In this document: in pieces, positions 1 to 64,000 of the stretch | Position numbering within the stretch: the stretch's first letter is position 1 | How the letters are laid out: the number at the start of each line of letters is the position of its first letter | Assembly: GCF_000243155.2 (NCBI RefSeq) | Contig: NC_018017.1 | Span: 3,844,001 to 3,908,000 of the forward strand | Source of the DNA: Desulfitobacterium dehalogenans ATCC 51507 | GTDB taxonomy: Bacteria; Bacillota; Desulfitobacteriia; Desulfitobacteriales; Desulfitobacteriaceae | Direction of reading: 5' to 3' | DNA: 64,000 bases | Made by a program: the position numbers and the translations under genes | The notes under the pieces: generated by a model | The model's database searches: none | The model's input: only the letters and a program-made list of their open reading frames with translations | Told to the model about the DNA's origin: nothing

Positions 1-87
1 ATTCTAAGAGCACGGCTGAAAATCTGATGAACCTATATAAAGAATATGGACCTAAACTTCTCTCCCTAGCAGATGACGACTTAAATT
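1..87 (+). pseudogene. DUF3102-type protein, upstream fragment, cut by IS element
   Basis: Frame 3 is open from the window edge and reads SKSTAENLMNLYKEYG near its start, the region of DUF3102 proteins that precedes a conserved YSQALLLLGLPEEE segment. The gene begins outside the window. The reading is broken at base 88 by an insertion element and continues at 1784. Removing the element and one AATT copy joins the halves in frame as ...DDDLN-LTYSQALLLLG. The role of DUF3102 proteins is not well known; many are carried on mobile or accessory DNA. Sure about the split, moderately sure about the family. Confidence 0.8.
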
Positions 88-111
88 CCCAAACGTGGGT
101 CTGTTGACAAA
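88..111 (+). repeat. Left terminal inverted repeat of the IS element
   Basis: The 24 bases are an exact reverse complement of 1756-1779. AATT at 84-87 lies directly outside. Confidence 0.95.
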
Positions 112-139
112 TAGGGTAAATCATAGCGATTAAGGACCA

Positions 140-1570
140 TCAACAATAATTAACTGAGAGATTTCTCTGCAGACTTACTATCCTCAGCTTAATTTGCGGA
201 TAGGAGACAGCTGGCCTGAGCGGTGCTGTCCCATACTTCACCAATCTTTTCAGGTTCAGGGCTATTGCCGAAAAGAGGCATTGTTCCTGGACTTTCTCAA
301 TGCCTCGCTTGCGAGTGAACCTTAGATTGTGACATCGCTTTTGAAGAGCAAAATTCCCTTCACATATTACCTGCCGCTTGCGCATGACGTAGCGGTATAA
401 GGCTGTTCCAACTAAGGCGTGATGGCGTTCCTGATCTTCTTGATAGAAATCCCGTCTGACTTCTTTGTAATTCGCCTTCCCGGCAATACATTGGCTTTTC
501 AAAGGACAGTTTTTACAATCTTCTGATCGTGTGACATAGTTTTTACCCACTCTGTAATGTGCTTTTCTTACACCTATGTAACGCAGTGTGCAGTCGTTAG
601 GACAGATATAACGGTCATTCTGAACGTCATAGTGAAAATCCTCAATGGTAAATAGTCCTCTTTCTTTACGCCAATGGGCTGTATGACCGGGATTGACAGG
701 GATATAGGCTCTTATTCCAAGCTGATGTAATCCATGATGAACTGCCACTGTATCATAGCCGCTATCCAATCCCGCATAGCGGAAAGGAAGTCGACATTCT
801 TTCTTTTGGTAAGCTATCCGTTCCACACAATAGGGGGCGTCGGTCACATCCCCCGGCGTGACATGGACGTCGGTTACGATACCATAGCGGATGTCCGAAC
901 TTTGATGGCACAGGTAGTGAAAGCCTGCCGGCTTGGGATGTCTGTGCATCCACCCGGCTTCAGGATCAGAGAGAGACTTTTTTTTAACGGTCAGGGTCAT
1001 GTCTGCCTCTTCTGTTTTTTGCCGGATATGACCGCCATGCTCGTCGTTGAGCTTGAGCCAGTAGTCATTGGGACCTTCCACAAGAAGGACTTTCTCTGCA
1101 TGTCCGTTAGCGGCATTGGCTTTAATATGGGTGGAATCCATGACAACGCATTCACCGCCGATGAGTCCTGCTTCGGCGCAACGCTCAACCACGGTGTTAA
1201 AGATCTCCCGAAACACTTCCGTATCTTTGAACCGGCGTCTGCGGTTTTGAGAAAAGACAGAGTGATCCGGAACCTTATCTTCTAAGTCAAGACCTAGAAA
1301 CCAACGATAGGCGATATTGACGAGGATCTCTTGTTCCAGCTTCCGTTCGGAGTCTATTCCGTAGAGGTAGCCGATCAAGAGCATTTTTACAAGAACAACC
1401 GGATCAATGGAGGGTCGTCCTTTATCGCTGTATAACGGTCTCATGATGTCATAGACAAAGCTGAAATCTATGGCTGCGTCCAGCTTGCGCAGAAAGTGCC
1501 CTTTCGGCACGAGGTCCTCCATAAAGACACAAAGCATCCGGTTTTGTTTCTGTTTTTCCTCTTTCATCAT
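140..1570 (-). CDS. IS1182-family transposase
   Basis: A DDE transposase that moves the surrounding element. The N-terminal third is the DUF772-like region (GRPSIDPVVLVKMLLIG) typical of IS5/IS1182 enzymes. Counted from the upstream in-frame GTG, likely catalytic acids are D148 (VVMDSTHIKA), D272 (AGLDSGYDT) and E407 (CEGNFALQKR). A four-cysteine patch (CPNDC and CKNCPLKSQC) lies between the second and third, as in many IS1182 proteins. The ATG at 1570 is chosen because AGGGGG lies 8 bases upstream; the GTG at 1579 has no properly spaced ribosome site. Length, about 476 residues, is normal for the family and there is no frameshift. Confidence 0.92.
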   Translation of the reverse strand: MMKEEKQKQNRMLCVFMEDLVPKGHFLRKLDAAIDFSFVYDIMRPLYSDKGRPSIDPVVLVKMLLIGYLYGIDSERKLEQEILVNIAYRWFLGLDLEDKVPDHSVFSQNRRRRFKDTEVFREIFNTVVERCAEAGLIGGECVVMDSTHIKANAANGHAEKVLLVEGPNDYWLKLNDEHGGHIRQKTEEADMTLTVKKKSLSDPEAGWMHRHPKPAGFHYLCHQSSDIRYGIVTDVHVTPGDVTDAPYCVERIAYQKKECRLPFRYAGLDSGYDTVAVHHGLHQLGIRAYIPVNPGHTAHWRKERGLFTIEDFHYDVQNDRYICPNDCTLRYIGVRKAHYRVGKNYVTRSEDCKNCPLKSQCIAGKANYKEVRRDFYQEDQERHHALVGTALYRYVMRKRQVICEGNFALQKRCHNLRFTRKRGIEKVQEQCLFSAIALNLKRLVKYGTAPLRPAVSYPQIKLRIVSLQRNLSVNYC

Positions 1571-1755
1571 TGGCGCCACCCCCTACACCATTATACCATG
1601 TCGAAGGAGATACCCTTTGATTTTCCAGGGTCCAAGGGGAGTGATGGTGAAAAAACGCCGGTTTTGAGACGAGTCATCTAGATGAGTAATTTCGAAATGA
1701 TCTAATCTTAAACTTACTTGTCATATCTCGATGTTGGCTGACAAGCATCTGTGCT

Positions 1756-1779
1756 TTTGTCAACAGACCCACGTTTGGG
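1756..1779 (-). repeat. Right terminal inverted repeat of the IS element
   Basis: Exact reverse complement of 88-111, followed directly by the second AATT copy at 1780-1783. Confidence 0.95.
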
Positions 1780-1783
1780 AATT

Positions 1784-2346
1784 TGACTTACTCTCAAGCG
1801 CTCTTACTCCTGGGTCTCCCTGAAGAAGAGCGGGAAGAATTTGCAGTGCAGAATGATGTGGGCAATATGACAGCCCGACAGCTGAGTCAGGCCGTCAAAG
1901 AACAGAGAGCACCTACTCCGGCCAAAGAACAGCCCCAGTCTCAGGCAGAACCCCAGTCTGAGCTCCAAGTTGAATCCCCAGCCCGGCCCACGCCCCAAAA
2001 TTCAGGGGATATCCAAATCCAATATGTCACCAGAACCGTCAAGCCCCGGTGGGAAAGCAGTACTAAAAACGAATCTGCACCTACACCTGCGCCCGCAACC
2101 GCACCCTCCCTCGTCACGAATTATGAGGAAAAATGCACCGCCTGCTGCCAAACCATCGCTGACGCCTTCCAGGAGCTGCTGAACGCTCTGAAGCAACTCG
2201 CCAGAATTGACCCCCAGACTAAGGAGAAATGCAGCCAGAACGCCGGACAGCTGGCCTCATATATGGTGGAACGGCTCAAAGACTGGCCCCCTGTCGTCAC
2301 TACCAATATGAAAGGTGTCCAAACCTATTCCACCTACGAATGGTGA
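1784..2346 (+). pseudogene. DUF3102-type protein, downstream fragment
   Basis: This is the continuation of the fragment at 1-87. It begins with TYSQALLLLGLPEEEREEF and MTARQLSQAVKEQ, a match to the end of the DUF3102 domain, followed by a proline/glutamine/serine-rich linker (about residues 45-110) and a C-terminal helical domain with a CTACC motif. A TTG at 1783 could restart translation, but no ribosome site precedes it, because the bases upstream are the IS end. The C-terminal part is therefore probably silent. Without the IS the gene would be continuous. Confidence 0.8.
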
Positions 2347-2363
2347 CAGTCCATCGTTGTAAG

Positions 2364-2390
2364 AAGCAAGCCAAAAGGCTTGTTTCTTTG
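2364..2390 (+). terminator. Rho-independent terminator after the DUF3102 gene
   Basis: A hairpin with arms AAGCAAGCC and GGCTTGTTT around an AAAA loop, running into a T-rich tail. Confidence 0.75.
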
Positions 2391-2429
2391 CATAAGGGGC
2401 GATATCCTAGCTAAGTATTCTAAAAACCC

Positions 2430-2642
2430 TTAATTGGGTAGCCTATCCATATAGTCCCCTCTAAGGATGGGAATCATCTCCGACTTAAGGGGTTCCTCAA
2501 TATCCTTGAGCCTCTTATCATCCATGTTGAGGACATCAATTGTATCAATATGAAGTTTATCGGCCAGCTCCTTGGCAGTGAGGTACTGATTTTTCCTTAA
2601 TTCCTTTACTTTTTTTTTCATAAATCCCCAATTAAAGAACAT
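2430..2642 (-). CDS. Small helix-turn-helix-like protein, unknown role
   Basis: A 70-residue basic protein. The stretch ELRKNQYLTAKELADKLHID looks like a helix-turn-helix or IF2 N-terminal-like fold. Two starts are possible. The ATG at 2642 overlaps the ribosome site region of the VanZ-like gene end and has GGAGAG upstream. The ATG at 2621 (MKKKVKEL) has GGGGA four bases upstream and gives a shorter protein that begins with the conserved-looking part. It follows the VanZ-like gene by three bases and is probably cotranscribed with it. Real gene likely, function not known. Confidence 0.6.
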   Translation of the reverse strand: MFFNWGFMKKKVKELRKNQYLTAKELADKLHIDTIDVLNMDDKRLKDIEEPLKSEMIPILRGDYMDRLPN

Positions 2643-2645
2643 GCC

Positions 2646-3107
2646 TTATTCTCTCCTCTCGAACAACCTATGCAGGGCAGTGCCCACAATGGCTCCCCCG
2701 CTATCGAGAAGCACATCCTTAATCTGACCGCTGCGCCCCGGAACAAAGAGTTGATGCACTTCGTCACTGATAGCATAGAGCACACAGATCCCTATAGCTA
2801 TAACAAGATGCCTTACCCCCTTGACTCCACTTCTTCTTAAAGCATTTGTGGTCAACAGACCCAGCATCAGATAAGACAGGAAATGAGCCGATTTTCGAAC
2901 GACGAAATTCGATAGGAGAAAATCCCCATTCACCCCTGGAATAATCTTAGCGATAACACCAAAAAGCCTCTCGGCAATCCCTTGACTCAGCTCATCGGAC
3001 TGTGATGCCACTTGAGCCGACAGATAAAAGATCAGGCCCATCCAAAATAAGACCGCTGCCCATGATACTATAAGAATCAATTTACTTTTCGTTTTTCTAT
3101 CTTTCAT
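2646..3107 (-). CDS. VanZ-like family membrane protein
   Basis: A 153-residue protein with predicted membrane helices near residues 10-30, 68-90, 97-116 and 130-147. The pattern RKSAHFLSYLMLGLL followed by YAISDEVHQLFVPGRSG is the VanZ-like signature. VanZ itself gives low-level teicoplanin resistance in enterococci; most homologues, including short ones near glycan genes, have no known activity. It follows galE by 18 bases on the same strand, which suggests one transcript. Family assignment is firm and function open. Confidence 0.85.
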   Translation of the reverse strand: MKDRKTKSKLILIVSWAAVLFWMGLIFYLSAQVASQSDELSQGIAERLFGVIAKIIPGVNGDFLLSNFVVRKSAHFLSYLMLGLLTTNALRRSGVKGVRHLVIAIGICVLYAISDEVHQLFVPGRSGQIKDVLLDSGGAIVGTALHRLFERRE

Positions 3108-3125
3108 TTAATTTTATCTCCAAGA

Positions 3126-4118
3126 TCAAATTCCATATCCATGAGGATGTTTTTGATGCCATTGCCAGGCTGACTTTATAATCGTCTCCAGATCGCTATA
3201 GCGAGCCTGCCACCCCAGTATTTTTTGAATCTTCCCTACTTTGGCCACCAAACTATCCGGATCTCCCTCTCTTCGGGGAGCCTCCAGAACAGGAATATCT
3301 ATACCGGTAACTCTCCTGGCCATAGCGATCACTTCCCGCACGGAATACCCTGTTCCTGTTCCCACATTATAAGCACCACAGGGCACCCCTTGTTCCAAAG
3401 CTTCCAAAGCTCGGATATGGGCTTCTGCAAGATCTAAAACATGGATGTAATCCCGGATACAAGTTCCATCGAGGGTATCATAATCAGTACCGAAAATAGA
3501 GATCGCCTCTCTTTGTCCCAGGGCTGTTTTTAGAACCAGAGGAATCAGATGGGTCTCTGTCGCATGATCCTCCCCCAGAGAGCCGTCCAAAGCCGCGCCT
3601 GCCGCATTAAAATAGCGCAGCGCAATCCACTTTAAGCCATAAGCCTGCTCCAGCCAATAAAAAGACTGCTCAATCATAAGCTTGGAAGCCCCATAAGGGT
3701 TAATAGGCTCTGTTTTCGACTCTTCCGGAATTGGAACCTTTTCAGGATTGCCGTAAGTGGCAGCCGTGGAAGAAAAAACAATGTTGTTCACGCCGCATTG
3801 AAGCACAGTACTCACAAAGCGATGGGTTTTCGCCGTATTCTCTTCAAAATAGAGATCCGGCTTCTGTACCGATTCCCCCACCAGGCTCCGTGCGGCAAAA
3901 TGAATCACTGCACTAACTTTTTCTTTCATTATAATATCTGAAACAAGATCTTCATCAGCTATATTACCAAGATAAAAGGGAATATTCCCGGGAACAGCTT
4001 CTCTATGGCCGGTGATTAAGCTATCGAGCACCACAGGCCCATACCCTACTTCGGATAAAGCCCGAACCGTGTGGCTGCCGATATACCCTGCACCACCTGA
4101 GACTAAGATCTTTTTCAT
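3126..4118 (-). CDS. galE: UDP-glucose/UDP-galactose 4-epimerase
   Basis: Short-chain dehydrogenase fold of 330 residues that interconverts UDP-glucose and UDP-galactose, possibly also the N-acetyl forms, using bound NAD. The N-terminal GGAGYIGSH binds NAD; S116-S117-T118 and the Y142-x-x-x-K146 pair (YGASK) form the catalytic site. The ATG at 4118 is preceded by GAGGTGG and gives the standard MKKILVSGGAG start; an upstream TTG would add eight foreign residues. It would supply galactose-type donors to the glycan loci in this window. Confidence 0.93.
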   Translation of the reverse strand: MKKILVSGGAGYIGSHTVRALSEVGYGPVVLDSLITGHREAVPGNIPFYLGNIADEDLVSDIIMKEKVSAVIHFAARSLVGESVQKPDLYFEENTAKTHRFVSTVLQCGVNNIVFSSTAATYGNPEKVPIPEESKTEPINPYGASKLMIEQSFYWLEQAYGLKWIALRYFNAAGAALDGSLGEDHATETHLIPLVLKTALGQREAISIFGTDYDTLDGTCIRDYIHVLDLAEAHIRALEALEQGVPCGAYNVGTGTGYSVREVIAMARRVTGIDIPVLEAPRREGDPDSLVAKVGKIQKILGWQARYSDLETIIKSAWQWHQKHPHGYGI

Positions 4119-4127
4119 ATTCCACCT

Positions 4128-4168
4128 CAGAAAAATATTCAAAACCCAACCACAAGGTGGCTGGGTAA
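4128..4168 (-). terminator. Terminator between the lipoprotein gene and galE
   Basis: A stem at 4145-4165 (CCCA/TGGG and CCAC/GTGG) with a T-rich run on the minus strand at 4131-4144 and a shorter one on the plus strand. It lies downstream of the lipoprotein gene. Confidence 0.65.
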
Positions 4169-4197
4169 TTTTTGTGTATAAACATTATGGTCTATTA

Positions 4198-4620
4198 TTA
4201 TGGTTTGAAACTGACAGAATCTATGACCTGACCGTCAGTGATCGCTTGAGCTATGATGGGCCTTCCCGGATAATTGGTCTTCATCTGAGTCAGAAGCTCT
4301 TTGATCAACTGATTGGCATAGGCCTTGTCCACTCCAGCATTAAAGGTAATATCCCCAAAGACGGTTTCCTGTTGTTCATAGATTTGTGTACCCAACACAT
4401 CTTTCTGAGCCATAATCTGTTCCGATAGCTTCATATTGGATTCACCAAGAGGTGTCCCTTCCGGAATGGGGGTCAAATACTCTGGTTTCACTGGCTCGTT
4501 TTGCTGGGTCTGCCCGGCGGCGGGATTTTGGGGTTGATTTTCAACATTAGACTTGCCACATCCGCCGATCCCAAAAATTAGGGCAAGGATAATTAAACCC
4601 ATCGATAGTTTTTTTAGCAT
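4198..4620 (-). CDS. Small secreted lipoprotein, unknown function
   Basis: About 140 residues. A type II signal peptide with the lipobox GIGGC puts the lipid-bearing cysteine near residue 22, followed by a disordered N/Q/P-rich linker to about residue 50 and a compact C-terminal domain. That domain (QLIKELLTQMKTNYPGRPIIAQAI) resembles a small sporulation or stress-type fold but I do not recognise it. The ATG at 4620 gives MLKKL; an upstream GTG would spoil the signal peptide start. It is attached to the outer face of the membrane. Confidence 0.7.
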   Translation of the reverse strand: MLKKLSMGLIILALIFGIGGCGKSNVENQPQNPAAGQTQQNEPVKPEYLTPIPEGTPLGESNMKLSEQIMAQKDVLGTQIYEQQETVFGDITFNAGVDKAYANQLIKELLTQMKTNYPGRPIIAQAITDGQVIDSVSFKP

Positions 4621-4827
4621 AGTACCACTCACATCCTTTACTAGGTTTCGAGTCCTTTTTAGGGTAACTCATTTTGGATGCTTTGGCAAGTGAGATATCT
4701 ACTTCACAACTCACCCAAAATCGCACACATCCTCAAGCAATAGGGTAGCATCCGTTGCCCTCATATCAAGTCTTGCTATAGAGAAAGAGACCAAGGGCAC
4801 TAAAAGTACTTTTTGATGAAAATACTA

Positions 4828-4880
4828 TCCTTAACAACAAAAGTGGAGTTCAAAAACTCTTCTTTTGAACTCCACTCCTC
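4828..4880 (-). terminator. Terminator after ahcY
   Basis: Fourteen-base arms at 4842-4855 and 4863-4876 pair (AGTGGAGTTC with GAACTCCACT at the base) and on the minus strand run into TTTTGTTG. A second short hairpin (TTTGAGG/CCTCAAA, 4889-4914) lies between it and ahcY. The rest of the gap, 4621-4827, shows no gene. Confidence 0.85.
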
Positions 4881-4950
4881 CCACCATTTGAGGCTCTACG
4901 AACTACCTCAAATTCTCATGGTTACTGGATCGCAACTCTTGACCCGCTAT

Positions 4951-6213
4951 TTAATCATGCCAAGCCTCTAAATAAGCTTTTTGCCCTTCAGATAAATGAT
5001 CAATCTTAAGTCCAAGGGATTCCAACCTTAGCTCGGCTACTCTCTGATCAATCTCTTCCGGAACATTGTGAACGACATGTGCTAATATGTTCGCATTTTG
5101 TGCTGCATACTTAAGCGAAAGGGCCTGTAAAGCAAATGTCATATCCATTACCTCGGCCGGATGACCATCCCCTGCCGCAAGGTTAACCAATCTTCCTTCC
5201 GCAAGCAAATACAAGCGTTTCCCATCTTGTAAGGTAAATTCTTCGATATTAGGCCGAACTACCTGAACAGACTTTGACATACTGCTCAAATGCACTTTAT
5301 TGATTTCAACATCAAAATGACCGGCATTACACATAATCGCCCCAGGTTTCATCACTTGAAAGTGTTCCTCTACTATCACATCTTTATTTCCTGTCACAGT
5401 AATAAAAACATCTCCATAAGGGGCAGCCTCAACCATCGGCATAACCTCGAATCCATCCATCCATGCTTCATTCGCCTTGATTGAATTAACCTCACAAACG
5501 ATGACTCTTGCTCCTAATCCTTTCGCACGCATGGCTACACCCTTACCACACCAGCCATACCCCGCAACTACAACTGTCTTCCCTGCTACCACTAAATTGG
5601 TCGTCCGCATAATTCCATCCCATACGGATTGTCCCGTTCCATAGCGGTTATCAAATAAATATTTGCATTGAGCATCATTGACAGCTATCATTGGAAAGCT
5701 CAAATCCCCGGCACTTTCCATAGCCCGAAGACGTAAAATTCCAGTGGTTGTCTCCTCTGCTCCACCACGTACTTTACTCAATAATTCTCGGCGCTTGGTG
5801 TGAATGGTAGAAACAAGATCCCCACCGTCATCAATTATAAAATCTGGTCCAAAATCCAGTGCCCGATTCAAGTGATTATGATATTCTTCATCCGTCGCAC
5901 CATACCACGCAAAAGCCTTTATCCCACCCGCAACCAGAGCGGCTACCACATCATCCTGAGTCGATAAGGGATTGCTGGCTACCACAGCTACTTCAGCCCC
6001 TCCGGCTTGAATTACCTTCGCAAGATAAGCCGTCTTGGCCTCAAGATGCAAACAAATTACCACCCGTTGATTGGTAAATGGCAGATCCCTTTCAAATTCT
6101 TTTTTTAATGCATTTAAAACAGGCATATGCGCCGCAACCCAATCAATTTTCATTTGCCCCATTGGAGCTAGGGAAATATCACGAATTAATGATTCCATAA
6201 TTTCTCCCGACAT
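4951..6213 (-). CDS. ahcY: Adenosylhomocysteinase
   Basis: Hydrolyses S-adenosylhomocysteine to adenosine and homocysteine, removing the product inhibitor of methyltransferases. It is 420 residues long, the usual length for the shorter bacterial type. The Rossmann motif GYGWCGKG sits near residue 220, with the substrate-domain motifs ICLHLEAKTAYL and FIIDDGGDLV upstream and CNAGHFDVEI downstream. GAGGAGGTG lies 8 bases before the ATG at 6213. It sits 50 bases downstream of metK on the same strand, so the two form an activated-methyl-cycle pair. The neighbouring glycan operon encodes two methyltransferases and a radical SAM protein that would use the cycle. Confidence 0.96.
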   Translation of the reverse strand: MSGEIMESLIRDISLAPMGQMKIDWVAAHMPVLNALKKEFERDLPFTNQRVVICLHLEAKTAYLAKVIQAGGAEVAVVASNPLSTQDDVVAALVAGGIKAFAWYGATDEEYHNHLNRALDFGPDFIIDDGGDLVSTIHTKRRELLSKVRGGAEETTTGILRLRAMESAGDLSFPMIAVNDAQCKYLFDNRYGTGQSVWDGIMRTTNLVVAGKTVVVAGYGWCGKGVAMRAKGLGARVIVCEVNSIKANEAWMDGFEVMPMVEAAPYGDVFITVTGNKDVIVEEHFQVMKPGAIMCNAGHFDVEINKVHLSSMSKSVQVVRPNIEEFTLQDGKRLYLLAEGRLVNLAAGDGHPAEVMDMTFALQALSLKYAAQNANILAHVVHNVPEEIDQRVAELRLESLGLKIDHLSEGQKAYLEAWHD

Positions 6214-6263
6214 CGTCGGGACACCTCCTCAGTCTAATGAAATGTGTTTCCCTAAAAGCTTCA

Positions 6264-7457
6264 TTAATCCAACGTTATCTGTTGGCATAGTGTTTTAGCT
6301 TTATCCGTATTTTCCCAAGGCAAATCAATATCCGCCCGACCAAAATGACCATAGGCTGCCGTTTGACGATAGATGGGGCGTCTTAAGCCCAGACTGTTGA
6401 TAATACCCGCTGGACGCAAATCAAACTTATCTCTAATTAACGTAATAATATCATTATTGGAGATTTTCCCCGTTCCAAAAGTGTCCACCATAATCGAAAT
6501 CGGCTGAGCTACACCAATAGCATAAGCTAATTGAATCTCACAGCGGTCGGCAATCCCAGCAGCCACTATATTCTTGGCCACATATCTCGCTGCATAGGCC
6601 CCTGAGCGGTCAACTTTTGTGGCATCTTTTCCGGAAAAAGCCCCTCCCCCATGACGAGCCATTCCACCATAGGTATCGACGATGATTTTACGTCCGGTTA
6701 AACCTGCATCTCCTTGAGGGCCACCAATTACAAAGCGACCTGTAGGGTTAATAAAGTATCGAGTTCCCTCATCCAATAAATCACGGTCCACCACAGGATA
6801 AATTACATGCTCAAGCAAATCCTTACGAATCCGCTCCTGCGCTACGTCAGGATGATGCTGTGTAGAGATAACAATCGTATCCACCCGTACAGGCCTGTCA
6901 TCTACATATTCGACAGTAACCTGAGTCTTGCCATCCGGGCGGAGATAGTCGAGAAGTCCAGATTTACGCACCGAACTTAGCTGTAGAGCTAATCGATGTG
7001 CCAAATCGATGGGCAAGGGCATTAGACTAGAAGTCTCATTGGTGGCATAACCAAACATCATTCCTTGGTCTCCGGCCCCAATCGCCTCAATGTCATGATC
7101 GCTCATTTTTCCAGTTTTTGCTTCCAAAGACTTATCCACGCCAAGAGCAATATCAGCCGATTGTTCACTGACCGACGTTAAAACGGCACATGTATCGGCA
7201 TCAAAACCATACTTTGCTCTGGTATAGCCGATCTCTTTTATCGTCTTGCGCACAATACTGGGAATGTCTACATAACAAGCCGTTGTAATTTCACCGGTGA
7301 CCAAAACCAAGCCGGTAGTTACTGACGTTTCACACGCAACTCTTGCCATAGGGTCATTCCTAAGGATTTCATCCAGTATAGCATCCGATATTTGATCGCA
7401 GATTTTATCGGGATGTCCTTCAGTAACGGATTCTGATGTAAATAGTTTTTTGTTCAA
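6264..7457 (-). CDS. metK: S-adenosylmethionine synthetase
   Basis: Makes S-adenosylmethionine from methionine and ATP. Family motifs are intact: [19 protein letters not shown] at the N-terminus, [12 protein letters not shown] near residue 120 and the phosphate loop [16 protein letters not shown] near residue 260. TTG at 7457 is chosen because AGGAGTG lies 6 bases upstream and the product then begins MNKKLFTSE as in other family members; the upstream GTG overlaps that ribosome site. I searched the upstream region for a SAM riboswitch and found none. Confidence 0.96.
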
Positions 7458-7549
7458 TCTATACACTCCTATTAATTCAATTATCTAACTTTAAAAAAAC
7501 ACAGCCTACTAATCGCGCAACGCCCCATAATTTTGTTAATTAAGTGATT

Positions 7550-7580
7550 ATAATAGAGGATTTTTGAACGTCATTGTAAA
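7550..7580 (-). promoter_or_regulatory. Candidate promoter of metK-ahcY
   Basis: On the minus strand TTTACA (7580-7575) and TATTAT (7555-7550) stand 19 bases apart, about 95 bases before metK. The spacing is a little long for sigma-A; no other good pair is visible in the gap. Confidence 0.35.
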
Positions 7581-7629
7581 CATAGAAAACTAAAAAGGCT
7601 CATATTTATCCATTGATTTTTCACTTGTA

Positions 7630-7955
7630 CGAAGCTTCGATACAATGTCTCCACCGTCATCAATAATATAAATCTGATTTACAGCCCAGACCAGATTGAT
7701 ATATGAATTATATTCCTCATCCGTTGTTCCATGTCAGGCATATGCACGTATCCCGCCTTTCACCAGTGCCACTACTACGTTGTCCTAAGCAGAGTGACGA
7801 AATGCAGGCTACCACCATGATATCAGCTCCGCCTGCCTTGATTACCTGTGCCAGATATCGCTGCTCACGGGTATGGCCTAATACCGGCAATTTGGCTTGA
7901 CCTACTCGAGTTTTCCTAGCAGCTGGGGCCAAGATAATTTCTTTAATGATTGGCT
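7630..7955 (-). pseudogene. Decayed second ahcY fragment (N-terminal part)
   Basis: Read on the minus strand, this stretch matches the N-terminal domain of ahcY in pieces. In order come AKLPVLGHTREQ, then YLAQVIKAGGADIMVVA, then after a frame change DNVVVALVKGGIRAYA, an in-frame TGA, HGTTDEEYNSYI and finally IIDDGGDIVSKL. The intact gene has PVLNALKKEF, YLAKVIQAGGAEVAVVA, DDVVAALVAGGIKAFA, YGATDEEYHNHL and IIDDGGDLVSTI in the same order. A segment corresponding to ICLHLEAKTA is deleted. The divergence from the intact copy suggests an old paralogue rather than a fresh partial duplication. The rest of the gap between 7458 and 7980 shows no gene. Confidence 0.85.
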
Positions 7956-7980
7956 CGCTTGCCTATTTATACGGTTTGTC

Positions 7981-9165
7981 TTAAAGTCCTAATTTTCGAG
8001 TTATAAAATCATACAGCTCGTCAAACTGTTTTGCGTCTTGACTTATAGGTTTTTTCAAATTGTTTTTTATCTTTTCCCTTAAGTCATTGTCTCTAATTAA
8101 TTGAGAAATTCCCTCATATAGATTTTCGGCTGACATTCCGGTTATAATACCAGTTTCTCTATTTACTATCTGCTCCTTAGCACCTGAAAAATCACACGCA
8201 ACAATTGGACAATATAAAGCACGTGCTTCAGCTATTGCAAGACAGTACCCCTCATAGTTTGACGGTTGTACATAAATATCGCAGTCTGCCATTAGGCGAT
8301 AAGGGTTCTCTACTTCACCCAAAAAAATAAAGTCATCCTGTAAATGATTAGCAGCAATTAATTTGGATAGATTGCTTTTTTCACAACCTTCTCCTACAAT
8401 ATACCATCTTACATAATAGCCATTTACCTTTAGCAGAGAAAGAGCTTTTATCGCTTTGTCCAACCCTTTTTCGTGACTTAATCGTCCTACTGTCAATATT
8501 CTTATACCGTTGAAATCATCTAAAAAGGAAGGGCCAAATTTTACTGAGCTATGTAATTTCTTCTGATCAATAATTGTATAAAAAACAGATGTTTTTTCTG
8601 CAAGGGCTGGTAAGGCTTGAACGAAACTTTTCTTGGCAGCAGATGAAACACAGTAAATCTGATCAAAACTATCATAAACTTTTTTTTCTTTTATTGGATT
8701 ATATCCTGCTCTTACGAAATCAGTGTGGAAAAATGCAATCTTTACCCTTGCGATAATATTTCTAGCAAACCAGGTGGCTGTGCCATCCTTATAAGCAATT
8801 ACTACATCATAATCAATGTTCTTATACTTCTTTCCAAAATTGGCTCCGCTGCCAAATAAATGGTAAAAATGTTTAAATATATCATAAAAACGAGTTAATC
8901 CACACCTAGCCAGGAAATTGGAACCTTTTTTCCTTAATCTATCCAGTCTTCCCGCTCCTGGTAACTCGATCACCTTTACCCAATCCGGCACATGGGAAAG
9001 CAATGCGCCTGTGCGATGAAACAAAAGAAGAGAGACAGAAACACTTTTTCCTTTAAACATCTCAATAAAAGTTAAAAAAGATTTTTCCGCCCCCCCAAGT
9101 TCCATATCCGGCATTACAATAGCTATACTAATAAAATTCCTTTTCTCCAAGCTATTTCTTTCCAT
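7981..9165 (-). CDS. GT4-type glycosyltransferase
   Basis: About 394 residues with a two-domain GT-B fold. The N-terminal domain opens with IAIVMPDMELGGAEKSFL, the acceptor-side glycine loop of the GT4 family. The C-terminal domain has TVGRLSHEKGLDKAI and the donor-site EGYCLAIAEARA with spaced glutamates. It is cytoplasmic and adds a sugar to a lipid-linked glycan. The start at 9165 (MERNSLEK, GAGAGA upstream) lies inside the end of the preceding gene by 14 bases, so the two are translationally coupled. It is the last gene of the long minus-strand glycan operon. The sugar cannot be told from the sequence. Confidence 0.85.
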   Translation of the reverse strand: MERNSLEKRNFISIAIVMPDMELGGAEKSFLTFIEMFKGKSVSVSLLLFHRTGALLSHVPDWVKVIELPGAGRLDRLRKKGSNFLARCGLTRFYDIFKHFYHLFGSGANFGKKYKNIDYDVVIAYKDGTATWFARNIIARVKIAFFHTDFVRAGYNPIKEKKVYDSFDQIYCVSSAAKKSFVQALPALAEKTSVFYTIIDQKKLHSSVKFGPSFLDDFNGIRILTVGRLSHEKGLDKAIKALSLLKVNGYYVRWYIVGEGCEKSNLSKLIAANHLQDDFIFLGEVENPYRLMADCDIYVQPSNYEGYCLAIAEARALYCPIVACDFSGAKEQIVNRETGIITGMSAENLYEGISQLIRDNDLREKIKNNLKKPISQDAKQFDELYDFITRKLGL

Positions 9166-10027
9166 ATAAATATCTCTCATAATGGGGATACAAATGCTGA
9201 TGTGCCATAATCCATTCCTTCATGTCCATAATCTGATCGGGATAACTACTTACGTAAAAATCAAAATCTGACCGGGTGTTAATTAAGCTTTTGTTTATTC
9301 TTACATCCTCAGTGCAAGCGATAGCAATGTCTTCTTTTTGAAAAGCTTCCTTGACAAGCAATAAAAGATTATATTTATCTATCGGCTCTTCCGGAACCAG
9401 TTGATAAAGACCAGAGAGACCCTGCCCTATTGCCGCGACAATACCTCTAGCCAATTCAATAGTGGTCACACCGTTCCAGATTGCTTTGCCGTATCCGTTA
9501 ATTGTACCTGTTTGTTTCATAAACCAATTGAACAGGCCTGCGCCATTAATATCATTATCCGGACCGATAATAGACATTCTGAAAGTTAGGTCTTTGGAAT
9601 TATTGATTTCTCCCATAGCTTTACTGCGGTCATACATCGTTGGGCCGTCCGTAAAATCGTTTTCTATATAATTGCCACGCTTACCAGAGAAAACGCAGTC
9701 CGTAGAGAGGTGGATTATGCGAACTGCTGTGGAGAGATATTTACTTTCCAGAAACCTAGGCAGATAGGAGTTAATTAGAACTGCTTTCTCCGGATATTTA
9801 TCACATTCCTTTTGCAAAAGACCTATACAGTTGACAATAATTTGCGGTGAAATTACATCCAGCCAATGGCTGAGCGCGGGAATATTATTGGCGTCAAGTG
9901 AAATACTTTTATCGGAGTTTTTTTCGCTGCGTGACATACGATAGACATCAAAACCTTGTTCTTCCAAGTATAAGGCAATTACATGGCCTGCCATTCCTGT
10001 GGAACCAAGTACCGCTACTTTTTTCAA
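9152..10027 (-). CDS. RmlD-like 4-keto-reductase, probable UDP-L-FucNAc pathway step 2
   Basis: A 291-residue short-chain reductase with LGSTGMAGHV at the N-terminus, HLSTDCVFSG near residue 115 and a YDRSKAMGE catalytic Y-x-x-x-K. It resembles dTDP-4-dehydrorhamnose reductases. No other rhamnose genes are in the window. Instead the two genes before it match the 4,6-dehydratase and 2-epimerase of the UDP-N-acetyl-L-fucosamine pathway (FnlA/FnlC, CapE/CapG), so it most likely performs the FnlB/CapF reduction. It lacks the C-terminal cupin domain of Staphylococcus CapF, which is about 370 residues. The TTG start has only a weak ribosome site. Confidence 0.75.
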   Translation of the reverse strand: MKKVAVLGSTGMAGHVIALYLEEQGFDVYRMSRSEKNSDKSISLDANNIPALSHWLDVISPQIIVNCIGLLQKECDKYPEKAVLINSYLPRFLESKYLSTAVRIIHLSTDCVFSGKRGNYIENDFTDGPTMYDRSKAMGEINNSKDLTFRMSIIGPDNDINGAGLFNWFMKQTGTINGYGKAIWNGVTTIELARGIVAAIGQGLSGLYQLVPEEPIDKYNLLLLVKEAFQKEDIAIACTEDVRINKSLINTRSDFDFYVSSYPDQIMDMKEWIMAHQHLYPHYERYLYGKK

Positions 10028-10034
10028 TTTCCAG

Positions 10035-11156
10035 TCATCCCCTTCCCCAGACAGTTCGGTTAATATAGTCGGTATAGCTTAAAATGATGCGGACCACTTT
10101 TTTTGAGACATTATCGGTATCATAATCCGGAACAATGTGAAAATTTTGCATACCTGAGGAATATTGCGAAGTTACCACCTCAATCGCGTTCAGAATATTA
10201 TTCTTTTCCAGGCCACTCATGATGAGCGTTCCCTCATCCATTCCCTCCGGCCTTTCGTGAACCTGACGGATTGTAATCGCGGGGAATTTAAGCAAAGAAG
10301 ATTCTTCAGTAATTGTCCCGCTGTCACTTAGGACACAGAAGGCATTGGTCTGCAAGGTGATATAATCAGCAAAACCAAGGGGTTTCATTAATTCAATCAG
10401 ATGAGAGAACTGAAAGTCTTCTTTTTCCAACAGTTTTCTGGTTCGAGGGTGAAGTGATACAATCACCCTCTTCTGATATTTCTCAGCTACAGCATTAACA
10501 GAATCAACCAGATTGCGGAAATTCACCCTGGAGTCCACATTCTCTTCCCGATGGGCAGACAAAACAAAATATTCCCCTTTGCTCAAAGATAAATCCTCAA
10601 GTACAGTGGATGCCTGAATAGACGCGTTCTGGCGCTGGATGACTTCTTTCATGCTGGAACCGATTTTGATCACCGTTTCCGGGCTAAGCCCTTCCGCCAG
10701 CAGGTAGCGCCGAGCATGTTCTGTGATCGTCATATTTATATCGGAAAGGTGGTCCACAATCTTGCGGTTCAACTCTTCCGGAACTCTTTGGTCAAAGCAA
10801 CGGTTGCCGGCTTCCATATGGAACACGGGAATTTTGTTTCTCTTGGCTGATATCACAGCTAAACAGGAATTGGTATCCCCATACAGCAAAAGGGCATCAG
10901 GCTGCATTTCTTTTATAATCTCATCAGATTTGATAATAACATTCCCAATAGTTTCTGCAGCCATTTCTCCTGCTGCATTAAGAAAAACATCTGGCTTGCG
11001 GATACCCATTCCTGCAAAGAAAATTTCATTAAGTTCATAATCATAATTTTGACCGGTATGGACAAGGATATGCTCCGTATATTTATCTAACTCTTCTATA
11101 ACACAGCTTAATTTAATTATCTCGGGGCGTGTGCCCACGATGGTCATTACCTTCAT
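10035..11156 (-). CDS. UDP-N-acetylglucosamine 2-epimerase family enzyme (FnlC/CapG-like)
   Basis: A 373-residue WecB-type epimerase fold. Motifs are GTRPEIIKL at the N-terminus, HTGQNYDYEL, LLYGDTNSCL, HMEAGNRCFDQRVPEE near residue 120 and LSDSGTITEE near residue 265. The RCFDQRVPEE variant and its place between a CapE-like dehydratase and an RmlD-like reductase point to 2-epimerisation giving UDP-L-FucNAc rather than UDP-ManNAc. GAGGAAGGG precedes the ATG by 7 bases. It starts one base after the stop of the upstream gene. Confidence 0.82.
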   Translation of the reverse strand: MKVMTIVGTRPEIIKLSCVIEELDKYTEHILVHTGQNYDYELNEIFFAGMGIRKPDVFLNAAGEMAAETIGNVIIKSDEIIKEMQPDALLLYGDTNSCLAVISAKRNKIPVFHMEAGNRCFDQRVPEELNRKIVDHLSDINMTITEHARRYLLAEGLSPETVIKIGSSMKEVIQRQNASIQASTVLEDLSLSKGEYFVLSAHREENVDSRVNFRNLVDSVNAVAEKYQKRVIVSLHPRTRKLLEKEDFQFSHLIELMKPLGFADYITLQTNAFCVLSDSGTITEESSLLKFPAITIRQVHERPEGMDEGTLIMSGLEKNNILNAIEVVTSQYSSGMQNFHIVPDYDTDNVSKKVVRIILSYTDYINRTVWGRG

Positions 11157-11157
11157 T

Positions 11158-12192
11158 TTAATACCCTTCCTCGTTAAGCTCGCCTTTTATTGCGTGTTTG
11201 ACATAATCCAATCCCAGCAGCATGTCCATCATTTCGGGTTTGGAAAGCCTTATTGTATTGTGGGATGTATAATCATCCGCCAAGGAAAATTCCGTTTTCC
11301 CTGCGGTAAAATATTGGTTGTAATTCAAATCGCGGTCATCCGGCGGGATCATATAGTAATCTCCCAGATCAGCCGCTCTAGCCATCTCTTCCCGCGTAAG
11401 CAGAGACTCATAAAGTTTTTCGCCATGACGGGTGCCGATAATTTGTGGCTGCCCAGAGTAATCAAACAACTCCCCAACTGCCTGGGCAAGTATCTCTATG
11501 GTGCAGGCCGGTGCCTTTTGGATGAATATCTCCCCGCCTTTAGCGTTCTCAAAAGCAAAGAGAACTAAATTAACCGCATCGTCCAGAGACATCATAAAGC
11601 GAGTCATATTCGGATCAGTTATCGTAATCAACTGACCGGACTTAATCTGATTAATAAATAATGGTATAACAGATCCCCTTGAGCACATGACATTACCATA
11701 GCGTGTTACTGAAATAACTGTATTACTACTTGAGGCAATCCTATTTTTGGCAACAACGATTTTTTCCATAAGGGCTTTGGAAATCCCCATGGCATTAATG
11801 GGATATACCGCTTTATCTGTAGAAAGACAGATAACATTTTTTACTTGCTTATTGATAGCAGCGTTCAAAACATTTTCAGTTCCGATTACATTAGTGTCAA
11901 CCGCCTCCAATGGGAAGTATTCGCAGGAAGGAACCTGCTTGAGTGCCGCAGCATGAAAAACATAGTCAACTCCGACCATAGCTTGGGATATACTGTTGTA
12001 ATTCCGCACATCCCCAATAAAGAACTTAAGCTTAGAGTTCTTATATCTATTGCGCATATCATCCTGCTTTTTTTCATCGCGACTGAAAACTCTAATTTCA
12101 CCAATATCAGTATCCAAAAATCTGCGAAGTACCGCTTCACCGAAGGAACCAGTGCCTCCTGTTATCAATAAGGTTTTCCTTTCAAACATCAT
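11158..12192 (-). CDS. UDP-GlcNAc 4,6-dehydratase/5-epimerase (FnlA/CapE-like)
   Basis: Begins the UDP-L-FucNAc branch by converting UDP-GlcNAc to a 4-keto-6-deoxy-L-sugar. It is a soluble 344-residue SDR protein: ITGGTGSFG binds NADP, and STDKAVYPINAMGISKALME carries the SDK/MxxxK type active site. The HAAALKQVPSCEYFPLEAV signature is the one seen in the CapE/WbjB subgroup. ATG at 12192 is preferred, with AAAGGTGA six bases upstream. It starts next to the stop of the methyltransferase gene and continues into the epimerase gene. Confidence 0.85.
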   Translation of the reverse strand: MMFERKTLLITGGTGSFGEAVLRRFLDTDIGEIRVFSRDEKKQDDMRNRYKNSKLKFFIGDVRNYNSISQAMVGVDYVFHAAALKQVPSCEYFPLEAVDTNVIGTENVLNAAINKQVKNVICLSTDKAVYPINAMGISKALMEKIVVAKNRIASSSNTVISVTRYGNVMCSRGSVIPLFINQIKSGQLITITDPNMTRFMMSLDDAVNLVLFAFENAKGGEIFIQKAPACTIEILAQAVGELFDYSGQPQIIGTRHGEKLYESLLTREEMARAADLGDYYMIPPDDRDLNYNQYFTAGKTEFSLADDYTSHNTIRLSKPEMMDMLLGLDYVKHAIKGELNEEGY

Positions 12193-12194
12193 TA

Positions 12195-13475
12195 TCACTC
12201 ACCTTTATTTCTATTAAAAAGCTTCTTAATAAAGTCTAACACTATGCGGGCCGGTCTTGTGACACGCCATATTGTACTGTTTTCAATTGAATGGAACGAA
12301 CTTCTAACGGATTGGAGCTCCTGTAAAAGTCTGCAACCCTGTTCACGTTCTTCCTCAAGTAAGGAGACAAGTTCATCGTTTCTTGCCGCCTGTTCACGCA
12401 TTTGGATTGTGATCCATCCGATATTGCTCTCTTGCTCCTGGTTTTGTACAGCTAGCTCAAAATTCTGTTTCCTCAAAGCCTCGTTTGTTGAGGAAAGCTC
12501 CTGGTTTTGTGCAGCTAGCTCAAAATTCTGTTTCCTCAAAGCCTCGTTTGTTGAGGAAAGCTCCTGGTTCTGCGCTATTAGTACAGGATTTTCTCGACTT
12601 AGGGTCAGCTGTTTTGAATTTTGAAAGTCCGGAGGAAGTGAAGCGATCCATGCTTTTAACGCAGCGATTTCGTGTCCACGATCTTTCTTTGGATCTGTAT
12701 CAAGCCTTAGCTCAATAAAAAATTCCTGTGTATTTTCCTGTGTGGGAGAAAACTGCACGCAGGTAAAGGGCATGAGCCCCGCACGGATGCAATCACATAA
12801 AAAGTATAAAAAACCTTGGTCTGTAAAAGGCCAAAAATGCACGTCGTCCGGGCGCACGCCAGCAAGGGATTTGCGATATGCCTCTATGGCATCGACGGCA
12901 CTGTTCGCAGGTAGCAACTCTTCTAGATTTTCCGCCCTCCAAAACACGGCGGGATCATTTTCAGCAATAGATTTAAAATAAAAGTCTAAAACCATCCGCG
13001 ATGTTTCCTGGCACCCTCGCATATAAACATCGTATGCATCTCTGAAAGACGCGCTTTGCCGAAAATGATCGAAGCAGTAGCGCAGGTCCGGATAATAGAT
13101 GCAGATGCTACCCCCGGGTTTAATCACAGAAGTAATGTCCTGGAAAAAAGAGAGGATATCCTCAACATGCTCAATAACATGGGATGCTACAATATAGTCA
13201 AACTTCTCTTCACCCGCAAACGTTTCCCGGTAGCTATCCTTAAGGACGTAATCAATATCGACAATGCTGTCTATGTCCACATGAATTCCCGTGATATTCA
13301 GATAGTCATTACCTGAGTACAGCGCTTTGACCTGCTGCGTACTGCGGATGTCACAATAAAAACTGTTCGGATATATGTCCTTAGTCACTAGTGGCCAGTT
13401 TAATGGACCAATTTCAAGGACTCTGCTGTGTTTATCGGCGATAATACTGTCGATCCGAGCTTTTCGGTTATCCAC
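12195..13475 (-). CDS. SAM-dependent methyltransferase with long C-terminal coiled coil
   Basis: About 426 residues. Residues 1-240 are a class I methyltransferase: VLEIGPLNWPL is a SAM-binding glycine loop and FDYIVASHVIEHVEDIL the usual post-loop. From about residue 285 to 400 the protein is a coiled coil containing two exact-looking 21-residue units beginning NQELSSTNEALRKQ. A basic amphipathic tail follows (FIKKLFNRNKGE). The GTG at 13475 has AGGAGG nine bases upstream, whereas the ATG at 13496 overlaps that site. Coiled-coil methyltransferases in O-antigen loci, such as WbdD, can cap chains and set their length; the same role here is inferred only. Confidence 0.8.
   Translation of the reverse strand: MDNRKARIDSIIADKHSRVLEIGPLNWPLVTKDIYPNSFYCDIRSTQQVKALYSGNDYLNITGIHVDIDSIVDIDYVLKDSYRETFAGEEKFDYIVASHVIEHVEDILSFFQDITSVIKPGGSICIYYPDLRYCFDHFRQSASFRDAYDVYMRGCQETSRMVLDFYFKSIAENDPAVFWRAENLEELLPANSAVDAIEAYRKSLAGVRPDDVHFWPFTDQGFLYFLCDCIRAGLMPFTCVQFSPTQENTQEFFIELRLDTDPKKDRGHEIAALKAWIASLPPDFQNSKQLTLSRENPVLIAQNQELSSTNEALRKQNFELAAQNQELSSTNEALRKQNFELAVQNQEQESNIGWITIQMREQAARNDELVSLLEEEREQGCRLLQELQSVRSSFHSIENSTIWRVTRPARIVLDFIKKLFNRNKGE
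12435..12560 (-). repeat. Tandem 63-bp repeat inside the coiled-coil gene
   Basis: Two adjacent 63-bp units (12435-12497 and 12498-12560) differ by about one base, and a third unit begins at 12561 and fades. Each unit encodes 21 residues, three heptads, so copy changes would lengthen or shorten the coiled coil without breaking frame. Confidence 0.95.
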
Positions 13476-13664
13476 AAAAAAGAACCTCCTACACACACTT
13501 TATTCCCGGTATTAGTGTCTTTTCATACCACATGTGAAGCTTATACTGATCCCGCCGGCTTTTTATTGCAATAACCGAGATACCCTGCTTATAAATCAGC
13601 AAAATTCCTTCAGTGCAATACGTACTAAAAGTACTCAGCTTAAAAAACCAATCCATTATAGTTT

Positions 13665-14624
13665 TTATTTAGCTCTTATGAGTAAATTAAGGGTCTTCAA
13701 ATCTTGATAGCTAAAACAGTAAGGCTCTTTAAGCAATACTTCGGGGGGTTCATTATTATGATATATACGTTGCGATATTTCGATGATAAATCCTGATTCT
13801 ATCAAGTATTGGGTTAATTGAAATGGCGTAACTTTATTGATAATTGACTCTTCTTTTCCGCTTGAAAAACCTGGTTCACGAAATACATTGAGAAACTCGT
13901 TTTGCCAAAGCAAATGACTCCATGGGTGAGACCTTCTATAAAAAGAACACTTTTCACAGGCACTCGGGTCTAAAGAAGCTTCATTCTCATCATTCCATAC
14001 CCAAGGTAATTGTTCTCTCATCTTTTGTCTCCAACTCAAAGAAGAAGAACAACGGACCTCAGTATCCCAACATTTAGGCCCCAAATACTCATAAAGTCCA
14101 TTCCTCCCAACATTGAGCATAAAATTATCATGCGCACCAGAGGGATGGTAATAATTATCATGTACGATAAGAAAAACTGCTCCTGGGGCCATTATTTTCC
14201 TAATTGATGTAAATACTGAAGGCAGATTACTGATATGTTCAGTGACTGTATGGGCAACTACAAAATCTACTGAAGCTGGCTGAGTTATCGCGAGATCCTC
14301 AATGGTTATATTGTAAGCTTTGAGATTTTTCATTGACTTTAATGTTTTTTGATAAATATCAAGGGGTAAACTTGTATCCACAACTATTGCTGACGAAGCC
14401 CCTTGCTCAAGGAGTGCTACGGCGAATTGGCCGGCTGATCCACCAAAATCCAGAACCCTTTTTCCTTCAAAATCAGATGTTGAAAAGAGCCCAAGTTGTT
14501 GAAACCTTATAATATTATCTTTTAAATTTAGGTAGTGGCTATACCATGCAGAATTCTCAATTGCTGAATTTGGGAGCACCATCGCAGCTTTTTGCTTATT
14601 ATTCAAGGTCTTTTTCCTAAACAT
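13665..14624 (-). CDS. SAM-dependent methyltransferase
   Basis: A 319-residue class I methyltransferase. RVLDFGGSAGQFAVALL near residue 56 is the SAM loop, and FVVAHTVTEHI with HDNYYHPSGAHDNF follows. The second half contains a possible metal-binding group C-x-x-C (ACEKCSFYRR). GAGAGGT stands six bases before the ATG. It lies in the glycan operon between the radical SAM gene and the coiled-coil methyltransferase. The 190-base gap downstream holds no gene. Its substrate is unknown; a sugar or glycan-chain methyl group is the natural guess. Confidence 0.78.
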   Translation of the reverse strand: MFRKKTLNNKQKAAMVLPNSAIENSAWYSHYLNLKDNIIRFQQLGLFSTSDFEGKRVLDFGGSAGQFAVALLEQGASSAIVVDTSLPLDIYQKTLKSMKNLKAYNITIEDLAITQPASVDFVVAHTVTEHISNLPSVFTSIRKIMAPGAVFLIVHDNYYHPSGAHDNFMLNVGRNGLYEYLGPKCWDTEVRCSSSLSWRQKMREQLPWVWNDENEASLDPSACEKCSFYRRSHPWSHLLWQNEFLNVFREPGFSSGKEESIINKVTPFQLTQYLIESGFIIEISQRIYHNNEPPEVLLKEPYCFSYQDLKTLNLLIRAK

Positions 14625-14669
14625 TTTTATACCTCTCTATAACCTAAATTGTTATCTCGTACAGTCCAT

Positions 14670-15983
14670 TTAATTGGATTTATATACACAAGAATAATAA
14701 GCATTCCATGTTGCAAGTATATCTTCGTATGCATTCTCAGGCGGCTGAGCCTTAACTTTAATGCAATTCATACAGGCCTCTGGATAGCAAAAATGATCCG
14801 CATTATTTCTTAATATCTTAAAACTATTTCCTCGCCATACCTTATTTGCCTTTTCGCTTTTTAAACTTCCTAATAATTTATACTTGTCGCTTTTTTCCGG
14901 AACCGGAAAATTGCAACAAGGCTTTATAGAACCATCTTGTCTGATATACATGACCGTATGGGGCTGTGTACACCGTAACTCTTCTTCAGCATAACATTTA
15001 AAGTTATAATCAGTATAACAACCATCTGGATCGCAATAGGAAAAATGTGTTTCTCTCTTGTAATATTCGTGAAACGGCATAGTATTTTTCTTTATCCTCA
15101 GATTTAAGCTGTTCTTAAATGAATATAGGTCAGTTTTTTCCTTGTCCTCATTCGTACTGCCCGATAAAATATCCCTTAATTCTTCTTCAGTAAAAGTATT
15201 ATTTATACTGCTATAATATCCAGATAAATTATCCTCAAAAAAAATATTATGATCTTGGCAAAATTGTTTTGCTTTATCGATTATCGATTTTTCTTTCGGC
15301 GTCACGACACAAGATTGGCGGTATAATTCAGGAATAGAGTCAGAATATTCATACAGGGGGTTTAATCTAATATGATTAACTCCAGCCTCATTCATCAAAA
15401 TTACAAATTCATCCAACTTCTCTACATGTTTTTGGAAGCCCACACTGCTCACTTCTATAATTGGATAAAGCTTACCTTCTCTTTTTTTATAGGTAGATAA
15501 ATACTTTATGTTCTCTAATGTCTTTTCGAATCTTGCGCCTATATAAATATTCTCGTATGTTTCTTTATCTGTCCCTGAAAAACTAATAGTAATCTTACCT
15601 ATATTTTTATCGACTAATAATTTTGCCATTTCAGGTGACAAAAGTTGGCCATTTGTAAAAAACGTCATAAATGCTTTACTTTTGCTCAATATGTTCAGTA
15701 TTTCAGTAAAATGTGGATGAATTAATGGTTCTCCGTATCCAAACAAAGAGATATAATACGCATGCTTAATAAAGCTAAAGTTTTTCTTTATCAATGAAAC
15801 ATCGATGAATGCATCATCTTTTGAAGGATAAATATCACAGCTGGAAAACGGCGAAAAGATATTGCACATGGCGCATCTGATGTTACATGCATTACTTACT
15901 TCTATCATTACATGTATAGGGTAGTTTAGATTTTCTTTACCATCCCATTTTTTCAACGCAAGATACTCTTTTTCTTTATTCAC
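14670..15983 (-). CDS. Radical SAM protein with SPASM-like C-terminal domain
   Basis: About 437 residues. C36-x3-C40-x2-C43 (NACNIRCAMC, numbered from the upstream ATG) binds the radical SAM 4Fe-4S cluster; GYGEPLIHP and TISFSGTD follow as in the family. The C-terminal half is cysteine-rich (CYTDYNFKC, IKPCCNFPV, CYPEACMNC), fitting SPASM-type auxiliary clusters. GTG at 15983 is preferred because GAGGAG lies nine bases upstream; the ATG at 15992 overlaps it. Radical SAM/SPASM proteins in glycan clusters may modify sugars or peptides. The substrate cannot be read from the sequence. Confidence 0.82.
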   Translation of the reverse strand: MNKEKEYLALKKWDGKENLNYPIHVMIEVSNACNIRCAMCNIFSPFSSCDIYPSKDDAFIDVSLIKKNFSFIKHAYYISLFGYGEPLIHPHFTEILNILSKSKAFMTFFTNGQLLSPEMAKLLVDKNIGKITISFSGTDKETYENIYIGARFEKTLENIKYLSTYKKREGKLYPIIEVSSVGFQKHVEKLDEFVILMNEAGVNHIRLNPLYEYSDSIPELYRQSCVVTPKEKSIIDKAKQFCQDHNIFFEDNLSGYYSSINNTFTEEELRDILSGSTNEDKEKTDLYSFKNSLNLRIKKNTMPFHEYYKRETHFSYCDPDGCYTDYNFKCYAEEELRCTQPHTVMYIRQDGSIKPCCNFPVPEKSDKYKLLGSLKSEKANKVWRGNSFKILRNNADHFCYPEACMNCIKVKAQPPENAYEDILATWNAYYSCVYKSN

Positions 15984-16006
15984 GATAGGCATCTCCTCTA
16001 TTAACC

Positions 16007-18481
16007 TTATTGTTTCATGCTTTTTCGTTCCAAAATTTCCTCATAAAGATTCAAATGCCGCTCCACATAGTCTTCAAAACGATAATATTCTAGTGCTAGC
16101 TTTCTGCCAAGCATACCTCTTTCCTCACATTCCTGAGGCGATGCAATCAGGCGCTCAATATTCCGGCACAAGGCATCGCTATCACCCTGAGGGATGCTGA
16201 TGCCGCATTCCGGAGCAAACGCTACGCCTGGTAGTGAAGTCCCGTCGCATACCACAATTGGAATTCCACTGGCCATGGCCTCAATTGCCATCATCCCGAA
16301 CGCTTCAGCCTCAGATGGCATAAGGAACAAATCGCTCGCCTTATAGATCTGCGCCATCAAGCTATCATCTTTAAGCCAGCCATACTCGATGATTTGATAT
16401 TGGGATTTAAATTCGGCCAGAAGATTCTTATTGCCCACCGTAAGCAATGTAATAGGTTTTTGTGGTTTGAGACGACGAAGTGCTTTTTTGATGCATTCCA
16501 ATCCTTTGTAAGGAGAAGTGTCTTCTCTAAAGGAAATAACGAAATGATCTTTCTTCACACCGAACATTTTCTGGAGGTTCTCTTTATTATCGACAGGAGA
16601 GAATAGATCAGTATTGATACCGAATGGTATCTTATGGATATGCTTAAAATGACGGGTGATCGGACTCCTTTTGACCAGGTCGAGCATATAATCGGATGCA
16701 ACGACAATATCCAGATCAGCTTTCTCCATAGTTAGTTTTTTCAATTTCCACATCAACGCTGTATTATCATTTTCCATAGAAAAATTAATGTCGAGTTTCT
16801 CGCAACCACCGCAACCTGTCAGCCATTTATCGCACCCCATAGAATAAATGCAGTGGCCGCTCAATAGCCATGCGTCATGAACTGTAAGAACTGACGGTTT
16901 CTTGGCCGTTATCTCTGTCCAGATCGGTAGCGCGCCCATATCGTTGTGCATAAGATGGTAGTGGACAATATCGGCATCCTGAAAAGCACTATGGTCCATC
17001 ATTTTATAAAGGAACGGATACAGCACGCCGCGTAGACTGAGCGTTTTTTCACTAAGGCGGATCCTATTTCTCAGCCAGACATCCGCCGGGCGATCACAAA
17101 GAGAAATGACATTGTTGTTCTCGCTTTCTTTTTCCATAACAAATTGGCGGCAAGAAATGCCGGGAAGACGATTTATGACCTGCATCATGTCATAACCATT
17201 AAAGCGATTTCCTAGCAAATCAATATTATTAACATGCACGACGGAAGAAAGCCTCTTTCGCGAAAAAAGAACGTGAAATTCTGGAGCCGCCGATACTAAA
17301 CCCAGAGCCTCAAAGAAATTTCGCCGCATAATATCTAAGGTCAGATTATCAAGAAATGCCTGATATCCCCTCTGCGCCACCAAATCTCGATCGCCGGCAT
17401 CCATGATAGTTCTTATCTGTTCTGCAATTCCGTCCGGGTCGAGTGTTGTGCAGATATAGCCTGCATCATAGCGTTCTAAAAAGCGACGAGGAGATGCATA
17501 CTCCGGCCCGTGCATCAGCACCGGGACACCAGTCTTCAGATAAGTGGACAGTTTACTCGGGAAAGACAGGCTGCTCGCTTCCCTGAAATCCTCGCTGAAC
17601 CAATAGGGACAGTAGAGCAGATCGGTGTCAGCCAACTCCGGCAACAATTCATCCTGTTCCATCCAACCCCGGACTTCAATATTTGTTCCCTTTTGGAAAT
17701 GTAAGTGAAAGTACCTGCCATAAAGACGAAGTACGATTTTCTTTCCTTGATAAGACCAACGCAGACGATTCAGCCCTTCGACTAAGGCTTCGTACTCCGC
17801 AGTAGCATAGATCTGACCGCTTAGAGCGATGACAAAGTCATCTTTTTTTTTCATACCCGCAGGGACAACCTTTTCCGGCGTAAATCCCAAGATGACTGGT
17901 ATGCTCTTTTTGCAGCCATAGCGTTGTTGATAAGCTTCCCCCATGGCCCAAGATGCGGCGATGAAACATTCTGAATCCCGAATAGCATTAGCGAAGGCTT
18001 CCATGGTTATGCATGAGGTTTCCGGATCTACTTTATTGGCACTGAGCCACCATTCAGGCGGATCCCATGTCTGAAATACATATGGTATGCCTGACAACTT
18101 TGACACGGGCTGCGCCAGCTGGATCATAACCTGCCCTTGTATGACGCTCCAAATCAACTCGACCCCCTGGGCTTTTGCAAAATTTGCCGCCCTCTCAGCA
18201 ATAGGAGGCAACTCAAAATGAGTTACATGGCTATTTCCCTGGCGGGATACCTCCGGATCTGAGGAAGTGTTTCCCCAATCTTCGCGCGGTTTGTCTACGA
18301 TGACAAAGTCCATTCTATCCAGCTTGTCGGAGGGGATTCGTGCATCAACACCGGGATTTTTAACAACAAAACAGCACAATTGATGCCCTGCGTCAAGCAG
18401 AAAACCACATAGGATATCCAACACAATTCCTGCAGTGTAGTTCTTGCAGGGAGGTATATCCGTAAAAAGCATAATCTTCAT
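16007..18481 (-). CDS. Double glycosyltransferase (two GT4 domains)
   Basis: An 824-residue protein made of two GT-B units. The first (about 1-410) has the SGQIYATAEYEALVE donor-domain start and a degenerate acidic motif. The second (about 430-824) has NNIDLLGNRFNGYDM, SFREDTSPYKGLECI and the full E-x7-E motif EAEAFGMMAIEAMASG. Such fusions build two linkages in a repeat unit or pair an active domain with an inactive one. Here the second domain looks fully catalytic and the first less so. GAGGAGAG precedes the ATG. It sits in the middle of the glycan operon. Confidence 0.85.
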   Translation of the reverse strand: MKIMLFTDIPPCKNYTAGIVLDILCGFLLDAGHQLCCFVVKNPGVDARIPSDKLDRMDFVIVDKPREDWGNTSSDPEVSRQGNSHVTHFELPPIAERAANFAKAQGVELIWSVIQGQVMIQLAQPVSKLSGIPYVFQTWDPPEWWLSANKVDPETSCITMEAFANAIRDSECFIAASWAMGEAYQQRYGCKKSIPVILGFTPEKVVPAGMKKKDDFVIALSGQIYATAEYEALVEGLNRLRWSYQGKKIVLRLYGRYFHLHFQKGTNIEVRGWMEQDELLPELADTDLLYCPYWFSEDFREASSLSFPSKLSTYLKTGVPVLMHGPEYASPRRFLERYDAGYICTTLDPDGIAEQIRTIMDAGDRDLVAQRGYQAFLDNLTLDIMRRNFFEALGLVSAAPEFHVLFSRKRLSSVVHVNNIDLLGNRFNGYDMMQVINRLPGISCRQFVMEKESENNNVISLCDRPADVWLRNRIRLSEKTLSLRGVLYPFLYKMMDHSAFQDADIVHYHLMHNDMGALPIWTEITAKKPSVLTVHDAWLLSGHCIYSMGCDKWLTGCGGCEKLDINFSMENDNTALMWKLKKLTMEKADLDIVVASDYMLDLVKRSPITRHFKHIHKIPFGINTDLFSPVDNKENLQKMFGVKKDHFVISFREDTSPYKGLECIKKALRRLKPQKPITLLTVGNKNLLAEFKSQYQIIEYGWLKDDSLMAQIYKASDLFLMPSEAEAFGMMAIEAMASGIPIVVCDGTSLPGVAFAPECGISIPQGDSDALCRNIERLIASPQECEERGMLGRKLALEYYRFEDYVERHLNLYEEILERKSMKQ

Positions 18482-18502
18482 AGCATCTCTCCTCTGGTAT
18501 TC

Positions 18503-18934
18503 TTACCCTCTCAGTCTATCAATAGTGCCTTTTAAGTAAAGCCTTTTAAACAGCGTGGTTCCTTTCAAGCGGTCCTTTATTCCCCACTGGCCGCTAAGCC
18601 TGCGTCCGAGTCTAAATACTGACTGAGCAATTTGAAAAAAAAATTTTCTAATGCGCTCTTTTCTGGAGGCACATCTTTGCCTTTTGCGGTCCTGCTTAGC
18701 GAATTTCTTCTCCAACTCTCCCCTGTAGGCTCCCCCTTCGAACAATCGCGATTCATATTCACGACACCGGGTTTCCATCTCAGCGATACGGTTTTGGTAC
18801 ACCTTCACTTCAGCCTGGTGGAGCCGATATTCTTCCTGTGAATATTCATATAACAACCGTGTAAACTCGCAACAGGTTTGCTCGAACGCTTCTACCTCTG
18901 ACAAAGGTGCAGCATCTTTTTGCGGAAGCTTCAA
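18503..18934 (-). CDS. Coiled-coil protein of glycan operon, unknown function
   Basis: A 143-residue basic protein. Residues 10-95 are strongly helical and heptad-like (CEFTRLLYEYSQEEYRLHQ onward); the C-terminal part (FFFQIAQSVFRLGRRLSG) is amphipathic and very basic, suited to a membrane surface. TTG start with GGGGGG six bases upstream. It lies between two glycosyltransferase genes on the same strand with gaps of about 15-20 bases. The shape resembles the coiled-coil tail of the 12.2-13.5 kb methyltransferase, so it might scaffold the enzymes, but that is a guess. Confidence 0.65.
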   Translation of the reverse strand: MKLPQKDAAPLSEVEAFEQTCCEFTRLLYEYSQEEYRLHQAEVKVYQNRIAEMETRCREYESRLFEGGAYRGELEKKFAKQDRKRQRCASRKERIRKFFFQIAQSVFRLGRRLSGQWGIKDRLKGTTLFKRLYLKGTIDRLRG

Positions 18935-18948
18935 TTCGTTCCCCCCAT

Positions 18949-20112
18949 TTACAAAAATAAATCTTGAATCCGTCCGTCCATCTCTGCGGCACGATCCCCG
19001 AGCCGAAATCGGCCATATCTTTCCGCGCCGCTTTCGCAGCCGTTTCGAAGAATCTGCAACAAATGTGAGTAAATATCATTCGTTTGACAGCGTACACACC
19101 GCCCGCCGATCTGTTTCATTATATCCCCCGTCGCACTATCCTCATCACCGATGGCAAAAATAGGCTTTCCCGTAGACATATAGTCGTATAGTTTGGACGG
19201 TATATATATGTTTTTCTCCGGACTGTCAAACAGTGGGTCGACGGCCAGCAGACAATCCGCTCGGTACATCTCCTCTAAACTTTCTTCATAGGGAATCTGG
19301 CCCACAATCTGAAAGGCGGAAGCTGCCGCAGAATTACGAATGCATTGCGCTTCGGCCTTACAGAGGAAACCGATCTGGCGGACGGTTAGCCGTGAGAACA
19401 GCTTGGGGTGTTTCACTAAAAGCAGCTCTAAAGCCGCTACAAAGGGCGCTAATGTGCGGTTGCCGTAAACTTGTCCCACATGAGCTATCACAAATGTTCC
19501 GTCCGGTTTCCTAGGTGGCTTTTGCCGAACGCCCTCATGTCCATAAGGAGCAATACATATTTTAGAACGGTATTTTTCATACTGAGCTCCAGTGATATAC
19601 TTTGCAAGCCTCTCATTATTAAAAACAAGCAAATCGGACATTGTCACAGCTATCTTTGCTGGTATTCCATATAGTTTCATAAGCCAATAACTTGGCCTAT
19701 GCCTATTGTCCTTTTTCCATGGAATAGGAAACTGGATAAACGGCGAATTCCAAACAGGATCAGAAAAATATACCGCCCATTTAATTTTAGGTTTTAACAA
19801 TTTAATTATTAAGCCTGCAAGATGGCCATTGGGGGGCATTACCCTGGACAGTATAACCTGGTAGTCATTCTCTTTGTCCAGTTTTTTAAAGAGCACTGCA
19901 GTTCGTATAGGCCAAAAAAAATATTTTCCTTTGATAGGGTAAGCTTGAATATTTTCAGTTATCTTCCCCTCTTCCAATCCGGGTACCTGGCCGCAGCACA
20001 CATCAAAAGTATGTCTCGAATGTTTCAGCGTACGGAAACATACCACGCTTTCGCCAGACATCATCGGGGGAAACTCCCAAGCCAATGTAAAAACTCTTTC
20101 TCTACTTCCCAT
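18949..20112 (-). CDS. GT4-like glycosyltransferase
   Basis: A 387-residue GT-B protein. The N-terminus (LAWEFPPMMSGESVVCFRT) has the pattern of WcaI/GT4-type enzymes, and the C-terminal domain carries FVIAHVGQVYGNRTL and IPSKLYDYMSTGKPIFAIG. The latter replaces the usual E-x7-E with the PSKLYDYM form common in this subgroup. It starts four bases after the stop of the ABC ATPase gene. Its ribosome site is weak, so it probably depends on translational coupling. Confidence 0.8.
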   Translation of the reverse strand: MGSRERVFTLAWEFPPMMSGESVVCFRTLKHSRHTFDVCCGQVPGLEEGKITENIQAYPIKGKYFFWPIRTAVLFKKLDKENDYQVILSRVMPPNGHLAGLIIKLLKPKIKWAVYFSDPVWNSPFIQFPIPWKKDNRHRPSYWLMKLYGIPAKIAVTMSDLLVFNNERLAKYITGAQYEKYRSKICIAPYGHEGVRQKPPRKPDGTFVIAHVGQVYGNRTLAPFVAALELLLVKHPKLFSRLTVRQIGFLCKAEAQCIRNSAAASAFQIVGQIPYEESLEEMYRADCLLAVDPLFDSPEKNIYIPSKLYDYMSTGKPIFAIGDEDSATGDIMKQIGGRCVRCQTNDIYSHLLQILRNGCESGAERYGRFRLGDRAAEMDGRIQDLFL

Positions 20113-20116
20113 TCAA

Positions 20117-20851
20117 TCACATCGCCTCATATTTACTGCAGACTTCTTCTGACGGGCCCACTTCCTTCAATATACCTTTTTCCAACCAGGCAACCCTAGC
20201 GCAGTACTTTTTGAGTATATCGTTGGAATGTGATACCATCAACACTGTTGTCCCACCACTCATGAGTTCATTGATACGTTGATTGCATTTCTCTTGGAAC
20301 TTATAATCCCCGACACCTAGAATCTCGTCCACAATTAGGATTTCCGGATTTACCATTGTAGCGACTGAGAATCCAAGACGTGCATACATACCGGATGAAA
20401 AATTCTTAAGAGGAACATCTTCAAACTCCCACAGCTCTGCAAAGTTCATAATTTCCTTATATCGTTTCTGCATATATTTCCCACTGTATCCCATTACTGC
20501 ACCATTCATAAAAACATTTTCTTTAGCAGTAAGATCGGCATCAAAGCCAGCTCCCAGCTCAATAAGCGGTGCGACTGTCCCTTCAATTTTTATATTTCCC
20601 AACGTAGGTTTCAATACCCCGGCTACCAATTTAAGCAAGGTTGATTTCCCAGCTCCGTTTAAGCCAACCAGTCCGAAGACCTCACCTTTTTTTATCTCCA
20701 GCGATACATCCCGCAGTGCCCAGAACTCATCAAAGAACAGTTGCCTTTTCAGCATACGAATAAAATATTCTTTTAGACTGTCAACACGTTCTCTGCTTAA
20801 GTTAAAACGCATAGATATGTTTTCTATTTTTATAGCTATATCATTACTCAT
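20117..20851 (-). CDS. ABC-2 type glycan exporter, ATPase subunit (Wzt/TagH-like)
   Basis: A 244-residue ATPase with Walker A GLNGAGKST near residue 60, the signature FSSGMYARLGFS and Walker B ILIVDEIL. It is of the TagH/Wzt type but lacks the C-terminal carbohydrate-binding domain of O9a-type Wzt, so it resembles teichoic-acid exporters. It pairs with the permease gene nine bases upstream. It powers export of an undecaprenyl-linked glycan finished in the cytoplasm. Confidence 0.92.
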   Translation of the reverse strand: MSNDIAIKIENISMRFNLSRERVDSLKEYFIRMLKRQLFFDEFWALRDVSLEIKKGEVFGLVGLNGAGKSTLLKLVAGVLKPTLGNIKIEGTVAPLIELGAGFDADLTAKENVFMNGAVMGYSGKYMQKRYKEIMNFAELWEFEDVPLKNFSSGMYARLGFSVATMVNPEILIVDEILGVGDYKFQEKCNQRINELMSGGTTVLMVSHSNDILKKYCARVAWLEKGILKEVGPSEEVCSKYEAM

Positions 20852-20860
20852 AAGTTCACC

Positions 20861-21835
20861 CTAAATATGCAAAATAAATTGATCTTGTTTTTTATAAAAA
20901 ACGAAAAGCCCAACAGCGACAGATACAAAAGCAAGAGTCAAGCAGACAATATTCTGCCAGATAGTAGGCATTCCGCCATAAATGGATACTGTTCGAAAAT
21001 ACTCTACAAAATGATACATGGGGTTCAAGGATATTACCAGCCGGAAATGTTCAGGAATAATACTGATAGGATAGAATATCGGCGTTAAATATGTGAGAGC
21101 TGTAATCAAAATTCCGTATAAATACATCATATCGCGAAAAAAAACAACTGCCGCTGACAATATCAACCCAACTCCCAAAGAAAAGATAAAAATATAGATA
21201 ATTGGAACAATCATAAGAAGCATCGTTAGATGAAAAGAGCTTTGCGTGAGTACCATGACTAGTATCAAAGCCACCAGCGATAAAGTAAAGTTCACCAAGC
21301 TGGACAATAATCGTGAAAGCGGAAAAATATATTTCGGCATATTTACCTTCTTTATCATACTTGCCCCGTTCAGGACCGAAGTCATCGCCATATTGGTAGA
21401 CTCGCTAAAAAAAGAAAAAACAATCTGCCCGCTTAATAAATAGACTGGGTAATTTTCAATATCAAATCGGAACAGAGTCGAGAATACAATAGTCAAGATG
21501 ATCATGGTAAACAGTGGATTAAGAATCGTCCACAATATTCCAAGGACAGAACGCTTGTACTTAGCCTTAAAGTCCCTCCTGACCAATTGATAAAGCAAAG
21601 GTTGATACTTAAATAGCTTAGCTAAATACGGTGTTATGGCTTTCCATTTATAAATCGCCGAAACAATAATAATAATTGTCAAGGACATAAACCCACTGAT
21701 TGTAAATAGCCGCATACTTTTCCAGTGCAGGTCTGTCTCATTCTCAAAAACCAGCCATGTATTGTAAATGAAAATAAACAATAGTAAAGCCGTTAAAATG
21801 GACCATATTGCAATATATTTCAATTTTGACCCCAA
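20861..21835 (-). CDS. ABC-2 type glycan exporter, permease subunit (Wzm/TagG-like)
   Basis: 324 residues. The ABC-2 core (from about residue 70) begins with YQPLLYQLVRRDFKAKYKRSVLGILWTIL in outline, the classic TagG/Wzm entry, and has six hydrophobic helices. Two extra membrane helices precede it (residues 8-28 and 45-63), which is unusual. Start choice is uncertain: TTG at 21835 or a second TTG at 21823 that has GGGG six bases upstream. It works with the adjacent ATPase. Confidence 0.88.
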   Translation of the reverse strand: MGSKLKYIAIWSILTALLLFIFIYNTWLVFENETDLHWKSMRLFTISGFMSLTIIIIVSAIYKWKAITPYLAKLFKYQPLLYQLVRRDFKAKYKRSVLGILWTILNPLFTMIILTIVFSTLFRFDIENYPVYLLSGQIVFSFFSESTNMAMTSVLNGASMIKKVNMPKYIFPLSRLLSSLVNFTLSLVALILVMVLTQSSFHLTMLLMIVPIIYIFIFSLGVGLILSAAVVFFRDMMYLYGILITALTYLTPIFYPISIIPEHFRLVISLNPMYHFVEYFRTVSIYGGMPTIWQNIVCLTLAFVSVAVGLFVFYKKQDQFILHI

Positions 21836-21855
21836 ATCTCTAACACGTCCAATCT

Positions 21856-22989
21856 CTATATATTCTGTTTTATAGAAACTGCTTCATACCAACCTTGCAG
21901 CCTGTTTGCCTCTTCTATTATATCATACCCCGCCTGTTCCAGTTCTTCGTTCTGTGTCTGTCTCTCATAAGATCCAGCTTTGATCAGCGCCAACACCTTC
22001 TCCGCCCACACAGAAGCAGGCTGAGACAAATTGCAATACTCCATCAGGTCTGTAATCTTCGCTTCTCTCGGCACAGCTTCGGATACAATTGTCAGTAGCC
22101 CGGCTGCCTGAGCTTCGATAACCGCCATTCCAAGGCCTTCATAGTGAGATGGGAAGAGAAAGACATCCATGGCTTGCAGGATGTCATTGACATTGTTTCG
22201 TATTCCCAGGAATAAGGCTGAACCTGTCAAGCCGAAGGATTCAGCCTTTTGTCGGATTTCTTGTTCCAACTCCCCAGAGCCAACCATGACCAGAACTGCA
22301 TCCGCATTTTCTTTATGTATTTCACTAAATATATCAATCAGAAAATCATGGTTCTTCTGGTAAACAAATCTTCCTACATGCCCAACGACAAGTTTTCCAT
22401 CAAGATGGAACTCTCGCCGTATTCGGTTACGCACCTGTTCATTGTACGAGAACTTTTCTATATCAATAGCATTCTTAATCAAACGCACTTTCCCTGAGTC
22501 ATAAAAGCTCTCCCCGAACAGCCATTTCCCAGCAAAAGCTGAGCAAGCGCAATAGTGCGTGGCAAAAAGTCTGGCCAACAGACGCAAGACGTATTTCATT
22601 TTCGTCTTTTTTCCTTCACCCGACGCAGCGGTGCTGTGGTTATGAGTTATTCTAACAGGAACACCTGCTCTCCATGCCGCATAGAGCGGAAACACGTTTA
22701 AAGTATTCAAATGGGCATGGACCATCTGGTAGCGGTTTTCCTTAAATATTTTAGACCATTGGTTTACGCTTTCAAACACATTCTGTTCATAAGGAGCTAC
22801 TTTATAGATACATCCGCCCAATTGGAGGATTTCTTCATCGACTGGGGTCTCGTCATATCCATCTATAATAAAATCAAACTGAATCCTCTCGCGGTTGATA
22901 TGTCGATAGTATTCCATTACAACAGTATCGACTCCGCTTAAGTTAGCCTTGCCGATGACCTGCGCTATCCGAATCGGTTCGTTTACCAT
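21856..22989 (-). CDS. GT4 glycosyltransferase (EpsF/CapM-like)
   Basis: About 377 residues. IRIAQVIGKANLSGVDTVVMEY opens the acceptor domain in outline as in EpsF-type enzymes; VGHVGRFVYQKNHDFLI and FPSHYEGLGMAVIEAQAAG form the donor domain with intact glutamates. ATG at 22989 is preferred: the longer reading frame begins with a repetitive MRMRMR stretch that overlaps the previous gene. It is the second gene of the operon, right after the priming transferase, so it may add the second sugar. Confidence 0.85.
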   Translation of the reverse strand: MVNEPIRIAQVIGKANLSGVDTVVMEYYRHINRERIQFDFIIDGYDETPVDEEILQLGGCIYKVAPYEQNVFESVNQWSKIFKENRYQMVHAHLNTLNVFPLYAAWRAGVPVRITHNHSTAASGEGKKTKMKYVLRLLARLFATHYCACSAFAGKWLFGESFYDSGKVRLIKNAIDIEKFSYNEQVRNRIRREFHLDGKLVVGHVGRFVYQKNHDFLIDIFSEIHKENADAVLVMVGSGELEQEIRQKAESFGLTGSALFLGIRNNVNDILQAMDVFLFPSHYEGLGMAVIEAQAAGLLTIVSEAVPREAKITDLMEYCNLSQPASVWAEKVLALIKAGSYERQTQNEELEQAGYDIIEEANRLQGWYEAVSIKQNI

Positions 22990-23005
22990 TGATCTCTCGC
23001 TTTCT

Positions 23006-24397
23006 TTAATACGCATTCTCATTCGCAAACCCTTTAAATACCGTCACAACTAATATCTTTAAATCAAACATAAACGTCCAATTCTCAATATAGTAGATAT
23101 CACATTCAATCCTCTTGCGAATCGAAGTATCTCCCCGCCAGCCGTTAACCTGCGCCCAGCCGGTTATACCCGGCCGTACATGATGCTTAATCATGTATCG
23201 GGGGATCTTCTCCTTGAATTGCTCTACAAAAAAAGGGCGCTCCGGCCTAGGTCCCACCAGACTCATATCCCCTTTAAGGACGTTCCAAAGCTGTGGCAGT
23301 TCATCAAGACTGGTTTTGCGCAATACATTTCCCAGCCTTGTTTTGCGATTGTCTTCCTTTGTAGTCCATTCCTTGTCCGATTCCTCAATAGTCTGCACTC
23401 TCATCGTACGGAATTTGTACATCATAAAATTCTTCTTATTTAACCCAACCCTCTCCTGAGAGAAAATGACAGACCCGGGAGAATCGACCTTAATACCGAT
23501 GATTATAATTAGAAATACGGGTAAGCAAATGACTAATCCTACAAAGGATACGGCAATATCAAAAAATCTCTTAGCTAATGCCTTCAAAAAATTGTCCAAG
23601 GGAACATGTCGTATATTGATGAGAGGAATACCATCCACCTCATCTATCTGAGGTTTTGCCGGGATAAAGCGGGCATAATCCGGAACGATTTGGGTACGAA
23701 CACCACTTTTTTCACAGATTTTAATAATATTTCTAAAGATGACATAATCCTTTGTACTGATTGTTATAAAGATTTCATCGATCTTGCTTTCTATAATAAT
23801 ATTTTCCAGATCGCTGATTCCACCAATTACTGTGACTCCAGCCAGTTTTTTACCTACTGATGTAGTCTCATCAACAATTCCAATAATCTCATAGCCAAGA
23901 TATCGATTTTCTTTGAGGGCATTAGCAAGCCTTCTAGCCAATCTTCCCGTACCGACAATTAAAACGTGTTTTTTGTTATACCCTTTTTCACGGATATTAT
24001 TGAGTATTGCTCTAAGCGTCACCCGCTCTGCTACGGTAAAGATACTTGTAAGAATTACAAAATAGATAAGAACCTGGCGGGAATAGTGAATCTCTTTGAT
24101 AATATAGAGAAGTGTAAAGAGAATCATGGTGCTCAGGAAGTTAGCCTGTATGATCTTCCCTACTTCAAAGGACAAGCTCTTCCGACGCCTTGCTTCATAA
24201 AGGCCCAAAAAGTAATAAAGAAAGAAATGGAGCGGAACCAGAAGGGCCAGAGTAGGGATATAGCTTTCAAATTCCAGATGGTCTCCTTCATAATTCAAAA
24301 ACCTAAGCCAATAAGCTAGAACTAAGGCAATGACTACCATACTCAGATCAAGAATGACTTGAATCTTATTCAGTGTTTTCTGGTTTTCCCTGATCAT
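23006..24397 (-). CDS. Undecaprenyl-phosphate sugar-1-phosphate transferase (WcaJ/WbaP-type)
   Basis: The priming enzyme of the first glycan system, moving a sugar phosphate onto undecaprenyl phosphate. 463 residues: four to five N-terminal membrane helices (10-120), a CoA-binding-like domain (VLIVGTGRLARRLA near 145), one more helix near 280, and the catalytic domain with KVDSPGSVIFSQERVG, YKFRTMR, KTSLDELPQLWNVLKGDMSLVGPRPE in outline and GITGWAQVNG. The length and layout match the WcaJ type that uses UDP-glucose or UDP-galactose. GGAGAG precedes the ATG. It is the first gene of the long minus-strand operon. Confidence 0.93.
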   Translation of the reverse strand: MIRENQKTLNKIQVILDLSMVVIALVLAYWLRFLNYEGDHLEFESYIPTLALLVPLHFFLYYFLGLYEARRRKSLSFEVGKIIQANFLSTMILFTLLYIIKEIHYSRQVLIYFVILTSIFTVAERVTLRAILNNIREKGYNKKHVLIVGTGRLARRLANALKENRYLGYEIIGIVDETTSVGKKLAGVTVIGGISDLENIIIESKIDEIFITISTKDYVIFRNIIKICEKSGVRTQIVPDYARFIPAKPQIDEVDGIPLINIRHVPLDNFLKALAKRFFDIAVSFVGLVICLPVFLIIIIGIKVDSPGSVIFSQERVGLNKKNFMMYKFRTMRVQTIEESDKEWTTKEDNRKTRLGNVLRKTSLDELPQLWNVLKGDMSLVGPRPERPFFVEQFKEKIPRYMIKHHVRPGITGWAQVNGWRGDTSIRKRIECDIYYIENWTFMFDLKILVVTVFKGFANENAY

Positions 24398-24931
24398 TTA
24401 CTTCTCTCCGATAATTGTCTTTAATACCTCTTCATTTAGCAACACTTCTTTCCTATTCGACAATTACATAAAAAGTCCTTTTCTTTTTCGTTTGTATTAC
24501 CATCTCAAGAGACTCAAAAATCTGGAACTCTCTGAAAGCTGTGGGTTATCCGTTTGCTGAATTCTTCTGCTGTCGGAATAAACGAAAACTATGGAAGCCA
24601 TCAAAAATAAACGATCAACTTTAAAATGTATTTTTATTCATATATATTGAATTTTCTATGTAGCAAATATTAGGTAGAGTAAATGTGTCGATTTTTGAAG
24701 GATTTAACTTTTTTACGTAGAACATACACTGTATCATTATTTTGCAAGAGCCAAGAACCATTGCCTAAATAAACTTAAGCGCAAGGAGGGGAATTACGAG
24801 TATACTTAGAAAGACTTTTATGATGAGGCGAACTTATGACAAAAAATCGAAGTGCTTAATTCTTAATACCCATATCATGCCAAATCAACGATATGGATAA
24901 ATATCACTCACCCAATTCAAGGAGGATTTAT
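24398..24931. other. Divergent intergenic region between glycan operon and CWB2 gene
   Basis: A 534-base AT-rich stretch that must hold the promoters for both directions. I see no reading frame of interest, no repeat family member and no known riboswitch pattern; I looked specifically for a cyclic-di-GMP (GEMM) core. AAGGAGGA lies five bases before the ATG at 24932. A small inverted pair, CATATCAT and ATATGGAT (24871-24898), sits just upstream. Confidence 0.5.
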
Positions 24932-26644
24932 ATGAAGAAAAAATGTTCAATGTCTTTACTCTGTTTCTTGCTGGTTTTTTCACTTCTATCTATGAGTATT
25001 CCTGTATCAGCAGATACTCCATCTACGTCAATAAGTCTGGATAAAAGTACGATAGTGCTTACCGTTGGCCAAACCGATACCATAACTGCGACTGTCCTTC
25101 CCTCCGGTACCACGAATCAAAACTTAACTTGGATATCTTCTAATCCGAATGTAGTCAAGGTCTTTAATGGGCTTCTAATGGCTCTCAATGAAGGGACAGC
25201 TTATATCAACGTTATGAATCCTTCCGGAAATAGTAGCTACGCTTCATGTTATGTTATTGTCAAAAAACCTGATTCAACCATGGAAATCAATAAATCATCG
25301 GCTGTGCTTAGTGTCGGTTCTACAGAGACCTTAACCGTCACTGTTTCACCCAGTCAAGCCGTCCATTGGACATCCTCAAATCCCGAGATTGTGCAAGTGT
25401 TCAATGGGGTATTGATGGCTCAAAAACTCGGCACAGCAGTGATTACAGCGACAGCTGCCGATGGTTCGCGCAGCGTGACGTGCACTGTGACGATCAATGA
25501 TGCCCCGACCTCGATCACTTTAAATAAAAGCACGGCTACTTTAGGTATTGGCAAGTCTACAACGTTAACCGCTAACATTTCACCAGCCCTCCCCACCAAT
25601 GCCTATTTAATGTGGCAGTCCTCTAATCCCGGTATCGTATCCGTATCAGGAGGAGTAATAACTGGAGTGAGTCTGGGAACTGCCGTCATTACGGCTATTG
25701 CTTCCGATGGTTCAAGCAGTGCCACCTGTAAAGTTACTGTGACCGCCAGCGGTGTCAACCCCATCAGACTGGGCGGAGCCAACAGGTATGAAACTTCGGT
25801 TCAAATCGCCAAACAAGGGTGGCCAAACGGCTCAGCTTATCTAGTTTTAGCAACGGGAAACAATTATCCTGATGCCTTGAGCGCTGCCCCATTAGCTCAG
25901 AAGTATAATGCACCTATTTTGCTTACAGATAAAACACTTCCCCAGGTGACCTTAAATGAAATTACCCGTTTGAAACCCACCCAAATCTTTATCTGCGGCG
26001 GTACCGGTGCGATATCTAAAACTATCGAAAATCAACTCAATGGTATGGGAATCCTCACGGAAAGACTGGAAGGCAAAGACCGCTATGAGACTTCTGTCGC
26101 GATCGCTAAGAAATTAGGCTCTGGGTCAGGAGAATTAGTCCTTGTTAACGGCTATGAGTGGTCCGATGCCTTATCTGTCTCTCCCATTGCCGCCAAAAAA
26201 GGCATCCCTATCTTATTGACGGATAAAAATGCTTTCCCCGACTCTGTCAAATCATTTGTTAACTCAAATAATTTTTATACAACCTATGTCTTAGGTGGAA
26301 CGGACCTCATCAGCAATCAAGTGAAAAACCAACTTCCCGGTTCAGAGCGAATCGACGGCACTAACAAATATGAAAGAAATATCAATATCCTCAAGAAGTT
26401 TGAAGATAGCCTGGATCTGGAAAAAATCTGCATAGCCACAGGAGCTGATTTTCCTGATGCTCTCTCCGGCTCAGCGCTTGCGGCGAACCTTTCCTCCGCT
26501 ATCGTACTGGTGGATAATAATAGTTTAAAATCTGTAACCACTCAATACGTAACTCAATCCCTTCAACAAACCAATGATGTTTACGTGTTTGGACTCCAAG
26601 GGGTTGTCAGTGACACTGTGGTAAATAAGCTATTTGGCAAATAA
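24932..26644 (+). CDS. Secreted protein with three Big_2 Ig-like domains and three CWB2 repeats
   Basis: 570 residues. A signal peptide (about 1-28, ending PVSADT) is followed by three Ig-like group 2 domains (about 29-115, 117-200, 203-277). The first and third carry I-S/T-L-x-K-S-T openings and the second a diverged one; WISSNP or WQSSNP strands recur. Three CWB2 repeats start at RLGGANRYETS near residue 278. Repeats 1 and 2 have PILLTDK; the third has the diverged SSAIVLVDN. CWB2 would anchor it non-covalently to wall polymer with the Ig stalk exposed. ATG at 24932 is set by AAGGAGGA; an upstream in-frame ATG would add 13 residues and spoil the signal peptide. Confidence 0.93.
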   Translation: MKKKCSMSLLCFLLVFSLLSMSIPVSADTPSTSISLDKSTIVLTVGQTDTITATVLPSGTTNQNLTWISSNPNVVKVFNGLLMALNEGTAYINVMNPSGNSSYASCYVIVKKPDSTMEINKSSAVLSVGSTETLTVTVSPSQAVHWTSSNPEIVQVFNGVLMAQKLGTAVITATAADGSRSVTCTVTINDAPTSITLNKSTATLGIGKSTTLTANISPALPTNAYLMWQSSNPGIVSVSGGVITGVSLGTAVITAIASDGSSSATCKVTVTASGVNPIRLGGANRYETSVQIAKQGWPNGSAYLVLATGNNYPDALSAAPLAQKYNAPILLTDKTLPQVTLNEITRLKPTQIFICGGTGAISKTIENQLNGMGILTERLEGKDRYETSVAIAKKLGSGSGELVLVNGYEWSDALSVSPIAAKKGIPILLTDKNAFPDSVKSFVNSNNFYTTYVLGGTDLISNQVKNQLPGSERIDGTNKYERNINILKKFEDSLDLEKICIATGADFPDALSGSALAANLSSAIVLVDNNSLKSVTTQYVTQSLQQTNDVYVFGLQGVVSDTVVNKLFGK

Positions 26645-26690
26645 TTTATACAATTTAATAGCGCTTTGGAATTGTCAAATTCACATAATC

Positions 26691-26737
26691 AGCCCCCTTG
26701 ATAGATGGAAAAGCATCTATCAAGGGGGCTGTTATTA
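26691..26737. terminator. Bidirectional terminator between convergent genes
   Basis: A 17-base perfect stem (arms start AGCCCCCTTG and end CAAGGGGGCT) with a GAAAA loop, followed by TTATTAT on the plus strand. It serves the plus-strand CWB2 gene and possibly the minus-strand TolC-like gene. Confidence 0.92.
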
Positions 26738-26743
26738 TATGTC

Positions 26744-27940
26744 CTACTTTTTCAGACTATTTTCAAAGCTGGCTGCTGCGGTCATGTACGAGTTGATATT
26801 TTGCAGCAATGTATACTGGTCATTAAGCAGCTTGTTTTGGGGTTCAATTATTTCGAGGGGGCTGGCAGTCCCTACCTCAATTTTCTTCTGGAGGATATCC
26901 ATCTCGATTTGATCCGCTTCAACTGTCAGTTGAGCCGCTTGAATCGTATTCTCCAGAGACTTCAAATTATTATACGCCGTTCGCAAAGAGACTTCCTTGG
27001 TAACAGGCAGAGCTTCCAGAGTCGCTTTCTTGTCTTCTATACTGATTTGAAACTGATCGGCTGCCGTCATATTGGAGTAGCGGAAGGCGATCTTATACTC
27101 GATCTCGGTCAATTCTATATCTTGTTCATATCGTTTTTTGTCATAGTCGTTTTCAATCGTTTTCGCAATTCGGTCTTTAAGTTTGGAATCGTCGAATTTA
27201 CTGTAGGGAGACAGATCTGAGGTCAGCACAACGTCGCGGTCGACGTTAATTCCCAGATCCCGTTTCAAAGCTATCATAGAACTGTTTATGCTATTTTGAA
27301 CCGCTTTCAGACCTGCTTCCAGCGAGCTTCTCTGAGCGCTCAAAGTCGATAGTTGAGATTGGATGCCCATCCCTAGATCCACTTGCAGCTTGACTTGCCC
27401 GATAAGGGTATCCACATTATCTAATTGGGCTTTTAAAGTTTTCACTTGCTGTTGAGAGGCTAAAGTATTCTGATACTGATTCGTGATCTGTACTTTAAGA
27501 TCCTTCAATTGTTCTTCCTGGTCATGTTTGGCATTTTCTAAGGTCCAAAGAGCTTTTTTATGATTTAACCATTTCCTTTTGGCTGAATCCTCATCCACTT
27601 CATCATAATTGGCGTTATGCAGCCCCAGTGCTTGTTCGTATTGTCTTTCGTAGATAGCAATTTTGTCCTTCGTCAACTTCCAGGTGCTGTTCCCTGTCTC
27701 AACCAATTTTAGGGCGTCTTCCAGAGAAAGCTTTAGGGTGGAAGTATCCTCAGCTTTGGGGGGGACTGTGTTTGTTTCCCCGCTTTTATCGGGCTCTTGG
27801 GTTGTCTGAGCCGGTTCACCGGCCTCAGCCAGGAGGATCTTATTGGATGAAGTATTGGTACTGGCAATTACGTTGCTGGCCGCAAAGACCATTGAAGCCG
27901 TTAAAATTGCGGCTATTGTTTTTTTATTAATTTTTTTCAA
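26744..27940 (-). CDS. TolC-like (outer membrane efflux family) secreted coiled-coil protein
   Basis: 398 residues. A signal peptide (1-27) is followed by a low-complexity T/E/P-rich linker to about residue 70 and then LKLSLEDALKLVETGN, the usual opening of an OEP domain. Long heptad-rich helices follow (QEEQLKDLKVQITNQYQN, VKTLKAQLDNVDTLIGQVK). Near the end, EVGTASPLEIIEPQNKL is the OEP-type second hairpin motif. It uses a TTG start after GGGGGTG. Such proteins are outer-membrane channels in diderms, so their place in a CWB2-type organism is odd. It is probably cotranscribed with the next gene, a relative. Confidence 0.78.
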   Translation of the reverse strand: MKKINKKTIAAILTASMVFAASNVIASTNTSSNKILLAEAGEPAQTTQEPDKSGETNTVPPKAEDTSTLKLSLEDALKLVETGNSTWKLTKDKIAIYERQYEQALGLHNANYDEVDEDSAKRKWLNHKKALWTLENAKHDQEEQLKDLKVQITNQYQNTLASQQQVKTLKAQLDNVDTLIGQVKLQVDLGMGIQSQLSTLSAQRSSLEAGLKAVQNSINSSMIALKRDLGINVDRDVVLTSDLSPYSKFDDSKLKDRIAKTIENDYDKKRYEQDIELTEIEYKIAFRYSNMTAADQFQISIEDKKATLEALPVTKEVSLRTAYNNLKSLENTIQAAQLTVEADQIEMDILQKKIEVGTASPLEIIEPQNKLLNDQYTLLQNINSYMTAAASFENSLKK

Positions 27941-27979
27941 TTTGGCACCCCCGTGTTTAATTCCTTGTTGTCCTAATGT

Positions 27980-29086
27980 TTAAGGTTGAAATCCCGCACC
28001 GCAGGCTGACTCCATCATGGCTTGCATAAGCCAGGCGTCCAGTTCAGCGTTCTTTAAATTGATATCAGCCTGAGCCTTTGCTACTTTTATCTTATTTAAT
28101 TCAATAAAGGTGATCTCCGAATTCTCATAGCGGATTTGGGCAGCTTGATAGTTCTGCTCGGCTTGATCGGCAAGATAGCTCATTGCTTCCATCTTCTTCA
28201 TAGAGCTTTCCAGTCCGGCGTAAAGGTCGGTGACATTTTGCTGAACACTGATCCGGGCAAGCTCAAGATCGTTTCCAGCTTTGGCTATCTCATATTCTTG
28301 CTGTTGCTTATAGAACTCATAATCCGTCGGGATTTCAGCTATACCGAGGCGGTATTGCTCTTCTAAAATATCCAGGGTGCTTTGGGCATTAAGGACTTCG
28401 GCTCGATTCGTCCGGGCTTGCTGAACATAGTCATCAAGCGCTCTCACCTGTGCCGATGGCTTGATGTTATTGTCCTGCAATACAGCATACTGTTTGGCAA
28501 TATCTTCTTTCATCATATTGTTCAAAGCCATCTTGGCAGAATCTTTGCTGTTTTGAGCGTTCAGGTAGTTATACCGTGTTTGTTCGTAAGCAATCTCCGC
28601 TAACCTTAGCTGAGCATCCGTAAGCATACTCTGTTCCTTTTGAAGACGAGCTTTTTTGTAATCTTCGTAAAGGGAATTCATCAGCTCACTTTGGGTGTTC
28701 AAGGCATAATCGGCCTTAAGAAGCTCGATATACCCGCTATAGGCACCCATGCGTATGGCATTGGTTACGACCACTTGAGTGTTGTTAACCTGCTCAAGGG
28801 CACTTTTCAATTGCAAGGGGTAGAGGATAATCGCTTTCACCAGGGAGTAGGAATTGCTGTACGGTAAAAGATACTTGGTTTGATTCATCTGTCCTTTGAC
28901 GCTGACATAATTCTTTTGGATGACTTCGGCTTGCTGGTTAACGGTTTTAAGGGGCTGAGAATTTTCAACGGCTTTTATAGCCGCCTTTTCAATATTCAAG
29001 CTCTCTTCCGCAGCAGCAAAGGCGACTTGAGTCGTGCTGGCCAGAACCAATGTGACCAGGGCAATCGATGCTATGACCTTCTTCAA
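27980..29086 (-). CDS. Second TolC-like secreted coiled-coil protein
   Basis: 368 residues with a clear signal peptide (MKKVIASIALVTLVLAS..., cut near residue 25). The pattern is the same as the neighbour's: LNIEKAAIKAVENSQ opening, alternating long helices (QLRLAEIAYEQTRYNYLNAQ) and a repeat half ending YENSEITFIELNKIKVAKAQ. The TTG start has AAGGAGG upstream. Sequence identity with the 26.7 kb gene is low by eye, so any duplication is old. It lies 23 bases after the FN3-CWB2 gene, so one transcript is likely. Membrane-crossing beta strands expected of true TolC are not obvious. Confidence 0.75.
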   Translation of the reverse strand: MKKVIASIALVTLVLASTTQVAFAAAEESLNIEKAAIKAVENSQPLKTVNQQAEVIQKNYVSVKGQMNQTKYLLPYSNSYSLVKAIILYPLQLKSALEQVNNTQVVVTNAIRMGAYSGYIELLKADYALNTQSELMNSLYEDYKKARLQKEQSMLTDAQLRLAEIAYEQTRYNYLNAQNSKDSAKMALNNMMKEDIAKQYAVLQDNNIKPSAQVRALDDYVQQARTNRAEVLNAQSTLDILEEQYRLGIAEIPTDYEFYKQQQEYEIAKAGNDLELARISVQQNVTDLYAGLESSMKKMEAMSYLADQAEQNYQAAQIRYENSEITFIELNKIKVAKAQADINLKNAELDAWLMQAMMESACGAGFQP

Positions 29087-29109
29087 GTAATTTCCTCCTT
29101 ATCAAGGTG

Positions 29110-31485
29110 CTATTTCGTCGTTCCAGACACCGGGCCGGAGCGATCCCCGGTGGTGGTACTGTTACATGGTTGAATCTTATAATAATAGGTCGTTTGAGTT
29201 GTTAAATGCGTATCTGTAAAATGGGGGGAATCTGTTGTGCCCACCAAATTGTAAGCTCCTGTACTTGAGGCGGCTCGGTAAATATTGTAATAACTGGCAT
29301 TGGCAACGCTGTCCCAGGTCAGGAAGATCTGCTCAGAGCTCAAGGGCGTCGCCTTGATATTCCCAGGCACCCCCAGGGTGCTGAAGCCGTACATCGTCGA
29401 AGCATAGGCTGCCTCTGAGTAATAACCTACTCCTACTGTATTCCCAGATTGAATTTTATAAAAATAAGCAGTACCCGAAGTAAGGTTGGTATCGACATGG
29501 AAAGGACTTCCCACAGTGGCCACAAGGTCATAGGCCCCAGTCAAGGAGGTGGAACGGTAAACATGATAAAACGTGGCGTTGTCCACAGCATCCCATTTAA
29601 CATGGATCTGACTCGGGCTCAAACCCGTCGCAGACACATTGGTTGCCGCAGTTAAGACATTATGGTCAAGCCAGGTCTGAGCCTGAACACTATTGGAGTA
29701 AAGGCTTGATGAAGTATTATTTACCGCCTGAATCTTATAATAATAAGTGATCCCTGAGGCCAAATTCAAGTCGGTATAGAAGGGTGTACTCACTGAAACT
29801 AACTTTGTATAGCTTCCAGTCGGCGATGTGGCCCTGTAGACATTATAATGGAGCGCACTGCTTACGACATCCCAGGTAAGGTAAACCTGATTCGTATCCC
29901 TGATTTCCGCTTTGACATTGGTGGGCTGCATCAAGACAGCGCTAGTTGTTAGAGTGGTGGCCGGGACAGCATCCGAATAGGGTCCGGTTTCCCCATTATA
30001 GACTGCCTGTACTTTATAGTAATAAGTGGTCCCTGTGGAAAGATAGGTGTCAAAGTAGTAAGGCGTGGTCGTGGCAGTAATCTTAGTATAGGTTCCGGAA
30101 AAGGAAGATGACCTGTAGACATGGTAAGCAACAGCATCATTTACCTTATTCCAAGTTAGGTAGATTTGGCTTGCGCTCTGGGGTGTCGCCGATAGATTGG
30201 TAATCAGTTGATTGCTTGTTGTGACCGTACCAATCTCCGAGCTGATCGTATCCAAAAGCTTCTCGGATACAGCCTCCGCCCCACCGAAAGCTACGACATT
30301 TTGGATCGCAGAGGAGTAATCCTGGAAAAAAGCAGCGGCATCTTTAGTTAAAGAGCTACCCACTAAGATAACCGGAGAACCCTGTAAAGAGGCTAATGCT
30401 GAGCCGGTTAAGGCGTCCGGATAGGCTGCCCCTGTCGTTAAATAACAAGTGTGCAAATCCAACCTATCCCTGAAGAATTCAATGATATTGATATTCATGT
30501 CGTACCAGTTCGTCCCTGTCAAGCGTTGCGGAGAGGGCAGCTGCCTATATACATTATTACTGATGCTCCCGGAGTCACCTAAAACGTAAGTGTTTTCGCA
30601 ATGTCTATCTAAAAGCTTCTTTAGATCACTCCCCAGGCTATCTTTAGGTGTCAAGAGAATAGGCATGCCTTCTTTTGCCGCGATAGGTGCTATAGATAAA
30701 ACATCCTGAAAATTCAAACCGGAAGCAATAACCGCTTCATCGAAATCACCTATGGCCTCAGCCACTTTGAGCGAGGTCTCATAGCGGTCCACTCCTGCCA
30801 ACCGGGTCACCTTAATTCCTAAGTCCCTGATAGCGTCAGCTGCTTTTTCAGAGACTACAGCAGTGCCGCCAATAATAATGGCATCCTTTACATCAAGAGC
30901 CAATAATTGTTTCTTTGTTTCTACATGTAAACTATTCTTAGGTGTCAACAGAATGGGGGCCTTATATTTGGCCGCTAGAGGGGAAGCACAGATAGCATCG
31001 GGAAAATTCTCGCCGCCGGCAATGATAGCATAAGAAGAAGTGTTCCAGCCTGCTTCAGCGATTTCAGCAGCGGTCGTATAGCGATCACTTCCTGAAAGAC
31101 GATTATTTTCTACCGGAGCGATACGTCCTGACTCTGAATGCGTTACCGCCCAAGCTTCAGCAGAGTAGTCACTGGATCCGCTGTTTGTAATGGCCTGAAC
31201 CTTATAGTAGTAACGGGTATTGGCTTTGAGTCCCGCACTGATATAGCTGGGGGTATCGCTGGCTCCTATGTAAGTATAGGTTCCCGAAGAGGAATTGGCC
31301 CGATAGATGTAATACTGGGCTGCCGAGCTGACTGGCTCCCACGATAAGTTGATTTGACTCGAACTGATTACCACTGCTTTCAGCGCTGTAGGTACAGCAG
31401 GATTACTCGCCGCCAGCGCTTGCCCGGGGAAAATGAGCAGGGCAAGAACCAAGCACAGAAGTCCTATTTTTTTAATCCTTCTCAC
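29110..31485 (-). CDS. Secreted protein with five FN3 domains and three CWB2 repeats
   Basis: About 791 residues. Signal peptide (1-26), one fibronectin III domain (30-118), three CWB2 repeats (127-417, opening RLSGSDRYTTA) and four more FN3 domains beginning near 425, 517, 612 and 703. The FN3 units share INLSW/IYLTW, YYIYRA/YHVYRS and TYYYKIQA strands and are close enough to suggest recent internal duplication. CWB2 repeats 1 and 2 have PILLTPK; repeat 3 has SPVILVGSS. GTG at 31485 has GAGGAG six bases upstream. Likely a wall-bound stalk or adhesin, or a carbohydrate-contacting surface protein. Confidence 0.92.
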   Translation of the reverse strand: MRRIKKIGLLCLVLALLIFPGQALAASNPAVPTALKAVVISSSQINLSWEPVSSAAQYYIYRANSSSGTYTYIGASDTPSYISAGLKANTRYYYKVQAITNSGSSDYSAEAWAVTHSESGRIAPVENNRLSGSDRYTTAAEIAEAGWNTSSYAIIAGGENFPDAICASPLAAKYKAPILLTPKNSLHVETKKQLLALDVKDAIIIGGTAVVSEKAADAIRDLGIKVTRLAGVDRYETSLKVAEAIGDFDEAVIASGLNFQDVLSIAPIAAKEGMPILLTPKDSLGSDLKKLLDRHCENTYVLGDSGSISNNVYRQLPSPQRLTGTNWYDMNINIIEFFRDRLDLHTCYLTTGAAYPDALTGSALASLQGSPVILVGSSLTKDAAAFFQDYSSAIQNVVAFGGAEAVSEKLLDTISSEIGTVTTSNQLITNLSATPQSASQIYLTWNKVNDAVAYHVYRSSSFSGTYTKITATTTPYYFDTYLSTGTTYYYKVQAVYNGETGPYSDAVPATTLTTSAVLMQPTNVKAEIRDTNQVYLTWDVVSSALHYNVYRATSPTGSYTKLVSVSTPFYTDLNLASGITYYYKIQAVNNTSSSLYSNSVQAQTWLDHNVLTAATNVSATGLSPSQIHVKWDAVDNATFYHVYRSTSLTGAYDLVATVGSPFHVDTNLTSGTAYFYKIQSGNTVGVGYYSEAAYASTMYGFSTLGVPGNIKATPLSSEQIFLTWDSVANASYYNIYRAASSTGAYNLVGTTDSPHFTDTHLTTQTTYYYKIQPCNSTTTGDRSGPVSGTTK

Positions 31486-31546
31486 AATGATCTCCTCTCT
31501 TCTCATCCTGTCTTTTCACACTGGGCGAAGTTCGCTAGTTAAAAAC

Positions 31547-34500
31547 TTATAATGTGAAATCTTTCTCCTTAAGCATAGGGTAGTATGAGCGAGTCGCGCT
31601 AAAGTCCTGGGTTTCATTGCTTTTCAGAAATAATGACGTCAAACGGGTTAAATCTCTGATAGGTGCAAAATCTTTAATTTTGTTAAGGCTTATATCCAAA
31701 TAAGTTAATTTAGTCAGATTTCTTACGGTATCTACTTGCTCCAGGTCATTGTTGCGCAGATTCAAGTACTCCAAATCAGGGAGTCTCTGCAGGGTAGATA
31801 AATTAGACCCTTTTAGAAAATTATTTCTTAGATCCAGAGTGCGCAAGTTCGAGCATGCCTCCAGTCCAGTAAGGTCTCTAATCCCATAGCCATCAAGGTT
31901 CAAGCTGGTAAGCTCCAGTACTTCGCTCAGATAGGCCGGCTGTGGAGAAGATTGCTTGCCTAATGTGTATTTTACGGCCCACTCCAGACTTCCGTCTTTA
32001 AATTCAATCGCCTTATCCTCAGAAACCTTCAAGCTTAAAGTCGTCGTCAGATCAGTTCCCTCTACTGTCCCCTGAAATGTGTATGTACCGGCTTTATTGA
32101 GGATCGTTGCTGTAGGTGTGCTGCTCCATTGTACTGGCAACTTTTTGATACTATGATCACTCATGCTCACCGTTACTGTCTCCGGAAGGGAATAATCGCT
32201 ACCGCGAATGACCTCGGCACCGAAGGTATCTACTTTAACCGGACCTGCCTCAACAGTGAGGACCAACTCAACGGTACCATCATAACCCTTTACGGAACCA
32301 GTATAATAATAAGTTCCTGTCTTGGCTGTGGATACATTCGTTAAGTTCCATGTGACCGGGACCTGTGCCCAATTTCCCTGGCTGGTTTTAGCTTCAATCG
32401 TTTTAGGCAAGGTATAGCTTTGATTTTCCTTGACGGCAACATCGATACTCTTTACTTCGCTAACAGTCGGGGTTAGGTTAGCTAAGCGCTGGACAGTGCT
32501 TGAAGCAATGACCCCCTCCCCTCCCAATACTGTAATTTCATCGATCACCTGCGTCGAAAAATATTTGTCCGCAGCCGCACTTATTTGATTGCCATTCAAC
32601 AGTATAACGGGATTATTGTTCATCTGTGCATAGGCCGCCGCAGCCAGAGCATCCGGGTAAGCCTGTCCGGTGGCGATAAAGACCCGATCCTTGCTCAGGC
32701 TCTCGCTGAATTTCTGCAGCAGAGCAATATTTCTAGTATAGGGATCAGCTCCTGTGATGTTCTCAGCAGCGGCAAATTGGCTCCGGATGACTTGTGGAAT
32801 TTCCTTTGCGGTGCCAAGAATGATGACTCTGCTAAGCTTAGCCCGGGCAAAGTAACTCTTTTGATTTTTGGTCATATCGTCTGAAGGAACCGGAATAATC
32901 GGCATCCCTTCGGCAGCGGCAAGGGGTGCCGCCGACAAAGCATCGGCAAAGCTCTCCCCTGGAACAATAATTATTCCCTTAGACATACCTACCGATCGTG
33001 CTACCGCCATAGCCGTATCATACCTGTCCTTACCGGATAAACGGGTAGAAGTAATCCCATTAGCAGATAGCTGACTTTCTACACTGTTGGGAACCGCACT
33101 TAATCCGCCCACGATGTAAGCTTTCTTCGGGCTTAAGCGTTTGATCTCCCTCAAGGTCTCCGGGCTAAATCCTTTGGGCCCGGCCAGAAGGATCGGTGCC
33201 CCATTTTTACCGGCCAAGGTAGCCGCACTTAAAGCATCGGGAAAGTTTTGGCCGGTCGTTATAACCACATTATCAGCGCCATCGGGCCAGCCGCTCTGGC
33301 TGATAGCCACCGCAGTCTGATAACGGTCGCTGCCGGATAATCTGGACACCGTTGTGGAAGCATAGGCCTGTTGGTCTAAAGAAAATATGAGCAATACCGC
33401 ACCAAGCAAAATGCCGGTTATTTTTCTGGATAGAATCTTCATGTTAATCACCTTTTTCACATCCTCCCAGCTCATGGCTCCTTCACTTGGCTTTGCCTTG
33501 AGCATATGATTAATACTTACCCCTAAGCCCAGCAGGCACCAAAAGACCGGGGCGACGGAAACCACACTGTCATTAAAAAATGCTGCACCAAGATAGCCCA
33601 CAATAGCGATAAAAACGGCAACTCCCGCCTGGGAGAGGAAATCCCGAAACGGATTAGAGACATATAAGCGAAAACTCTGATATAGGTAGTATACTACAAT
33701 AAAGAGAAAGGCCAAAAGGGAAATAATGCCAGTATTGATGGCAATCTGTAAGTATTGATTATGGGGTTTGTCTACAATTTGCCACATATCCCCATGATAG
33801 GCATACATTTTCCCCAAAATATCGTGTTGAGGGAAAACTATGGCAAATGTATCCGGCCCATAGCCAAGAAATAGTGTATTTTTTAATAAAGGCAGGGAGC
33901 GAGACCAAATATAACCCCGGGAAGAACCGATGCGTTCATAGCCGGTAAAGCCCCAGGATTCAATCGGCTCCAGGCTGATTTCCCTGCCATTTGGACCGAG
34001 GAAAGTGAGCTTCTCCGGTTCTAAGCCGAAAAAGAGTTGAATATCCCCCTTTTGAATTTTCAAAGCCCCTTTGCCATTCAACTGCCCAACAGTCAGAAGA
34101 TAATCTGTATACTTCGGGTCACTGAACATCATTGTACCCTGATCCCGGTCATAAGTGTAAAGGATAGGCTTGTTTTCACTATCCATAAACACAAGCCGGT
34201 CCTCATCATATGTAAAATTAAGTGTTTCGGAGTCCGTCACTATCGTTCCCTGTTTCCCATTAATGTTCACAGCCTTTAAAGGGATACTATCCTCCTGGGA
34301 CTCCGCGTTCCCGGCCAGACCGATCAAAGCCCTGGTATCGGTATATAGGGACATGGCCCTGGTGCTTAAATACCCTCCTGACAGCTGATTCAATCCTATG
34401 GCCAAAGCAATCATCACCAGCAAGCCGGCTCCGAAATATTTCCAGTGCTTCCTGATCATCTTGTTGATAGCTATTAAAAAGACCAGCAAGGCCAGTCCAC

Positions 34501-35305
34501 CGCCCACAATCCCTGAACGGGCATTGCACCCCAACCAAACAATACCCATTAAAACAGTCATAAGACTTAAGCCAGCCTTAGCGCGCTTATCTTTGACTAA
34601 GACCAACAAGGCGAAGCACAGAGGAAAGAGCATCGCTATATAGCTGCCCACATAATTATAATGATATAAGGTAGCGTAAATAACATTCTTGTCGAATTTG
34701 AAAGTCAACTGCTCCCCAATCTGTTTATGCTCTCCAGATAGAAACAAGCTCTTCGCAATATCAGACTTTAAAACATCATACCCTATGTATTGAAACAATC
34801 CGATCAAGCCGATCACTAAAGCCCCCGCCAGCAAGCCGCCGAGAATCAGCTTGACCTGCTTCTCATCGGATACCAACGCCGTGGTTACCAGAAAGATCAG
34901 CAGATAGGCCGCTAAGACATACATTCCTTCATAACGATCGGGAAAGCCACTCAAGGCCACACTGCGGAAATCCGAAACCACAGCGGAAGCTGTGATGAGA
35001 AGAAAATACAGTACGGCTGCTGTGTAATAGGGTCTAAGGGATTTTTTCACTAAACGGGGGGTATTCTGAAAAACCCGTACGATCACCAGAAAAGCCCCTG
35101 AGAGCGCTGCAATAATTACTCCGATTCCCTTATAGTAAGAAAAAAAATCATAATTCTCCGCACTACCGTTCCAATAGGCAAGGCTGACTCCCGACAGAGG
35201 GATAACTTTCAAGTGAACGATTAAAGGAACTGCAGCCATCACGAAAATAAGGGGCAGCAGATAATACCATTGCACACTTGGTTTAGTATTTTTTTGAGTT
35301 TTCAC
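31547..35305 (-). CDS. O-antigen ligase/polymerase-like domain fused to CWB2, Ig-like and LRR domains
   Basis: A single 1252-residue reading frame. Residues 1-600 are a polytopic membrane protein with about 12 helices, a large outer loop (about 325-480) and the O-antigen ligase family pattern (NARSGIVGGGLALL, FLGYGPDTFA, KPHNQYLQIAINTG). After a soluble tail, residue 622 is an ATG that starts a normal signal peptide (MKILSRKITGILLGAVLLIF). Then come three CWB2 repeats (652-940), two Big_4-like Ig domains (950-1100) and about five leucine-rich repeats (1130-1252, LRTLDLRNNFLKG, LEYLNLRNNDLEQ). GTG start with GGAGG upstream. It may be a genuine fusion or two genes joined by loss of a stop codon. 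Confidence 0.88.
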   Translation of the reverse strand: MKTQKNTKPSVQWYYLLPLIFVMAAVPLIVHLKVIPLSGVSLAYWNGSAENYDFFSYYKGIGVIIAALSGAFLVIVRVFQNTPRLVKKSLRPYYTAAVLYFLLITASAVVSDFRSVALSGFPDRYEGMYVLAAYLLIFLVTTALVSDEKQVKLILGGLLAGALVIGLIGLFQYIGYDVLKSDIAKSLFLSGEHKQIGEQLTFKFDKNVIYATLYHYNYVGSYIAMLFPLCFALLVLVKDKRAKAGLSLMTVLMGIVWLGCNARSGIVGGGLALLVFLIAINKMIRKHWKYFGAGLLVMIALAIGLNQLSGGYLSTRAMSLYTDTRALIGLAGNAESQEDSIPLKAVNINGKQGTIVTDSETLNFTYDEDRLVFMDSENKPILYTYDRDQGTMMFSDPKYTDYLLTVGQLNGKGALKIQKGDIQLFFGLEPEKLTFLGPNGREISLEPIESWGFTGYERIGSSRGYIWSRSLPLLKNTLFLGYGPDTFAIVFPQHDILGKMYAYHGDMWQIVDKPHNQYLQIAINTGIISLLAFLFIVVYYLYQSFRLYVSNPFRDFLSQAGVAVFIAIVGYLGAAFFNDSVVSVAPVFWCLLGLGVSINHMLKAKPSEGAMSWEDVKKVINMKILSRKITGILLGAVLLIFSLDQQAYASTTVSRLSGSDRYQTAVAISQSGWPDGADNVVITTGQNFPDALSAATLAGKNGAPILLAGPKGFSPETLREIKRLSPKKAYIVGGLSAVPNSVESQLSANGITSTRLSGKDRYDTAMAVARSVGMSKGIIIVPGESFADALSAAPLAAAEGMPIIPVPSDDMTKNQKSYFARAKLSRVIILGTAKEIPQVIRSQFAAAENITGADPYTRNIALLQKFSESLSKDRVFIATGQAYPDALAAAAYAQMNNNPVILLNGNQISAAADKYFSTQVIDEITVLGGEGVIASSTVQRLANLTPTVSEVKSIDVAVKENQSYTLPKTIEAKTSQGNWAQVPVTWNLTNVSTAKTGTYYYTGSVKGYDGTVELVLTVEAGPVKVDTFGAEVIRGSDYSLPETVTVSMSDHSIKKLPVQWSSTPTATILNKAGTYTFQGTVEGTDLTTTLSLKVSEDKAIEFKDGSLEWAVKYTLGKQSSPQPAYLSEVLELTSLNLDGYGIRDLTGLEACSNLRTLDLRNNFLKGSNLSTLQRLPDLEYLNLRNNDLEQVDTVRNLTKLTYLDISLNKIKDFAPIRDLTRLTSLFLKSNETQDFSATRSYYPMLKEKDFTL
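33440..33455 (-). promoter_or_regulatory. Internal ribosome site and start inside the fusion gene
   Basis: AAGGTG lies six bases before the ATG at 33442, which opens a typical signal peptide. It could produce a free 631-residue CWB2-Ig-LRR protein from the same message. Confidence 0.6.
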
Positions 35306-35497
35306 AGCTTTCCTCCCCTGATGACAGATACCATCATTCTCTACTCAATTCATTATAGCAGAAAAACAAATCCAGCGGCAGAAAACATGAAATATGTAAT
35401 GGAAATAATGCTTAATGGCGATTTAAAAAACAAAATTACTAACCGGTTGGCAAGAACATGTATCAGATTTTGTCATCTGTCAAACAGGGCAAATACA

Positions 35498-35545
35498 CAT
35501 TAAAAGAGGAACCTTGAACGCATTACTGCATTCAAGGTTCCCTTT
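35498..35545 (-). terminator. Terminator of the S-layer gene
   Basis: Arms GGAACCTTGAA (35508-35518) and TTCAAGGTTCC (35531-35541), with a TCTTTTAAT tail on the minus strand. The remainder of the 280-base gap up to the fusion gene shows no gene. Confidence 0.88.
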
Positions 35546-35585
35546 TCCATAGATTAAAATACTAGAGTTTTGCTAAGGTTAATGC

Positions 35586-38500
35586 TTACCTAACTACGAT
35601 CTTAATGGTCTTGACAAGACCGCCGACTACAGCACTAACTTTAAAGGATCCTGTGCCACTGGCACTATCGAAGCTGCCATCATTTCTTGGGTTAGTAACT
35701 ACACCATCGTCATTCGCTGTCACAAGAACTTGTGAAAGCTTCATGCCTTTCTTGCCGTATTGGTCTACAGCATAGAAATGGATCTTAGAGGTAGTTGCTT
35801 TGCCGTCGTTATCGTATTTTGCCAGTGTCTTGACAGGTGCAGTGCCAGTAGTTCCGAACAGAGTGGCTAAGGTAGTACCCTTAGAAGTATCAATAGTGAG
35901 GGTATCACCATCAAGTGTGACACCAGGTAATTCGGTAGGAGCTACAAAGACAATGTCTTTGGCAACTGGAGCTACCTTAGAGGATTTCACATCGGTTGAT
36001 ACGGATTTAATCGCACCATCTACACCCTTTACAGTAACAGAAAGGGTTGCACTTGCTTCTGTCATGGTATCAGGCAGTTTGGAACCAACGACCTTGACAC
36101 CTTTATAACCTACACCGCCGTTCTCACCTTTTATTACTGTGAAGTAAGGACTGTTTACAGTTGCACCAATTATCGGTGTTCCTTTCAGAACAACCTTAGC
36201 ACCCGATGCTGTTGTACCATAGATCTTCGGATTAGCTGCAAATGCTTCTACCCGAGCTGTATTAGCAGTGGTATCTATGACATTATTAGCTGCATAGATA
36301 GCATTCGGTACACTGTCGATAGTATAGCCCTTGATGTCTGAATCTGCTACCACTGTCATGGTTTGTGATTTGGTGTCAATGAGGAGATCTTCTTTAGAGC
36401 CATCCGCATTTACCTTCATATCTTTACCATACAGCGCAAAACGAACAGTGACGGTTCCAGGTTTTTTAGCTCTTAATACAATCTGATTTTCACCTGGCTT
36501 TGCAATATAGCTACCATCTGTGTAGTTACCGTTGGCATCAACAGTAGCATCCGGATTAGCTGTACTATTCTCAAGCTGCTTATCATCATTAACATTAACT
36601 ACCGTAACAATGTCTTTGTTTGCTATTTCGGCTTTAACATAGTAATTTTTAGCGACATTATCAGCATCAGCAGTTGTCATATCAATGTCTCTACCATATT
36701 GATCTTTCACTGCTAAACCGCCAGCATCGTAACCAAAGTCAATCTTTTGCACTGCTCCATTAGGAACATCAATTGAGCCATTGGTTGTCATTTGGGCTGA
36801 TTGCATCAGAGGTTTAAGCACAGTGGTATCCAGTGCCAAAGCGTCAGCTACAGCTGCTTTTTGGATGTTAATTGTGAGTGTGCTGTAGTGACCGGTTCTG
36901 CTCACGGTAGCCGTGATGACCTGAGGAATAGGATTCGAGGTTTTGTTTTCTTTTTTTACAGTTTTGATTACGGCAGTACCGTCAATCTGCTCATCCCAGT
37001 AGGCTGCATCTGTATTGAGTTGAACATAAGGTTTCAGATCAGCGAACTTGGTTACTTCTTTGCCGTTTTGATCATAAGCCACAAAGGGGATGGTTGCGGA
37101 CTCGTTAGAAGCTACCGCTTCGTTCGGAGCAAGCAAGGTAATCTTAGCGACTTCGGCTTGCTTTTTCAGGGTGAGGTTAAGCTGAGAGGTTTTGCCCGTC
37201 CAAGTCATGGCTGTGATAATCACAGGTGTGTCCACAGTAATCGTCTTATCGGTAGTTCTCAGTTCAATCATCGCTTTATTGGAATCCTTGGGATCTTGGA
37301 CGACTTTGACTGTTACATCGGGGTTGGAAGTAGTTATTTCATCTTTGTCTTGGCCGCTCAAAATCAAGCCTTCTTTAACAAGCTCAAAATTATTGGTGGC
37401 ATTGCCGCTGATATCCGTAGCAGTATAGTCTACATAGAATACATCAGTGAGGCTTGCTGCGGTCAATTCCTTTTCTGTTCCATCAGCGCTGACCAGCTTG
37501 TTGAGCGTGATATCGCTTAAGGTACCGATTTGGGAAGTAGCAGCCAGAGTAGCGGTGGTGGATACACCAGAAGTCATATCATTGGCTGTAATCACAATCC
37601 CACCTGCAAAACTGAGAAGGTTCAGATTATTAGATGCAGCCAGTTTGATTAAACCTTTACGGGCCTCAATCGTACCTACACCAGTTTTGAAGTCAACATT
37701 ATTGGCCAGTGCGGAGTTGGTGATATCCACTCCGTATTGATCCAGGATCTTATAGGTTGCATATCCGGTTTGTACCTGCTGGTTGTTCACCGTGCTTGTT
37801 ACCACACCCAGCTTAGTGGATGTAATCTCAATCTTAGCAACTTTTTGCTCGGTATAGGTAACTTCTTTGGAAGCGAGTTCCTTAGTGTCTTCTTTAACGC
37901 CGACAGTATAAGTTCCGGATACAAAGTTGGAAGACTTAGACAGAACAGCTTCTGTCTTAGCTTCATTCCAGGTAACGTTTACTGCCACCGCAGAAGATGA
38001 CTGTCCTTGTTTTACTTCAAAATTAATTTTTGCGGTGTCAGCGGGAGCCTTGCTGAATTTTACTTTTACAGCATTAGCTGCAGATGCCGTGATGCTCTCA
38101 ACTTTGAACTCTCCAGTGGAAGGAGGATTCTTCACAGCATCCATTACTGCATTGCTGACAGCTGCAGTTCCGCCCAGAGCAACCAAAACGCTGTCTTTCT
38201 CCAGGTTGGAAGCGATATCAGCTTTTACAGTTTTTCCATCAGTCAAAGCAATCGGGGAATCGGTTTGTGCAGCAAGCACAGAACCTACGAGGGCGTCAGC
38301 CAAACTGAGGCCGTTACCAACATAGACAGTACCGAAATCGAAATCGAGTTCAGCGATAACTTGTTTGTTGGTGTCATAACGGTCAGCACCTGCTAAGCGT
38401 TTTGCACCGGCAATGTCTTTAACGCGAGTGGTTCCGCCAACGATGTAGTCAGCTTTAACACCAGCGTCTACAGTACCGCTTTGGTTAGCAACAACGATAG

Positions 38501-39035
38501 CAAAGTTGTTAGCAGCTGCGTAGGAAGCAACGGACATAGCGTCAGCAACGCCGTCATAACCTACAACGAAGGTTCCTTCAGGAGCAGTCAACTTAGCATT
38601 GATAGCTTTAGCAGTAGCGATGCGGTCAGCACCTTTAACTTCGTCAACTGCGAAGCCGGCAGCTTTCAGTTCGTCAACGACAGCTTTGCTAGCAGCAGCA
38701 CCAACTACAACAACTTTCTTAACACCGAGAGCTTTCATGGATTTGACGACATCGTCATTCATGTCAGCTTTGTCGGTCAGGTAGATCGGAGCGTCTTCTT
38801 GAGCTGCAAGGGGAGCTGCAGCAAGAGCGTCAACGAGGTTATTGGGGTTACCAGCAGCAACAACTGCGGTATCTGCAGAGGCATACGCTTTTTCTGCAAT
38901 TTTGATCGAGGTTTGGTATCTGTCGGAACCAGCAAGACGAACAAAATCGTCAGCAGCGAATACGCTGGCTGGAGCCATTGACAGTACCATACCGGCGATA
39001 GCTAAGGAGGCTAAAGCCTTTTTTGTCTTCTTCAT
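35586..39035 (-). CDS. Probable main S-layer protein with N-terminal CWB2 repeats
   Basis: About 1149 residues. Signal peptide 1-27 (KKALASLAIAGMVLSMAPASVFA); three CWB2 repeats 29-330 (FVRLAGSDRYQTS, AKRLAGADRYDTN); then about 800 residues of Thr/Val/Ala-rich, lysine-rich beta domains with Ig-like strands (VESITASAANAVKVKFSKAP). It has almost no cysteine. Size, composition, position, a strong terminator and an unusual structured leader fit the major S-layer subunit. All three CWB2 repeats deviate from the P-I-L-L-T motif (PIYLT, AIVVA, PIALT), unlike the minor CWB2 proteins here. The ATG at 39035 gives a normal signal peptide; the longer frame adds 22 unlikely residues. Confidence 0.85.
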   Translation of the reverse strand: MKKTKKALASLAIAGMVLSMAPASVFAADDFVRLAGSDRYQTSIKIAEKAYASADTAVVAAGNPNNLVDALAAAPLAAQEDAPIYLTDKADMNDDVVKSMKALGVKKVVVVGAAASKAVVDELKAAGFAVDEVKGADRIATAKAINAKLTAPEGTFVVGYDGVADAMSVASYAAANNFAIVVANQSGTVDAGVKADYIVGGTTRVKDIAGAKRLAGADRYDTNKQVIAELDFDFGTVYVGNGLSLADALVGSVLAAQTDSPIALTDGKTVKADIASNLEKDSVLVALGGTAAVSNAVMDAVKNPPSTGEFKVESITASAANAVKVKFSKAPADTAKINFEVKQGQSSSAVAVNVTWNEAKTEAVLSKSSNFVSGTYTVGVKEDTKELASKEVTYTEQKVAKIEITSTKLGVVTSTVNNQQVQTGYATYKILDQYGVDITNSALANNVDFKTGVGTIEARKGLIKLAASNNLNLLSFAGGIVITANDMTSGVSTTATLAATSQIGTLSDITLNKLVSADGTEKELTAASLTDVFYVDYTATDISGNATNNFELVKEGLILSGQDKDEITTSNPDVTVKVVQDPKDSNKAMIELRTTDKTITVDTPVIITAMTWTGKTSQLNLTLKKQAEVAKITLLAPNEAVASNESATIPFVAYDQNGKEVTKFADLKPYVQLNTDAAYWDEQIDGTAVIKTVKKENKTSNPIPQVITATVSRTGHYSTLTINIQKAAVADALALDTTVLKPLMQSAQMTTNGSIDVPNGAVQKIDFGYDAGGLAVKDQYGRDIDMTTADADNVAKNYYVKAEIANKDIVTVVNVNDDKQLENSTANPDATVDANGNYTDGSYIAKPGENQIVLRAKKPGTVTVRFALYGKDMKVNADGSKEDLLIDTKSQTMTVVADSDIKGYTIDSVPNAIYAANNVIDTTANTARVEAFAANPKIYGTTASGAKVVLKGTPIIGATVNSPYFTVIKGENGGVGYKGVKVVGSKLPDTMTEASATLSVTVKGVDGAIKSVSTDVKSSKVAPVAKDIVFVAPTELPGVTLDGDTLTIDTSKGTTLATLFGTTGTAPVKTLAKYDNDGKATTSKIHFYAVDQYGKKGMKLSQVLVTANDDGVVTNPRNDGSFDSASGTGSFKVSAVVGGLVKTIKIVVR

Positions 39036-39191
39036 GTAGTGAATTTCTCCTCTCATTCTTGTGGTAACGTTTTTCTTGTCTTCCGGAGTCGCGGCGCTCA
39101 TGTACGTTTTTTAATCTAAGAAGCTATGTGCCAGACTCCTCACCTTTGCTGATCAGTGGTCGTCACTCACCCCCTTAAATAAGCCGCAAAT

Positions 39192-39287
39192 CTTTAGACA
39201 TTGCGCAATATCTAAAGGCATCCCACCCCTTAATGGGGGCGTCCCCCCTGAGAAGCTTACGCCTCGCGGGTGGCTTACCCTTTAGAC
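39192..39287 (-). ncRNA. Structured leader with two exclusive folds upstream of the S-layer gene
   Basis: On the minus strand, in RNA order: TCTAAAGGG (39287-39279), CCACCC (39273-39268), a GAGGC-GUAA-GCUUC hairpin (39265-39252), a GGGGG/CCCCC hairpin (39248-39235), GGGTGG (39228-39223) and TGCCTTTAGA (39220-39211). The first and last pair, as do the second and fifth, giving a three-way junction. CTTTAGA at the 3' end can instead pair with TCTAAAG at 39198-39192 to form a separate hairpin. This is a switch-like layout about 160-250 bases before the start codon. I do not recognise it as a known class. No plain terminator follows. The rest of the 470-base gap holds no gene. Confidence 0.5.
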
Positions 39288-39505
39288 AAACCTAATGAAG
39301 AAACCTTTCACAGTTTCTACACTCGTAATAAACTATTCGATGCCGGATTTAATATTCCTGCATCTCTCCAAAAAAATTTCTTAGAAAATCTTGGAGAAGT
39401 TCATTTTACGAGCGCATGTTTAAATTCTAACTAAAAACGAAGTTTTTTTCCATACCCTTTGTAAATATTTTTATTAACTTTTTCTTAATTCCCATTCTGA
39501 TTAAG

Positions 39506-41131
39506 CTAATATCCCCTGTGAATGAGAATTCCCCGGTATATCCCCAGAGCAGATTTTTTCTGAAATTCCGGGTCTGTGATAAGTTTCTCTTCTACCGGAT
39601 TGGAGATAAAGCCCAGTTCAACAAGGATGGCCGGCATGGTGGTATTCTTGATCACGTAAAAATTAGCGGTTTTAACCTTGCGATCCTGAAGCCCAACCTG
39701 CTTGATCAATTCTTGCTGAACAGCAGAAGCAAGCTTTCTTCCCTCCTCGGCTTTGGGATTATCTGCAGAGATATAGGTGGTCACCCCACCGGCTTCGGGG
39801 TTGGAAAAGGCATCGTTATGTATAGAGACGTAGAGATCGGCCGGAATCTGATTCGCTATTTTTACTCTGGCTTGTAAATCTTTTAATTCCGTATAATCGG
39901 CGCCGGCAGGCGAGGTATCTCCCGTCCTGGTCATCACTACTTTAGCCCCTGCTTGCCGTAAAAGATCCGCTAAGTTAAGCCCCACGGGCAGAGTGGAGTT
40001 CTTTTCATAAGAGCCGCTGGCGCCTACCGCTCCCACATCCTTGCCGCCATGGCCCGGATCGACCACGATGGTGAGACCCGCCAGGAGATAGGGGGGTTGT
40101 ATGGTCCCTTCCACGATTCCCTTGACCCGTTCTGAAAGCACTGTATCCCCGCCGATGATGGTCACCAAGAGCTGAGCGGCTGCAGCATTGCCCAGCGCCG
40201 AGTAAGTCACTGCCGGCAGATCTTCCTTGTAAGACATAAATAAGTAGGCATTTTGTTTAACCGCTAAAGCCCCTGTCACCAGAGCATCGGGGAAATTTTC
40301 CCCTGTCACCAAAAAACTTCTCTGATTCTCGGAAGCAAAGTCCTGCCCAAACTCCTCCTGGGTAAACCAGAACACTTTGGCCGCTGTATCATAGCGATTG
40401 TCCCCTGAGATACGGGTCATTCCCGTCAGCCCTGCCACCACTTCCGAAGAAACCGCTTTTTCTCCCCCGATTACTGTGGTCCTGGTCACGGATTCTGCTT
40501 CCTGATTCAGCCGATAAGCTCCCAATTCCTCCAGCTTCAGCCGGGTGGCCTCGGGGAGGCCTTTGGCCTTAGTCAGCAGCAAGGGCGTCTCTGTCATCCC
40601 TGCGTAAGGACCGATAGCGAGAGCATCGGGAAAGTTCTCCCCGCTGGTGAGAATCACTTGACCGTTCCCGCCTAAGCGCTCCGCTACCATCACGGCGGTC
40701 TCATAACGATCTGCACCCCCGATTCTCTCCCAGGTCAATCCCTCTTTTTCCAAGGCCTTTGTTACGGGATTTCCCATGACTCCCGTCCCTCCCAAAAGGA
40801 TCACATGCTGAGCGTTGAGCCGCTTGATTTCTGCCAGAACTCCTTCATCCAGACCTCGGGACGGTGTCAGGAGTATGGGGGCGTCATAGCGCTTGGAAAG
40901 AGGAACCGCGACTAAGGAATCGGGAAAATCATCGTAGCGGGCTAAGAGGACGGTATTCGCCTCATTCCAACCTTCTTGGGAAATCCGTATGGCGGTCTCG
41001 ATACGTGTTGTTCCATAGATGCGTGTTACATCTGCCGTTAAAGGAGCCGCATCAACACTGGCCTGCCCCATCAGCCAGAGGCTGAAGGCGGCACCCAGTA
41101 CCAGGCTCCATTTTTTTCGTCGTGGCCACAC
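39506..41131 (-). CDS. N-acetylmuramoyl-L-alanine amidase with three CWB2 repeats
   Basis: 541 residues. Signal peptide 1-28, three CWB2 repeats about 36-330, Amidase_3 domain 349-541. Zinc ligands are visible: H in VVDPGHGG, E in SYEKNSTL and H in SIHNDAF; the catalytic E is in ILVELGFISN. It cleaves the amide bond between MurNAc and the stem peptide, acting in the wall. The order CWB2-amidase is that of B. subtilis LytC. GTG start with AAGGAGGG seven bases upstream. It lies upstream of the S-layer gene on the same strand, with a 470-base gap that suggests separate transcription. Confidence 0.95.
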   Translation of the reverse strand: MWPRRKKWSLVLGAAFSLWLMGQASVDAAPLTADVTRIYGTTRIETAIRISQEGWNEANTVLLARYDDFPDSLVAVPLSKRYDAPILLTPSRGLDEGVLAEIKRLNAQHVILLGGTGVMGNPVTKALEKEGLTWERIGGADRYETAVMVAERLGGNGQVILTSGENFPDALAIGPYAGMTETPLLLTKAKGLPEATRLKLEELGAYRLNQEAESVTRTTVIGGEKAVSSEVVAGLTGMTRISGDNRYDTAAKVFWFTQEEFGQDFASENQRSFLVTGENFPDALVTGALAVKQNAYLFMSYKEDLPAVTYSALGNAAAAQLLVTIIGGDTVLSERVKGIVEGTIQPPYLLAGLTIVVDPGHGGKDVGAVGASGSYEKNSTLPVGLNLADLLRQAGAKVVMTRTGDTSPAGADYTELKDLQARVKIANQIPADLYVSIHNDAFSNPEAGGVTTYISADNPKAEEGRKLASAVQQELIKQVGLQDRKVKTANFYVIKNTTMPAILVELGFISNPVEEKLITDPEFQKKSALGIYRGILIHRGY

Positions 41132-41505
41132 AGAAAAACCCTCCTTATTTGACTAAGTATCCTTGGGACTTTCGACAGGTTTCACTTTAATCCTCTTGGA
41201 AATCTCGACCAATAGACTCAGTCTACCATAAAGTAATAGACAGAAAAAATTAAGATTTTCTTCCTCTTTTAGATGTTAAGAATTTATTAACTTTGTGATT
41301 TCCCTGTTATTTCTACAAGGTATTTGTCCTTTTATAACGAATTACTTGCAAGGACTAAAGTGCCTGTCAGATTTTGTGTTCTGCTGTAGTCTATGTTAAG
41401 AACATCACTCATTAATTGAGTACGCTGATGAAGTGATGGCAACTGGGGTTCGCAAGTTTATATGATGCTAAGTTTACGAGATGAGAAGTATGGAAGGAGA
41501 GAAAG
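41132..41505. other. Divergent intergenic region between amidase and GH18 genes
   Basis: 374 AT-rich bases that should contain promoters for both genes. No gene, no repeat-family member and no recognisable riboswitch were found. Confidence 0.5.
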
Positions 41506-43572
41506 ATGAAAAAGAAAATCAAGATAGCCGTTGTGACTCTGACGGCATTCACCCTTTTATTCACAAGTCCAATGATACCTCCCAAAGCACCTGAGGAAGT
41601 TAAAGCGGAGACCATCATGACTCAGCCTTTACGTCTTGCGGGGACTTCCCGTTATGATACAGCCATTCAAGTTTCCCAATCAGGTTGGGAGTATGCCGAT
41701 GCGGTGGTTCTGGCCCGGGGAGATGATTTTCCCGATGCCCTGTCCGGTGTGGTCTTGGCGAAGAGTTCCTTGGTCAATGGCCCCCTTCTCCTGACTGAGA
41801 CGGCTCAGTTAACAGAAGGTGTGCTGGGAGAGATCCAGCGTCTGGGAGCAAGCAAGGTCACTATTCTGGGCAGCCCGGGGGCTGTATCCAAGAAAGTAGA
41901 GAACACCTTAACTGATCAGGGCTTAACGGTGGAACGCCTTGAAGGGCTGAATCGTTATGGGACTGCCGGCGAGATCGCTAAAGCAGTCGTTCCCCAGGCT
42001 GAAAAGGTTTTCTTAGCTTCGGGCAGTGATTTTCCCGATGCATTAAGTATCTCCTCTTATGCTGCTGCTCAAGGGATTCCTCTTCTTTTAACGGAGAAGA
42101 AAACCGTTCCTGAAGTGACTCTGGAAACGCTGCAAACCCTCGGCGTCTCCAAAGTGACTTTAATCGGCGGAGAGGGAGTCATCCTTCCCGAAGTGGAAGC
42201 GCAACTGAAGGGCTTGGGCTACACCGTTGACCGTTTGTCCGGTGCCGACCGTTACGAAACCAATATGGAAATCCTCAACAACTTAAGCTTCAGTACAGAG
42301 GTTGTCTATGTAGCTACTGGGACCAAATTCCCCGATGCCCTGGCGGGAGCAGCCTTGGCAGCAAAGAACAATAACCCTATCGTCCTGGCTCCTCAAAAGG
42401 CCTTTAGCGAAGAGGGCATGAGCTACCTAGGTACCCGCCGTAACGAAGGATCATCCTTCACTCTCCTGGGGGGCTGGGGAGCTATCAGCTATGGGATGGA
42501 AAGCATCATTCGTACAGGGAATGTGAATCCGAAGATTTCCCTGCAGTACTGGGATGGTTATGCCAGCTATGAGACCTATCTTCGCCAGCTCTCATTGATT
42601 CCCAATAAGGCCACGGACTATGTAGACTATGTCTCTCCTAACTGGCGCGGGTCCATCGGTACGGATGGAAGTCTGAAGCTGGTCTGGGATGAAGGGTCCA
42701 GCAATTATAAACAGCTGACCAATATGGCTCATGGACTGGGCATGAAAGTGCTCCCTTTGGTTAATGGCAGCGGAGCAACCTTAAACACTCTCCTGAAAAG
42801 CACATCCGCCCGGGAAAAGTTGATCGGAGAGATTGTGACCCTTCTTAAGAACACGAACGCGGATGGAGTGGTCATCGATTTTGAGACTCCTTTGGATTAT
42901 GGGGATGCAAAGGATCCCTATGATGGCGTAAGAAATGATTTGACCGCCTTTATGGAATCCCTCTACTCAGAGTTACATCCTATGAATAAACTTGTGGTTA
43001 TGGCCGTCATGCCCCGCATGTCTTCTTCTCAATATTGGTTGGATGTCTATGATTATAAAGCGCTCTCCCATGCCGTGGATTATATGCATGTAATGACCTA
43101 TGATCATCATTATCGGACCTCCGCACCCGGACCCATCGCCCCTTATCCCTGGATTAAGCAGGTTCTGACCTATATCCAAGGTCAAGGAGTGGACATGAGC
43201 AAGGTCCTGATGGGAGTTCCCTATTATGGACGGGATTGGGTGGTTTCCGGAAAAGATGCCAACGGCAATCCCACCTATGATTCCACAGCCTTTGGTTATT
43301 CCAAGGCACTAGAGATCGCTGACTCTTATGGAGCGACCATCACTTACTCCAAATACAATGATCAGGATCCTGTAGGGACACCGACCTTTAAGTACACTGA
43401 TGGGAAGGGTGTGGAACATACCGTATTTTTCGATGATTATACCAGCTGGAATGCTAAGCTCTCCATCATCAATGAATTTGGACTGGCCGGAGTAGGGCCT
43501 TGGGCTATGGGCTGGGTCGATGAGAATACGGCGAAAGAGCTATATCCACTGCTCCATCAGCATCTGCGCTAG
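41506..43572 (+). CDS. GH18 peptidoglycan hydrolase-like protein with three CWB2 repeats
   Basis: 688 residues. Signal peptide (about 1-35), three CWB2 repeats (43-335; RLAGTSRYDTA, RLEGLNRYGTA, RLSGADRYETN), GH18 domain 345-688. The catalytic strand is DGVVIDFE with the acid at E460; HVMTYDHHYR and GVPYYGRDW complete the SleL/YaaH-like pattern. The usual third acidic residue of DGxDxDxE is valine (V456). Relatives of this type act as N-acetylglucosaminidases on cortex or vegetative peptidoglycan. GGAGAG precedes the ATG. It is transcribed away from the amidase gene, with a strong terminator downstream. Confidence 0.92.
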   Translation: MKKKIKIAVVTLTAFTLLFTSPMIPPKAPEEVKAETIMTQPLRLAGTSRYDTAIQVSQSGWEYADAVVLARGDDFPDALSGVVLAKSSLVNGPLLLTETAQLTEGVLGEIQRLGASKVTILGSPGAVSKKVENTLTDQGLTVERLEGLNRYGTAGEIAKAVVPQAEKVFLASGSDFPDALSISSYAAAQGIPLLLTEKKTVPEVTLETLQTLGVSKVTLIGGEGVILPEVEAQLKGLGYTVDRLSGADRYETNMEILNNLSFSTEVVYVATGTKFPDALAGAALAAKNNNPIVLAPQKAFSEEGMSYLGTRRNEGSSFTLLGGWGAISYGMESIIRTGNVNPKISLQYWDGYASYETYLRQLSLIPNKATDYVDYVSPNWRGSIGTDGSLKLVWDEGSSNYKQLTNMAHGLGMKVLPLVNGSGATLNTLLKSTSAREKLIGEIVTLLKNTNADGVVIDFETPLDYGDAKDPYDGVRNDLTAFMESLYSELHPMNKLVVMAVMPRMSSSQYWLDVYDYKALSHAVDYMHVMTYDHHYRTSAPGPIAPYPWIKQVLTYIQGQGVDMSKVLMGVPYYGRDWVVSGKDANGNPTYDSTAFGYSKALEIADSYGATITYSKYNDQDPVGTPTFKYTDGKGVEHTVFFDDYTSWNAKLSIINEFGLAGVGPWAMGWVDENTAKELYPLLHQHLR

Positions 43573-43589
43573 AAGGATAACTCAAACAG

Positions 43590-43645
43590 ATAAGGGAGTG
43601 TCATTGGCTACTTCACAAGTAGTTGGACACTCCCTTTATACTATT
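43590..43645. terminator. Bidirectional terminator after GH18 gene
   Basis: Arms AGGGAGTGTC (43593-43602) and GACACTCCCT (43626-43635), with T-rich flanks on both strands. It separates convergent genes. Confidence 0.88.
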
Positions 43646-43650
43646 GCTTT

Positions 43651-43872
43651 CTATAAAAACTTTAATTCTTTTTCCACTTCATCGAGGGAATAGGTCACAG
43701 GATCTTTTCGGTATTCTGTCATTGCTTTTTCATACAACTCAAGATCATATTCGTCTTCTATCTGTTCAAGGATCGCCTTTCTCATCACATCTGATACACT
43801 TTGATTTTTCTTTTTTGCATATCCCTTAATAAGCTTGGCTTCAGCAGGACTAAGTCTTATAAAAATAATCAT
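43651..43872 (-). CDS. Ribbon-helix-helix antitoxin-like protein (RelB/DUF6290 type), no partner toxin
   Basis: 73 residues: IFIRLSPAEAKLIKGYAKKKNQSVSDVMRKAI in outline is a ribbon-helix-helix N-terminal domain, and the C-terminal tail (LYEKAMTEYRKDPVTYSLDEVEKEL) is the toxin-binding style of RelB-like antitoxins. Normally a RelE-type toxin gene follows within a few bases. Here the stop is followed by the shared terminator and the GH18 gene on the other strand, so no toxin is present. It may be an orphan or serve a toxin elsewhere. Confidence 0.75.
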   Translation of the reverse strand: MIIFIRLSPAEAKLIKGYAKKKNQSVSDVMRKAILEQIEDEYDLELYEKAMTEYRKDPVTYSLDEVEKELKFL

Positions 43873-43949
43873 CAGGCTGCCCCCTTTTGTAATACAACGG
43901 TATTACATTCCAGGGCCGTTTGTCAATAATCGTTGCAATCCTGAATAGC

Positions 43950-44225
43950 CCAGAAAAGACCTGAAAGGTAGCTTTACGCACAAGAGCGAACGGCTTTAGC
44001 GGAAGGGCGGCTGGGTCACCAAAGCTTTCTTAACGTAGCATAGCCACGGTTCACATCAGGTATTACCCGGAGGTTTGGCGTAGCTGTTAAGAAAGCGAGT
44101 TGACCAGCCCTGGAGCTATTGAGTACGTGAGCTCCGATGAAGAAAGCCTCCGGTGGAGGGTTTCAGGAGCTCACGCCCGAAGGTTCGTTGTGCGTAAAGC
44201 TACACCGACCCAGCATCTTTTCTGG
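43950..44225 (+). repeat. Structured repeat element A, copy 1
   Basis: A long imperfect palindrome. Outer arms CCAGAAAAGA (43950-43959) and TCTTTTCTGG (44216-44225) enclose the family's terminal stem GTAGCTTTACGCACA (from 43968) and its complement (to 44203). An inner stem pairs GGTCA...CTTTCTTAAC with GTTAAGAAAG...TGACC. A modular hairpin at 44142-44164 has GAAAG-CCTCC and GGAGG-GTTTC arms. It shares the core GGTTCACATCAGGTATTAC with copies 2 and 4. No reading frame is conserved. It lies between the antitoxin gene and the aminotransferase gene. Confidence 0.9.
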
Positions 44226-44329
44226 TCTAAAAATCCTGGCTCACGCCTTGAAATGTGCTCTTATTCGTTGTACCCTTAAGTGTAGAATTTTGGACGTATT
44301 ATACATTATACGATGAAAGGAAGAATACT

Positions 44330-45442
44330 ATGTCTATTCCCCTGTTAGATTTGAAAGCACAATATCTTTCTATTAAAGAGGAAATGGACCAGGCTGTCTT
44401 GGCGGTTCTGGATTCGAGTAAATTTATTTTTGGTCCGGAGATGAAGACCTTTGAAGAAGAGATGGCCGCTTACTGCGGAACCAAGCATGCCGTAGCTGTG
44501 GGCAATGGGACGGATGCTTTGGTAATTGCTTTAAAAGCCTGTGGCATAGGCCCTGGGGATGAGGTGATTACAAGTCCTTTCACCTTTTTTGCTTCCGCGG
44601 AATCCATCGCTCTGGTGGGTGCTACACCGGTGTTTGTAGACGTAGAACCTCATACCTTGAATATGGATGCGGCTAAGCTGGAAGAGAAGATTACCCCACG
44701 GACCAAGGGAATTATCCCTGTCCATGTCTTTGGCCAGATGGCGGATATGGATCTCATCCTGGCTCTGGCTCAAAAGTACGATTTAAAAGTAATCGAGGAT
44801 GCGGCACAAGCCATAGGGGCAGAATATCAAGGACGGAAAGCCGGTTCTCTTGGGGATGCGGGGACCTTTAGCTTTTTCCCCACCAAGAACTTGGGAGGTT
44901 ATGGAGATGGCGGGATGATCGTCACCAACGACGATGCCTTGGCCGAGGAAGTTCGCATGCTGCGTTTTCATGGCTGCAAGACCAAGTATTATCATGATCA
45001 GATCGGGTACAACAGCCGTCTCGATGAGCTGCAGGCAGCCATCCTCCGAGTTAAGTTCCGGTACATCGATCAGTGGAATAATGCCCGGGCTGAAAAGGCC
45101 GCTCTCTATCATCAACTGTTGGCTCCTTTGGCGGACGCTCATAGGATCATCCTCCCTCATACCGATGCGGAGAAGAAGCATGTCTTTCATCTTTATGTGC
45201 TGAGAACTGCTCAGCGGGAAAAACTCATGGCTGCTTTAAAGTCGAAAGGCGTGGCCAACGCCATTTATTATCCGGTCCCTCTTCATCTGCAGAACGCCTT
45301 AGCTTATCTGGGCTATCAAGCCGGAGACTTCCCCATAGCGGAGGAAGCTTGTCAGCAAGCCCTGGCTATTCCCTGTTATCCGGAGTTGACCTCAGGACAG
45401 CAAGAGGAGATTGCCGCAATACTTTTTGAGGTGTTAGGCTAA
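44330..45442 (+). CDS. DegT/DnrJ/EryC1 sugar aminotransferase (WbpE/WlbC-like)
   Basis: A PLP enzyme of 370 residues that aminates a 3-keto or 4-keto nucleotide sugar. K186 in FSFFPTKNLGGYGDGG is the PLP lysine; FTFFASAESIALVGATPVFVD and RFHGCKTKYYHDQIGYNSRLDE in outline are typical of the WbpE group, which makes UDP-GlcNAc3NA. The ATG at 44330 has AAAGGAAG upstream and gives MSIPLLDLKAQY; the longer frame adds 25 foreign residues. The other genes of that pathway lie at 55.2-58.9 kb. It opens the plus-strand glycan cluster. Confidence 0.88.
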   Translation: MSIPLLDLKAQYLSIKEEMDQAVLAVLDSSKFIFGPEMKTFEEEMAAYCGTKHAVAVGNGTDALVIALKACGIGPGDEVITSPFTFFASAESIALVGATPVFVDVEPHTLNMDAAKLEEKITPRTKGIIPVHVFGQMADMDLILALAQKYDLKVIEDAAQAIGAEYQGRKAGSLGDAGTFSFFPTKNLGGYGDGGMIVTNDDALAEEVRMLRFHGCKTKYYHDQIGYNSRLDELQAAILRVKFRYIDQWNNARAEKAALYHQLLAPLADAHRIILPHTDAEKKHVFHLYVLRTAQREKLMAALKSKGVANAIYYPVPLHLQNALAYLGYQAGDFPIAEEACQQALAIPCYPELTSGQQEEIAAILFEVLG

Positions 45443-45512
45443 TTTTCATGATATTTTTTATTTAGGGTAAATTAACATTAGAAAAAATAAGTAACATGAT
45501 TGAGGAGGCCCT

Positions 45513-46856
45513 ATGTTTTGGAATAATGGACTGACCCGGCGAAATGAGAGTCGTTTGATTGTACTGGTACTGGTTATGTTATCTGCTATGCTTCTCCCTT
45601 CCTTTGAGGTTCACCCTGCTCTACCCAATATTCGCGTGGATGAAGTACTCTTGTTTGGAATCTTCGGCTTCAATCTCTTAGCCTTTATGGTTAGGGGTTT
45701 TCGTTTCTCCCCCGATGCCCGGGAAGAGATTCAGGCACAGCAGCCGGTACTCAAATGGGTTATGATACTTTTGGGGCTTCTTACCCTTTCCTATACCATT
45801 TCCAATGTTTATGGCGTGGTGATTCTGGGAGCCGGCTACTATGGTTTAAGAGATGTGATGGAATTGGTGACCTTTTTCAAACATTTCTTGATTATCACTC
45901 TCGTTCTGTCCATTGACTTACAGAGAGGCGAATTCGCTTTTCTAAAGAATGTCTTCTTAGGAGCTTTGGGTTTTCTGATCCTGTTTGGCTGGGGACAACA
46001 TTTCAACCTATTTAATATGAATACCTGGATATCTCCTTTCTTCAATCCCCTCCACTGGGATACCCTCATCCTGGGTAACCCGGCCCGGGTTCTGGGAACT
46101 TTCGATAACCCCAATGTTTTCGGTATCTTTACAGTGATCACTCTGTCTTATCTCACGGTTCACTATTTCTTCGGGGAACATAGGGGCAGATTCCCTTGGC
46201 TGCTCTTTATTCTCATCGGCTTGGTCATCAAGCTGGAGTTTCTCACCATCTCCCGAACGGCTCTCTTTGGTATCGCTTTGCTTTTTATCGTTCTTTGTGC
46301 TTGGGCCTTTGTCTATCACCAACACAGTAAAGAGGTCCTCATTAAAATAGGGGCCTTGTTTCTCCTGACCATGATCCTCTTTACAACGGCCTCCGGAGAT
46401 TTCTTCTACCGGCTCACAGAGGGACTGAACTTCTCCAACAGCACCTCTTTCCAAGGGCATATGGACCGCTGGGGAACAGCTGTGGGAACCATGACCCAAT
46501 CTCCTATTTTGGGCTGGGGTACCCAGAAATATGTTATGACCACCCTGGTGGATAATGAATATGCCCTCTTTTCCCGACGCTATGGTTTTGTAGGGTTGGC
46601 AGTTTATCTGAGCTTCTTCCTTCTGCCCTTTATCAAAGGGTTTATCTATCTTAGAGATCAACGCCACCTACTGGCACAAGGGCGATCCTTCGACCTGCCC
46701 TCAAAGCTGATCGCTGCCTATGTAGCCGTCTTACCTTCCATCTTTGTCTATAATTTTATGGCAGGTATTTTTTACAATCTTCAGCTCATGACTCTCTTTT
46801 GCATCACGATCGGACTGGTCTACAATTCCCTTAAGAAACAACGAGGATTATTCTAA
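45513..46856 (+). CDS. O-antigen ligase/polymerase family membrane protein
   Basis: 447 residues with 10-12 membrane helices. The Wzy_C/O-antigen ligase pattern is visible in FDNPNVFGIFTVITLSYL, FLTISRTALFGIALLF and SPILGWGTQKYV. GAGGAGG precedes the ATG. One of three proteins of this superfamily in the window; sequence alone cannot separate a chain polymerase from a ligase that attaches the glycan to wall or lipid. The next gene, a glycosyltransferase, begins 19 bases after the stop. Confidence 0.85.
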   Translation: MFWNNGLTRRNESRLIVLVLVMLSAMLLPSFEVHPALPNIRVDEVLLFGIFGFNLLAFMVRGFRFSPDAREEIQAQQPVLKWVMILLGLLTLSYTISNVYGVVILGAGYYGLRDVMELVTFFKHFLIITLVLSIDLQRGEFAFLKNVFLGALGFLILFGWGQHFNLFNMNTWISPFFNPLHWDTLILGNPARVLGTFDNPNVFGIFTVITLSYLTVHYFFGEHRGRFPWLLFILIGLVIKLEFLTISRTALFGIALLFIVLCAWAFVYHQHSKEVLIKIGALFLLTMILFTTASGDFFYRLTEGLNFSNSTSFQGHMDRWGTAVGTMTQSPILGWGTQKYVMTTLVDNEYALFSRRYGFVGLAVYLSFFLLPFIKGFIYLRDQRHLLAQGRSFDLPSKLIAAYVAVLPSIFVYNFMAGIFYNLQLMTLFCITIGLVYNSLKKQRGLF

Positions 46857-46875
46857 AGAAGCCTGAGGTTCCATT

Positions 46876-48072
46876 ATGAAGATCTTAGTACTTTCTCATA
46901 TGTATCCTTCAACCCAGAATCCCACCTACGGAATTTTCGTCCACGAGCAGGTCAAGGCTTTAGTAGCAGGAGGCTGTGAGGTCAAAGTCATTTCTCCTGT
47001 CCCCTATGCCCCTTGGCCTCTCCCTGTTTTGAAAAAAAAGTGGCAGGCTTACGCCTCCATTCCGTCAAAGGACAGGGTGGATGGGATTGAGGTATTCTAT
47101 CCTAGATATATAGAATTTCCCCGTTCTTATCTCTTAGAGCATTCCGGATATTTTATGTATCTGGGCCTGCGGGATTTGGTTAAGACTATTTATAAAGACT
47201 TTAGATTCGACCTGGTCCATGCCCATGTGGCTTTACCTGATGGGTATGCTGCTTATTGCCTGAAAAAAGAAATACCTGTTCCCACAGTAGTTACCATTCA
47301 TGGGCAGGACTTTCAATCCACTTTGCATAGAGGAAAACCCTCCCGGAAGAGGCTGGAGGAAGTCTTGCAGGGTACGGACAGAGTGATTACCGTCAGCACG
47401 AAATTGAAAAACCTGGTTAAGGATGAACCTTACTACCCTAAAATTCAGATCATTAACAATGGAATCCATCTTGCTGAACTTAACCAGGCCGAAGTGAGAC
47501 TGGGAGCCCATGATAATGGAGCTCGTGATAAACTTACCATCCTCAGTGTCTCTAATCTCAAAAAGACCAAGGGAATCGACCTAAACCTCCGAGCCCTGGC
47601 TTCTTTGGTGAAAACCTATCCCAACTTAACCTACAGGATCGTGGGAGATGGGGAGGAGCGAAAGAGTCTCGAAGCCTTGGCGGAAAGCCTTCATCTGGGA
47701 AGCAATGTTCTCTTCCTTGGCAAGCTCCCTCACCAGGAAGCTCTCCAAGAGATGGTCCAGGCAGATATCTTCTGCCTGCCCAGCTGGCAGGAAGGCTTCG
47801 GCGTTGTCTATATCGAAGCCATGGCCTCAGGCATTCCGGTCATAGGGGTCAAAGGAGAAGGGATCGAAGATGTCATCCAGCATGGAACAAACGGACTTCT
47901 CGTCCGCCCTCATGAAGTGAGTGACCTGGTGGAAGCCTTGGACTCCCTCTTGAAGTCTCCCGACTATGCCCGGAAATTGGCTCTAGCCGGTAAATCTACG
48001 GTCTTGGCAGGATTCACTTGGGAGCATAATGCAGCGAGGACACTGGATCTATATAGAGGGCTGTTGGAGTAG
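46876..48072 (+). CDS. GT4 glycosyltransferase
   Basis: 398 residues. Acceptor-side loop HMYPSTQNPTYGIFVHEQV at the N-terminus, VTIHGQDFQSTLHRG near residue 140, donor domain with SVSNLKKTKGIDLNL and SWQEGFGVVYIEAMASG (two spaced glutamates). Closely resembles the WbnK/TuaC type of GT4. It is the last gene before the repeat-rich gap at 48.1-48.7 kb. Confidence 0.87.
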   Translation: MKILVLSHMYPSTQNPTYGIFVHEQVKALVAGGCEVKVISPVPYAPWPLPVLKKKWQAYASIPSKDRVDGIEVFYPRYIEFPRSYLLEHSGYFMYLGLRDLVKTIYKDFRFDLVHAHVALPDGYAAYCLKKEIPVPTVVTIHGQDFQSTLHRGKPSRKRLEEVLQGTDRVITVSTKLKNLVKDEPYYPKIQIINNGIHLAELNQAEVRLGAHDNGARDKLTILSVSNLKKTKGIDLNLRALASLVKTYPNLTYRIVGDGEERKSLEALAESLHLGSNVLFLGKLPHQEALQEMVQADIFCLPSWQEGFGVVYIEAMASGIPVIGVKGEGIEDVIQHGTNGLLVRPHEVSDLVEALDSLLKSPDYARKLALAGKSTVLAGFTWEHNAARTLDLYRGLLE

Positions 48073-48090
48073 GTCTTTTAGGAAGCTGAT

Positions 48091-48307
48091 TCTCCAGGAT
48101 TTTGCTTTCGGCGTTCACTCCATAAGCTGCGCGGAGCAATCTAATCGCTCAAGACCTCCGCTCCATCGGGTTCCCGGCCAAATCGCTCCTGCTCAATGGC
48201 CGGTTGTAAACGTCCTGTTTCCAACCCGACTCCGCTGTAGTCTTTTCGCGAAGATTGCTTACCTGCTCGCTTAGAATCCGTTCTCTGCCTTAAAGCAAAA
48301 TCCTTGG
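48091..48307 (+). repeat. Structured repeat element B, copy 1
   Basis: 217 bases whose ends pair (AGGATTTTGCTTT with AAAGCAAAATCCT), with inner stems GCAATCT/AGATTGC, CGGGTT/AACCCG and CCGGCCA/TGGCCGG (48174-48180 with 48197-48203). Copy 2 at 53046-53264 is its near-exact inverse, differing at about a dozen positions by eye. It encodes nothing evident. Confidence 0.9.
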
Positions 48308-48450
48308 GCTACTTTTTGGGGCTGAGCAAGCGGGGCGTTGTGGAAGTGTGGGGCAAGTCGCCTGACCTGGGCCGCTTGTTCCGTCTTTACCGACGCCGCT
48401 TGAGCGGCAGGGTCGGCTACTCCGGGAAAAGCTCTGAAAAAGGACCCGCA
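48308..48450 (+). other. GC-rich spacer with nested hairpins between elements B1 and A2
   Basis: No coding frame is convincing. GAGCAAGCGG can pair with CCGCTTGTTC, and GCCGCT-TG-AGCGGC forms a tight hairpin inside a CCGAC/GTCGG stem. No second copy was seen in the window. Confidence 0.5.
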
Positions 48451-48701
48451 AGCGTAGCTTTACGCACATGAGCGAACGGATTTAGCGGAGGGGCGGTCGG
48501 GTGAACGAGGCTTTCTTAACATAGCGGAACCACTGGTTCACATCAGGTATTACTCTGAGGTTTGGTGTCGAAAGTGTCCGGTGGACAGTTTCGCTCAAGG
48601 CGGCAAGCTATAAAGCATACTTATCCGCCGCAGATGCTGTTAAGAAAGCGAGTTCACCAGCCCTGGAGCTATGGAGTGAGCGTTGTGCGTAAAGCTACGC
48701 G
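48451..48701 (+). repeat. Structured repeat element A, copy 2
   Basis: Terminal stem GCGTAGCTTTACGCACA (from 48452) with its complement ending at 48700. Inner stem GGTGAAC (48500-48506) with GTTCACC (48652-48658), continued by CTTTCTTAAC/GTTAAGAAAG. A hairpin at 48569-48593 has GAAAG-TGTCC and GGACA-GTTTC arms round GGT. It lies just upstream of the ribosome site of the next gene. Confidence 0.92.
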
Positions 48702-48741
48702 ACCCGAACTAACGACCCCAAACAAACGGAGGTAAGCACCT

Positions 48742-49866
48742 TTGAAACTATGTATTCTCACCACAGGGCACCAAGCCCTGGATAACAGGATATTCTACAA
48801 GCAAGCCCTGACCCTGAGAAAAAAGTATGATGATATCACCTTAATCGTTCCGGATGAGCGCGAAGAGTATATGGAACAGGGAATTCGCATTCTGGGCGTG
48901 AAACGGGCCAATTCCCTCTACGGCAGATTCCAACTGGGAGATACGGTAGTGGCAAAGGCCATTGAAGTTAAAGCCGATATCTATCATTTTCATGATTTTG
49001 AATTAATTTATAAAGTAAATAAGATTAAAAAGACCCTTCCTCACTGCAAGCTTATCTATGATGTCCACGAGCATTATCCTGATATGATGAGCATGTCCAA
49101 GAAGGTCCCCCGGCTGCTGCGACCTTTAGCCACCTTTGTCGTGGATAAAAGCGAGATCGTTTTAGCCAAAAAGTTCGATCAGATCATTACGGCGGATGAT
49201 GCGGTAAAGGAACGCTTTGATCCTTATAACTCCCATGTGGATGTGATTTATAATTTCTCAGAATTTGAGCCAAAAGACATCCAGCTGGAAAAGGAATATG
49301 ATGTCATTTACCAAGGGGGCATCACCTTAGAACGCGGTGCCTATCATCTGGTTCAGGCCATTCACCTCCTCAAAGGAGATTACCCCGAAATCAAGATGAT
49401 TTTCGTCGGTCCTTTTAACGATCCGGAAGGCCAAAGACTGGTGGATGACTATATCAAAAAACATCACCTGGAGAATAATATACTCTTTACTGGTAAGGTA
49501 CCCCATGTGGAAGTGGAAGATTATGTTCGCAAATCCCGTATCGGTGCCGTAACCCTTCTCCCCTTACCGAAGTATTACAAGAATATCCCTATCAAGCAAT
49601 TTGAGTACATGAGCTGCGGAATCCCTGTGGTGGGCAGCAATCTGCCGCCTATCACCCGATTCCTTACCAGTTATAACAGCGGCATGATCGTGGATCCTAC
49701 CCAACCGGAGGAGATTGCCCAGGCCTTTAACACCTTGCTTTCCGACCCCAAGCTTTGTCATGACATGGGAGCTAATGGTCTCAAGGCCGTTAGAGAAGCC
49801 TATAACTGGGGGAAGATGGAGGAACGGCTCCTTAAGCTCTACGCTCGTCTTGAAGTGAGGAAGTGA
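48742..49866 (+). CDS. GT4 glycosyltransferase of the inverted-repeat-flanked cassette
   Basis: 374 residues; LCILTTGHQALDNRIFYKQA at the N-terminus, LIYDVHEHYPDMM near residue 108, donor domain with DVIYQGGITLERGAYHLVQ and IPIKQFEYMSCGIPVVG. The last is the E-to-F variant of the E-x7-E region seen in several GT4 subgroups. TTG start with GGAGGT eight bases upstream. The stop overlaps the next gene's region by four bases, indicating coupled translation with the flippase gene. Confidence 0.85.
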   Translation: MKLCILTTGHQALDNRIFYKQALTLRKKYDDITLIVPDEREEYMEQGIRILGVKRANSLYGRFQLGDTVVAKAIEVKADIYHFHDFELIYKVNKIKKTLPHCKLIYDVHEHYPDMMSMSKKVPRLLRPLATFVVDKSEIVLAKKFDQIITADDAVKERFDPYNSHVDVIYNFSEFEPKDIQLEKEYDVIYQGGITLERGAYHLVQAIHLLKGDYPEIKMIFVGPFNDPEGQRLVDDYIKKHHLENNILFTGKVPHVEVEDYVRKSRIGAVTLLPLPKYYKNIPIKQFEYMSCGIPVVGSNLPPITRFLTSYNSGMIVDPTQPEEIAQAFNTLLSDPKLCHDMGANGLKAVREAYNWGKMEERLLKLYARLEVRK

Positions 49867-49871
49867 AATTA

Positions 49872-51290
49872 ATGGATACTCGCCTCATTGCTAAAAATGC
49901 TACCGCTTTAGGAATTTCCAGTATTCTGGCCAAATCCATCGCCGCTGTCCTGGGTATCCTGGTTACCCGCTATTTAGGCCCGGAATCTTACGGGGAGTAC
50001 TCCACAGCCTATGCCTATGTAGGAACCTTCATCCTCTTTTCCGAGTTGGGAATCAGCCAGCTGATGGTTCAGGAAGGAGCCAAGAATCCTTCTGTTCTGC
50101 CCCGGTATTTCGGCAACACCCTTTTTCTGAAGACCCTGCTCTGCATCTTATGTTACCTGGCCATGCTGGTCTTTATGTTTCCGGCAGGGTACAATGAAAC
50201 CGTAAGACTGATGATTGTCTTTGTGGGAATTGCCGTATGCTTTAACTCCGTCAATCAATCCATCTATAATTATTATCAGGCCGTGCAAAAAATCTACCTC
50301 TCCGCGTCCTTTCAATTCCTGACCACGGTATTGATAGCCCTTTTTACCATCATCGTTCTTGTAGCGGGATTAGGTGTGGTATCCATTACCTTTACCCATC
50401 TGTTCAGTTACATCATCATTACAATACTCCTTTATCTGGCTCTCAGGAAAGAAATCAGACCCCGGACGGATATCCCCAACCTGACTGGAATGGTTCGGGA
50501 TGGGCTTCCTTTCGGTGTTCATCGGATTTTCTATTATCTTTTTACCCAGTTTAGTATTCTTATCCTCTCCTTAACCGTCAGCAATGTAGAAGTAGGGATT
50601 TTCTCGGCAGCCTATAAGCTGGTTCTTATTTTGATTTTTATTCCCAGTCTCATGACCAGCGCTCTCTACCCCATCCTCTATCAATTGGGGGATTCGGACC
50701 GGAGTCAACATCAGGGTGTGATCGAAAAGGTCTTTAAGGTTCTCTCCGCTGTGGGGATTGCCGGTAGTATGCTGATGTTTGTTCTGGCAGGCCCCCTCAT
50801 GGAATGGTTATATGACGGGAAGTTCAATGAAGCCATTCCTATCCTCATGATTGTAGCTTGGCTTCTGGCTTTAGAGTGTATGAGCTTTTCTCTGGGGGAT
50901 ATTCTCACCACCACCAGCCGCCAAATGCAAAGAACAGTGGTCCAGGGGTTAGCTTTGCTGCTTCTTACGGTTCTAACCTACGCTTTGAACCCTCTGCTGG
51001 GGATTTATGGGGCTGCTTATGCTGTCATCATTGCTGAAGTCTTTATCTTCTTCGCCTATTATTACCTGATCAGGAAGAATGTCTATAAGATTCGCATCTG
51101 GCGGCAGCTGCCCGGCACTTTGATCTCTTCTATGCTTATGGCAGGAACTGCTTGGCTCTTGATTGATTTTCACCCTTTGCTCTCCGCTTCCGTGGCTGGA
51201 GTCGTGTTTTGCCTAGCCATCGCCATCCTGGATAAGGATTTTCGAAGAATCGGTTTGTACATTGTAAGACGTGTGACAGGAGGTCGATAA
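49872..51290 (+). CDS. Lipid-linked oligosaccharide flippase (Wzx-type)
   Basis: About 472 residues with 12-14 membrane helices of the polysaccharide transporter (MOP) family. The opening DTRLIAKNATALGISSILAK and RYLGPESYGEYSTAYAYVG are typical. It flips undecaprenyl-PP-linked repeat units to the outer face for polymerisation. ATG at 49872 has AGGAAG eight bases upstream; a GTG at 49863 overlaps the previous gene's stop. Neighbour of a polymerase gene, so a Wzx/Wzy pathway distinct from the ABC system at 20-22 kb. Confidence 0.93.
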   Translation: MDTRLIAKNATALGISSILAKSIAAVLGILVTRYLGPESYGEYSTAYAYVGTFILFSELGISQLMVQEGAKNPSVLPRYFGNTLFLKTLLCILCYLAMLVFMFPAGYNETVRLMIVFVGIAVCFNSVNQSIYNYYQAVQKIYLSASFQFLTTVLIALFTIIVLVAGLGVVSITFTHLFSYIIITILLYLALRKEIRPRTDIPNLTGMVRDGLPFGVHRIFYYLFTQFSILILSLTVSNVEVGIFSAAYKLVLILIFIPSLMTSALYPILYQLGDSDRSQHQGVIEKVFKVLSAVGIAGSMLMFVLAGPLMEWLYDGKFNEAIPILMIVAWLLALECMSFSLGDILTTTSRQMQRTVVQGLALLLLTVLTYALNPLLGIYGAAYAVIIAEVFIFFAYYYLIRKNVYKIRIWRQLPGTLISSMLMAGTAWLLIDFHPLLSASVAGVVFCLAIAILDKDFRRIGLYIVRRVTGGR

Positions 51291-51293
51291 CCA

Positions 51294-52634
51294 ATGATTC
51301 AGTGGGCAGTGCTGCTGTTAACCCTCCTCTCTCTTGGTATTCTCATTGTGAAAAAGCCCCTTTGGCTGATTCCCTTACTGGGTGCGGCAGTGGCTCTGGA
51401 GATCTCCAGCACCTGGTATCCGGATCTCGGTATCCTGGAAAAGGTATTGGGGGAAGTCTCTCTGACGCGCTTTACCAGCATCAGCATCATTCTGGCGGCT
51501 GTTTTACGCTTGTTTTTTGAAGTGGAGATACGGGCAAGGCTTGCTACCATCTTCAAGGACCCGGTAACCCTGCTTCTGTTGCTCTATATAGCCTGCGGGG
51601 CCTTGAGCTTAGTATATTCGGCAGATATGGGCAATACTGTAAAAGAGACCCTGCGTCTCCTGGTGCTTTTCGCCGTGTTTCTCTCGATTGCCCTGCTTCT
51701 GGATCAAGACACTATTCTTTTGCCTTTCCACGGAATTCATCTCACAGCCTTGGCCCTGCTGCCACTGGCTCTTTATGAAGGAATCTCCGGAAATCTCATC
51801 TGGCAAGGAGAGAACTTATTAAAAGAACATACCTTACGGGTTAACACCACCTTTATCGATCCCAATATTTATGCCCGTTTTCTCGTTTTAGGCATCGTGG
51901 CTAACTTTGTCCTTCAGATCTTTACCCATAACCGACGGGTTAAGCTTATTTATTGGGCTTGCTTCCCCCTTTTACTCATCCAGCTTCTCTTGACTGGTTC
52001 CCGGGGAGGTATCCTGACCTTGGGAATGGTGTTGGTCTTAGCCCTTTTCTTCTTGCCCAATAAAAAGAGCATTCTGGGCTTCTTGGGTGTCTGTGCCTTA
52101 GGCGCCGGGGTTCTTCTCCTGATTCGCCCTGAGATCTGGGAGCGAATGCTTTTGCTTACTCAGGATCTTACGGTGTCCAGTCCGCAGCGCTTATACCTGT
52201 GGCAAGCCGGTATCGCCATCTTTACGGACCATCCGTGGATCGGAACAGGCTTAGGGAGTTTCCAAACGGTCTTTCTCCAGGATTACATCCATCTGAAGAA
52301 TATCCCGGATGGAGCGACCTTATCCCATACCACCATCTTGACCATAGCCTCTGAGCTGGGAATCCTGGGGCTTCTTGTCTTAAGTGCCATATGGGTAGCC
52401 ATCTTAGGCCGCCTTTATACCTTATATAATCAAAATCGGGCCCACCTCAGCGTATTCAGTGAAACCAACGAAAAATACTCTGTGGCCGCCGGTTACTTCC
52501 TCTGGGCCATGACCGTATTCATCAGCTCCCAAGGAGAAGGCCGCTTCTTCGAAGATCCCATCCTCTGGCTCAGCTGTGCAGGACTGGTCTTCCTGCGCTT
52601 ACGGCAGGAAAGCTATCGGTATGGGTATCGGTGA
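51294..52634 (+). CDS. Probable O-antigen polymerase (Wzy/ligase family)
   Basis: 446 residues, about 12 helices, with IDPNIYARFLVLGIVANFVL, LLTGSRGGILTLGMV and DHPWIGTGLGSFQTV, the Wzy_C/O-antigen ligase signature including the conserved arginine of TGSRGG. AGGAGG precedes the ATG. It starts four bases after the flippase stop. By position it is the best candidate for the polymerase of this glycan. The cassette ends here and repeat elements A3 and B2 follow. Confidence 0.87.
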   Translation: MIQWAVLLLTLLSLGILIVKKPLWLIPLLGAAVALEISSTWYPDLGILEKVLGEVSLTRFTSISIILAAVLRLFFEVEIRARLATIFKDPVTLLLLLYIACGALSLVYSADMGNTVKETLRLLVLFAVFLSIALLLDQDTILLPFHGIHLTALALLPLALYEGISGNLIWQGENLLKEHTLRVNTTFIDPNIYARFLVLGIVANFVLQIFTHNRRVKLIYWACFPLLLIQLLLTGSRGGILTLGMVLVLALFFLPNKKSILGFLGVCALGAGVLLLIRPEIWERMLLLTQDLTVSSPQRLYLWQAGIAIFTDHPWIGTGLGSFQTVFLQDYIHLKNIPDGATLSHTTILTIASELGILGLLVLSAIWVAILGRLYTLYNQNRAHLSVFSETNEKYSVAAGYFLWAMTVFISSQGEGRFFEDPILWLSCAGLVFLRLRQESYRYGYR

Positions 52635-52674
52635 GTAAGAGAGCAGCGGCAGGATGAAAAGGATCGTTCAGGTC

Positions 52675-52984
52675 GTGTAGCTTTACGCACAACGCTCTCC
52701 ATCAGCTCCAGGGCTGGTCAACTCGCTTTCTTAACTGCATCTGCGGCGGATGAGTATGCTTTGGGGAATACCGCCTTGAGCGAAACTGTCCACCGGACAC
52801 TTTCGTCGCCAGACCCCGCTGCTTTCTGCATGTCAACCGTGGCTGCGCTATGTTAAGAAAACCTCGTTGACCCGACCGCCCTTCCGCTTAAAGAAAGCTT
52901 GGCTTATGGTGAGTGAAGCTAATCAGAAGCCTTAGCTGCCTTATACACAGTGAAAATCGTTCGTTTTTGTGCGTAAAGCTACGC
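52675..52984 (-). repeat. Structured repeat element A, copy 3 (inverted)
   Basis: Same family as copies 1, 2 and 4 but in opposite orientation. Terminal stem GTAGCTTTACGCACA is paired with its complement ending at 52984. Inner stem GGTCAAC (52716-52722) pairs with GTTGACC (52866-52872). The hairpin at 52781-52805 is that of copy 2. About 55 extra bases sit next to one arm. Confidence 0.92.
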
Positions 52985-53045
52985 TTAAGGGTCTCTTTAA
53001 CTTAAACATCTTGAAAAGAATACTTAAACAGATACTTGAAAAACC

Positions 53046-53264
53046 ACCAAGGATTTTGCTTTAAGGCAGAGAACGAATTTTAAGCGAGCAGGTAAGCAAT
53101 CTTCGCGAAAAGACTGCAGCGGAGTCGGGTTGGAAACAGGACGTTTCCAACCGGCTATGAGGCAGGAGCCGATTTAGCCGGGAACCCGACGAAGCGAAGG
53201 TCTTGAGCGATTAGATTGCTCCGCGCAGCTTATGGAGTGAACGCCGAAAGCAAAATCCTGGAGA
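53046..53264 (-). repeat. Structured repeat element B, copy 2 (inverted)
   Basis: Near-exact inverse of copy 1. The stem CCGGCTA (53151-53157) with TAGCCGG (53175-53181) replaces the CCGGCCA/TGGCCGG of copy 1, keeping the pair. A hairpin with GGAAAC and GTTTCC arms round AGGAC stands at 53132-53148. Confidence 0.92.
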
Positions 53265-53306
53265 AGTACTTATCCCCCGAATTTAAGAATCTAGGAGATA
53301 CCCACC

Positions 53307-54530
53307 ATGCGCATTCTACTGCTAACCCAATACTTCCCCCCGGAAAAAGGAGCCGCTCAAGTACGCCTTTGGGAACTGGCTAAAGGCTTGCATAATCAAG
53401 GCCATGAGGTCACCGTCGTCACTGCCTTCCCTAATCATCCCACCGGAATCATCCCTGAAGAATACCAAGGGAAGAGGTTCATGCGGGAGGAGATGGAAGG
53501 GGTCAAGGTGCTCCGGACCTGGATCTATCCGGTGCGGAGGGGCCGGTTCTGGCTGCGTCTCCTCAACTATTTTTCCTTTGTCTTTTCTTCTCTCTATGGC
53601 ATTGTCCGCTCAGGAAAACAGGATTTAATTATTGTGGAGTCCCCCCCTCTTTTTATCGGCTTCTCAGCGATGACTGCCTCCTGGCTGAAAAAGGCCCCCT
53701 ATATCTTCAATGTCTCTGATCTTTGGCCGGAATCCGCTGTGCAGCTGGGTCTGGTCACCAATAAAACCATCATCCGGGCCACCGAATGGCTGGAAGGATA
53801 TTTCTACAAAAAAGCGTATAAGCTATCTGCACAAACCCAAGGGATTGTGCAGGGGCTGAGGCGCAAAAACGTCCCCCCCGAGGATATCCTCTTTCTCCCC
53901 AATGGCGTGGATACGGAGCTTTTTCAATCACGTGAAAAGGATCGGGAGCTGGAGAAGAGTCTGGGACTTGAAGGCAAGACCGTAATACTCTATGCCGGAA
54001 CCATGGGCTACGCCCACGGGATAGAGACGGCTTTGGAAGCGGCAGACATCTTACGCAATGATGAGGAGGTCTTCTTTCTTTTCGTGGGGGATGGATCGGA
54101 ACGTCCCAAGCTGGAAGCCATAGCCCAGGAGAAAAAGCTGCCTAATGTACGCTTTATCGACTTTCAGCCCTTGGAGGTCATACCCCGCTATTATTCCTTA
54201 AGCAGCATTAATCTCTCCACCTTAAGACGGTACAAGCTCTCTGAGGGGGTACGCCCCTCGAAGGTCTTCCCTGCTCTGGCCAGTGGGCAGCCTCTCATCT
54301 ATGTGGGCGAAGGAGAAGGTGCTGAGATCGTTAAGGAAAGCGGGGGCGGAGTGGTTCTGGAGCCCGAGAATCCTGAGCTTCTGGCCCGCACCATCCTCGA
54401 GCTGAAGAATAATCCTTCCCTATGCCAGGAACTCGCCCTCAAAGGCAGAGCCTATGTGGTAGAGCATTATTCCTGGGACAGCCTCATTCGCAATTGGCTT
54501 AAGCAGCTGGAAAGAACTGAATTATCATAG
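53307..54530 (+). CDS. GT4 glycosyltransferase (WcaI/WbuB-like)
   Basis: 407 residues. LLLTQYFPPEKGAAQVRLWEL at the start, VVTAFPNHPTG near residue 35, NVSDLWPESAVQLG near 140, donor domain with LYAGTMGYAHGIETAL and VRPSKVFPALASGQPLIYVG. This is the WbuB/WcaI subgroup that often transfers L-fucosamine or related sugars near the lipid carrier. It directly precedes a small priming transferase with which it is coupled, consistent with adding the second sugar. Confidence 0.87.
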   Translation: MRILLLTQYFPPEKGAAQVRLWELAKGLHNQGHEVTVVTAFPNHPTGIIPEEYQGKRFMREEMEGVKVLRTWIYPVRRGRFWLRLLNYFSFVFSSLYGIVRSGKQDLIIVESPPLFIGFSAMTASWLKKAPYIFNVSDLWPESAVQLGLVTNKTIIRATEWLEGYFYKKAYKLSAQTQGIVQGLRRKNVPPEDILFLPNGVDTELFQSREKDRELEKSLGLEGKTVILYAGTMGYAHGIETALEAADILRNDEEVFFLFVGDGSERPKLEAIAQEKKLPNVRFIDFQPLEVIPRYYSLSSINLSTLRRYKLSEGVRPSKVFPALASGQPLIYVGEGEGAEIVKESGGGVVLEPENPELLARTILELKNNPSLCQELALKGRAYVVEHYSWDSLIRNWLKQLERTELS

Positions 54531-54548
54531 ATGTTAGGAGGCATATTG

Positions 54549-55160
54549 ATGGGCTTTAAACGCCTTTTAGACCTCATCATAGCCATACCGTTGCTCATTC
54601 TCATCTCCCCACTTTGGCTTTTCATTGTGATTTGGATTAAGGTTGATTCGCCGGGCCCGGCGATCTTTCGCCAACAGCGGGTGGGCCTTAAGGGAGAGCA
54701 CTTTACTATTTATAAATTCCGTACCATGGTACCGGATGCGGATCGGGTGATGAAAGCTAAGATTGAGCAATTAAAAAAGGAAGGCAAATTCAACGCGGAT
54801 GAATTCGTCTTCCAAGAAAAAGATGATCCCAGGATTACGGGAAGTGGCCGCTTTTTGCGTATGACCAGTCTGGATGAACTTCCCCAGCTGCTCAATATTG
54901 TCAATGGTACCATGAGTTTGGTAGGCCCTCGTCCTGAGGTGCCGGAGATCGTGGAGCAATACACTTCTGAACAGCGCCAAAGGCTGAATATGCCTCCCGG
55001 AGTCACCGGCCTGGCCCAAATCAATGGCCGCAGTGCCCTGACCCTCTCTGAGACCTTAAACTATGATGTCCAGTATGTGAAGAACTGGTCCCTATGGTCA
55101 GATATCAAGATTCTCTGGAAGACCATTTTTGTGGTGCTTTTAGGAAAGAATGCCTACTAA
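54549..55160 (+). CDS. Small undecaprenyl-phosphate sugar-phosphate transferase (PglC-like)
   Basis: About 204 residues: one membrane-entering helix (RLLDLIIAIPLLILISPLWL region), then KVDSPGPAIFRQQRVG, YKFRTMVPDA, MTSLDELPQLLNIVNG, SLVGPRPEVPEIV and GVTGLAQING. This is the minimal catalytic unit of the polyprenol sugar-1-phosphate transferase family, as in PglC and WecP-like enzymes. ATG at 54549 has TAGGAGG seven bases upstream. It is the second priming enzyme in the window and the last gene of the plus-strand cluster. Confidence 0.92.
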   Translation: MGFKRLLDLIIAIPLLILISPLWLFIVIWIKVDSPGPAIFRQQRVGLKGEHFTIYKFRTMVPDADRVMKAKIEQLKKEGKFNADEFVFQEKDDPRITGSGRFLRMTSLDELPQLLNIVNGTMSLVGPRPEVPEIVEQYTSEQRQRLNMPPGVTGLAQINGRSALTLSETLNYDVQYVKNWSLWSDIKILWKTIFVVLLGKNAY

Positions 55161-55212
55161 AAAAAGTCAAGGGTGTCACCTCATCAAGTGAGAACCCTTG
55201 ACTTTTTATTTA
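55160..55212. terminator. Bidirectional terminator between glycan genes
   Basis: Arms AAAGTCAAGGGT and ACCCTTGACTTT with T-rich flanks on both strands, between convergent genes. Confidence 0.9.
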
Positions 55213-55220
55213 TTGATATA

Positions 55221-56177
55221 CTAGTCTTCCGGAAGAAGCTCGTCCTCGGACACTTCCCGCAAATCCTTGGCCGGGAATCCTTTGACCACGCGCTTGGCCT
55301 CGGTATCCTTGGTCACCAATGCTCCTGCTGCCACAAAGGTCTCAGGGGCGACCCTGATTCCCGGTAAAAGGATAGATCCGCCACCCACCCGGGCACCGCG
55401 GCCGATGCTTGCTCCTTTGATGGATTCAAACCGCTTTTCCGTCCTACCCATATAATTGTCATTGGTGGTGGTCACCATAGGGGCGATGAAGACCCGCTCT
55501 TCCAGCTCCATATAGGCGGTTATGTAAGAACCGGTCTGAATCTTGGTATAATCTCCGATGCGAGTATCGTTCTCTACTGCCGCACCGCTGCCGATAACTA
55601 CGTTCCTGCCGATGGTGCAGCGTTCCCGAACCAAAGCCCCGTCTCCCAAAAAGACCTGATCCCCATAGGCCGTTCCGGCATAGAGGACTGCCGAGCATCC
55701 TATAGTGTAACCGTTCCCCATCTTTAGGGGAGGCAGATCCGCCTGTGCCTTCACTGTACTGGTAGCTGCCGCTTTAGGAAAACGACCGATGGAAGCACTG
55801 CTCCCAATAAACCCCTCTTCGCCCAACTCTGCTCGAGGATAGATTGCAGTATGCTCCCCGATGCGAGTCCGTGCTCCGATGGAAGCCCCGGAGCCGATGC
55901 TCACATGAGCGGCTATCTGGCATCCTTCTCCCACGGTCGCTCCGGCGGCAACCGTAACATGATGGCCGAGAGAAGTACCTGCACCGATGACAGCCCCCTC
56001 TTCGATAACACAGCCCACACCCAAGGTGACATGGTCTCCCAATGTAACATTAGCCTGAATCACGCAAAAGGGAGAAACCGTTACACCGGAAGGAATAGTA
56101 GCTGTAGGATCGATGGAGGCAAAAGGGCTTTGGGGGCATAATCTGTTATCATCATCTCTTATATCTTGATCCGACAT
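55221..56177 (-). CDS. Left-handed beta-helix acyltransferase, likely sugar N-acetyltransferase (WbpD-like)
   Basis: 318 residues built almost wholly of hexapeptide repeats ([LIV]-G-x4) on a left-handed beta helix, interrupted near residues 135-155. The second half has APMVTTTNDNYMGRTEKRF and IGRGARVGGGSILLPGIRV, as in WbpD/WlbB, which acetylate the 3-amino group of UDP-GlcNAc3NA. It is longer than WbpD (about 190 residues), so the N-terminal helix may be an added domain. Gene order fits a dehydrogenase, oxidoreductase, acetyltransferase set. GAGGT stands nine bases before the ATG. Confidence 0.75.
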   Translation of the reverse strand: MSDQDIRDDDNRLCPQSPFASIDPTATIPSGVTVSPFCVIQANVTLGDHVTLGVGCVIEEGAVIGAGTSLGHHVTVAAGATVGEGCQIAAHVSIGSGASIGARTRIGEHTAIYPRAELGEEGFIGSSASIGRFPKAAATSTVKAQADLPPLKMGNGYTIGCSAVLYAGTAYGDQVFLGDGALVRERCTIGRNVVIGSGAAVENDTRIGDYTKIQTGSYITAYMELEERVFIAPMVTTTNDNYMGRTEKRFESIKGASIGRGARVGGGSILLPGIRVAPETFVAAGALVTKDTEAKRVVKGFPAKDLREVSEDELLPED

Positions 56178-56232
56178 ATGTAAACGACCTCATTTCCAGA
56201 GTCTTTAAAAGCAATCCCATCTGGGCCCGTGA

Positions 56233-56416
56233 GCGTAGCTTCTCACATAAAAGCGAACGATTTTCGCAGAGGGGCGGTCTGGCAAACAATGCTTCAGTAG
56301 CTTAGGATCGCCACTGGTTCACATCAGGTACTACCCTGAGGTTTGGCGCATCCTGCTTCTGAAGCGAGTACGCCAGCCCCGGAGCTACTGAGAGAGCGTT
56401 ATGAGAGAAGCTACAC
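56233..56416 (+). repeat. Structured repeat element A, copy 4 (divergent)
   Basis: The shortest copy. Its terminal stem has a different sequence, TAGCTTCTC (56236-56244) with GAGAAGCTA (56405-56413), yet still pairs. The inner stem is CTGGC (56279-56283) with GCCAG (56372-56376) plus GCTTCAG (56291-56297) with CTGAAGC (56359-56365). It keeps the core GGTTCACATCAGGTA and CCGGAGCTACTGAG. It lies between two minus-strand genes of one pathway, so it may be transcribed inside their message. Confidence 0.88.
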
Positions 56417-56440
56417 GACCCAACCATGACTATATAAACC

Positions 56441-57478
56441 CTACTCACACAAGGGGAATACCACAGGCTCCTTCGTCTCCTGGCATTTATAGATAGCCAG
56501 GATAATCTCCAAGGCTTTCCGTCCCTCTTCCCCGGGAATAGCCGGTGCCCTGTCCTCGCGGATGGCAGCAATCATATCCTTCATAACTTCCCGATGGCCA
56601 AACCCGTAGACATTGGGGGGATCATTTTCCTGGCCGGCAAAGATCTGCTTTTTCTCCTCTTCACTGTCAGGGAACTCCCAAGTCTCGATGCGGTTGACAG
56701 CGATTCCGCCCACCATGACGGAGCCGGTTTCCCCGAAGATATTCAGAGTCTCTTCGATATTTTTGGGATAGATAGTAGATGCGGCTTCGATGACACCCAG
56801 AGCACCGTTTTTAAACTTAAGGACAGCGACTCCTACATCCTCCATCTCGATTTTGCGCAGAGCAGTGCGGGTAAAGCCAAAGACGGACTCTACGGGGCCA
56901 AAGGTCCATTGGAGAAGGTCAATATTATGGATGGATTGATTCATGAGAACGCCCCCATCCTGGAGCTTGGTCCCACGCCAAGGGGCTTGAGCATAGTATT
57001 CATCGTTACGGTTCCAGCGCACCGTAGCTTGTCCGTGGGTCAGTTTTCCGAAACGACCTTCTTCCAGCGCTTTGCGCATAAGCTTGATGGATTTGTTATA
57101 ACGATTTTGATGGATAACCGACAGTTTGACCCCTTCTTCATGACAGATGCGTATCAGCTCATCGGCACTTTCTAAGGTCATGGCCATAGGCTTTTCTACC
57201 ATGACATGCTTACCTGCTTTGGCACAAGTGATGCCGATGGGGGCGTGAAGATCCGACTCTGTAGCAATAGTCACCACATGAAGTTCTTCTTTCTCCAGCA
57301 TTTCCTGGTAAGAGGTATAGGGCTTGGCTCCATATTTATCGGCAAAAGCTTGAGCTTTTTCCGGGACACTATCACAGACTGCCACTAACTCAGCCTCTTC
57401 CAGGGCCACGATGGACTCAGCATGCTTGGGGGCGATTCTTCCACAACCGATAATGGCAAAACGCATTTTCTTATCCAT
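56441..57478 (-). CDS. Gfo/Idh/MocA oxidoreductase (WbpB/WlbA-like)
   Basis: 345 residues. RFAIIGCGRIAPKHAESI binds NAD; MVEKPMAMT near residue 95 carries the E-K-P catalytic lysine; QNRYNKSIKLM and GGVLMNQSIHNIDLLQW follow, with H in the last as the likely proton relay. WbpB/WlbA enzymes oxidise C3 of UDP-GlcNAc-uronate, giving the substrate for the aminotransferase. AAGGAG precedes the ATG by seven bases. It is next to the UDP-sugar 6-dehydrogenase gene, on the same strand. Confidence 0.88.
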   Translation of the reverse strand: MDKKMRFAIIGCGRIAPKHAESIVALEEAELVAVCDSVPEKAQAFADKYGAKPYTSYQEMLEKEELHVVTIATESDLHAPIGITCAKAGKHVMVEKPMAMTLESADELIRICHEEGVKLSVIHQNRYNKSIKLMRKALEEGRFGKLTHGQATVRWNRNDEYYAQAPWRGTKLQDGGVLMNQSIHNIDLLQWTFGPVESVFGFTRTALRKIEMEDVGVAVLKFKNGALGVIEAASTIYPKNIEETLNIFGETGSVMVGGIAVNRIETWEFPDSEEEKKQIFAGQENDPPNVYGFGHREVMKDMIAAIREDRAPAIPGEEGRKALEIILAIYKCQETKEPVVFPLCE

Positions 57479-57537
57479 AATCTCACTCCTTACTGTTTGA
57501 CTCTATCTATTATAGCACTCCCAGAGTGCAGTCTGCT

Positions 57538-57570
57538 TGTATTAAAAGGGGAATCTTACGATTCCCCTGC
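57538..57570 (-). terminator. Terminator after the UDP-sugar dehydrogenase gene
   Basis: Arms AGGGGAATC (57547-57555) and GATTCCCCT (57560-57568), followed on the minus strand by TTTTAATA. Confidence 0.85.
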
Positions 57571-57576
57571 ACCTGC

Positions 57577-58932
57577 TTATATTTTAACGATCTTTTCTCT
57601 GTTGTTCTCTACGTCTCTGGTGGCGTTGCGGGTGTCGACGATGAGGGCAGTTTTTTCAGCGACTCGCTCATAGTCTATAGCGCTATGGTCGGTAAGGATG
57701 AGAACGCAGTCTGCGGAAGCCAAGGCTTCGTCGGTTAGGTCAGTGTTTTCGAGATGAACTGTGGAGCCGCCGTGGGGCTCGATGACGGGGATATAGGGGT
57801 CATGGTAGGAAATATTGGCTCCATTTTTCCGAAGCAGTTCCATTATCTTAAGGGCTGGGGACTCACGGACATCATCAATGTCTTTTTTGTAGGCTACCCC
57901 GAGGATGAGGACTTTGGCATCTTTGAGACTTTTGTTTTCCTGGTTGAGGGCACGAATGACTTTATTGATGACATGGTAGGAGACTTCAACATTAATCTCT
58001 CCGGCCAGCTCAATAAAGCGGGTGTGGAAGTCGTACTCACGGGCTTTCCAGGTAAGGTAGAAGGGGTCAATGGGGATGCAGTGTCCGCCCACCCCTGGGC
58101 CGGGCCAGAAGGTTTGAATCCCAAAAGGTTTGGTTCCTGCGGCTTCCACCACTTCCCAGATGTCGATCCCCATGCGATCGCAAAGGAGCATGAGCTCATT
58201 GACTAAAGCGATGTTAACGGCACGGTAAGTATTTTCAAAGACTTTGGTGAGTTCCGCTGCGGCGGGTGAGGATACGGGAACCACGTTGACAATGGTCTGA
58301 GCATAGAAGGTATAAGCGACTTCCAGGCAGACTGGGGTCATCCCTCCTACAACTTTGGAGGTATTGTTGGTGGTAAAGCGTTTGTTCCCCGGGTCAACCC
58401 GCTCCGGGGAAAAGGCCAGGAAGAAATCCTTACCGACCTTAAGACCGCTTTTTTCGAGCATGGGTAGAATGATTTCCTCAGTGGTGCCGGGATAGGTGGT
58501 GCTTTCTAAGGTCACCAGTTGTCCGGGCTTGAGGTATTTAGCAATCTGTTCGGAAGAGGCCTGAATATAGGAGATGTCCGGATCCCGGGTAACGGTTAGA
58601 GGGGTAGGAACGCAGATGACGACAACATCGCACTCGGACAGTCTTGCGTAATCTGTGGTAGCAGTAATGGCTCCCTTCTGGGTCAGTTCCCGGAGTTCTT
58701 CGTCCTTGACATCGCCGATATAATTATCTCCAGCGTTGACTTTGGCTACGCGAGCAGGATTAATATCAAACCCGATGACTGAAAAGCCTACTTTTCCCTT
58801 TTCTACGGCTAAGGGGAGTCCTACGTAACCAAGACCGATGACACCCACCGTTGCGGAATGATCCTGGATTTTTTCTTTCAGGTTTTTTGCTAAAACATCT
58901 TCACTGGTAATAACTTCTTTCATACGCAACAT
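57577..58932 (-). CDS. UDP-N-acetylhexosamine 6-dehydrogenase (WbpA-like)
   Basis: 451 residues. VGVIGLGYVGLPLAVEKGK binds NAD; VTLESTTYPGTTEE near 160, FENTYRAVNIALVNE near 245 and C285 in GGHCIPIDPFYL (the thiohemiacetal cysteine) are intact. It turns UDP-GlcNAc into UDP-GlcNAcA by two oxidations and resembles WbpA/WecC rather than UDP-glucose dehydrogenase. GGGGG precedes the ATG. It starts the set that with the genes at 56.4, 55.2 and 44.3 kb would yield UDP-GlcNAc(3NAc)A. Confidence 0.9.
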   Translation of the reverse strand: MLRMKEVITSEDVLAKNLKEKIQDHSATVGVIGLGYVGLPLAVEKGKVGFSVIGFDINPARVAKVNAGDNYIGDVKDEELRELTQKGAITATTDYARLSECDVVVICVPTPLTVTRDPDISYIQASSEQIAKYLKPGQLVTLESTTYPGTTEEIILPMLEKSGLKVGKDFFLAFSPERVDPGNKRFTTNNTSKVVGGMTPVCLEVAYTFYAQTIVNVVPVSSPAAAELTKVFENTYRAVNIALVNELMLLCDRMGIDIWEVVEAAGTKPFGIQTFWPGPGVGGHCIPIDPFYLTWKAREYDFHTRFIELAGEINVEVSYHVINKVIRALNQENKSLKDAKVLILGVAYKKDIDDVRESPALKIMELLRKNGANISYHDPYIPVIEPHGGSTVHLENTDLTDEALASADCVLILTDHSAIDYERVAEKTALIVDTRNATRDVENNREKIVKI

Positions 58933-58946
58933 GAAATTTTTCCCCC

Positions 58947-60809
58947 TTATTGATTGGCAACTGCCTTGGAAGCTTGTTTTTTGAATGTAGGCACGATGGC
59001 TTGTAACTGTCCGATAACTTCTTCCCGGGTGAGATAGGAGCCCCGCTCACGGATGAGGTGAATGAGTTCCTCAAGCTGCGAAACATTAATGTTATTGGGT
59101 TTAGCCACAAAAATCCGTTTATGTTTCGTCGCTGAAGTCCCTTCTTCTGCGGTAAGGAGTTCTTCAAAGAGTTTCTCACCAGGGCGCATCCCTGTGAATT
59201 TAATTTTGATATCAACTTCCGGCTCAAACCCCGAGAGACGGATGAGATCTCGGGCAAGATCCAGAATTTTAACCGGTTGACCCATATCAAGAATAAAGAT
59301 CTCTCCCCCTTGAGCCATGGAACCGGCTTGAATCACCAGCTGGGAAGCTTCAGGGATGGTCATAAAATAGCGAACCATATCGGGATGGGTTACTGTGACC
59401 GGCCCCCCTTTGGCAATCTGACGCTTAAAGGTGGGAATAACGCTTCCCCGGCTGCCCAGCACATTACCAAAGCGTACCGCAACGTACTTCGTGTCGGAAC
59501 GCCTGTCCATGCTCTGTATCACCATCTCTGCCACCCGCTTGGTAGCCCCCATAATGCTGGTGGGATTGACCGCTTTATCGGTGGAGATCAGGACGAAGGT
59601 CTTGACCTTGACGGCGTCAGCCGCCTCGGCCAGATTGCTGGTACCCATCACATTATTCTTCAGAGCCTCTTCCGGGTTCTTTTCCATGAGAGGGACATGT
59701 TTATGGGCAGCGGCGTGGAACACCACACCCGGTTTATAGCGTTGGAAGACGATATGGACCTTTTCCTGGTCCTTGATATCCAAAATCTCCGTGACTACAT
59801 CCAGACTTGGGTTTTCCGAGCGCAGCTCCTGCTCTATGTCAAAGACGCTGTTTTCTCCATGACCTACGATCACCAGTTTGGCTGGGTTGAAGCGGGTGAC
59901 CTGCCGGCAGAGTTCGGAGCCGATGGACCCGCCCCCACCGGTAATCAGGACCACTTCACCGGTGAGATAACCTGCTACATCCTCCAGGTCTACGGTAACG
60001 GGTTCACGTCCCAGTAAATCCTCCACCTGAACCTGGCGGATTTCGGTGGTATCCACCTTACCGCTGACCACGTCGAACACTCCAGGCATGATCTTTAGAT
60101 CCACACCGGTTTTTTCGCAGATTCCTACGATCTCCCGGATAATCTCCCCTGAGACCGAAGGCATGGCGATAATGATTTTATCAATATTATGGTTTTTAAC
60201 GACTCGAGGAATATCCTTGCGGGTACCCAAGACGGGAATCCCCATGAGCTGGAGTCTTTGCTTTGTGGCTGCATCGTCTATATAGCCCACAGGACGGCCT
60301 TCGCGGTAGTTTTTGTTTTTTAGCTCCCGGGCTGCCATCACTCCCGCATCCCCTGCTCCGATGATCAAGACTTGATTCTGAGAACCGGGTACATGGGGAG
60401 TAAAAATATTATCCTGAAGAATTCTCCAGATGAAGCGGGAGCCGCCGATTAAGAAGAGGGTGCTGAACCACATAAGGGCGGATACCGTATGGGGAAAACG
60501 CATGGGAGCAATAAAATACACCATGGTGACCGTCCCTGCTGTAGCGACAGTGACCGCAAAGATAATGGATAGTAGCTCCCCGATGCTGGCATACTGCCAG
60601 AGCTTGTTATATAAGCCAAAGACATAAAACACGGCTAAATAAATCAGGGTGGCTGTCCACGCAGAGTGAGTCAGTGTGAGCAGATACTCCTCAGGTATAG
60701 TTCCATCCCCATCAACAGCAAAACGAATATAAAAGCTTAAAAACGCTGCGAGGTTAACTAACACAGCGTCTATAGCCATTAGTAGTAGAGTCCTTTTGCG
60801 CAATCTCAT
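58947..60809 (-). CDS. Membrane-bound UDP-GlcNAc 4,6-dehydratase (WbpM/PglF/CapD family)
   Basis: About 620 residues: four N-terminal helices (6-110), a CoA-binding-like domain (QVLIIGAGDAGVMAARELK near 140) and the dehydratase domain. ITGGGGSIGSELCRQ and LISTDKAVNPTSIMGATKR carry the S-D-K/M-x-x-x-K active site of the large family members. It makes UDP-4-keto-6-deoxy-GlcNAc for 6-deoxy amino sugars such as QuiNAc or bacillosamine. The start is uncertain: the ATG at 60809 gives MRLRKR, and an upstream one adds 12 residues. It is the first gene of the minus-strand set, so its promoter should be just before 60810. Confidence 0.9.
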   Translation of the reverse strand: MRLRKRTLLLMAIDAVLVNLAAFLSFYIRFAVDGDGTIPEEYLLTLTHSAWTATLIYLAVFYVFGLYNKLWQYASIGELLSIIFAVTVATAGTVTMVYFIAPMRFPHTVSALMWFSTLFLIGGSRFIWRILQDNIFTPHVPGSQNQVLIIGAGDAGVMAARELKNKNYREGRPVGYIDDAATKQRLQLMGIPVLGTRKDIPRVVKNHNIDKIIIAMPSVSGEIIREIVGICEKTGVDLKIMPGVFDVVSGKVDTTEIRQVQVEDLLGREPVTVDLEDVAGYLTGEVVLITGGGGSIGSELCRQVTRFNPAKLVIVGHGENSVFDIEQELRSENPSLDVVTEILDIKDQEKVHIVFQRYKPGVVFHAAAHKHVPLMEKNPEEALKNNVMGTSNLAEAADAVKVKTFVLISTDKAVNPTSIMGATKRVAEMVIQSMDRRSDTKYVAVRFGNVLGSRGSVIPTFKRQIAKGGPVTVTHPDMVRYFMTIPEASQLVIQAGSMAQGGEIFILDMGQPVKILDLARDLIRLSGFEPEVDIKIKFTGMRPGEKLFEELLTAEEGTSATKHKRIFVAKPNNINVSQLEELIHLIRERGSYLTREEVIGQLQAIVPTFKKQASKAVANQ

Positions 60810-60972
60810 GGTAAAAATAATCCCTTCCCTGCAAACTATTTGCACCGTTCTTCAGTTTACTATAGTTTCTGCCATTTTACAACATGACATACCCCTGTCT
60901 ATGCGGGCGAGAGATTACCCCTGATATCAAGGGGTGAGTACAAGCTTCCGTAAGGCTTCCACATGGCGATTT

Positions 60973-62796
60973 TTATGGTTTTTCGAGTAGATTACCGGCT
61001 AAATAAGTATTCCCTAATAGCTCTTTAAGCTCTTCAATCCGCTCAGGGGATACTGCGCCATCTCCCCCAAAGATATACGGTTGGGCTTCTATGTTACGGG
61101 GGTGCCGGGCGATAGCATTTTTGAGTCGGGGATAATCCTCGATGGAGCTTTTGGGCAGAAGAATGACCGTGGCTTTCAGGCGGGCAGCTAAAGCAGCACC
61201 GGCTAAAGCATCCGGGAATTCCTGCCCTGTGGCAAAGCATAAGCCCTGACTTTCGGCCGCAAAAGCCTCCGTTACTGCTGCCATCGTATCATACCGGGAA
61301 TTTCCGTATAAACGAACCAGCTGTGAGGAGGAAAGACTGAGCTGCTCCTGGATTTTATCTTGAATCGATGAGTTAATAGCCCCTTCGCCCCCAATCAAGT
61401 ACACCTTTTGAGGGTTTAAGGTCCTTAGGGCTTCCAGGGTTTCCTTGGGCAGGGTCTTTCCTTCTGTAAGGAGGATGGGCATTTGTTTGATGCCGGCGAT
61501 GGAAGCAATACTGAGCGCATCGGGAAAGTTTTCTCCGGTGGCAATAGCCACCGCTTCTATTGAACCTGCCGACCGGTCCTGGGATACTTCCACTGTAGCC
61601 AGGGCAATGTCGGCCGCAGTCCCATAGCGGTTGAGTCCGCTGACCCGTATTTGTCGGTCACTGCCCCAGCCTAAGTCTTTCAGTTTGTCTGATATGCCCT
61701 GGCTCAAGGCTCCTTCTCCGCCAAGCAGGATCACTTTTTCCGGGTCTAAGGCCATGATGGTTTCTTCCACCCGGGTTTCAAGGGTTTGACTTGAAGTCAG
61801 GAGAATAGGCGCATCATAGTGAGCTGCCAAAGGAACACCGGCTAAGGCGTCGGGAAAATGGTCGGCCCGAGCCAGGACGACAGTTGCCGCTCCGGCCGGC
61901 CACCCGCTTAACGCTTGTTCAATAGCTGTATCAATCCGGTTTTCACCAGCTAAACGGATAAACTCCAGAGATTCAGGTGTTTGAGGTGGGTCGGGTACTT
62001 CTTCTTCGCCGGGGGGTTCTTCCGTATTGTCGGAATTATTAGGGTCGGTGGATTCATCGCCGGGGTTTCCTGAAGTATTGAGATCTCCGTAATGGATAGG
62101 TTCTGGGGTGGCCCAAACACTATCCTTAGCCGGAACTCCCGCAACGGGAAGCAGCTCTGTGGGAATGGGGGTAACTACCACAGGCTCGATGTATTGAGCA
62201 AAGAAACCTTCCGGCTGAGCCAGAATGCTAAAGACCTTCTCTTGATAAGTCAAGGTGCCGGGACTTGTTGCTGCGAGAGTATTGGGGTTGTTTTTGTCCG
62301 TCCAGATATTATAGGCCCAAAGGGCGAAATACCAATTCTCCAGTTTATTGCGATCCCCATCCCCGATGGTTGGAGTAAAGCGCCATTTTTCATTGAGAAG
62401 GTCGGCACCCATGCGGATATTGAACTCAAGGTCTGTTTTAAGCTTATCGATGGTTTCTTGGTCATTATCATTATAGGTTGCCACCTGCATTATCCCAATG
62501 GCGGGATGCTCCAGCCTGGAAAGTATGGGGTTACCTTCTTTATCAAATTGGCGCCAGGAGCTTTCTTTAAAGGCGATCGCTTTGAGTATAATGCTGGGAA
62601 TTTCTTTTTCCTTGGCAATGTTTTCGATGATTTGATTGATGTCCTCATAGGATGGATTGACATAGGTAGTGCTCGTTGCTTGGGATAAGCTCCCCGTGCT
62701 TTCCGTAGCAGCATAAAGAACAACAGGCTGACCAAATGTTTGAGTAGTTAATAAAGCACACATCATAACACCGGTTATGGCATAGCGTCGGATCAC
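60973..62796 (-). CDS. Lytic transglycosylase (SLT-like) with three CWB2 repeats
   Basis: About 607 residues. Signal peptide 1-30, SLT domain about 45-170 with E78 in AIAFKESSWRQF as the catalytic acid and GIMQVATYNDND downstream, then a P/E/D-rich linker (about 225-275) and three CWB2 repeats (281-590). Repeats 1 and 2 have PILLTSS and PILLTEG; the third has VILLPKS. It cleaves the MurNAc-GlcNAc bond leaving an anhydro end. GTG at 62796 has TAGGAGGA six bases upstream; the longer frame adds 60 unlikely residues and runs into the next gene. Confidence 0.92.
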   Translation of the reverse strand: MIRRYAITGVMMCALLTTQTFGQPVVLYAATESTGSLSQATSTTYVNPSYEDINQIIENIAKEKEIPSIILKAIAFKESSWRQFDKEGNPILSRLEHPAIGIMQVATYNDNDQETIDKLKTDLEFNIRMGADLLNEKWRFTPTIGDGDRNKLENWYFALWAYNIWTDKNNPNTLAATSPGTLTYQEKVFSILAQPEGFFAQYIEPVVVTPIPTELLPVAGVPAKDSVWATPEPIHYGDLNTSGNPGDESTDPNNSDNTEEPPGEEEVPDPPQTPESLEFIRLAGENRIDTAIEQALSGWPAGAATVVLARADHFPDALAGVPLAAHYDAPILLTSSQTLETRVEETIMALDPEKVILLGGEGALSQGISDKLKDLGWGSDRQIRVSGLNRYGTAADIALATVEVSQDRSAGSIEAVAIATGENFPDALSIASIAGIKQMPILLTEGKTLPKETLEALRTLNPQKVYLIGGEGAINSSIQDKIQEQLSLSSSQLVRLYGNSRYDTMAAVTEAFAAESQGLCFATGQEFPDALAGAALAARLKATVILLPKSSIEDYPRLKNAIARHPRNIEAQPYIFGGDGAVSPERIEELKELLGNTYLAGNLLEKP

Positions 62797-62879
62797 AGCG
62801 ACTCCTCCTAATTCGTGTCGATTTGTACTTATTTCAACATTTTCCCCTTGTTTCCTTCCTCGGGGCCGGAGATTCGCGG

Positions 62880-62930
62880 AAAATAATAACGCATGGTTCT
62901 GTTCAATCGGGGAACAAAACCATGCGATTA
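62880..62930 (-). terminator. Terminator after the coiled-coil gene
   Basis: Arms CGCATGGTT (62890-62898) and AACCATGCG (62918-62926), with TTATTATTTT following on the minus strand. Confidence 0.85.
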
Positions 62931-62965
62931 AATGGCATGCTTTATTATTTAAGCCTTCATACTTA

Positions 62966-63292
62966 TTATTTAGCAACTCTTACATGTGCTGTTTCTATCT
63001 GCAAACGGTCAATCTTTCCTTTAATCTCATCCAATTCGGCAAAAATTTGTTGATTGACATCCTTCTGGACTTCTCGCGCATCAAATAAGGCTTGGATCTT
63101 AACATTAGTCTTATGTTCTAACGTTAGTTTAATTTGAGTCACTTCCGACCTCAAAGTCGCTTGTCCAACTATTAAGGCCGCTACATCGCTCCTTAATTCC
63201 TCTTGCCCGTCTTTTAAGGCTGTTACATCGCTTCTTAATTCCTCTTGGCCTTTAAGCAGTTCACCTAAGATGCTTAAGATTTTCTCTTCCAA
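62966..63292 (-). CDS. Small repetitive coiled-coil protein, unknown function
   Basis: 108 residues. Three degenerate 14-residue units (GQEELRSDVTALKD, GQEELRSDVAALIV, GQATLRSEVTQIKL) make a continuous heptad coil; a second helix follows (QIFAELDEIKGKIDRLQ). No signal peptide or membrane helix. TTG start with AGGG seven bases upstream. Similar short coiled-coil proteins are common in Firmicutes genomes without known function. Confidence 0.7.
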   Translation of the reverse strand: MEEKILSILGELLKGQEELRSDVTALKDGQEELRSDVAALIVGQATLRSEVTQIKLTLEHKTNVKIQALFDAREVQKDVNQQIFAELDEIKGKIDRLQIETAHVRVAK

Positions 63293-63361
63293 CCTTAAGC
63301 CCTCCCCATCATCCTAACATTTCGTGGTCTTTCAGTTCTATTTTAGCAAATTCCTGTAACG

Positions 63362-63415
63362 AATGAAACAGACCCAGACATCGATTCCTAAATTTAGAAA
63401 TCGATGCCTGGGCTA
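63362..63415 (-). terminator. Terminator after the edge gene
   Basis: Arms CCCAGACATCGATT (63373-63386) and AATCGATGCCTGGG (63399-63412) with one mismatch pair, and a TCTGTTTCATT tail on the minus strand. Confidence 0.8.
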
Positions 63416-63444
63416 AACTCTTATTCTCTATAGGTAAGAGAGGT

Positions 63445-64000
63445 TTATGACTCTAAAACAGTCTCCCCTGTAATGAGCCAACGGGTATCTTTCTTTACCA
63501 TATTAACTCGTACCTTGACCTGATGTTTGGTGCTTTCACCTATGGCCATTTGATTGCCGATATCATAGTCATGGGCGACATAATTGTAAGTGGCTGTTAG
63601 TGTGGCGGAGGTCATCGTAGCGGTATCCACTTTTACCTCATCAAAGAGGATAGAGCTGACTTCCATCCCCACTCCTTGGACAATGAATGGTTCTGCCTGG
63701 CGAGCATGCTTTTCAAAAAGTTCTCCTGTATAAGCCTCTTCCAGTTGTTTACGGAAAGCGACCATATCCGAGGATTTCCATGCTTCAAACAATGCGGCTA
63801 CATTGAGTTTGTAGTCGGCCAGGATTTCTTGTGCTAAGTCTTCAGATACATTGTTTGAGGCAGTGCTGGGAATGGTCACCTCTTCTGACCCTGCTTCTGT
63901 GGGATCTAAGGCTTCTTCTTCCGGACTATGGGGATATAGTACATCCAATCCAGTCCGGGGAGCCCCCTCCCCTAATTCAGAAGTATACAAACCGTTCTCC
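63445..64000 (-). CDS. Unknown protein, C-terminal part, runs off the window
   Basis: The frame stays open to the window end (EN-GLYTSELGEG), so the gene starts outside. The visible part has an acidic, proline-containing linker (about 45 residues) and a compact C-terminal domain of about 125 residues: a helical start (LAQEILADYKLNVAALFEAW) and then alternating strands ending VRVNMVKKDTRWLITGETVL. That shape recalls NTF2-like or Tim44-like domains, but I do not recognise the family. Confidence 0.65.
   Translation of the reverse strand, partial: ENGLYTSELGEGAPRTGLDVLYPHSPEEEALDPTEAGSEEVTIPSTASNNVSEDLAQEILADYKLNVAALFEAWKSSDMVAFRKQLEEAYTGELFEKHARQAEPFIVQGVGMEVSSILFDEVKVDTATMTSATLTATYNYVAHDYDIGNQMAIGESTKHQVKVRVNMVKKDTRWLITGETVLES

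Follow-up and report, generated by a model that had tools for sequence, protein, structure and literature searches.

A glycan ligase gene and a wall-bound surface-protein gene in one open reading frame of Desulfitobacterium dehalogenans

Does an unbroken reading frame that holds the domain sets of two unrelated proteins encode a new kind of enzyme, or have two ordinary genes run together in it? The question is raised by positions 31547..35305 (minus strand) of a 64,000-nucleotide stretch of the genome of Desulfitobacterium dehalogenans ATCC 51507 (hereafter the window, to which coordinates refer unless another locus is named). The joined ORF is uninterrupted over 1252 codons, from a GTG at 35305 with the ribosome-binding site GGGGAGG (-11.4 kcal/mol) to a stop at 31547, and its Pfam matches comprise one Wzy_C (3.6e-8), three CWB2 (7.8e-53), two Big_4 (2.5e-35) and an LRR (2e-10) domain. 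Residues 1-605 constitute a ligase and residues 622-1252 a surface protein. On a hydropathy scan, the joined protein holds 12 hydrophobic segments up to residue 598; one more, the 13th, spans about 624-642 and forms the h-region of a signal peptide whose first residue is M622 (33442). The preliminary description of this DNA was therefore right on three points, namely that one unbroken frame links a ligase-like to a wall-anchored protein, that the first half has 12 helices, and that the second opens with a complete signal peptide. Separately, a chance origin of the open frame was ruled out, since it is too long and since conserved families are matched over the full extent of both halves.

A WaaL-fold ligase and a CWB2 surface protein

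The ligase part (33491..35305, minus strand) is a 12-helix Wzy_C protein of the WaaL fold. The Wzy_C match scores 33.8 bits against a cut-off of 31.7, and 53.3 bits with its neighbours in frame. While a sequence-profile search of the ligase against solved chains returned no match, a fold search did: in an AlphaFold model of residues 1-660, built with 23 relatives and confident up to residue 605 (mean pLDDT 83, lower beyond), residues 8-605 matched the WaaL structure 7TPG with a Z of 24.4 and an rmsd of 4.7 over 375 residues, the runner-up, FtsW, falling far below it (Z 10.5). An invariant GSSRGYIWSR ... DKPH motif (residues 460-515; 33761..33928, minus strand) supplies Arg and His residues such as a WaaL-type active site would require; R463, R469 and H515, compared with WaaL by loop rather than residue by residue, are invariant in 24 sequences and lie within the large outer loop. 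In WaaL, the outer loop holds the second Arg and the acceptor-activating His (PMC10920833). Thus, the ligase resembles the O-antigen ligase WaaL (Wzy_C, CAZy GT121, PDB 7TPG) in its 12-helix fold, its Wzy_C match and an outer loop with invariant Arg and His, but differs from it in two respects. Firstly, the model shows an extra beta-rich insert (residues 341-447; 33965..34285, minus strand) within the large extracellular loop that connects helix 9 to helix 10; this insert is apparently missing from the WaaL structure, and its resemblance to fatty-acid-binding-like barrels is weak (Z 3-5.5) and probably without meaning. Secondly, the gene sits in a locus of wall-bound proteins, which makes WaaL's acceptor, lipid A, unlikely for this enzyme.

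The second half begins with the signal peptide MKILSRKITGILLGAVLLIFSLDQQAYA (33359..33442, minus strand), laid out from M622 as MKILSRK-ITGILLGAVLLIFSL-DQQAYA, with a predicted cut after residue 649 and ST following; relatives also keep signal peptides. The mature surface protein (31547..33358, minus strand) has three CWB2 domains in tandem behind the signal peptide (E 7.8e-53), followed by two Big_4 domains and a C-terminal LRR that resembles those of internalins by sequence. CWB2 repeats carry an Ile-Leu-Leu motif and bind wall polymer in C. difficile (PMC4973711). By eye, ILL can be read in repeats 1 and 3 (PILL and VILL); repeat 2 reads PIIPV. The CWB2 domains should hold the surface protein to a wall polymer, as in C. 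difficile. A signal peptide with three tandem CWB2 domains is the arrangement of the Cwp/SlpA-type proteins of Clostridioides difficile, and the surface protein has sequence matches to the Cwp6, Cwp8 and SlpA structures; in contrast to that type, its C-terminal part consists of Big_4 and internalin-like LRR domains.

The neighbourhood bears on what the ligase may act upon. Immediately upstream lies a gene for a CWB2 protein of 1171 aa (35586..39101, minus strand), probably an S-layer protein and a candidate target of the ligase, and further along the locus is a WcaJ-type undecaprenyl-phosphate sugar transferase (23006..24397, minus strand), likely its glycan-starting enzyme. A CWB2 protein gene likewise adjoins the ligase gene in comparison genomes G003 and G009 and lies near it in G005, while in Acidaminobacter an SLH protein is encoded beside or near it. 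WsaB and WsfB are predicted S-layer O-oligosaccharyltransferases, and are Wzy_C proteins (PMC2943079). The window holds the same combination of a Wzy_C enzyme, a sugar-phosphate transferase and a surface-protein gene: as with WsaB of Geobacillus and WsfB of Paenibacillus alvei, a Wzy_C ligase of a Gram-positive bacterium is encoded in a surface-glycan locus together with a polyprenyl-phosphate sugar transferase and, in several lineages, with an S-layer or surface-protein gene next door. WsfB differs in having a TPR domain, which Pfam does not find in the present ligase. As its locus has the setting of WsaB and WsfB, our analysis suggests S-layer or other surface proteins as the substrates that the ligase glycosylates, most likely by moving an undecaprenyl-diphosphate-linked glycan onto them.

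Two further features of the region may be recorded. Six CWB2 proteins are encoded within less than 19 kb (24893-43572; genes at 24893, 29110, 31547, 35586, 39506 and 41506), two of which carry catalytic domains (amidase and GH18). Among them lie two adjacent genes for TolC-like proteins (OEP, PF02321) with signal peptides (26744-27940 and 27980-29086), an odd pair in a host expected to be without an outer membrane; gene pairs of this type also occur beside CWB2 genes in G003 and G002.

Relatives and the missing stop

In every relative checked, the two halves are separate genes. The decisive comparison is offered by G003, which, like G002, belongs to the same genus (the species itself is sampled by one genome). 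Its syntenic locus has the ligase and the surface protein in the same order with the same neighbours (sugar transferase, two TolC-like proteins, FN3-CWB2, LRR-CWB2, ligase, long CWB2 and CWB2 amidase), and its two halves, 65% (ligase) and 67% (surface protein) identical to those of the window, are divided by a TAA. The G003 ligase ends as NHML-NKRTAKLKS-TAA, directly followed by GGAGG, after which the surface protein starts at a TTG or ATG. The distance between the last conserved ligase codon and the GGAGG is 31 bases for G003 as against 33 for the window; therefore, the two layouts agree but for the lost stop.

Wider searches agree with this comparison. No match crossed the junction, among the matches listed, when the whole joined protein was searched in 60 related genomes, and a scan of genome contigs with the same query returned no relative. 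Across 82 class-level genomes, near-full-length ligase relatives occur in frames of 609-676 aa as against 1265 for the window's own, with no other full-length relative in a joined frame. When 84,980 bacterial and archaeal genomes were screened for a pair of conserved ligase motifs, 54 loci emerged, none with a CWB2 motif in the ligase frame, as counted by a simple pattern rather than a profile search and with one locus (L061) left unassigned by the script. Ligase relatives terminate within about 30 residues of the last helix, and close ones in the order end roughly where that of G003 does. The surface-protein gene, for its part, is complete and standalone in about 20 genomes of several genera with varied neighbours; in most of them an AGGAGG-like site closely precedes the start, and the signal peptide has an Ala-X-Ala-like sequence at its end. 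In G002 its neighbour is an FN3-CWB2 gene, and a search of that genome yielded no ligase match. Given G002 and the standalone copies, the ligase and the surface protein are not obligate partners. The two genes lie side by side in one branch of the genus, and only in the window do they share a frame.

The ligase gene shows other irregularities elsewhere: it is apparently broken by a TAA in one locus (L048, contig C81 of G067) and split over two frames in a Desulfosporosinus MAG (L087). Moreover, in seven loci of gut Clostridia a related ligase is truly fused to a sugar-phosphate transferase, giving proteins of 1178-1327 aa with Bac_transf, CoA_binding_3 and Wzy_C domains (L071:2446-5982, L073:4552-8121, L076:4594-8142, L091:3516-7484, L092:4378-8361, L094:346-4248 and L095:3444-7361; checked with Pfam in five of the seven, L073, L076, L091, L094 and L095). 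In L072 the same two proteins are encoded by separate genes with a 26-base overlap.

In the window, the junction (residues 606-621; 33443..33490, minus strand) leads from the variable C-terminal tail of the ligase into the next gene, and the stop found here in relatives is absent. From the conserved NHML to M622 the tail measures 57 bases, and the absence of one stop codon within it suffices for the join. Computed mutations of this tail show how finely the frame is balanced: the ligase frame would end no later than the start of the next gene after any single-base deletion, after 217 of the 228 one-base insertions and after 9 of the 171 substitutions. As nearly any one-base indel in the tail has this effect, the join turns on very small differences. 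The same property lends some weight to the proposal that the stop is missing through an error of sequencing or assembly and that the organism has two normal genes, since nearly any one-base indel there joins or separates the frames and the relatives have separate genes. We nonetheless regard an error as rather unlikely: the genome is a single contig of 4,321,753 bases with an estimated completeness of 100%, the neighbouring genes in the window look intact, and direct signs of an error are absent. As explanations, a genuine mutation and a sequencing slip are on a par for simplicity; the finished genome and intact neighbours favour the former.

The signals of the downstream gene are retained at the junction. 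Its ribosome-binding site, GGGAGG (33463..33468, minus strand), lies two bases off the position of the GGAGG that follows the TAA in G003. The probable internal start is a GTG at residue 619 (33449..33451, minus strand), the counterpart of the G003 TTG; the alternative, three codons further on and in frame, is the ATG at residue 622 (33440..33442, minus strand). The preliminary description had assigned the ribosome site to the ATG at 33442, which does have a usable one (-10.4 kcal/mol, equalled by 3.4% of ATG triplets in the window), but the strongest serves the GTG at 33451 instead (-14.0 kcal/mol, equalled by 0.4% of those triplets), exceeding even that of the start of the joined frame.

Together, these observations make it very probable that the joined frame consists of two ordinary neighbouring genes, whose separating stop has here been lost to a minor mutation or, with lower probability, to a mistake in assembly. 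As the genes are separate in every relative checked, the join is most likely an accident of one genome (or an assembly slip) and no new kind of enzyme. With one genome of the species covered, a fusion maintained throughout the species keeps a small probability. The preliminary description had proposed either a true fusion or two overlapping products of one message. The first half of this alternative is not supported, given the separate genes of relatives, the G003 stop and the lack of a ligase match in G002; the second fits a downstream start codon, ribosome site and signal peptide that are all intact. It had also advised looking for the same frame in relatives and had named separate genes divided by a stop as evidence against a fusion; this is what was found, as no relative is joined and a TAA stands between the genes in G003.

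Fate of the two products

The cell likely still makes two working proteins, and there are two predicted routes to them. In the first, ribosomes would start internally at the GTG at 33451 or the ATG at 33442 by means of the retained ribosome site. In the second, the signal peptide would form the 13th helix of a read-through chain, in its normal direction, and cleavage by signal peptidase behind AYA (residue 649) would free the mature surface protein here too. With 12 helices, an even number, the ligase is predicted to have a cytoplasmic C-terminus (an orientation drawn from the segment count and the positive-inside rule), from where the signal peptide would enter the membrane in the usual way. 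The AlphaFold model is uninformative on the junction helix, as pLDDT falls below 50 at residues 622-627 and 633-660, where relatives were not aligned. No proteomic data on the junction were found in the literature, and the paper that names Desde loci is silent on these genes.

A precedent for an internally cut membrane polyprotein is presented by FbcH, the cytochrome b/c1 precursor of Bradyrhizobium. By analogy, the joined chain might be the principal product, matured by signal peptidase, with internal initiation playing a minor part. The even number of helices, the correctly oriented signal peptide and the AYA cut site are compatible with such a scheme, but a strong internal ribosome site is kept, which renders it unnecessary, and relatives offer no precedent; we accord it a somewhat lower probability still than a sequencing error. 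Far less probable than either is a genuine functional fusion, in which an uncut chain would tether the CWB2-LRR part to the ligase, to serve it as an acceptor, as a positioning device or as a wall anchor. The frame is open, the topology permits it and the ligase-sugar transferase fusions of gut Clostridia show that related enzymes can be fused; against this, the fusion is absent from all relatives examined, the linker is the variable ligase tail, and the intact ribosome site, start codon and signal peptide would be needless in a fixed fusion. Equally, we see very little chance that the joined chain is made and stays at least partly uncut, tethering a wall-binding LRR protein to a surface-modifying ligase.

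To return to two neighbouring genes that have lost their stop, both predicted routes would end in the same two products. The lost stop would thus cost the cell little, and could for that reason persist.

Both genes, then, are of known kinds, and their join in one genome is due to a missing stop. The case cautions that, where two unrelated sets of domains share a long frame, they may belong to two neighbouring genes whose stop has been lost. It also presents a neat natural instance of a stop loss that is possibly near-harmless, because even a fused chain should yield the second product by way of its signal peptide. Were the fused chain shown to persist, it would represent a new way to place a surface protein beside a glycan ligase.
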